Part shown: one piece after another, positions 1 through 36,029 of the stretch
Layout: each line of letters opens with the position of its first letter
How positions within the stretch are numbered: position 1 is the stretch's first letter
Source of the DNA: Bacteroidota bacterium
GTDB lineage: Bacteria > Bacteroidota > Bacteroidia > Bacteroidales > JAIFNL01
Direction of reading: 5' to 3'
NCBI GenBank assembly: GCA_020047755.1
Contig: JAIFNL010000053.1
Span: 1-36,029 of the forward strand
Length of the DNA: 36,029 nt
The notes under the pieces: model-generated
Told to the model about the DNA's origin: nothing
Database searches by the model: none
Seen by the model: only the letters and a program-made list of their open reading frames with translations
Made by a program: the position numbers and the translations under genes

Positions 1-150
1 TGTCAAAGTTTGGGATTAAACAATGGCGTTTATCTTGTTTTTTGCCCTAACGACATTGAATATCAAGCGAGTGTAAAAGAAGACAGCGAAAAGATTAATA
101 ATGTTACGATATCAACATATTTAATTCAATACGATGAAACAAAATGGTAG
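1..150 (+). CDS. C-terminal fragment of an unidentified protein, truncated by the window start (CQSLGLNNGVYLVFCPNDIEYQASVKEDSEKINNVTISTYLIQYDETKW*)
   Basis: Frame 1 is open from base 1 to the TAG at 148-150, with a plausible protein-like ending; no family recognised. Confidence 0.6.
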   Translation, partial: CQSLGLNNGVYLVFCPNDIEYQASVKEDSEKINNVTISTYLIQYDETKW

Positions 151-193
151 TAGTGTTTAATTGAATTACCGACTAATTTTAACAATATACAAT

Positions 194-562
194 ATGATTA
201 GCGAAGAAGTTTTTAATGAAGAAATAGGCAATTACATTGTTGTGCGGCGTTCGGGCAAAGAAATTATGGACGTTTGGAAATTGCAAAATGCAGTGATTCA
301 ATACCATTCGCCCAACAAAGGTTGGCGCATCAAAACCAATTTAGATGCCGTTTTTTATGTGCAAGGCGATGTAGAAATCTGGCTTATCGAAGGCGATGTA
401 GAGCAATCGAACCTGTGGAAAATGTATTTTAGCTACCATCACCACAGCGCGGAAGAGCCTTACCGAGAAACATTTACATTAAAACCACCGCCACCGCCAC
501 CACCGCCACCAAAAAGAAGCCCTTGGCCCTACACCATCAAATGGAATTGGGGAAAGAAATAG
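194..562 (+). CDS. hypothetical protein with C-terminal poly-proline tract (PPPPPPPPPKRSPWPY)
   Basis: ORF 161-562; the internal ATG at 194 (MISEEVF...) is a likelier start. No recognisable domain. Confidence 0.6.
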   Translation: MISEEVFNEEIGNYIVVRRSGKEIMDVWKLQNAVIQYHSPNKGWRIKTNLDAVFYVQGDVEIWLIEGDVEQSNLWKMYFSYHHHSAEEPYRETFTLKPPPPPPPPPKRSPWPYTIKWNWGKK

Positions 563-617
563 CTTTATAAATAAAAAACAAAGCATTTATTTTCCAAAAC
601 AAAACAACAATAGAACA

Positions 618-1289
618 TTACAACAAGCCTTCTCTTTTTTGAGAATGAAATAAATCGCGAAGCTGTAAATTCTTGTTTTTCTTTTTGAGGCTTGCCATTA
701 TTTTTTGAAAAAGAATAGCCGCAATGTAAGCATCGCCTGAAGCAGTATGGCGGTCATGTTTTGTTATTTTATACACATTGCAAAGCTCATCGAGCCCAAA
801 ATGCTTGTACGTTTGGGAATAAGGCAAGCTCATTTTGTACAAAACGCCCGTATCAATGCGTTTGTTTTTGAGTTTTGGTAAATTCATACGGCTGAGGGCT
901 TTGTCGATAATAGCTACATCAAAATCAACATGATGCGCTACCAAAATACCATCGCGGATGTAGTTGATAAATTGGATAATTGCTTCTTCTTCCGAAAACT
1001 TAGTAAGGTTTCCGGCTTTCAAAATGCCATGGATTTTTACTGTATCGGCATTGAATTTCTCTTGATTGAGATAAATTTCAAAACTATGGGACACATCGAT
1101 GCTGTTGCCCAAAATAGAAATAGCTCCTATGGAAAGTATCCTGTCGTTTTTGATGTCCAAACCAGTACTTTCGGTATCAAAAACTACAAAACGAGTATTT
1201 TCAATATCTGTTTCTTTATTTTCTTTGAAATAATTGTCGTATTTATTCCAAAAATCGGGATATTTCTTTCTAAAAATAGTTCCAAACAT
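618..1289 (-). CDS. 3'-5' exonuclease, DEDDh family (DnaQ/PolC epsilon-like)
   Basis: Motifs VVFDTESTGLD (Exo I), LVAHHVDFDVAII (Exo II) and HTASGDAYIAAILF (Exo III with catalytic H/D). Confidence 0.9.
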   Translation of the reverse strand: MFGTIFRKKYPDFWNKYDNYFKENKETDIENTRFVVFDTESTGLDIKNDRILSIGAISILGNSIDVSHSFEIYLNQEKFNADTVKIHGILKAGNLTKFSEEEAIIQFINYIRDGILVAHHVDFDVAIIDKALSRMNLPKLKNKRIDTGVLYKMSLPYSQTYKHFGLDELCNVYKITKHDRHTASGDAYIAAILFQKIMASLKKKNKNLQLRDLFHSQKREGLL

Positions 1290-1352
1290 AATTCTATTGT
1301 TCTATTGATAAGGAGTGTATGCTAAATAACTGTCCGATATTCATTTAAACAA

Positions 1353-1373
1353 GTCAGGTTTTAAAAATCTGAC
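1353..1373. repeat. short inverted repeat GTCAGGTTT-taa-AAATCTGAC between two minus-strand genes
   Basis: Direct reading; 9-bp arms with one G-T wobble. Confidence 0.4.
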
Positions 1374-1459
1374 AGGTTTGTATGATAGACATTTAATTAA
1401 ATCGTATTTCTAAATTGATTTGAGGCTGTGCCAATTAAAAACACCACATCAACCTCTCA

Positions 1460-3358
1460 TCATCGCAAATGCGAAAGTCTGAAACGAACCGATATGAGTT
1501 CTTGAATGTCTTTTATAGGTTTAAAGCTGCTGCGAAGCTGCAATTTATCGGACTTGCTCAAGCTATTCAAATCTACATATCTGCCCGAATCGTTGTTTCT
1601 AATTCCTTGCAAACTTCTGAAGTGCAGCAATTTTTTATACGATTCTATGCACTCTTCAAACAGCTCTGCGTTTTGCGGCTCTAGTTTTACAAGGCGTTGG
1701 TAGCGCAAAATAGTGTTGTTGCAGTTGCCTACATGGTGCGACAAAATGAGCAGACGAGCTGCATCTACCAAAGGCATAATGGCTCTGGCTTTGATGTCGA
1801 ACTGGTTTTTATGCTCGCCGCCTGCTTCTACCAAAAAGTTTCGGAAAAAGCTCAACGGTGGAGGATTTTGAGTAGCATTTAAGGCTAAAAAGTTTAAGAA
1901 AATTTCAAATCCGTCGATGGACTTGAAAATTGATTGAGTCATTTGGCTTACCAACTCATGTTTTCCATAAACCAAGCGATAATCGAAAAAAATGGTGCAA
2001 AGCATTACCTTTTCGTTGGTTGGGCTAACAATCCATTGCTTGAATTGGTTATTCCATTGACTAAGCGAAAGACACCACTTAGGGTTGCGTGCCATTACAT
2101 CTGCCGGACAATATTCAAAGCCAATTTGATTCAATTTGTCGTTGATTTTATGCGACAGGCTTATAAAATAATCTTTGGTTTTGGTATATTCATTCTCTGC
2201 AACATCGTCAAAAACCAAAGCATTGTCTTGGTCTGTAAGCAAAAACTGCTCGTTCCTGCCCATACTTCCCAGCGAAAGCCAAGCAAAATTTACAGGAGGT
2301 TTTTCATTCATCTCGTCGATAGAAAGCTCTATCAATTGCTTGGTGATGGCATCGTTAATGTGCGAAAGTACGTTGGCAATGAACAAAATATCTACATTTT
2401 GCTCTAAATAAGCTTTGAGCAGTTGCTCGGCTTTTTGTCGCACCGATTTTAAAATTGCCGTTTCCTTGCTGCGTTTTATTTCTTTTATCAGCACCGATGG
2501 GTTGTTGCCGTAACTTAGCACAATATCGTGCTCCGACAAAATACCAATTAATTTTGAATCGGGCGTTCCATCTTGCGTGATGCACAAGTGGGCTATGTTG
2601 CACTTGAGCATACTCATTTGGGCTTCGGCTATGCTAATTTCTTTGGCACTTGTAATCACAGGCGAAGACATTATTTTGTCCACTTTCTGGTCTATTCCAA
2701 ACTTTCCGGTGGCAATTTTGAAGCGCAAATCTTTGTCGGTAATGATGCCAATCGGCTTCTCGTTTTTCGTGATAATGATAGAGCCTACTTTGTGCTGCGA
2801 CATGAGCAAGGCTGCTTCTTGTATGCTAGTGCTTATTGAGCAAGTAATTGTGTTTTCGGAATATTGCACCGCTTGAACTTCGGTAAAAGAATTTTTCTCG
2901 TTGGCAAATAACTTGTCCAAAACCGAATCTTGCTTTGTGTTAGAATTATTGTCGGTGGCAAAACTGGTGATTATAAATTCTTTGGCTTCTTGGCTGGTTT
3001 GCATTATTTCTTGCAGCAAATCCAAAGAAATGCTGTAAATAATACTCTCTTCGTGAGTAATAGCTGTCAATTGGTATTTATCTTTTCTGATAAGGGCACG
3101 CAAACCAAAAATGTCGCCTTCGCCACATTTATCGGCCAAACCATTTTTTGTACCCGAATAAATCCCCACTGCGCCATCTTTTACAATATAAAAATTGTCG
3201 CCAACAGGCTCGTCTATTTCAAAAATTTTGGTTTCGGTTTCGAAATACAAAATTTTTACATTTTCCGAAATTGTTGTCAATAATTCTTTGCTTAGCATTT
3301 TAAAAGGTGGATAATTTTTCAAAAAATCATACACTCTTTCGGCAATTGTATTTTTCAT
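1460..3358 (-). CDS. cyclic-nucleotide-binding-like / tandem CBS / DUF294 putative nucleotidyltransferase signalling protein
   Basis: N-terminal cNMP-like fold (DNFYIVKDGAVGIY...GEGDIFGLRAL), CBS pair (MSQHKVGSIIITKNEKPIGIITDKDL; LIGILSEHDIV), DUF294 nucleotidyltransferase signature GSMGRNEQFLLTDQDNALV and DUF294_C. ORF extends to 3427; the start at 3358 (MKNTIAERVYDF) is likelier. Confidence 0.88.
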   Translation of the reverse strand: MKNTIAERVYDFLKNYPPFKMLSKELLTTISENVKILYFETETKIFEIDEPVGDNFYIVKDGAVGIYSGTKNGLADKCGEGDIFGLRALIRKDKYQLTAITHEESIIYSISLDLLQEIMQTSQEAKEFIITSFATDNNSNTKQDSVLDKLFANEKNSFTEVQAVQYSENTITCSISTSIQEAALLMSQHKVGSIIITKNEKPIGIITDKDLRFKIATGKFGIDQKVDKIMSSPVITSAKEISIAEAQMSMLKCNIAHLCITQDGTPDSKLIGILSEHDIVLSYGNNPSVLIKEIKRSKETAILKSVRQKAEQLLKAYLEQNVDILFIANVLSHINDAITKQLIELSIDEMNEKPPVNFAWLSLGSMGRNEQFLLTDQDNALVFDDVAENEYTKTKDYFISLSHKINDKLNQIGFEYCPADVMARNPKWCLSLSQWNNQFKQWIVSPTNEKVMLCTIFFDYRLVYGKHELVSQMTQSIFKSIDGFEIFLNFLALNATQNPPPLSFFRNFLVEAGGEHKNQFDIKARAIMPLVDAARLLILSHHVGNCNNTILRYQRLVKLEPQNAELFEECIESYKKLLHFRSLQGIRNNDSGRYVDLNSLSKSDKLQLRSSFKPIKDIQELISVRFRLSHLR

Positions 3359-3444
3359 AGCTTCAAAATTGATTCGTTCATTAAGCTGCGAATAGTGAAT
3401 AATCGTTTTTTTTAAGTTTGTTTTCAAACTTCATAACAAAGCTA

Positions 3445-4272
3445 TTAAAAATAAATCTGGCAAAATTCTTTCATTTCTTGCAATTGTTCTTTGAGGCATT
3501 TGGCAGTTATATCGGGGTAAAGCCTTCTATCTACGGGCATTTCAGTTTTGTATTCTTTGATTGTATAATCGGTTTGATATACCTGCTGAAATAGTTGCAA
3601 CATTTCATATTTTGTGTAATGTTGCTGAGTGCCTATCTGAAAAAGCTTTCCTTCCTTATCGCTTTGGTTCTTTTCGGTTAAATAAAATTCAACCTGTTTG
3701 CACCATTCCAGCGTGGTGATGCCATTCCAATAGTGATTGGTAAAACCATTAAGCACGCTTGCTTTATTTTGCGACAAAAACCAAGACAGTAAGCCCTTGT
3801 TGGTCAATTTATCTTCGCCAATAATCGAAACCCTAAAAATAACTGTTCGCCTTCTATCTTGCAAAGCTATCTCGCCCAAGCGTTTAGACCAACCGTAAGT
3901 ATCTCTGGCATCAGATTCGTTTACTTGGCGGTACGGAATATTGGTGTTGCCATCGAAAACGCAATCGGTACTTGGGTGCACCAAAAACTGATTGGGTAGC
4001 AAGTGATTGTGCAATTCGAGAGGCAAAATGGTATTTGCCATCAATAGTTCAAAATCATCTTCCGTTTTTTGCTTTATTTTGCCTATGGCATTGAAAATAA
4101 CAGCATTGGGATATTTTCGTATTTCATCTACAAACAACCATTTGTTTTCGGCATCAAAACGAATATCGAAATGTACAATTTCTTTTACTCTGGGCTTAAA
4201 ATAAGCAGTTATCATTTGCCCCAACATACCTTTGTATCCTAAAATAACAATCGTTTTTTCCGCTAAATTCAT
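3445..4272 (-). CDS. RmlD-like sugar-nucleotide reductase / SDR family NAD(P)-binding protein
   Basis: Rossmann motif VILGYKGMLGQMI, then HPSTDCVFDGNTNIPYRQVNESDARDTYGWSKRLGE, typical of dTDP-4-dehydrorhamnose reductase-like proteins. ORF extends to 4350; the start at 4272 (MNLAEKTIVILG) is likelier. Confidence 0.82.
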   Translation of the reverse strand: MNLAEKTIVILGYKGMLGQMITAYFKPRVKEIVHFDIRFDAENKWLFVDEIRKYPNAVIFNAIGKIKQKTEDDFELLMANTILPLELHNHLLPNQFLVHPSTDCVFDGNTNIPYRQVNESDARDTYGWSKRLGEIALQDRRRTVIFRVSIIGEDKLTNKGLLSWFLSQNKASVLNGFTNHYWNGITTLEWCKQVEFYLTEKNQSDKEGKLFQIGTQQHYTKYEMLQLFQQVYQTDYTIKEYKTEMPVDRRLYPDITAKCLKEQLQEMKEFCQIYF

Positions 4273-4670
4273 CACTTTATGGTTTTGCTCTATAATTTTA
4301 ATTTGCCGTTGAAAAAAACTGCAAGTTATCTTATTTATTCCAAATTTCAAAACAAAAAGTGTTTTTTTTAATGACGAACGTGTTTTTAAAAAAATACCTA
4401 TCCATTTGGGTTTAATTAGAGTTCTGTTTTTTTAGTAAACTTTGTTAAAGTAAAAACTTTGATAAAATTCATAATCAATTAGTTCTATTTTATTTCTTGA
4501 CTTTGACAGTTTGGAGGCTGAAACGCCCATTTTTCATTTTACTTGAAATTGTAAAGTGTTGATTATTATGGTTTTGTATTTTTTGATAAAAAAAATTGTG
4601 TTGTGCGAAAAAAATTTGTTTTCTGATTTTTTAGTTGTATTATTGCCAAATTATTTTATATCAATTCATT

Positions 4671-6238
4671 ATGGCTTATTTACGAATAGAAAAAAAGAAA
4701 TCTGGCTCTTATATGCGTATCATTCAAGGATATAGGAAAGATGGCAAGTCTTTGTGCAAAACGCTTTACAATTTAGGCAGACTGGAAGATTATAAATCAA
4801 CCGAACTTCAAGCTATTGGACAAAAATTCTTAAAACTTGCCGGTTGTCCTATCGAAAACATTAAGGACTTGGGATTAAGGGAATTAGCTAGATACAATTA
4901 TGGTTATATTCAAATTGTCAATTCATTGTGGAATACCTTTAAAACGATTTTGTGAATGTTTTAAAATTAATGCTTGCCGAACGTTTAAATGTTCCTTGTT
5001 CAAAACTTCAAACCTTTCACAATCAATCAGAATATATTGGAATACAGCCTGTTGCGTTAGAAAATTTGTATCGTAGTTTGGACATTTTAAGCCAGGCTCA
5101 AAATGAAATTCAAGCTCATTTTTTTAATCTTCATAAAAATATTTTTAGTTCGGATTTATCGGTAGTTTTTTATGATGTAACTACCTTATACTTTGATGTT
5201 TCGATGCCTGTGGACGAAAATGATATTCGGCAAAAAGGCTGGTCGAAAGATGGAAAACACAAGAAATTGCAGGTGGTTTTAGGTATATTGGTGGATAAAT
5301 TTCGCAACCCACTAACTTACAGGATATACCGTGGCGATACTTACGAAGGGCATACCTTTTCAGATGTTGTAAATAAATTGAAAAATGAATATCAATTGTC
5401 TAATTTAGTGATAGTTGCTGATAGCGGTATGCTAATGAACGACAATATTGAACAAATTAAAAAAAGTAATTATGAGTACATTGTTGGAGACAGGTTAAAA
5501 TCGTTGACCAAAGAGGCAAAAAAATATTTGACCGATAAATCCAATTATACAAAATTGGTTTTGGGCAAAGACGACGAATCAAATGAAATTTGCATCGATT
5601 ATGTTGTTTATCCTTACAAAGGTAGAACAATTGTTTGCACCTGGTCAGCCAAACGAGCCAAAAAAGATGCCCATGAACGTGAGCAACTCAAAGCCAAAGC
5701 GATGAAATATGTAGAAAAACCATCGCTTTTGGAGCAACATTCGGCAGGAGGTGCAAAAAAATATTTGAAAATAGAAACTTCAAAAATAGAATTAAATGTT
5801 ACAAAAATAGAGGAAGATGCTCGATATGATGGTTTTAAAGCAATAGCTACCAATATTGAAAATCCAAATGTTAAACAACTTTTGGAGCAATACAGCAATT
5901 TGTTTGAAGTAGAACACGCATTCAGAACCATGAAAAGTCATTTAGAAATTCGCCCAATGTTTCATTGGACAGGGAAACGAATTGAAGGGCATTTATCTAT
6001 GTGCTTCATTGCCTATACATTACTAAATAGGTTGCGGTTGCAAATGAATTGGAGCGAGCAAAAATGTTTCTCGGTTTTGAACAAAATGCAGGTATCACTT
6101 GTAGAGCAGAAGTTTGATGGTTCAAAATTGTATCTTCGTTCTGCCATGAATCAAGATATTGAGCTGTTAATCAGTAAAATGAGATTAAACAAATTAAACG
6201 ACACAGTGCCTTATGACTTGATAATGAGTAATATATAG
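4671..6238 (+). pseudogene. IS1634-family-like transposase, split into two frames (4671-4955 and 4952-6238)
   Basis: ORF1 MAYLRIEKKKSGSYMRIIQGYRKDGKSLCKTLYNLGRLEDY is a typical N-terminus; ORF2 carries YDVTTLYFDV, GDTYEGHTF, VADSGML and VEHAFRTMKSHLEIRPMFHW. A -1 shift at 4941-4944 gives the continuous reading ...LWNTFKNDFVNVLKLMLAERLNVPCSKL. Confidence 0.82.
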
Positions 6239-6259
6239 CTGTTTGTTGTGCGAAAGCAA

Positions 6260-6279
6260 AAAGTCAATTATTTGACTTT
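6260..6279 (+). terminator. hairpin AAAGTCAA-ttat-TTGACTTT followed by a T run, just after the transposase
   Basis: 8-bp perfect arms, then cagtttttt. Confidence 0.4.
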
Positions 6280-6425
6280 CAGTTTTTTAGGCTCTCAAAC
6301 TGTCAAAGTCAAGAAAATAAAAACCAGCACCCACTCGCCCACCCCATTCCAAATTACAAAACACAATAAAAACAAATCCTACAATTCTACAAATAAAACA
6401 ACCATAGCACCATTAAACAACAAAA

Positions 6426-6453
6426 AGCGATGTAAAAATAAATTTACATCGCT
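6426..6453. terminator. intrinsic terminator-like hairpin downstream of rplQ, possibly bidirectional
   Basis: Perfect 11-bp arms AGCGATGTAAA (6426-6436) / TTTACATCGCT (6443-6453), with an A tract on one side and a T tract on the other. Confidence 0.75.
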
Positions 6454-6482
6454 TTTTTTTAAATTTGCATACCGCCCAAAAA

Positions 6483-6944
6483 CTATTCTTGCGTAGTTTC
6501 CACTTTAGCCTCAGTATCCGATTTTTTTCTTCTTCTACGAGTAGGTTTAGCAGCCACCGCACCTTTTGAATCCTTCACTCTAATAGTGTTAAAGTCAACC
6601 AATTCGATAAAACACATCTCTGCATTATCACCCAAACGGTGCCCAGTTTTCAAAATACGAGTAAAACCACCCGGTCTATCGGCAACTTTAACCGAAACTT
6701 CGCGGAACAACTCAGTAACAGACTCTTTATTTTGCAAATAACTCATAACTACCCTTCTCGAATGAGTCGAATCCTCTTTGCTACGGTTAATCAAAGGCTC
6801 AACATAAACTCTAAGCGCTTTAGCCTTGGCAAGTGTAGTAGTAATTCGTTTATGCAATATTAGCGAAGAAGCCATATTCGAAAGCATAGCTTGTCTATGC
6901 TGGCTTTTTCTTCCTAAATGATTTAATTTCTTTCTATGTCTCAT
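6483..6944 (-). CDS. rplQ: 50S ribosomal protein L17
   Basis: [45 protein letters not shown]; operon position. Confidence 0.97.
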
Positions 6945-7003
6945 GTCTGAAATATATAACTATTGCTTCTGGCTTCTTATTCAAAAACTACCAGATGTTA
7001 CAT

Positions 7004-7996
7004 TTAATCTTTATCTAATTTATATTTTGCTATGTCCATACCAAAAGTAAGGCTCAAGCCTACGAGCATATCATCGAGCTCAGTCAAAGATTTTTTACCA
7101 AAATTTCTAAATTTCAATAAATCACTCTTATTATAAATAACCAACTCGCCCAAAGTATCTACATCGGCAGCTTTCAAACAATTCAAAGCCCTTACCGATA
7201 AATCCATATCTACAAGTTTAGTTTTTAACAACTGTCTCATATGAAGAACTTCCTCATCGAATTCCTCATTTTCGTGTTTCTCTTCCGTTTCTAACGTAAT
7301 TTTTTCATCGGAAAATAACATGAAATGGTAAATAAGAATTTTAGCGGCTTCTTTAAGAGCTTCCTTTGGATGAATTGACCCATCAGATTGTATCTCAATT
7401 ACAAGCTTCTCATAATCCGTTTTTTGTTCAACACGATAGTTTTCAACCGAATATTTCACATTCCGAATAGGAGTAAAAATAGAGTCAATAGGAATAACAC
7501 CTATCTCTTCTGCAATAGCCGAATTTTCTTCAGCAGGCACATAACCTCTACCTTTTTCAATGGTAAGTTCCATTTTCAAACTTACAGACTCTTCCATTCT
7601 GCAAATGATTAATTCCGGATTTAAAATTTTAAATCCTGAAGTGAAACTATCAATATCACCTGCCCTAAACACATCTTTACCCGTAATCGAAACAGTGAAT
7701 TTTTCATGGTCAATGTCTTCAACTACTTGTTTGAATCTGATTTGTTTTAGATTAAGAATAATATCAGTAACATCTTCAATAACGCCAGTAATGGTCGAAA
7801 ACTCATGATTAACACCATCAATTTTAACAGACGTAATAGCAAAGCCTTCAAGTGAAGAGAGTAAAATTCTTCTTAATGCATTGCCTACGGTAATTCCATA
7901 TCCGGGTTCTAGCGGACGAAACTCGAACTTGCCGAGTTTGTCGTCCGATTCAATCATTATTACTTTATCCGGTTTTTGAAAAGCCAATATAGCCAT
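7004..7996 (-). CDS. rpoA: DNA-directed RNA polymerase subunit alpha
   Basis: [21 protein letters not shown]-terminal alpha-CTD ([22 protein letters not shown]). Confidence 0.98.
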
Positions 7997-8007
7997 AAAG
8001 TTATTTC

Positions 8008-8571
8008 TTATTTAGAATACAATTCAACGATATTAAGAAATTTACCAGCCATTAGCGAACTATCCCACTCTAACCAAGAAAATTTTGAGTATCTTGCAGA
8101 TGATAATGATTCGGTAACAACTTGTAACGATTTAGATTTTTCACGAACACCCACTACATCACCCGCTTTTAAAAGGTACGAAGGGATATTAACAAGCTCG
8201 CCATTAACCACAATGTGCTTGTGAGTAACGAATTGACGTGCAGCCGAACGAGTAGGTGCAATACCTAATCTGAAAACAACGTTATCGAGTCTTGACTCTA
8301 AGAATTGAAGTAATAATTCACCGGTAACACCTTTTGCTCTTGAAGCTTTTTTATACAAATTATAAAATTGTTTTTCTAACAACCCATAAGTAAATTTAGC
8401 TTTTTGCTTTTCTTTAAGCTGAACACCGTACACAGACAATTTACCTCTTCTTTTGTTTATTCCATGCTGTCCTGGAGGAAATTTTCTTTTTTCAAACCAC
8501 TTATCGGGACCGAAAATAGGGTCATCAAACTTTCTAGCTATTCTGGTTTTTGGTCCAATATATCTTGCCAT
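8008..8571 (-). CDS. rpsD: 30S ribosomal protein S4
   Basis: [15 protein letters not shown]...[33 protein letters not shown]. Confidence 0.98.
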
Positions 8572-8594
8572 TTTCTTCTATTTCTTTAACGTTA

Positions 8595-8987
8595 TTATAC
8601 TCTTCTTCTTTTTGGTGGTCGGCAACCATTGTGTGGCAATGGTGTAACATCTACAATTTCAGTTACTTCCACACCTGAAGTATGAAGTGATCTGATAGCA
8701 GATTCTCTTCCGTTACCCGGACCTTTTACAAATACCTTTACTTTACGTAAACCAGCATCAAAAGCTGCTTTGGCGCAATCGGCAGCAGCAGTTTGAGCCG
8801 CATAAGGAGTGTTCTTTTTTGAACCCTTGAATCCCATTTTACCTGCTGATGACCAAGAAATTACTTGACCAGTGCTATTTGTTAAAGAAATAATTATATT
8901 ATTGAATGAAGCATGAATGTGAGCTTCGCCAATAGCTTCTACTTTAACGATACGTTTTTTTGTAGTTACTTTCTTTTGTTTTGCCAT
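8595..8987 (-). CDS. rpsK: 30S ribosomal protein S11
   Basis: [44 protein letters not shown]...[13 protein letters not shown]. Confidence 0.98.
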
Positions 8988-8996
8988 ATCTCCTAA

Positions 8997-9374
8997 TTAT
9001 TTAGTGGCTTTCTTTTTGCCAGCAACAGTTTTCTTTTTACCTTTACGTGTACGAGCATTGTTTTTAGTAGATTGTCCTCTAACAGGCAATCCGCTACGAT
9101 GTCTGATGCCTCTGTAGCATCCAATGTCCATTAAACGTTTTATATTTAATTGCACTTCCGAACGCAATTCACCTTCAATAACATAGTTATCGCTAATTTC
9201 TTTACGTATTGCGCTAAAATGCTCGTCAGTCCAATCTTTTACCTTTAGGTTAAGATCTACTCCTGCTTTTTCCAAAATTTTTCCAGCAGCACTTCTTCCT
9301 ATTCCGTAGATATAAGTAAGACTTATTTCACCTCGTTTATCATTCGGTATATCTACTCCAGCTATTCTTGCCAT
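8997..9374 (-). CDS. rpsM: 30S ribosomal protein S13
   Basis: [30 protein letters not shown]...[18 protein letters not shown]. Confidence 0.98.
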
Positions 9375-9391
9375 AAATTTCTACTTTTGAT

Positions 9392-9508
9392 TTAGTTTTG
9401 ACGTTGTTTGTATTTGGGATTCTTTTTGTTAATAATATAAACACGCCCTTTTCTTCTTACTATAACGCAGTCTTCCGAGCGTTTCTTTACAGATGTTCTA
9501 ACTTTCAT
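9392..9508 (-). CDS. rpmJ: 50S ribosomal protein L36
   Basis: 38-aa ORF not in the supplied track: [38 protein letters not shown], located between infA and rpsM. Confidence 0.95.
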
Positions 9509-9560
9509 TTTCTTTGAGTTTTATCTATTTTTACACAAAAATTTTGCGCAAAAATACAAT

Positions 9561-9782
9561 TTAGTTTTTATATCTAAAAATAATTCTTCCTTTTGTTAAG
9601 TCATAAGGCGACATTTCTATCTTTACCTTGTCTCCAGTGAGAATTTTTATATAATGCATTCTCATTTTTCCAGAAATATGGGCAATTATTTTATGACCAT
9701 TTTCAAGCTCAACTCGAAACATTGCGTTCCCTAAAGCCTCAATTATTATGCCATCTTGTTCTATAGCTTTTTGCTTTGCCAT
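9561..9782 (-). CDS. infA: translation initiation factor IF-1
   Basis: [72 protein letters not shown]. Confidence 0.98.
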
Positions 9783-9786
9783 TAAT

Positions 9787-10566
9787 TCACGAATTTTTAT
9801 TTAACACTTCTTCAATAAACTCAAAAGAGGATAAAATATCTGCTTTGCCATTTCTAACAGCAATGGTATGTTCAAAATGTGCAGAATTTTTTCTGTCTTT
9901 TGTAGCCATAGTCCAACCATCTTCTAACTGAACTATTTCACGAGTCCCCATATTAATCATTGGTTCTATTGCAATAACAAGCCCCGAATGTAACTTTATG
10001 CCTTGCCCTCTTTTTCCATAATTTGGAACCTGAGGTTCTTCGTGCAATTTGCGACCTACTCCATGTCCTACCATTTCTCTAACAATAGAATAGCCCTCTT
10101 TGGTTACGTGTTCTTGAATTGCATAACTAACATCGCCCAGCCGTTTTCCAACCATTGCGTTTTCAATTCCTTTGTACAACGATTCCTTTGTAACTCGCAA
10201 AAGTTTTTCGTTTTTAGCGCTAATTTGTCCTATTCCGTAAGTGTAAGCCGAATCGCCATAAAAGCCATTCAATATTGCACCACAATCTACTGACACAATG
10301 TCCCCTTCACGAAGTTCGCGCTTTGATGGTAAACCATGAACAACTTGCTCGTTTATTGATATACATAAAGTATTAGGAAAGCCTCCATAATTTAAAAACC
10401 CAGGAATGCCACCATTATCACGAATAAATTCTTCAGCAATTTTGTCGAGTTTAATTGTAGAAACACCCGGCTTCATAAGCTTTGCTACTTCGCCGTGTGT
10501 TCTAGCAACTAACATATTGCTCAATCTAAGCAATTCTATTTCATCATCAGTTTTATAAAAAATCAT
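9787..10566 (-). CDS. map: type I methionine aminopeptidase
   Basis: [55 protein letters not shown]; secY-map-infA order. Confidence 0.97.
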
Positions 10567-10588
10567 TCTTTAGTGTCCGCTTCTTTAG

Positions 10589-11929
10589 TTAAATAACAGA
10601 TGCGCCTGAACCTGAACGTCCTTTTATTCTTCCTGATTTCATAAGACCATCATAATGACGCATTAACAAATGACTTTCAATCTGTTGCAATGTATCAAGT
10701 ACTACCCCTACCAAAATCAACAGTGATGTTCCACCAAAAAATTGTGCAAAAGTACTGTTTACGTTTGCCATTTGTGCAAAGGCTGGCAATATTGCCACAA
10801 ATGCAAGAAATATAGAACCGGGTAAAGTAATACGAGACATTACGGTATCAAGAAATTCAACTGTCTTTTTACCAGGTTTTACGCCAGGAATAAATCCACC
10901 GTTTTTCTTCATGTCTTCAGCCATTTGCGTTGGATTTACTGTAATTGCAGTGTAAAAATAAGTAAATGCGATTACAAGTATTGCAAATGTGAAATTATAC
11001 CAAAATCCAGTAAAATCTGAAAATGCAGCTCCTATCGAACTCAATGCAGAAGCATCAAAGCTTGAAAACATCATAGGAATAAACATCAAAGCTTGTGCAA
11101 AAATGATAGGCATAACGCCCGCTGCATTCACTTTTAAAGGAATGTATTGTCTTACACCACCGTATTGTTTATTGCCTACTATTCGTTTAGCATACTGAAC
11201 AGGGATTCGTCTTGTACCTTGCACAAGCAATATAACTGCCATGAAGATAAAAAACAAAATTGCTATTTCAACCAAGAACATCACTAATCCGCCTCCAGCT
11301 TGCTCTAAACGAGATGCAAATTCACCAAACAAAGCAAAAGGAAGGCGAGCTATAATACCAATCATAATAATCAGTGAAATACCATTTCCGATTCCTTTAT
11401 CAGTAATCTTTTCACCAAGCCACATCACAAACATAGTTCCTGCTACTAAAATCAAAATTGATTCTAACATAAAGAATGTTTGTCCTAGTTTAATGGCACC
11501 TTCGGGTAATTGCGAAGTGAGTGTGTAGATATATCCAGGAGCTTGTCCAGCAGTAATAAGTACTGTCAGATAACGAGTGATTTGGTTTATTTTTTTTCTG
11601 CCGCTTTCTCCTTCTTTTTGCAACCTTTGGAAGTAAGGCACTGCCATACCTAAAAGCTGTATTACGATAGAAGCCGAAATATAAGGCATGATTCCAAGAG
11701 CAAAAATAGACGCATTACCAAAAGCACCTCCCGAAAACATGTTCAGAAGACCTAGTAATCCATCTTGTGTGCTATCTTGAAAAGTAGCCAAACCATCAGG
11801 GTCTATACCGGGCAATACAATTTGTGCACCAAGCCTGTAAATTAGCAAAAAAACTAAGGTACTGAGGATTCGTGATTTCAAATCCTCAATTTTCCAAATG
11901 TTTTTTATTGTTTCTATAAAACCTTTCAT
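10589..11929 (-). CDS. secY: preprotein translocase subunit SecY
   Basis: FRGxx-type SecY sequence: FSGGAFGNASIFALGIMPYISASIVIQLLG; 446 aa multi-TM; operon position. Confidence 0.97.
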   Translation of the reverse strand: MKGFIETIKNIWKIEDLKSRILSTLVFLLIYRLGAQIVLPGIDPDGLATFQDSTQDGLLGLLNMFSGGAFGNASIFALGIMPYISASIVIQLLGMAVPYFQRLQKEGESGRKKINQITRYLTVLITAGQAPGYIYTLTSQLPEGAIKLGQTFFMLESILILVAGTMFVMWLGEKITDKGIGNGISLIIMIGIIARLPFALFGEFASRLEQAGGGLVMFLVEIAILFFIFMAVILLVQGTRRIPVQYAKRIVGNKQYGGVRQYIPLKVNAAGVMPIIFAQALMFIPMMFSSFDASALSSIGAAFSDFTGFWYNFTFAILVIAFTYFYTAITVNPTQMAEDMKKNGGFIPGVKPGKKTVEFLDTVMSRITLPGSIFLAFVAILPAFAQMANVNSTFAQFFGGTSLLILVGVVLDTLQQIESHLLMRHYDGLMKSGRIKGRSGSGASVI

Positions 11930-11932
11930 TAT

Positions 11933-12379
11933 CTATAATTTTATTGCTTTTCCATTAACAGCTTCAATTAGTTCAACGGCTTTCTTTGAAAAAGAATGAG
12001 CAGTTACATCTAATTTTATGGTTAAAACACCATTTGCTAAGACTTTAACTAATTCGTTTTTATTAATCAACCCATGTTGTCTCAAAACTTCTTGGTTGAT
12101 TTCGCTTAGTTTGTTTTTCTCAGCAAGCTCTTGTAATGTACTAATATTAATGGCTTTATATTCTACTCTGTTGATATTTCTAAAACCGAATTTTGGAACA
12201 CGTCTTTGCAAAGGCATTTGACCTCCTTCAAAACCGATTTTCTTAGAATATCCTGAGCGAGATTTTGCTCCTTTGTGCCCTCTTGTAGAGGTACCGCCTT
12301 TACCAGAACCTTGACCTCTACCAATACGTTTGCGGGCTTTGGTCGAACCTTTCGCGGGTGTTAAATTACTTAAATCCAT
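11933..12379 (-). CDS. rplO: 50S ribosomal protein L15
   Basis: [29 protein letters not shown]...[17 protein letters not shown]. Confidence 0.97.
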
Positions 12380-12398
12380 ATCTTAAAAAAAATATATC

Positions 12399-12575
12399 TT
12401 AAATTTCTTCTACAACAACTAAATGCTGTACTTTACTAATCATACCTAAAATTTGAGGAGTTGCTTCTTGTTCAGAAACAGAGCTTACTTTACCTAAGCC
12501 TAATGCTTGTAAAGTTCTTTTTTGGCGCAATGTACTCCCTATTTTACTTCTTGTTTGTTTTACTCTAACTTTCAT
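12399..12575 (-). CDS. rpmD: 50S ribosomal protein L30
   Basis: 58-aa ORF not in the supplied track: MKVRVKQTRSKIGSTLRQKRTLQALGLGKVSSVSEQEATPQILGMISKVQHLVVVEEI*. Confidence 0.94.
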   Translation of the reverse strand: MKVRVKQTRSKIGSTLRQKRTLQALGLGKVSSVSEQEATPQILGMISKVQHLVVVEEI

Positions 12576-12600
12576 ATCTTAAGAATTGTTTTTGGGAAAA

Positions 12601-13116
12601 TTAACCATGAAAAACTTTATCAACAGAAATGTTTCTGTGTACAGCAACAGTTCTTGGATCGCGCAAATTCACTAATGCCTCGAAAGTAGCTTTCACTAAG
12701 TTGTGAGGGTTTGATGAGCCTTTTGATTTTGCCAAAACGTCGGTAATACCTACGCTTTCCAAAACCGCGCGCATTGCACCACCGGCTTTTACACCAGTAC
12801 CATGCGAAGCAGGAATGATAAGCACTCTTGCACCACCGTATTTAGCTACCTGCTCGTGAGGAATTGTTCCTTTGAAAATAGGTACTTTTATCAGGTTTTT
12901 CTTAGCATCTTCAACACCTTTTGCAATAGCAGTAGTTACTTCGCTTGCTTTACCCAAACCATATCCTACGATACCGTTTTCGTCGCCAACCACAACTATA
13001 GCAGAGAAACTAAATGTACGTCCACCTTTTGTTACTTTTGTAACGCGATTTATAGCTACCAGTCTATCTTTTAGCTCTAACTCGCTTGTTTTAACTCTTT
13101 TTATACTTGCTGACAT
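12601..13116 (-). CDS. rpsE: 30S ribosomal protein S5
   Basis: [46 protein letters not shown]. Confidence 0.98.
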
Positions 13117-13122
13117 AGTTTC

Positions 13123-13482
13123 TTAGAATTTAAGTCCTCCTTCTCTGGCTGAATCAGCTAAGCTTTTCACTCTTCCGTGGTATAGAAAACCACCTCTGTC
13201 AAAAATAACATCAGAAATTCCTTTCTCTAATGCTTTTTTTGCAATAAGATCGCCCACTAATTTAGCTTGTTCAACTTTGTTAATATCTTTTTTATCTGAA
13301 ATTTCTTTGCTTAATGAAGAAGCAGATGCTATAGTAATACCACTTAAGTCGTCAATTACTTGAGCGAAAATATGTTTATTACTTCTGAACACAGAAAGTC
13401 TTGGTGCTTCAGCAGTTCCTTTCACATTTTTTCTGATTCTTCTTCGAATTTTCAATCGTCTTTCTTGCTTTTCTAAAGCCAT
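13123..13482 (-). CDS. rplR: 50S ribosomal protein L18
   Basis: [38 protein letters not shown]...[26 protein letters not shown]. Confidence 0.97.
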
Positions 13483-13502
13483 AATTCAAAAAATTTTAAA
13501 AA

Positions 13503-14054
13503 TTATACTGCTGCCGATTTTCCGGCTTTTCTTCTTAATTCTTCATCAACGAACTTAATACCTTTACCTTTGTAAGGTTCTGGTGGACGCATTGCACGTA
13601 TTTTGGCAGCAACCATTCCTAACAATTGTTTGTCATGGCTTTTCAAAACTACGATTGGGTTTTTTCTTTTTTCTGTAGTTGCCTCTAATTTAATTTCAGA
13701 GGGTATTTCAATAGCTATATTGTGAGAATATCCTAATGACATTTCCAAAATTTGTCCTTTGGCTTCGGCTCTGTAACCTACACCAACAAATTCTTGTTTG
13801 GTTTCGAAACCTTTAGAAACTCCTTCCACCATGTTAGCAATTAAAGCGCGATAAAGACCATGCATGGCTCTATGTCTTTTTTGATCGGTAGGACGTGAAA
13901 CGACAACAATGTTATTCTCTATTTCTATTGTAATATCTTTATCTACTTTCTGTTTTAGCTCACCAAGCTTTCCCTTAACGGTTACTTCATTATTATTGAT
14001 ACTAACGGTAACTCCGGCGGGTATGCTTATAGGTAATTTTCCAATTCTTGACAT
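13503..14054 (-). CDS. rplF: 50S ribosomal protein L6
   Basis: MSRIGKLPISIPAGVTVSI...PPEPYKGKGIKFVDEELRRKAGKSA. Confidence 0.98.
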   Translation of the reverse strand: MSRIGKLPISIPAGVTVSINNNEVTVKGKLGELKQKVDKDITIEIENNIVVVSRPTDQKRHRAMHGLYRALIANMVEGVSKGFETKQEFVGVGYRAEAKGQILEMSLGYSHNIAIEIPSEIKLEATTEKRKNPIVVLKSHDKQLLGMVAAKIRAMRPPEPYKGKGIKFVDEELRRKAGKSAAV

Positions 14055-14069
14055 TGTAAACTCCTTTTT

Positions 14070-14465
14070 TTAATATACATAACATAAAACTTCGCCACCG
14101 ATATTTAAGTTTTTCGCTTCTTTATTGGTCATTACACCTTGCGATGTAGTAAGAATTGCGATACCTAATCCGTTGATAACCCTCGGAAGCTCTTTTGACC
14201 CGGCGTATTTTCTTAGCCCCGGTTTACTAATTCTCTCTATTTTTTTTATTGCAGACACCTTAGTTTGTGGATGATATTTTAAGGCAATCTTTATATTGCC
14301 TTGTTTTCCGTCATCTTCAAATTTGTAACTTAAGATGTATCCTTTTTCGTGCAATATTTTTGTCATTTCACGCTTCAAGTTAGAGCCGGGTATTTCTACC
14401 ACTCTTTTTTTTGCCATCACGGCATTTCTTACTCGCGTTAAAAAATCTGCTATTGGATCTGTCAT
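14070..14465 (-). CDS. rpsH: 30S ribosomal protein S8
   Basis: MTDPIADFLTRVRNAVMAKKRVVEIPGSNLKREMTKILHEKGYI...GLGIAILTTSQGVMTNKEAKNLNIGGEVLCYVY. Confidence 0.98.
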   Translation of the reverse strand: MTDPIADFLTRVRNAVMAKKRVVEIPGSNLKREMTKILHEKGYILSYKFEDDGKQGNIKIALKYHPQTKVSAIKKIERISKPGLRKYAGSKELPRVINGLGIAILTTSQGVMTNKEAKNLNIGGEVLCYVY

Positions 14466-14523
14466 TTTTAAATTTGTTTGAGTTTCGATTAATGCAATCG
14501 TACTTTCAATTAAACATTATTTT

Positions 14524-14793
14524 TTACCAGCTGGCTTTTTTTACACCAGGTATTAAGCCTTTTGAGGCCATTTCTCTAAACGATATTCTACTGATTCCGA
14601 ATTGACGCATGTATCCTCTTGGTCTGCCGGTAAGTTTGCATCTGTTGTGCATTCTTATAGGATTTGAGTTTTTAGGAAGTTTTTGTAATCCTTCTGAATC
14701 GTTTTCTGCTTTTAATTTTGCTCTTTTTTCGGCGTATTTTTCAACAAGTTGTTTACGCTTTACTTCACGAGCTTTCATTGATTCTTTAGCCAT
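14524..14793 (-). CDS. rpsN: 30S ribosomal protein S14 (zinc-independent type)
   Basis: [40 protein letters not shown]; no CxxC pairs. Confidence 0.97.
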
Positions 14794-14796
14794 TTC

Positions 14797-15354
14797 TTAA
14801 GATTGTTTTTTATTTTTGAATGGTACTCCAAATTCTCTTAACAAAGCATAACCTTCTTCATCAGTTTTTGCCGATGTAACAAAAGTTATATTCATACCTG
14901 TTATTTTGTCGATTTTGTCGATGTCTATTTCAGGAAAAATGATTTGCTCGGTTATACCTAATGTATAGTTGCCTTTTCCATCAAATTTATACGCTACACC
15001 TTTGAAGTCGCGAACGCGTGGTAATGAAACAGAAATAAGACGCTCTAAGAATTCATACATTGTGTTTTTGCGTAATGTAACTCTTGCGCCAATTGGCATT
15101 TTTCTACGAAGTTTGAAATTTGAAATATCTTTCTTCGACATGGTTTTTACGGCTTTTTGACCAGCTATGTTCGATAATTCTTCGATAGCTATGTCAAGAA
15201 GTTTTTTATCGGCAATTGCTCTACCCAAACCTTGGTTTAAAACAATTTTCTCCAAAGTAGGAACTTGCATTACGCTTTTATAAGCGAATTCCTCTTTTAG
15301 TCTTGGTACAATTTCTTGTTTGTACTTTCGCTTCAAATTTGGCGTGTACTCCAT
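14797..15354 (-). CDS. rplE: 50S ribosomal protein L5
   Basis: [40 protein letters not shown]...[29 protein letters not shown]. Confidence 0.98.
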
Positions 15355-15677
15355 TATTTAATCTCCTCTTTTGATTTTTTTGCGTAACGCACTAATTTAT
15401 TGTTGGCATTGAGTTTTCTACCTACTCTTGTAGGTTTGCCTTTAGAAGGATCTAAAAGCATCAAATTAGAAATATGCACTGATGCTTCTTTTTTGATGAT
15501 TCCTCCGTCTGGATATTGTGCATTTGGCTTAGTGTGTTTTGACATTAAGTTCACACCTTCAACTAATGCGCGGTTTGTTTCCACATAAATTTTAAGAACT
15601 TTGCCTTCTTGTCCTTTATATTCTCCACGCATAACTTGCACAGTATCGCCCTTTTTAATTTTTAATTTTTTCTGCAT
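15354..15677 (-). CDS. rplX: 50S ribosomal protein L24
   Basis: [41 protein letters not shown]; start at [11 protein letters not shown] (15677) preferred over the ORF start 15722, which overlaps rplN. Confidence 0.95.
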
Positions 15678-15693
15678 CGAAATAATCTTTAAA

Positions 15694-16059
15694 TTATAAT
15701 ACTTCAGGGGCGAGAGATACAATTTTCATGTATTTGTCTCTCAATTCGCGTGCAACAGGACCAAAGATACGTGTTCCTCTTATTTCGTCTGCTGCATTAA
15801 GTAATACTACTGCGTTGTCGTCAAAGCTAATGTACGAACCGTCTTGTCTTCTTACTTGCTTTTTAGTTCTCACAACAACAGCTTTTGTAACAGAGCCTTT
15901 TTTTACTCCGCTCGAAGGAATTACACTTTTAACAGCTACAACGATTTTATCGCCCACTGAGGCATATCTTCTTTTAGTACCTCCAAGTACTCTAATGCAA
16001 AGTACTTCTTTGGCACCACTGTTATCAGCTACTGCTAATCTCGATTCTTGTTGTATCAT
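15694..16059 (-). CDS. rplN: 50S ribosomal protein L14
   Basis: [44 protein letters not shown]. Confidence 0.98.
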
Positions 16060-16061
16060 TT

Positions 16062-16325
16062 TTATTTAGCCCTTTCTATAATTTCAACTAATCTCCAATT
16101 CTTCCTTTTGCTTAAAGGTCGAGTTTCCATTATTTTCACGGTGTCGCCCTCGTTACAAGTATTTTGTTCGTCGTGAGCAATAAATTTAGTTGTTTTTTTC
16201 ACAAATTTACCATACTTTGGGTGCTTTTCTTTTCTATGCACAGCCACAGTAATCGATTTTTGCATTTTTGTGCTCACAACTACACCAATACGCTCTTTTC
16301 TCAAGTTTCTAGTTGTATCTTCCAT
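16062..16325 (-). CDS. rpsQ: 30S ribosomal protein S17
   Basis: [48 protein letters not shown]. Confidence 0.97.
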
Positions 16326-16329
16326 AACT

Positions 16330-16527
16330 CTATTCTCCTTTCATGTTTCTTTTGTGCAATTCTGTCATCAATCTTGCTATTAAACGACGGGCTTCCTTAA
16401 TTTTGTTGGGATTGTCTAAGGGAGTTATTGCATGGTTTAACTTCAACTTGCTAAGATGCGCTTTTGTATCTTCAATTTTATCAAACAAATCGTTTGTTGA
16501 AAGTTCTACTATTTCTGAATTCTTCAT
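16330..16527 (-). CDS. rpmC: 50S ribosomal protein L29
   Basis: [60 protein letters not shown]. Confidence 0.96.
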
Positions 16528-16537
16528 CGTTTATTTT

Positions 16538-16960
16538 TTAAGATTCAATGTAATCACGTCTTACAATAAATTTACAAGCAATCGGCAATTTTTGGGCTGC
16601 CAATCTTAATGCTTCTTTGGCAATTTCGAACGGAACACCTTCTGCTTCGAATAAAATTCGTCCGGGAGTAACTCTAGCTACGAATAATTCGGGAGCACCT
16701 TTACCTTTACCCATCCTTACTTCAGCCGGCTTTTTTGTAATCGGCTTATCGGGAAATATACGAATCCAAATTTGTCCTTCACGTTTCATGTGGCGTGTAA
16801 CTGCCTGACGAGCAGCCTCTATTTGCCTACCTGTGATCCAAGTTTGCTCAAGAGCCTTAATTCCGAAAGAACCGAAAGCCAATTGGTTTCCTCTTCCAGC
16901 ATTGCCCTTCATTTTGCCTTTTTGCTGCTTCCTGAATTTAGTCTTTTTCGGTTGTAACAT
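16538..16960 (-). CDS. rplP: 50S ribosomal protein L16
   Basis: [88 protein letters not shown]. Confidence 0.98.
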
Positions 16961-16982
16961 TTTAATTAGTTTTTTTTATTGC

Positions 16983-17699
16983 CTATTTTCTTTTTCTTCT
17001 TGGACCTTTGTTGCTAGGTACACTAGCTTTTTGTTGTTGTTTTTTCAACCCAATGTTTGGCGAAAGGTCACGTTTGCCATAAACCTCACCTTTGCAAATC
17101 CAAACTTTGATACCAATAAGTCCAACTTTTGTAAGTGCTTCGGCAATCGAATAATCAATATCAGCTCTAAGCGTATGTAATGGAGTACGCCCTTCTTTGA
17201 ACATTTCCGAACGCGCCATTTCAGCTCCATTTAAACGTCCCGAAATAAGTACTTTCATACCTTCGGCACCCATTCTCATGGTAGAAGCAATGGCAGTTCT
17301 GATAGCTCTTTTGTAAGCAATTTTGCCTTCAACTTGTCGAGCAATATTATTTGCCACAATTACAGCGTCAAGCTCAGGTCTCTTAACTTCAAAGATGTTA
17401 ATTTGAACGTCCTTTTCTGTGATTGTTTTAAGTTCTTCTTTTAATTTATCTACTTCTTGACCGCCTTTACCTATAATGATACCTGGTCTGGCAGTATGAA
17501 CAGTAACAGTTATTAATTTTAAAGTTCTTTCGATAATAATTCTAGAGATACTTGCTTTAGCTAAACGAGTATTGAGATATTCTCTAATTTTAGTATCTTC
17601 AACTAATTTGTCGGCATATTTGTTTCCGCCGTACCAATTTGAATCCCATCCTCTGATGATTCCTAGCCTGTTACTGATTGGATTAGTTTTTTGTCCCAT
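16983..17699 (-). CDS. rpsC: 30S ribosomal protein S3
   Basis: [25 protein letters not shown]...KH-like [18 protein letters not shown]. Confidence 0.98.
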
Positions 17700-17701
17700 T
17701 A

Positions 17702-18145
17702 TTACTTGGTTTGATTGTCTTGTGTATCTTCTTTATCTTCTCCAATTGAGTTAACGGCACTTCCTAAGATAAGAGTAACATGGTTAGATCTTTTTCTTAT
17801 TCTATGCGCTCTCCCTTGGGGTGCAGGTCTGAGTCTTTTCAGAACACGTGCAGAGTCAACAAAAATTTCTTTTACAAACAAACTTGCATTTTCCATTCTT
17901 GTTCCGTCGTTTTTAGTTTCCCAGTTGGCAATTGCTGACTTTAATAATTTTTCAAGTCTGTTTGATGCTTCCTTGGAACTAAATTTCAATATATCAAGTG
18001 CACTATTTACATCAACTCCTCTTATTTGGTCTGCAACTAATCTCATTTTTCTGGGTGATGTGGGGCAATTTCTTAAAACAGCAAAATATTTATTTTTTCT
18101 TTCTTCACTGGCTTGCTCCGCTCTTAGTCTTTTTTTTGAACCCAT
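17702..18145 (-). CDS. rplV: 50S ribosomal protein L22
   Basis: [51 protein letters not shown]...[24 protein letters not shown]. Confidence 0.97.
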
Positions 18146-18170
18146 TTTGTTTAAATCTAATTAACGGTTA

Positions 18171-18440
18171 TTATTTATTTTTCTTTCCGCCATGGCCTCT
18201 AAACGTGCGAGTTGGAGCGAATTCTCCAAATTTATGCCCTACCATATTTTCAGTTACATATACGGGAATGAATTTATTTCCATTATGTACTGCTATGGTA
18301 TGCCCAACAAAGTCAGGAGATATTACGGAAGCTCTTGCCCATGTTTTAATTACAGATTTCTTGCCTGAGTCATTCATAGCAAGAACTTTTTTCTCTAGCT
18401 TATAATTAATAAAAGGGCCTTTTTTCAACGATCTACTCAT
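18171..18440 (-). CDS. rpsS: 30S ribosomal protein S19
   Basis: [19 protein letters not shown]...[39 protein letters not shown]. Confidence 0.98.
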
Positions 18441-18460
18441 TTTTCCTTTATTTTATCAGG

Positions 18461-19285
18461 TTATTTTTTTCTATTTTCAATGATGTATCTGCTAGAATAT
18501 TTATTAGGTCTTCTGGTTTTGTAACCTTTAGCTAATAAACCTTTGCGTGAACGTGGGTGTCCGCCTGATGATTTTCCTTCACCACCGCCCATTGGGTGAT
18601 CTACAGGGTTCATGGCAACACCTCTTACGTGAGGACGTTTTCCTTGCCAACGTACTCTACCGGCTTTTCCTGATTTTTCGAGGTTGTGCTCAGAGTTTGA
18701 TACTACTCCCATGGTTGCTTTACAAGTAACCAATACCATACGGGTTTCGCCTGAAGGCAGTTTTAAAATTGCGTATTTACCTTCTCTTGATGTAAGCTGA
18801 GCGTAAGTTCCGGCACTTCTTGCCATTACTGCGCCTTTGTTGGGTTTTAGTTCGATATTGTGAACCACACTACCAAGGGGTACATCGGATAAATACAACG
18901 AGTTTCCTACTTCTGGTGCAACACCTTTTCCTGAAATTACAGTTTGCCCTACTTGAAGTCCGTTGGGCGCGATGATATATCTTTTTTCACCATCGGCATA
19001 AAATAATAGTGCAATGCGAGCAGTTCTATTAGGGTCATATTCTATTGTTTTCACAACAGCAGGAATCCCTTCTTTGTCTCTCTTAAAGTCAATTACTCTA
19101 TATTTCCTTTTGTGTCCACCACCTATTTGACGCATGGTCATTCTACCTGTGTAGTTTCTTCCACCTGATTTTGATGTTCCGGTGGTTAACGACTTTTCAG
19201 GCACGTTTGTGGTAATTTCCGCAAAAGTACTTGCTATTTTATGTCTTTGACCGGGTGTTGTCGGTTTAATTTTTCGTACAGCCAT
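18461..19285 (-). CDS. rplB: 50S ribosomal protein L2
   Basis: [27 protein letters not shown]...[43 protein letters not shown]. Confidence 0.98.
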
Positions 19286-19291
19286 TTTTTC

Positions 19292-19582
19292 TTAAATATT
19301 GCTATAAAAATCAATTGTCTCTCCCTTAGCTACTGTTATAATAGCTTTTTTAAATGCCTTCGTTTTTCCAGAAATAACTCCAGCTTTAGTAAATCTCGAT
19401 TTACTTTTACCTGCGTAACGAACTGTATTAACAGAATTTACTGTAACACCGTACATTTCTTCTACAGCCGAAGCTATTTGAAGTTTGTTTGCATCGTCAT
19501 TTACAATAAATCCGTAGCGATTAAGTTTTTCACCTAATTTAGTCATTTTTTCAGTTACGATGGGTTTTATTAAAATATCCAT
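19292..19582 (-). CDS. rplW: 50S ribosomal protein L23
   Basis: DILIKPIVTEKMTKLGEKLNRYGFIVNDDANKLQIASAVEEMYGVTVNSVNTVRYAGK. Confidence 0.97.
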   Translation of the reverse strand: MDILIKPIVTEKMTKLGEKLNRYGFIVNDDANKLQIASAVEEMYGVTVNSVNTVRYAGKSKSRFTKAGVISGKTKAFKKAIITVAKGETIDFYSNI

Positions 19583-19589
19583 GTCAAAA

Positions 19590-20225
19590 TTACTGTTTTT
19601 GGTTATATCTTTCTTCTAAAACTTTAACCGCGCTTTCAAACAACACTAAATTTTTAGCGTACAAAATACTGTATGTATTTAAGTCTGAAGCTGTTATTAC
19701 GTTCACGTCTTTCAAATTACGCGATGACAAATATATGTTTTTATTTTGGTCTGATAAAACAAAAAGTGATTTTTTATTTAATAAATTTAAATTAGAAGAA
19801 ATTCCTAATAAATCTTTTGTTTTTGGTTTATCAAAACTAAAATCTTCAACAACAAATATTGTGCTTTCTTTTACTTTGTATGAAAGAGCAGATAAGCGAG
19901 CCAAACTTTTCAATTTCTTGTTTAGTTTGAAGCTATAATCTCTCGGACGTGGTCCAAAAACCCGTCCACCGCCACGCAAAAGTGGAGATTTTGCGCTACC
20001 CATCCTTGCAGTTCCAGTACCTTTTTGACGTTTTACTTTTTTAGTACTTCTGTGTATCTCAGCGCGTTCTTTCGATTTGTGTGTACCTTGACGCTGATTA
20101 GCCAAATACTGTTTTACGTCTAAATAAATAGCATGGTCATTGGGTTCTATACCGAAAATAGTTTCTGCAAGATTGATTTTTCTTCCGGTTTCTTTTCCTT
20201 GTATGTTTAAAACATTTAATTCCAT
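19590..20225 (-). CDS. rplD: 50S ribosomal protein L4
   Basis: [68 protein letters not shown]. Confidence 0.97.
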
Positions 20226-20842
20226 TACTTCTCAATAATTAAATATGAACCTTTTGCACCGGGTACTGATCCTTTTAGTACCAATAAATTTTTGTCCGAA
20301 ATAATTTTCATTACACGAAGGTTGAGAACTTTTACGCGTTCGTTACCGGTTCTTCCAGCCATTCTCATTCCTTTGAAAACTCTCGATGGATGAGACGATG
20401 CACCAAGTGATCCGGGAGCACGCAATCTGTTGTGCTGACCGTGTGTGGCATCATTTACACCACTAAATCCATGACGTTTTACAACGCCTTGGAATCCTTT
20501 TCCTTTAGATGTTCCGATTACATCTAACCATTGGTTGCTACTGAAATAGTTTACATCAATAACATCACCTAATTTCCAGTTTTTCTCTTCGCCTACGAAT
20601 TCTATAACTTTCCTTTTGGGTGTTGTACCAGCTTTTTTGAAATGTCCTAGCTCGGGTTTTGTAGTATGTTTCTCTTTTTTGTCTTCAAAAGATAGTTGAA
20701 TGGCGTTGTAGCCTTCTTTTTCTTTCGATTTGATTTGAGTTACTACGCAAGGTCCTACTTCAATTACGGTACATGGAACATTTTTTCCGTTTTCGTCGAA
20801 AACAGAAGTCATTCCGATTTTTTTTCCTATTAGTCCTGGCAT
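20225..20842 (-). CDS. rplC: 50S ribosomal protein L3
   Basis: [52 protein letters not shown]...[17 protein letters not shown]. Confidence 0.98.
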
Positions 20843-20900
20843 TTTTTGTTAATTTTTGTTGGCGGTTACGAACAATCATTCGCAACACAACGTTTACTTA

Positions 20901-21206
20901 TCAAACTTTAATCTCTACTTCAACACCGCTTGGCAATTCTAATTTCATTAGAGCGTCGATTGTTTTTGGTGTAGTGCTGTATATGTCAATCAATCTTTTG
21001 TATGACGAAAGCTCAAACTGCTCGCGTGATTTTTTGTTTACAAAAGTTGAGCGCAATACGGTGAAAATTCTTTTGTGTGTAGGCAAAGGAATTGGACCGC
21101 TTACTACTGCACCAGCTGCTTTCACAGTCTTAACAATCTTCTCGGCTGAATTATCTACCAAGTTATGGTCGTAAGATTTAAGTTTTATTCTTATCTTTTG
21201 ACTCAT
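20901..21206 (-). CDS. rpsJ: 30S ribosomal protein S10
   Basis: [75 protein letters not shown]. Confidence 0.98.
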
Positions 21207-21245
21207 TTAATAAAACTTTAAATAGTGAATTTAGTTAAACTATAA

Positions 21246-21274
21246 ATTCCGGACTCTAAAAGAAGAGCCGGAAT
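21246..21274 (-). promoter_or_regulatory. strong hairpin in the fusA-rpsJ spacer
   Basis: ATTCCGG-a-CTCT-aaaaga-AGAG-CCGGAAT; 11 paired positions with a single bulged base, in otherwise AT-rich spacer. Confidence 0.55.
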
Positions 21275-21286
21275 ATTATTTTATTT

Positions 21287-23386
21287 TTATTTACCTTTTA
21301 TATTATCGATAACTTCTTTGGCTAAGTTAGCTGGAAGTTGTGCATAATGCAAGAATTCCATGCTCGAAGTGGCTCTACCCTGCGAAAGAGTTCGCAATAC
21401 GGTTACGTATCCGAATGTTTCCGATAGAGGTACTTTGGCTTTGATTACGCGTGCACCTGCTTTTGATTCCATGCCTTCAACCTGTCCTCTGCGCTTGTTC
21501 AAATCGCCGATTACGTCGCCCATATAGTCTTCTGGAGTTACTATCTCCATTTTCATAATTGGCTCTAATAATACAGGGTTTGCTTTTGCAGCAGCAGCTT
21601 TGTAAGCCATTTTGGCAGCAAGCTCAAACGAAAGTTGGTCAGAGTCCACTGCGTGGAATGCTCCGTCGGTAAGAACTACTTTCAACGAATCTATTTCGTA
21701 TCCTGCCAAAGGTCCGTTTTTCATGGCTGCTTTGAAACCTTTTTCAACGGAAGGGATAAATTCTTTAGGAATGTTACCGCCTTTCACTGCGTTTTCAAAT
21801 TGTAAGCCTTCTTTTGCGTCATCTACTGGCGAAAGAATTACGTTGATTTTAGCATACTTACCTCTACCACCCGATTGTTTTTTGAAAACTTCTTCGTGGT
21901 GTACGGTTCCAGTAATAGCTTCTTTGTAAGTTACTTGAGGTCTTCCTTGGTTGCATTCTACTTTAAACTCGCGGTTCAATCTATCTACAATGATTTCGAG
22001 GTGCAACTCGCCCATACCTCTGATGATAGTTTGTCCAGTGTCTTCGTCAGTATGTACTGAGAATGTTGGATCTTCTTCAGAAAGTTTGCTAAGTGCTAAA
22101 CCAAGTTTATCTATGTCTTTTTGAGTTTTTGGTTCAATAGCAATACCAATAACAGGTTCGGGGAAAGTCATTGACTCTAACAAAATAGGATGTTTTTCAT
22201 CGCATAATGTGTCGCCTGTTTTAATATCTTTAAAGCCCACAACAGCGGCAATGTCGCCCGCACCTACTTCGTCGATAGCGTTTTGCTTGTTTGCGTGCAT
22301 TTGATATATTTTTGATATTCTAGTGGTTTTGCCGTTGCGTGCATTGAAAAGTTGCATACCGCCGGTCAAAACGCCTGAATAAACTCTAATGAAAGCTAGT
22401 CTTCCTACGAAAGGGTCGGTAGCTATTTTGAATGCTAAAGCAGCAAGAGGCTGACTTTCTAATGGTTTACGGGTAATTATTATCGATTCGTCGTCTGGGT
22501 CTGTTCCTTCTATCTCTTCAATATCGAGAGGTGAAGGTAAGAATGCAGCTACAGCATCGAGTAATCGTTGTACTCCTTTATTTTTGAAAGCAGAACCGCA
22601 AAGAACAGGTACGATAGTTTGAGCAATGGTTGCTTTTCTGATGGCATCTTTTATTTCTTCTACAGAAATAGAGTCGCTATCTTCAAAGAATTTTTCCATT
22701 AACTCTTCGTTTTGTTCTGCTACGCTTTCAATCAATTTTTCGCGCCATTCATATACAGTTTCTTCAAGGTCTGCAGGAATTGGAACGTATTCGTATCTGG
22801 TTCCTTTTTGAGCATCGTCAATCCAAACTATCGCTTTGTTTTCGATTAAGTCCACTACACCTTTAAAATCAGCTTCTGAACCTATTGGCACTTGCAATGG
22901 TATAGCATTTGCGCCAAGACGTTCTTGAATTTGGCTTACTACGCCAAAGAAGTCGGCTCCGGTTCTATCCATTTTGTTTACAAATGCAATACGCGGAACT
23001 TTATATTTAGTGGCTTGTCTCCATACAGTTTCGGATTGAGGCTCTACACCTCCTACTGCGCAAAACAAAGCAACAGCACCGTCAAGAATACGTAAAGAGC
23101 GTTCTACTTCCACGGTAAAATCAACGTGCCCGGGAGTATCAATGATGTTTACTTTGTATTCTTTTTCATTGTAGTTCCAGAATGTGGTAGTTGCTGCAGA
23201 AGTAATTGTGATTCCTCTTTCTTGCTCTTGCACCATCCAGTCCATAGTGGCTGCTCCATCGTGTACTTCGCCTATTTTGTGAGTGATACCTGTGTAAAAC
23301 AAAACACGTTCACTAACGGTAGTTTTACCGGCATCAATGTGAGCCATTATACCTATATTTCTTGTATATTTTAAGTCTCTTGCCAT
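21287..23386 (-). CDS. fusA: elongation factor G
   Basis: [77 protein letters not shown]. Confidence 0.98.
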
Positions 23387-23418
23387 TCTATTTTTTTACT
23401 CTACTTTTCTTCTAGCTA

Positions 23419-23898
23419 TTAAAATCTAAAATGAGCGAATGCTTTGTTAGCTTCTGCCATTTTATGTGTATCTTCTTTTTTCTTATAAGCTCCGCCTTCT
23501 TCGTTGTATGCTGCAAGAATTTCGGAAGCTAATTTGTCGCTCATTGATTTACCTGTTCTTTTTCTTGAGAAAAGAATAAGGTTTTTCATACTGATAGAAA
23601 TCTTTCTTTCTGGACGTACTTCCATAGGAACTTGGAAAGTGGCTCCACCTATTCTTCTACTTTTTACTTCTACGTGAGGAGTAATGTTTTCGAGGGCTTT
23701 TTTCCAGATTTCGAGTGGGCTTTTTTCAATTTTTTTAGCCGAACGCTCTTTTACAAGGTCTAAAGCATCGTAGAAAATTTTGTACGTTGTACTTTTCTTG
23801 CCATCATACATCATATTGTTGATGAAACGTGTAACGGTTATGTCGTTAAACTTTGGGTCTGGCAAGATTATCCTTTTTTTAGGTTTTGATCTTCTCAT
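23419..23898 (-). CDS. rpsG: 30S ribosomal protein S7
   Basis: [33 protein letters not shown]...[24 protein letters not shown]. Confidence 0.98.
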
Positions 23899-24308
23899 TT
23901 TTTCTTTTTAACTGCTACTGGTTGTTGTTGTTTTCCTGCTTTTGGTCTTTTAGTACCATATTTAGAACGTCTTTGAGTACGTCCGTCAACGCCGGCTGTG
24001 TCTAGCGCACCTCTAATGATGTGATAGCGAACGCCCGGAAGGTCTTTCACTCTACCACCTCTAATTAATACTACCGAGTGCTCTTGTAAATTATGCCCTT
24101 CTCCGGGTATATATGCGTTTACTTCTTTTCCATTAGTCAAACGAACTCTGGCTACTTTACGCATAGCTGAGTTTGGTTTCTTTGGTGTTGTAGTGTAAAC
24201 TCTTACGCACACGCCTCTTCGTTGTGGACATGATTCCATCGCAGGAGATTTGCTTTTATCCTCCAGCTCTTGGCGTCCTTTTCTTACTAACTGCTGTATT
24301 GTTGGCAT
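23895..24308 (-). CDS. rpsL: 30S ribosomal protein S12
   Basis: [12 protein letters not shown]...[74 protein letters not shown]. Confidence 0.98.
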
Positions 24309-24363
24309 GAAGTTAAATTATAAAAATATTAATTTACTATTTTAAAGTCATTTTTTCGGAGTG

Positions 24364-24393
24364 CAAAGCTATAACAATATTTTTTTAAAACAA
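24364..24393 (-). promoter_or_regulatory. predicted Bacteroidetes-type promoter of the rpsL super-operon
   Basis: On the minus strand: TTG (24393-24391), 19-nt spacer, TAGCTTTG (24371-24364). Matches the Bacteroidetes sigma-ABfr consensus TTG-N19..21-TAnnTTTG, about 55 nt upstream of the rpsL start. Confidence 0.6.
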
Positions 24394-24487
24394 TAGCTTG
24401 TTTACTTTATTTTTATCTTTTCGTTCTCCAATTGTGAATAACTTTATTTAAAATATTATATTTCAATCGTTTATATTTTATTTTTTT

Positions 24488-24534
24488 CAAAAAAAAAAAA
24501 CATTAATTATTTAAAAAAAATGTTAAATAATTAA
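24488..24534 (-). terminator. AT-only intrinsic-terminator-like hairpin with long U tract, downstream of the KtrA-like gene
   Basis: Perfect 12-bp arms TTAATTATTTAA (24503-24514) / TTAAATAATTAA (24523-24534), with an A-run on the plus strand that becomes a T-run immediately 3' on the minus strand. Confidence 0.5.
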
Positions 24535-24672
24535 AGAGTAGCCTAAAAAATAGAAATTTTAAGATTCCATTTTCGTTTTCTTCTTTTTTTTGGGCTTTCA
24601 GTTCTATCATATTTTTTTATTCTAAAATTTAATTTCAGATTATTTTATTATATGAAAGTTACAAATATTGAT

Positions 24673-25365
24673 TTACAATTCGTATTTTTGAATCATGCGC
24701 TTGATGTTGTTTATATCTCCAAAAATAACAAGTATATCATCTTGGCAAAGTTTAGTGGTGGCGGTAGCTATTCCATTTATTTCCTGCACTGTTCGTTGCA
24801 TATTGAGTACGGTGTTTATTTTTTTTGTTTTGATAATGGTAAGCACAAGTAAATTGTATTTGTTGCTCAATTTGAGTTCTTCCAGTTTTTTGCCAACAAA
24901 TTCGTGTGGTACTTTTACTTCTACTATATTGTAGCTACCTGCTAATTCAAAAGCTTCTATTATTCCTCTAATATTTAGCTTTTTAGCAAGTTTTCTAGCG
25001 GCATCTTCTTCGGGGTGTACTATTTCGTCTATTCCCATGGCTTCAAGCACCATGTGCTCTACGGGAGTGATGGCGCGGCTAATAATACGCTTGGCGTGAA
25101 GCTGTTTCATTACGGCGGTAGCCAAAATAGAGGCTCCTTCTTCTTCGCCAATGGCTACAATTACTACATCTACTTCTTTTATGGGAAGCGAACCAGCAGC
25201 AATTACATCGGTGGCATCGAGGCTTACGGTAAAGGTGATTTTATCTTTCAAAAAATCTACTTTTTGTAAGCGTTTATCCACTCCTATTACTTCGTGCCCC
25301 ATGTCTGTTAGACTTATTGCTAATGCTGCGCCAAAATTTCCTAATCCTACTACTATAAATTTCAT
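24673..25365 (-). CDS. Trk/Ktr K+ uptake regulatory subunit (RCK: TrkA-N + TrkA-C)
   Basis: MKFIVVGLGNFGAALAISLTDMGHEVIGVDKR...DATD; C-terminal TrkA_C-like VKVPHEFVGKKLEELKL; adjacent to the transporter subunit. Confidence 0.92.
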   Translation of the reverse strand: MKFIVVGLGNFGAALAISLTDMGHEVIGVDKRLQKVDFLKDKITFTVSLDATDVIAAGSLPIKEVDVVIVAIGEEEGASILATAVMKQLHAKRIISRAITPVEHMVLEAMGIDEIVHPEEDAARKLAKKLNIRGIIEAFELAGSYNIVEVKVPHEFVGKKLEELKLSNKYNLLVLTIIKTKKINTVLNMQRTVQEINGIATATTKLCQDDILVIFGDINNIKRMIQKYEL

Positions 25366-25440
25366 TTCATTTTATGTTAAAATTTTTTTCTTCAAAACAA
25401 TATAAAAAACAAGGGTTTCTATTTTTGCTAAATAGCCTAA

Positions 25441-27207
25441 TTACATTACAATTATCTCTTCCTTAGGGTATTGATAGTTTAATGTTCGTACTTGCGTAAA
25501 AAGCCCAATAAGCACCGAAAGCATTCCAACTCTACCCAAAAACATAATGGCTATAATCAGCATTTTGCTTGCTAATGACAATGTAAAGGTAATTCCCATG
25601 CTTAAACCCACTGTACTATAAGCCGATACAACTTCAAATACGATTGCTAATAAGGGTTTGTCTTTTTCAAAAAAAGTCATAAGCAAAGTGCCTATGCCAA
25701 TAACGACCAACGACAAAAATAGCAAAGCATAAGCTCTTCTTACCGAAATGTTTGATATTTTACGTCGCATAAATTCAATGCGGTCTTTGCCTTTCGATAG
25801 GTTGAATACATTCAATACTGCAATAAAAAAAGTACTGGTTTTGATACCTCCTCCCGTAGAACCCGGTGAAGCTCCAATCCACATCAGTAAAATGATTATC
25901 AACAAGGTAGAAGTTTGTAATTCGCCAAAATTAAAAGCATTAAAGCCGGCTGTTCTGGGCGTTACCGAAGCAAAAAAAGCGGTAACTAATTTACCAAAAC
26001 CAGTATGTTCGCTCAATATGTAATTGTATTCAAATATATAAACGATTACGGTTCCCAAAACAATTAAAACAGTGGTAGTCAATACTACAATTATTGTATT
26101 AATATTAATAACCCAAGGCAAATGATGAAAATTATCTTTCAAAAAAAATTGTCGTATTTTGTTGGTTAAATAATGTTTCAAATATTTATATAAATTGATG
26201 AAAACACTAAAACCCAAACCTCCCAAAACAAGCAATGAAGCTATAATTAATTGAATTGCATAATTAAATTTCAGTTGCTCATGGGCTAATCCCATCGACA
26301 GGGTGCTAAAACCTGCATTGCAAAAAGCAGACACGCTATGAAAAACAGAAAAAAAGAATCGTTCGCTAAGCCTCATATCCATCGTGTTATCTACGCTTAC
26401 AAACAAAAGCAAAGCTCCTATAAATTCGATAAGCAAAGTAGAAAGCACTATTTTAATTACCGTTTTAAATACCTCGTTGTAACGCTCCGAGCCCACAAAA
26501 TCCTGCATTACTATTTGATTGCGAAAGCTTGTTCTTTTTATGAAGAAAATACCCAGAAAACTAGTAAAGGTCATTACGCCCAAGCCGCCCACCTGAATAA
26601 GCATCATAATAATAATCTGCCCAAATTGTGTGAAAACATACTGTGTATCTACAACTGCCAAACCTGTTACGCAAACAGCACTGGTAGAGGTAAATAAGGC
26701 ATCAATAAAGCTAATTCCGTTTACGGTAGATTTTGGCAACATCAAAAGCAATGTTCCCAACAAAATAATTCCAAAAAAGGTAAGTATAAATAAAATACGG
26801 GGGTTTATCGAAAGCCAATCGTAATTAAAAGTACGCTTGGATATTTCAACAAAAAACACAAGACTTATGAGCGAATACGAAGATAAATTTAGTAGTAAAT
26901 CTCGTTCGTTATTTACCCTAAGCATCAACACAAAGAATAAAATAAGCAAAATCGAAATAAATGCAAAAAGAGCGTTCCATGTTCGCTCTGGTTTTGTTAA
27001 TTTTGTTCGGAAGGTTAAAAAAAAGCGCAAAGTATAACTACTTAAAATTGAGAAAAGTATTCCAAAATGAAATATCTTTAATACATGAAATACATTAGAA
27101 GGGAAATTGAACCCCAACAAAATAAGTATTAATAGAAAACCCAAGCTACTCAAATAAAACACAGTAGTAGGCAATGCCTCTAAAACTTTTTCTGGAAATC
27201 TGGTCAT
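25441..27207 (-). CDS. KtrB/TrkH-family potassium transporter with N-terminal extension
   Basis: Four P-loops with filter Gly: TSTSAVCVTGLAV, SVSAFCNAGFSTL, SVTPRTAGFNAF, VVSAYSTVGLSMG; about 130-150 aa of hydrophobic sequence before the core. Confidence 0.92.
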   Translation of the reverse strand: MTRFPEKVLEALPTTVFYLSSLGFLLILILLGFNFPSNVFHVLKIFHFGILFSILSSYTLRFFLTFRTKLTKPERTWNALFAFISILLILFFVLMLRVNNERDLLLNLSSYSLISLVFFVEISKRTFNYDWLSINPRILFILTFFGIILLGTLLLMLPKSTVNGISFIDALFTSTSAVCVTGLAVVDTQYVFTQFGQIIIMMLIQVGGLGVMTFTSFLGIFFIKRTSFRNQIVMQDFVGSERYNEVFKTVIKIVLSTLLIEFIGALLLFVSVDNTMDMRLSERFFFSVFHSVSAFCNAGFSTLSMGLAHEQLKFNYAIQLIIASLLVLGGLGFSVFINLYKYLKHYLTNKIRQFFLKDNFHHLPWVININTIIVVLTTTVLIVLGTVIVYIFEYNYILSEHTGFGKLVTAFFASVTPRTAGFNAFNFGELQTSTLLIIILLMWIGASPGSTGGGIKTSTFFIAVLNVFNLSKGKDRIEFMRRKISNISVRRAYALLFLSLVVIGIGTLLMTFFEKDKPLLAIVFEVVSAYSTVGLSMGITFTLSLASKMLIIAIMFLGRVGMLSVLIGLFTQVRTLNYQYPKEEIIVM

Positions 27208-27493
27208 TTTATGATTTTTTTATACAAAAATAAAACGCGCAAAGTTAAAGAGAAAAAAAAGAAAAAAAAATTATACAATGTTAATTTTTTGTATCTTTTA
27301 GTGCAATAGAACTTTATTTGCCTAACTTAAAAACGACCGAAATTCTAAAAAAAAGCTAAAACTATGCAATTTTTTCAAAGTCTAATAAAAAAATGTTAAA
27401 TTGTTATTTTATCAATAAAAAATGGAAAATATTGGATTTCAACTCTGTTTTTTTTTAAAGTTATCTCTTAGCAAGTGATTTTGATAAAATAAG

Positions 27494-27523
27494 AAAACCG
27501 CACTTTTTTTAAAGAGCGGTTTT
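27494..27523. terminator. hairpin AAAACCGC-a-CTTT...AAAG-a-GCGGTTTT between SPFH and KtrB genes
   Basis: Arms 27494-27501 / 27516-27523 plus inner CTTT/AAAG pairing; flanked by A and T tracts. Confidence 0.7.
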
Positions 27524-27623
27524 TATATGAAATGAAATCTAAGCCGTGAATCAAAATTAATTATATCTAATTTCGCCAAGCACTTAAAAATAAAATAACA
27601 CGAGTGCTTATTTTATTAATCAA

Positions 27624-28757
27624 TTAAAACGAAGGCGGTGGTGGAGGCGGAGGCATCATCGAAAATAGCGCCATTACTTCAGGCACTTGTTCGGCTTGCA
27701 ACCAACCTTGCATTCCGGCTTTCCACACGTAAGTTTGCTTTGTTAATTGATTTTGAGCAATTAAGTTTTTCAACGTAGCCATATCAAAAGGACCTTGTTG
27801 CTGTCCGTTGATAGAAACGTGGTATTGAGGTCCCATTGGCGGTGGTGGTGGCGCAGCATTGTTGAATTGCTGATTGTTTTGGTTCAAATTTTGATTTTGC
27901 ATCTGTTGTTGTTGCATGTTCATCATTTGTTGAGCCATTGCCATGCCCATCATGCCTTCCATTCCGCCGCCTCCGCCTTGGTTGTTGGCAGCATCGCGCA
28001 TAGCATCGGCTTGTTGCATTTGAGCATATTTGTTCATATCGCCCAAAGCTCCCATGCTCGAACGCTTGTCGATTGCTTTTTCTACTTCTGGCGGTAGGCT
28101 GATATTATTGATTAAAAATTTTAAAATATCGATACCGTAACTGCTTGGAAATTCTTCTTTTAAGCGAGCTTCGCAAAAGTTGGAAAGCTCGTTGTAGCTG
28201 GCAGCTAAATCTAAAACCGGAATTTTACTTTCGCCCACAGCATCGGTAAAACGGGTTATTACTAAGCTTTTTAGTTGCGAGTTAATTTCGTCGGTTGTAA
28301 AGCTTTTGTTGGTTCCTACTACTTCTTGTAAGAATTTTACAGGGTCAGAAACTTTAATCGAAAAATTGCCAAATGCTCTGATGCGAACCATTCCAAAATC
28401 GGGGTCGCGCATCATTATTGGGTTGGGCGTTCCCCATTTTTGGTCGAGAAATTGCTTGGTAGCTATAAAATAAACTTCTGCCTTGAAAGGAGAATCGAAG
28501 CCGTATTTCCAGCCTTTGAGGGTAGAGAGAATGGGCAAGTTTTGTGTGGCAAGCGTGTAAGTGCCAGGTCCAAAAACATCGGCTACTTTGCCTTCGTTAA
28601 TAAAAACGGCTGCTTGCGACTCTCTTACAATTAGTTTTGCTCCATTTTTAATTTCATTGTCGTGTCTTTCAAACCGAAAGACCATAGTGTCTTGCGTATT
28701 GTCTAGCCATTCTATAATGTCTATCAATTCGCTTTTTATTCTATCAAAAAAACCCAT
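27624..28757 (-). CDS. SPFH-domain (YdjI-like) protein with poly-proline linkers and C-terminal GYF_2-like domain
   Basis: SPFH-like N-terminus (GAKLIVRESQAAVFINEGKVADVFGPGTYTL...FGNFSIKVSDPVKFLQEVVG), QMMNMQQQQMQNQNLNQNNQQ linker, PPPPPMGPQYHVSINGQQQGPFDMATLKNLIAQNQLTKQTYVWKAGMQGWLQAEQVPEV (GYF_2), ending PPPPPPPSF. Confidence 0.88.
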   Translation of the reverse strand: MGFFDRIKSELIDIIEWLDNTQDTMVFRFERHDNEIKNGAKLIVRESQAAVFINEGKVADVFGPGTYTLATQNLPILSTLKGWKYGFDSPFKAEVYFIATKQFLDQKWGTPNPIMMRDPDFGMVRIRAFGNFSIKVSDPVKFLQEVVGTNKSFTTDEINSQLKSLVITRFTDAVGESKIPVLDLAASYNELSNFCEARLKEEFPSSYGIDILKFLINNISLPPEVEKAIDKRSSMGALGDMNKYAQMQQADAMRDAANNQGGGGGMEGMMGMAMAQQMMNMQQQQMQNQNLNQNNQQFNNAAPPPPPMGPQYHVSINGQQQGPFDMATLKNLIAQNQLTKQTYVWKAGMQGWLQAEQVPEVMALFSMMPPPPPPPSF

Positions 28758-28940
28758 AGTTCTGTTTTAATCAAGTTAGTAAGCTATAATTTTTCCTAAA
28801 TAAAATGTTTGAAATTTTTTTTGAAATTTACAATATTTATAACTACTTTCAAAATTTGTAGCTATCTTTTTTTTAATAAATTAATTAAACAATTTGTTTT
28901 CAGTAATTTAGAATTGTATTTTTTTTATATTATTCGAAAG

Positions 28941-31202
28941 CTAACAGGGTTTTATACCCAATACAACGATGTCATCTACTTGTTTTAAACGTCCTTTCCA
29001 GTTTTCATAAGCTTCTAGGATAAGTTCTTTTTGTTTGGTTAAAGGTTCGTTCTGTATTTCGAGCAATAATTTTTTGAATCGCTGCGATTTGAATTTATCG
29101 TTGTATTCGCCTCCAAATTGATCCACAATTCCGTCCGAAAACAGGTAAAGCGTATCGTTTTGTTGCAAATCGAAGTTGTGATTGGTAAAGGGTTGTTCTT
29201 TGATGAAAGCACCAATAGGCTGTCTATCTGGTTTTAAATGAATCAGTTCGTGCGTATTTTCGGCTGGTTGGCTGCATTTACGAACAATGAAAAGTGGGTT
29301 GTTGGCACCCGAAAATTGCAAAATTTTATTTTCTACATCTATTACACAAAGGGCGATATCCATTCCGTCGCTCAGTTTGTGCTCACTGCCAGCTTGGTTG
29401 AGAGCATTTTTTACGTGGTCGCGCAATTGGTCTAAAACTTGATTTGCTTGGGTTGTTTCCGAGTTTCCTACTATTTCGTTTAAGAAAGCCATTCCCATCA
29501 TGCTTACAAAAGCACCCGGAACGCCGTGTCCGGTGCTGTCGGCAGCTATTATTACTACAAATTTTCCTATTTTGCGAAGCCAATAAAAATCGCCGCTAAC
29601 AATGTCGCGTGGCAAATAAATGATGAAATGTTCTACAAAATTGGCTTCAAACGCTTTTTCGGAAGGCAACATAGCCGATTGTATGCGCTTGGCAGAATTG
29701 ATGCTGTCCGTTATGTTTTGGTTTACTTTTTCTATTTCTCGGTTTTGCTCTACTACTTTATCGTTGGTTTCGCGAAGCATTTCCACAATAGCTTGTATTT
29801 CTTCTTTTTGCTGGTTGATTTCTTCGTTACTTTCTATAAGTAAATTGTTTTTGTCCACCAAATTTTGAGCGTATTCGTTGAGTTGGTCATTTTTGAGTTG
29901 TATTTCTTTGGTTCTTTCTTTTATTTTGCCTTCTAATTCTCTGTTTACTTGGTCTTTGAGTTCTTCATTTTTTTTAAGCTGCTCTATCAAATCTTCTTGC
30001 ATTTTCACTTTTGCCTTTTCTATTAGGCTTATTTTGAAACCCAAACCTAGCGAAAAAAACAAGATTTGCCCAACAACGCCGGCATTCATCAAGTGTGTAG
30101 GGTTTATACTAAAATCTATTTTACCTATAATAAACACCAAACTCGAAACGGTGCCAACTACCAGAAAACCAGTACCAATCATAAAAAACAAAGCCAACGA
30201 GCTTTTGTGCTTTAGTAGATAAATGATAAAAGCAAGCCCAATAAGTAAAACCGCAAAATTTAGCAAATTGCTTACATTAATCGACAAAGGCACATTGAAA
30301 TTTATCAGCAAATCGAAGGTTAAATAAATGGTTGCTATGATATTAGCCCAAACAATAGCAAGTAAGGTTTTGTCCCATTTGGGCATATCTATTTTGGTGT
30401 TCAAAAAAAGCCTCAAAAATTGAAAATATGAAGCAGTAGCTAAGCCCGTTGCAATTATAAACACAAAGGGGTCAGCCTTAGGAAATTCGGGGGTAATGTA
30501 CTCGATGAAAAGCCCACGTGTAGAAATGAGATTAAAAATCATTCCCAATACATAAAGCGAATAATAAATATATACTAAATCTCTGTTATATACATAAATA
30601 AGTAAATTGTAGAACAACATAATCCAGAGTATGCCTACAATAAACCCAAAAACCAAATTGCGAGAAGCTACATCGTTGTAAAAATCAAGTTCTTCTACCA
30701 AAGTTACATCAAATGCTGGGGAATAGCCCGAAATATTTTGTATGCGCAAATAAATTTCATACTCTTCATGGGCTTTGAGATGTATTTTGAACTTACTTCC
30801 TATTTCCGTTTTTACATCTTTTTTGTTTTTTTGCAAAAAGAAACCACTTTCAGCATATTTTATCTGATTATTGTGATTGAAAACGTACATTTGAGCAAAG
30901 TCTGAATGTCTTTTCTTTCCAATTATAAGTATTTTGTCTATTGAATATTCAGTTTTGTTTCTAACAGTCAATTTTGCCCAATAGACTCTATCTTTTCGCA
31001 ATTTTGTAGTTTCTCGGTATTCCTTAAAATCGGTATTTTTAAAAAATACAATGTCAGTTATTTGTAAAATTCCGGTTGTGTCTTCATAGTATAATACGGC
31101 ATCGCTCAACTTTATTTTTTCTTGGGTTGAGCCATTTGCTAGTGTTACATTGCTTTTTAATAACAGACTAAATAGGAAAAATAGAAGCGTTCTAAATTTC
31201 AT
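28941..31202 (-). CDS. 7TMR-DISM sensor with coiled coil and SpoIIE/PP2C-type serine phosphatase domain
   Basis: Signal peptide; DISMED2-like extracellular region; multi-TM; KERTKEIQLKNDQLNEYAQNLVDKNNLL coiled coil; SGDFYWLRKIGKFVVIIAADSTGHGVPGAFVSMMGMAFLNEIV ... LFSDGIVDQFGGEYNDKF. Confidence 0.92.
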   Translation of the reverse strand: MKFRTLLFFLFSLLLKSNVTLANGSTQEKIKLSDAVLYYEDTTGILQITDIVFFKNTDFKEYRETTKLRKDRVYWAKLTVRNKTEYSIDKILIIGKKRHSDFAQMYVFNHNNQIKYAESGFFLQKNKKDVKTEIGSKFKIHLKAHEEYEIYLRIQNISGYSPAFDVTLVEELDFYNDVASRNLVFGFIVGILWIMLFYNLLIYVYNRDLVYIYYSLYVLGMIFNLISTRGLFIEYITPEFPKADPFVFIIATGLATASYFQFLRLFLNTKIDMPKWDKTLLAIVWANIIATIYLTFDLLINFNVPLSINVSNLLNFAVLLIGLAFIIYLLKHKSSLALFFMIGTGFLVVGTVSSLVFIIGKIDFSINPTHLMNAGVVGQILFFSLGLGFKISLIEKAKVKMQEDLIEQLKKNEELKDQVNRELEGKIKERTKEIQLKNDQLNEYAQNLVDKNNLLIESNEEINQQKEEIQAIVEMLRETNDKVVEQNREIEKVNQNITDSINSAKRIQSAMLPSEKAFEANFVEHFIIYLPRDIVSGDFYWLRKIGKFVVIIAADSTGHGVPGAFVSMMGMAFLNEIVGNSETTQANQVLDQLRDHVKNALNQAGSEHKLSDGMDIALCVIDVENKILQFSGANNPLFIVRKCSQPAENTHELIHLKPDRQPIGAFIKEQPFTNHNFDLQQNDTLYLFSDGIVDQFGGEYNDKFKSQRFKKLLLEIQNEPLTKQKELILEAYENWKGRLKQVDDIVVLGIKPC

Positions 31203-31365
31203 TTTGTTTTGAATTTTTCTTTTACAACTTTGTTTTTTTTACCTAAATAAAACACAAAGATATTCTTTTTTTATTTACTTTTAAATTTTTTTACACTTTT
31301 TTTAGTTGTTTTATTCCTATGTCATAGCAAAATAAGTTTACTCTATTAAAAATGAATAAAAAAAT

Positions 31366-31396
31366 TTGTTTCTTTGAAAATCATTTCATAATTTTG
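31366..31396 (+). promoter_or_regulatory. predicted Bacteroidetes-type promoter of the arsenic/thiol cluster
   Basis: TTG (31366-31368), 20-nt spacer, TAATTTTG (31389-31396), about 37 nt before the first ATG. Confidence 0.55.
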
Positions 31397-31402
31397 TGAA
31401 AT
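31383..31402. promoter_or_regulatory. candidate ArsR-type operator
   Basis: Dyad ATTTCA-taattttg-TGAAAT overlapping the predicted -7 element. Confidence 0.4.
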
Positions 31403-31432
31403 ACTAAAATGATAACTTAATATTACAAAAGC

Positions 31433-31681
31433 ATGAAAATCGATTTAAAAATACTTGGAACAGGCTGTGCAAAATGCAAAACGCTCGAAAAAGTAACCAA
31501 AGAAGTAGTTGCCGAAAATAATTTTGATGCCCAAGTGCAAAAAGTAGAAGACATTGTGGAAATAATGGGGTACGGAATTATGACTACGCCCGCCTTGGTT
31601 ATCAACGAAAAGGTTGCTTTTAGCGGACGAATACCCTCAAAAACAGAGATTAAAAGCTTTATAGAAAACGCTACATTATGA
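31433..31681 (+). CDS. small thioredoxin-fold redox-active disulfide protein (CAKC)
   Basis: MKIDLKILGTGCAKCKTLEKVTKEVVAENNFDAQVQKVEDIVEIMGYGIMTTPALVINEKVAFSGRIPS. Confidence 0.9.
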   Translation: MKIDLKILGTGCAKCKTLEKVTKEVVAENNFDAQVQKVEDIVEIMGYGIMTTPALVINEKVAFSGRIPSKTEIKSFIENATL

Positions 31682-31980
31682 GCAAAGCCGAAGAATATTC
31701 CGAAAAACAAATTCAACTGGCAAAGTTTGCAAAAGCAATGAGCCATCCGGCTAGAGTTTTGATTTTAGAAAAACTCTCGAAAATGAACGCTTGTTGTTAC
31801 AGTGGCGATTTGATTAATGAACTGCCTATCAGTCGTTCGGGGCTTTCGTTGCACTTAAAAGAGCTAAAACTAGCCGGCTTAATTCAAGGTACAACCGAGC
31901 CGCCTTACATCAAATATTGTTTGAACAAAGAAAACTGGAAAACGGCAGTGGTGCTGTTTAACGAGCTATTTGCCGAATAA
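31678..31980 (+). CDS. ArsR/SmtB-family transcriptional regulator
   Basis: FAKAMSHPARVLILEKLSKMNACCYSGDLINELPISRSGLSLHLKELKLAGLIQG; overlaps the upstream ORF (ATGA). Confidence 0.92.
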   Translation: MSKAEEYSEKQIQLAKFAKAMSHPARVLILEKLSKMNACCYSGDLINELPISRSGLSLHLKELKLAGLIQGTTEPPYIKYCLNKENWKTAVVLFNELFAE

Positions 31981-32052
31981 TTTTTTTAAAATTTCATTTC
32001 ACTAGTTAATAAACTATTGAAATATTTATAACAAAACAAACTATTAAATTGT

Positions 32053-32469
32053 ATGAAAAAAATAATTAGTTTTTTATCAATCGTGCTTTTAAGTGCGCTT
32101 TTTATGTTGCCAATTCAGGCGCAAACTTCAAAAAAAACCTCGGGCACAAAACTAGAAATTTATTATTTCCATTCCACCAACCGCTGCGTAACTTGCAATG
32201 CAGTAGAAAGTAATGCAAAAGCCTTATTGCAAGAGAGTTTCAAGTCGCAAGCAGACAAAGGCAACATCAAATTTGCGTCCATCAATATCGACGACAAAGC
32301 AAACAAAGCTTTGGTGGAAAAATACCAAATCAGCTATTCTACTTTGCTTATAATCAAATCAAATGGCAAGAAAACCGATTTTACAAATACGGCATTTCAA
32401 TACGCAAAAAACAACCCAACAAAATACAAAGAATTGCTAAAAGCGGAAATTAATAAAAACCTTAAATAG
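32053..32469 (+). CDS. exported thioredoxin-like protein, ArsF-like (nitrophenyl compound nitroreductase subunit ArsF family)
   Basis: Signal peptide; YYFHSTNRCVTCNAVESNAKALLQESF...INIDDKANKALVEKYQISYSTLLII; followed directly by an ArsG-like permease. Confidence 0.75.
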   Translation: MKKIISFLSIVLLSALFMLPIQAQTSKKTSGTKLEIYYFHSTNRCVTCNAVESNAKALLQESFKSQADKGNIKFASINIDDKANKALVEKYQISYSTLLIIKSNGKKTDFTNTAFQYAKNNPTKYKELLKAEINKNLK

Positions 32470-32471
32470 CT

Positions 32472-33135
32472 ATGGAATTTCTTCAAAGTTTGTTGGACAA
32501 TACGCAAACTCCCATACTTTACGCTTTTATTTTGGGACTAATGACCGCCATTAGTCCTTGCCCTTTGGCTACGAATATTACGGCTATTGCCTACATTAGC
32601 AAGGACATAGAAAACAAACGCAAAATTTTTGCCAACGGATTGATTTATACTTTGGGAAGAGCCCTTAGCTACACCCTTTTGGGAGTAGTTTTGTTTTTTG
32701 GGGCGAGCAAATTTGAAGTCTCAAAACTTTTTACTGTTTATGCTCGATGTGTTCAAAATTAATTTCCCTTCGTTTGGCAAACTGACCGAAAAAATGCAAC
32801 GCAATTCAAACAAAGGCAGTCGTTTACATGCCCTTTTGTTGGGAATTGTGTTTGCTTTGGCTTTTTGTCCTTACAGCGGTGTTTTATTTTTCGGAATGTT
32901 AATTCCTATGACAATTGCAAGTTCGTCAGGTTTGTATTTGCCTGTTATATTTGCACTTGCAACGGGTTTGCCCGTAATTATAATTGCCTATTTGTTGGCT
33001 TTTAGCATTTCGAGTATTGGCAATTTTTACAAAAAGATGCAAACTTTCCAAAAATGGTTTAATCGCCTTGTGTCGGTTATTTTTATTTTAGTAGGTTTGT
33101 ATTATGTGTATATTTTTTATTTAAAAGGTTTATGA
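32472..33135 (+). pseudogene. ArsG-like / CcdA-DsbD-like permease, disrupted by internal deletion and frameshift
   Basis: ORF 32472-32762 (ILGLMTAISPCPLATNITAIAYIS...RALSYTLLGVVLFFGASKFEVSKLF) is continued in another frame (GLFMLDVFKINFPSFGKL...LGIVFALAFCPYSGVLFFGMLIPMTI). Confidence 0.78.
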
Positions 33136-33500
33136 AATCAATTAAAATTAGTCTAATCCTTTTCATTTTAGCAATTACAACAGCAAGTTTTGCACAAAAT
33201 GAAACAAAAGAAATAAAGTACAAAGTAACTTTTGTAGAATTGGGTTCGGTAAAATGTATTCCGTGCCAACAAATGCAACCGATACTAAAATCGATAGAAC
33301 AAAAATATCCTGCGCAAGTAAAAGTAGTATTTTACGATGTTTGGACAGCTGAAGGCAAAGAGTCAGCGGCTGAGTATAAAATAAATTTAATTCCTACTCA
33401 GGTCTTTTTAGACGAAAACGGAAAAGAATTTTTTCGGCATGAAGGTTTTTTTGAAGAAGCCGAAATTATTAAAGTTTTACAAACAAAAGGCGTTAACTAA
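33132..33500 (+). CDS. exported thioredoxin family protein (CIPC active site)
   Basis: Signal peptide MKSIKISLILFILAITTASFAQ; FVELGSVKCIPCQQMQPILKSIEQKYPAQVKVVFYDV...INLIPTQVFLDENGKEFFRHEGF. Confidence 0.92.
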   Translation: MKSIKISLILFILAITTASFAQNETKEIKYKVTFVELGSVKCIPCQQMQPILKSIEQKYPAQVKVVFYDVWTAEGKESAAEYKINLIPTQVFLDENGKEFFRHEGFFEEAEIIKVLQTKGVN

Positions 33501-33521
33501 AACTCTCAAAATCTAAAAAAA

Positions 33522-34421
33522 ATGGAACACAACCATAGCCATGCGCCCAAAATTAGCAATATCAACCGAGCGTTTCTTGTTGGTATTGCCATAAATTTGC
33601 TTTACGTTGTAATTGAATTTGGTGCAGGCTTTTATTATAATTCGCTTTCGCTAATTTCCGATGCAGGACATAATTTGAGCGATGTTGCAGCTTTAGCCTT
33701 GGCATTGCTTGCTTTTAGGCTTGCCAAAATAAAAGCAAACGAAAAGTTTACTTACGGTTATCGTAAATCTACCATTTTAGTTTCACTCATTAACTCGGTG
33801 GTTTTATTTGTTGCAATAGGCGCAATTTTGTGGGAAAGTATCCAAAGAATAAACAATCCGGTCGAAATTCAAGGTGTTTCAATTTCGATAGTGGCGGCAA
33901 TAGGAATTGTAATCAATGCTGTTTCTGCCTTTTTATTTTTCAAAGAAAAAGAGAACGATTTGAATATCAAGGGTGCTTATTTGCACCTTATGGCTGATGC
34001 TGCTGTTTCGTTGGGAGTAGTAATTTCGGGCGTTCTTATTTCGTGGTTGCACATTTATTGGCTCGATATGGTTACGAGTTTAATTATCGTTGCTGTAATT
34101 TTTTATTCTACTTGGAACTTGTTCAAAGACAGTCTTTCGCTTACACTCGATGGCGTTCCGAAAGGGATAGACCTACAAAAAGTAATTTCGGAAATTAAAG
34201 AAGTAGAAGGCGTTATTGATGTTCATCATTTGCACGTTTGGGCAATAAGCACATCGCAAAACGCTATGACAGCGCACATTATCATTCCTTCAAATACGCC
34301 AATAGAACAATTACCTATTTTGAAGAAAAACATAAAACACGAATTGGAACATGTAAATATTCAACATGCAACACTCGAATTTGAAACGGATAATGAAATT
34401 TGTGATAATTCAGAAATATAA
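33522..34421 (+). CDS. cation diffusion facilitator (CzcD-like Zn/Cd/Co efflux)
   Basis: His-rich N-terminus MEHNHSH; SLISDAGHNLSDVAALALALLAFRLA (TM2 H-D) and HLMADAAVSLGVVISG (TM5 H-D). Confidence 0.95.
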   Translation: MEHNHSHAPKISNINRAFLVGIAINLLYVVIEFGAGFYYNSLSLISDAGHNLSDVAALALALLAFRLAKIKANEKFTYGYRKSTILVSLINSVVLFVAIGAILWESIQRINNPVEIQGVSISIVAAIGIVINAVSAFLFFKEKENDLNIKGAYLHLMADAAVSLGVVISGVLISWLHIYWLDMVTSLIIVAVIFYSTWNLFKDSLSLTLDGVPKGIDLQKVISEIKEVEGVIDVHHLHVWAISTSQNAMTAHIIIPSNTPIEQLPILKKNIKHELEHVNIQHATLEFETDNEICDNSEI

Positions 34422-34458
34422 TTAACGAAGTATTGTATTAATTAATTAATAAAAAAAA

Positions 34459-34896
34459 ATGAAAAAAATACTTGTATTGTTTATTGCAATTTTAAATTTT
34501 GCATCGTGTGCAACGGCACAAGATGCTGTGTTGGAACAATACCTGCTTACTTACGACTATCAGGCTCGCAAAGACATGAGAGTTGATAGCGAAGAACTGG
34601 TACAATTGATTAAAACAAAAAAAGCTATCTTGCTCGATATTCGCTTCAAAGAAGAATATCAGTCGTGGAATATGCCTTTTGCTGTGAGCATTCCTTTGCC
34701 CGATTTGCCCAACAATTTGAGCAAACTCGACAAAAACAAGCTCATCATTACCGCTTGTCCGCACAACGACAGGGCAATTATAGCCATGCTTTATCTAAAA
34801 ACAAAAGGCTACAAAGTGAAATATTTGAGCGACGGACTTTTAACCTTAGCCGATTATTTGCGCGGCAACAATGCTCTCAATTTTATTACAAACTAA
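34459..34896 (+). CDS. rhodanese-like domain lipoprotein
   Basis: Lipobox-like MKKILVLFIAILNFASC; KKAILLDIRFKEEYQSWNMPFAVSIPLPDLPNNLSKLDKNKLIITACPHNDRAIIAMLYLKTKGYKVKYLSDGL. Confidence 0.85.
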   Translation: MKKILVLFIAILNFASCATAQDAVLEQYLLTYDYQARKDMRVDSEELVQLIKTKKAILLDIRFKEEYQSWNMPFAVSIPLPDLPNNLSKLDKNKLIITACPHNDRAIIAMLYLKTKGYKVKYLSDGLLTLADYLRGNNALNFITN

Positions 34897-34913
34897 AAAT
34901 AAACAGATAGAAA

Positions 34914-35333
34914 ATGAAAATACTCATTCTTTGCACCGGCAACAGTTGCCGCAGCCAAATGGCACATGGTTTTTTGCAAACGTTTGATAAAAAATTAACC
35001 GTTTGCTCGGCAGGAACTGAAGCCTCCGGCAAGTTGAACCCAACAGCCGTAAAAGTAATGTCGGAAATAGGCATCGACATCAGCCACCATACTTCCGACT
35101 CGGTCGAAAAGTATTTGAACGAAACTTGGGATTATGTAATTACCGTTTGTGGCGGCGCAAACGAAAGTTGTCCGGCATTTGTGGGACAAGTAACGCATCG
35201 CCTTCACATTGGCTTCGACGACCCCTCGCACGCCACCGGAACGCCCGAATTTATAATGAGCGAGTTTTATCGTGTGCGCGATGAAATTAAAGAGGCATTT
35301 TATAAGCTGTATATCGAGCAAATAATAAAGTAG
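34914..35333 (+). CDS. arsC: arsenate reductase, LMW-PTPase fold, thioredoxin-coupled type
   Basis: MKILILCTGNSCRSQMAHGFLQTF (CX5R loop plus extra Cys) and VITVCGGANESCPAFVGQVTHRLHIGFDDPSHATG (redox Cys pair). Confidence 0.94.
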   Translation: MKILILCTGNSCRSQMAHGFLQTFDKKLTVCSAGTEASGKLNPTAVKVMSEIGIDISHHTSDSVEKYLNETWDYVITVCGGANESCPAFVGQVTHRLHIGFDDPSHATGTPEFIMSEFYRVRDEIKEAFYKLYIEQIIK

Positions 35334-35340
35334 AATAGAG

Positions 35341-35652
35341 ATGGAAAAACCAATAAGCATCGAAAAAAAAATAATAGCAATTTTAAATTCCAAAAATCCG
35401 GATAGAATTGAAATTATTAAAATTTTACAATCCGATTTAAAAACAAAAATTCAAGACGGAGTAGTTTTGTATTATTGTAGTTGTGGCTATCCCTTAGGCA
35501 TTCAAATTGAAGAGGTTAATCATAAAAACGAATTAACCTACCGATACGAATTATTGTACGATATTTTGAATTACGAAGCGGATATTGATAAATTTTGCAC
35601 TTTTACGTATTGTCCTAAGTGCAATAAAATGATAGAAGAAAAGCAATATTAA
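35341..35652 (+). CDS. small zinc-ribbon-like hypothetical protein
   Basis: Two Cys pairs, YYCSCGYPLG and FTYCPKCNKM; immediately follows arsC. Confidence 0.7.
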   Translation: MEKPISIEKKIIAILNSKNPDRIEIIKILQSDLKTKIQDGVVLYYCSCGYPLGIQIEEVNHKNELTYRYELLYDILNYEADIDKFCTFTYCPKCNKMIEEKQY

Positions 35653-35715
35653 GCACCAGTGCTAAGTAAATGATTGAAATTAGTTTATAGTAATCAACAT
35701 AAAGTTTTCTATAAC

Positions 35716-35843
35716 TAGCTACGGCATTTATGCCGTAGTAAATAAACAAATGTTTATCTGGGCTTTAGCCCAAAAGCTTAGAGTAAGGGCTAAAGCCCAA
35801 ATCTGTTGCTGATTTTTTCATGGCGGCATAAATGCCGTTGCTA
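35716..35843. repeat. nested palindromic REP/MITE-like repeat
   Basis: Outer arms TAGCTACGGCATTTATGCCG (35716-35735) / CGGCATAAATGCCGTTGCTA (about 35824-35843), each internally palindromic; inner arms TGGGCTTTAGCCC (35759-35771) / GGGCTAAAGCCCA (35787-35799). Confidence 0.75.
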
Positions 35844-35872
35844 ATGATTTAGAGTTTTTAAACAAACCTAAA

Positions 35873-36029
35873 TAGTGTTTGAAAGAAAACTCATCATTTT
35901 TTGAAAATTTAAAAAAAACAAAAACCGTTCGACCGACTTGTCGGTCTGTCGGTTAGGCAGTTAGGAAATCATCGGACAGACCGGACAAGCCGGTCGAACC
36001 GATTTTGCTTAGTTTTCTTTCAAACACTA
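35873..36029. repeat. about 157-bp foldback element with perfect 19-bp terminal inverted repeats, ending at the last base of the window
   Basis: TAGTGTTTGAAAGAAAACT (35873-35891) / AGTTTTCTTTCAAACACTA (36011-36029); inner imperfect arms AAACCGTTCGACCGACTTGTCGGTCTGTCGGTT / ATCGGACAGACCGGACAAGCCGGTCGAACCGATTTT. Confidence 0.8.

Follow-up and report, generated by a model that had tools for sequence, protein, structure and literature searches.

Gene content of the locus

The window analysed here, a stretch of 36,029 nucleotides, is the entire contig C56 of a 4.64-Mb assembly in 313 contigs. Positions 31433-35652 are filled by a run of plus-strand open reading frames. Nine genes had been counted between these coordinates in the first-pass annotation; the coordinates stand, but arsG is split in two frames, which leaves eight intact open reading frames and a broken arsG. 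Gene identities were assigned with NCBIfam and Pfam profiles, judged against their curated cut-offs, and the matches bear out the identities ArsE, ArsF and ArsG (TIGR00412, NF040494 and, in two pieces, NF040495). The arsenic context proposed for the cluster was likewise correct.

The run opens with arsE (31433-31681), encoding a small cytosolic thioredoxin-fold protein with a CAKC motif (TIGR00412, 114.1 bits against a cut-off of 62). The following gene, arsR (31678-31980), encodes an ArsR/SmtB repressor that is over the PF01022 cut-off and scores 47 bits in NF033788, below the 55-bit cut-off of that model. Its cysteines form a CC pair and a later single residue (ACCYSGDL and KYC); the second cysteine of the pair and the later one are each present in 83 of 84 homologues. 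An exported thioredoxin-fold protein with the motif RCVTC is encoded by arsF (32053-32469; NF040494, 111.8 bits, cut-off 60), which precedes the two pieces of arsG. Next come an exported thioredoxin (33132-33500; CIPC, PF00085), whose start overlaps the arsG stop, and a ZitB-like CDF divalent-cation exporter (33522-34421; TIGR01297, 259 bits, cut-off 82) that probably transports Zn or Cd and is 81% identical to the CDF protein in the ars island of a congener. They are followed by an exported rhodanese (34459-34896; PF00581) with a cysteine in its active loop (CPHNDRA), a probable lipoprotein as judged by a lipobox-like FASC in its sequence, and by arsC (34914-35333), encoding a thioredoxin-coupled arsenate reductase. 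The earlier thioredoxin, CDF, rhodanese and ArsC calls agree with these family matches, with the reservation that ArsC reaches 136.8 bits in the pI258-type model TIGR02691, below its cut-off of 174. Features of the pI258 type are nonetheless present, namely the CX5R P-loop (CTGNSCR) and the C82/C89 pair (CGGANESC), and all three catalytic cysteines align with those of the best solved relative (1jl3, E 6e-31).

The last gene (35341-35652) encodes a small putative Zn-ribbon protein (CSC, CPKC) with no Pfam or NCBIfam match. It adjoins arsC both in the window and in the congener G002, where a 41% identical homologue lies between ArsC and ACR3 (L112:2861-3175). Its distribution is restricted to four of 149 genomes, its own included, and we regard it as a candidate minor accessory gene of ars loci.

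Directly upstream of the island and divergent from it is a fusion of a 7TMR-DISM receptor with a SpoIIE-type phosphatase (28941-31202, minus strand; PF07695, PF07696, PF07228). Further away on the minus strand lie a TrkH/TrkA potassium uptake pair together with an SPFH/Band-7 protein that has a GYF_2 domain (24673-28757), and a long block of ribosomal-protein-sized genes (6483-23386), in which L2 (18461-19285) and EF-G (21287-23386) were confirmed. Given these core translation genes beside it, the island is chromosomal. A DDE transposase (PF01609) is encoded on the plus strand at 4952-6238.

A broken arsG and a truncated island

ArsG had been described as a single permease gene. Instead, the NF040495 profile is matched by two separate pieces, each in its own frame: a 5' fragment (32472-32762, plus strand; profile positions 2-84) that contains SPCPLATN and TM1-TM2 before the frame is lost, and a 3' fragment (32740-33135, plus strand; profile positions 97-224) that contains FCPYSG and TM4-TM6. 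The mechanical start of the second frame is a TTG at 32698, and its first ATG is at 32740. The pieces score 119 and 165 bits, neither reaching the 200-bit cut-off, while the intact ArsG of relatives scores 298-319 bits. At the junction (32727-32737, plus strand) 47 bp are lost out of frame, and the distance between two landmarks in the gene is 262 nt in the window versus 309 nt at every other locus measured except L078, where it is 321 nt with the frame still kept. The frame break is unique to the window; every other measurable locus keeps the arsG frame. The deletion takes out approximately residues 87-103 of intact ArsG, which form the third transmembrane helix (TM3) in an AlphaFold2 model of an intact relative and include the near-invariant G91, E92, G96, P97, L99 and G103.

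Both arsG pieces are 81-87% identical to L004 and L005 (81-84% for the 3' fragment), with dN of about 0.08-0.12 and dS of about 0.9-1.4. The resulting dN/dS of about 0.07-0.11 indicates purifying constraint on both halves, and since both are still conserved, the deletion is either recent or an error of assembly. No second intact arsG was found in the genome assembly; a match on C214 was rejected as a further copy, being weak (22 bits) and set in a 692-aa frame. The locus is thus a degraded ArsEFG operon, an incomplete member of its type in which arsG is disrupted, and, barring an error of assembly at the deletion, the ArsG step should be dead in this genome.

That the break is an artefact of assembly or a variant in the minority, and that the cell's own arsG is intact and the system works, is a possibility we take seriously while doubting it. 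The assembly is fragmented and metagenome-style, with its 313 contigs, and the constraint on both halves is what an intact gene would leave. Against this, reading the sequence by eye revealed no repeat near the junction that explains a clean 47-bp collapse, and the assembly lacks a second ArsG copy. It is very improbable that the pieces are made separately and act as a split permease: a restart at the ATG at 32740, overlapping the stop at 32760, would permit re-initiation, but TM3 and its six near-invariant residues are gone and the break is absent from all other loci.

The island is also cut short. The contig ends inside a MITE/REP-like repeat (35873-36029) of about 150 bp with terminal inverted repeats of 18-19 bp (TAGTGTTTGAAAGAAAAC). 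This terminal repeat has 100 matches genome-wide and none for a reversed control, so that breaks of the assembly at the repeat are to be expected. Nested REP-like palindromes (ACGGCAT...ATGCCGT; GGGCTTTAGCCC...GGGCTAAAGCCC) occupy 35711-35848, in an intergenic region shared with the repeat.

There is no arsenite permease in the window. Across the genome assembly, ArsB was not found and no ACR3 was over the cut-off (a sub-threshold match lies on C147). The assembly does contain two PF03773 permeases. One of them, on contig C234, is of the ArsP type, and its gene is flanked on both sides by copies of the repeat family in which the window ends (L111:6875-7022 and the contig end). Joining the end of the window to C234 is unproven, as the repeat copies differ at several positions despite belonging to the same family; by synteny, we infer that C234 follows the window. 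In the congener G002, the order of genes is CDF, porin, FmdE, Trx, ArsC, Zn-ribbon, ACR3, 23S-IVP protein and ArsP. Because the congener carries this series, we read the window as part of a modular ars island that has been truncated, and the gene order in G002 probably indicates what lay past the end of the contig.

Conserved core, variable cargo and a shared operator

ArsG is encoded in 61 of the 99 genomes searched around the window, its own genome included. A scan of species genomes yielded 80 loci, and neighbourhoods were counted over 91 loci, with the window included wherever it has the gene in question. ArsF adjoins ArsG in 84 of the 91; 69 loci have both ArsR and ArsE close by as well, and in 77 a PF03773 (ArsP_1) permease lies in the vicinity of ArsG. 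Other neighbours vary: ArsC (28 loci), exported thioredoxin (20, all with CxxC, window included), ACR3 (19), rhodanese (17), ArsM (10) and CDF (5). The four core proteins, ArsE, ArsR, ArsF and ArsG, fall into known families, and the core is found repeatedly among Bacteroidota; its recurrence in about 90 loci excludes a chance run of genes. The exact nine-gene order, which was expected to be conserved in relatives, is absent elsewhere in the set of loci. We therefore rejected the nine genes as a single conserved unit and kept the core block, with the Trx, CDF, rhodanese, ArsC and Zn-ribbon genes as variable cargo. A search of plasmids returned one ArsG, 54% identical, in a replicon of Prevotella nigrescens; the other plasmid matches were distant and mostly annotated as TauE/SafE.

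Nor can the system as a whole be called under-described, as was first suggested. ArsEFG already has a name and a published study (Chen, Zhang and Rosen, 2019, doi 10.1021/acs.est.9b01187, as cited in PMC10190100 and PMC9144182), and NCBI models exist for all three families. The window shares with the published system the three families in the order E, (R), F, G, with ArsE and ArsF over curated cut-offs. It differs in the split of arsG by deletion, in the ArsR between E and F, and in the additional Trx, CDF, rhodanese, ArsC and Zn-ribbon genes; synthetic aromatic substrates would be hypothetical for the window. With the typical Bacteroidota ars operon (ArsR-ArsC-ACR3-ArsP) it has ArsR and ArsC in common, and G002 has the series Trx-ArsC-Zn-ribbon-ACR3-ArsP, whereas in the assembly of the window no ACR3 was found and an ArsP-type permease exists only on C234. 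In sum, the operon belongs to an arsenic-resistance type that is widespread and readily recognised, and the locus itself is ordinary.

The features of an ArsR-controlled operon are present, namely the arsR gene and a palindromic operator (putative binding site) at the promoter. Upstream of arsE, at 31365-31402 on the plus strand, TTTG (31365-31368) is followed after 20 nt by TAATTTTG (31389-31396), which sits within the palindrome ATTTCA...TGAAAT (31383-31402); the dyad itself reads TTCA-TAATTTTG-TGAA (31385-31400). A dyad of the form TTCN-N8-NGAA with complementary N (class TTC[G/A]-N8-[C/T]GAA) occurs in 46 of 72 distinct regions, searched over 100 nt upstream of arsE or arsR, versus 0.79 expected from dinucleotide shuffles. 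This pattern was picked after the output of a first one (ATTTC-N6-16-GAAAT), which proved too narrow (10 of 71) and was replaced, and the count of 46 is consequently not blind; the excess over expectation is nonetheless very large. The dyad usually takes a form close to TTCG-TAnnTTTG-CGAA, and the operator core of L004 is identical to that of the window. We take the spacer to be the Bacteroidota -7 box (TAnnTTTG), with TTTG 20 nt upstream, and a bound repressor would in that case cover the promoter. ArsR may have a second site at 31996-32023, between the arsR and arsF genes; it is degenerate in the window, and L004 and L005 have a second dyad TTCA-N8-TGAA ahead of arsF. Binding by ArsR and an arsenic inducer would be in keeping with this arrangement.

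Arsenic pumping or electron transfer

ArsE has CxxC in 49 of 49 sequences and an N-terminal hydrophobic extension in only one of 48; its nearest solved structure is MTH895 (1ilo). In ArsF the CxxC is present in 88 of 88 and an N-terminal hydrophobic (export) segment in 87 of 89, and its model is confidently of the thioredoxin type (pLDDT 87.9). Two cysteines are invariant in ArsG (87/87). The first-pass annotation was right to see a resemblance of ArsG to CcdA: for the model of an intact ArsG, the sole high-probability PDB match by Foldseek is the electron transporter CcdA (5vkv, probability 1.00), although the structural match is weak (E 0.02, TM 0.46, model pLDDT 74). The best PDB sequence match of the ArsG profile is again 5vkv (E 0.096). 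The first ArsG cysteine aligns with that of CcdA, and the second (FCPYSG) lies two residues before its CcdA counterpart (TPCIG). As in DsbD/CcdA/ScsB, there would be a cytosolic thioredoxin-fold donor, a membrane protein of six helices with two invariant cysteines and an exported thioredoxin-fold acceptor; intact ArsG may also share the CcdA/DsbD layout of one redox cysteine in each inverted repeat. ArsEFG differs from these systems in being encoded by separate genes in an ars operon and in the displaced second cysteine, and the similarity is only distant.

Our preferred reading, to which we assign a probability of roughly 0.6, is that of an ArsR-repressed, chromosomal ArsEFG-type arsenic-resistance island, truncated by the contig and with a broken arsG, whose intact type would operate as a relay, with efflux by a separate permease. 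In the intact type, a trivalent arsenical would bind the ArsR cysteines and free the operator that overlaps the promoter, and ArsC would reduce arsenate using thioredoxin. Electrons might pass from cytosolic ArsE to the CcdA-like membrane protein ArsG and on to exported ArsF (and the exported thioredoxin), which would reduce periplasmic thiols or arsenicals. Efflux would fall to the separate ArsP-type permease, and in relatives also to ACR3. The CDF exporter and the rhodanese could be cargo for divalent metals and for sulfane sulfur, respectively.

An electron relay to periplasmic thiols, already suggested at first pass, is plausible and is strengthened by the present comparison. The cysteines, the compartments of the proteins and the CcdA match fit better with a relay that runs from ArsE to ArsF and leaves efflux to ArsP or ACR3 than with a pump. 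More specifically, and at slightly less than even odds, we propose that ArsE-ArsG-ArsF, instead of exporting synthetic aromatic arsenicals, is a dedicated split DsbD under ArsR control, a trans-membrane thiol-electron relay that feeds reducing power to the periplasm during arsenic stress of natural origin, the pumping itself being left to ArsP or ACR3. The relay is the best explanation at hand, yet the low TM score and model confidence of the CcdA match and the offset of the second cysteine count against it, as do the listing of ArsG as an efflux transporter in PMC9144182 and the failure to find either ACR3 or ArsB in the assembly of this genome.

Alternatively, the proteins could act as published, with ArsE and ArsF reducing aromatic nitroarsenicals (roxarsone, for example) and with ArsG exporting the aminoaromatic product. 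Nitroarsenical reduction with efflux by ArsG is the published view as cited in PMC10190100 and PMC9144182, the latter placing ArsG among efflux transporters and ArsE and ArsF under organoarsenical resistance with reference to Chen, Zhang and Rosen (2019), and the NCBIfam names of NF040494 and NF040495 agree with it. We consider it rather unlikely here, given the electron-transporter resemblance of ArsG, the separate permease that accompanies it in most loci, and its occurrence in many genomes that were presumably never exposed to synthetic drugs. With ArsG in about 60% of the sampled genomes, synthetic aromatic arsenicals are unlikely to be the main substrate. Similarity to DsbD and CcdA, along with the exported thioredoxin and rhodanese, could also point to a general module for periplasmic thiol redox or cytochrome c maturation (CcdA/TlpA type) with arsenic genes as mere neighbours. 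This is distinctly improbable in view of the ArsR inside the operon with its conserved operator and of the recurrent ArsC, ACR3 and ArsM neighbours.

If ArsE-ArsG-ArsF is indeed a split DsbD, the annotation "ArsG efflux permease" would be wrong for many genes. Comparison of the loci yields testable points on a family whose function has been little studied: the invariant placement of the cysteines, ArsE inside and ArsF outside, the frequent separate permease, the occurrence in about 60% of the sampled genomes, and the conserved operator over the promoter box. The main interest thus lies at the level of the family, in whether it pumps arsenic or transfers electrons across the membrane.
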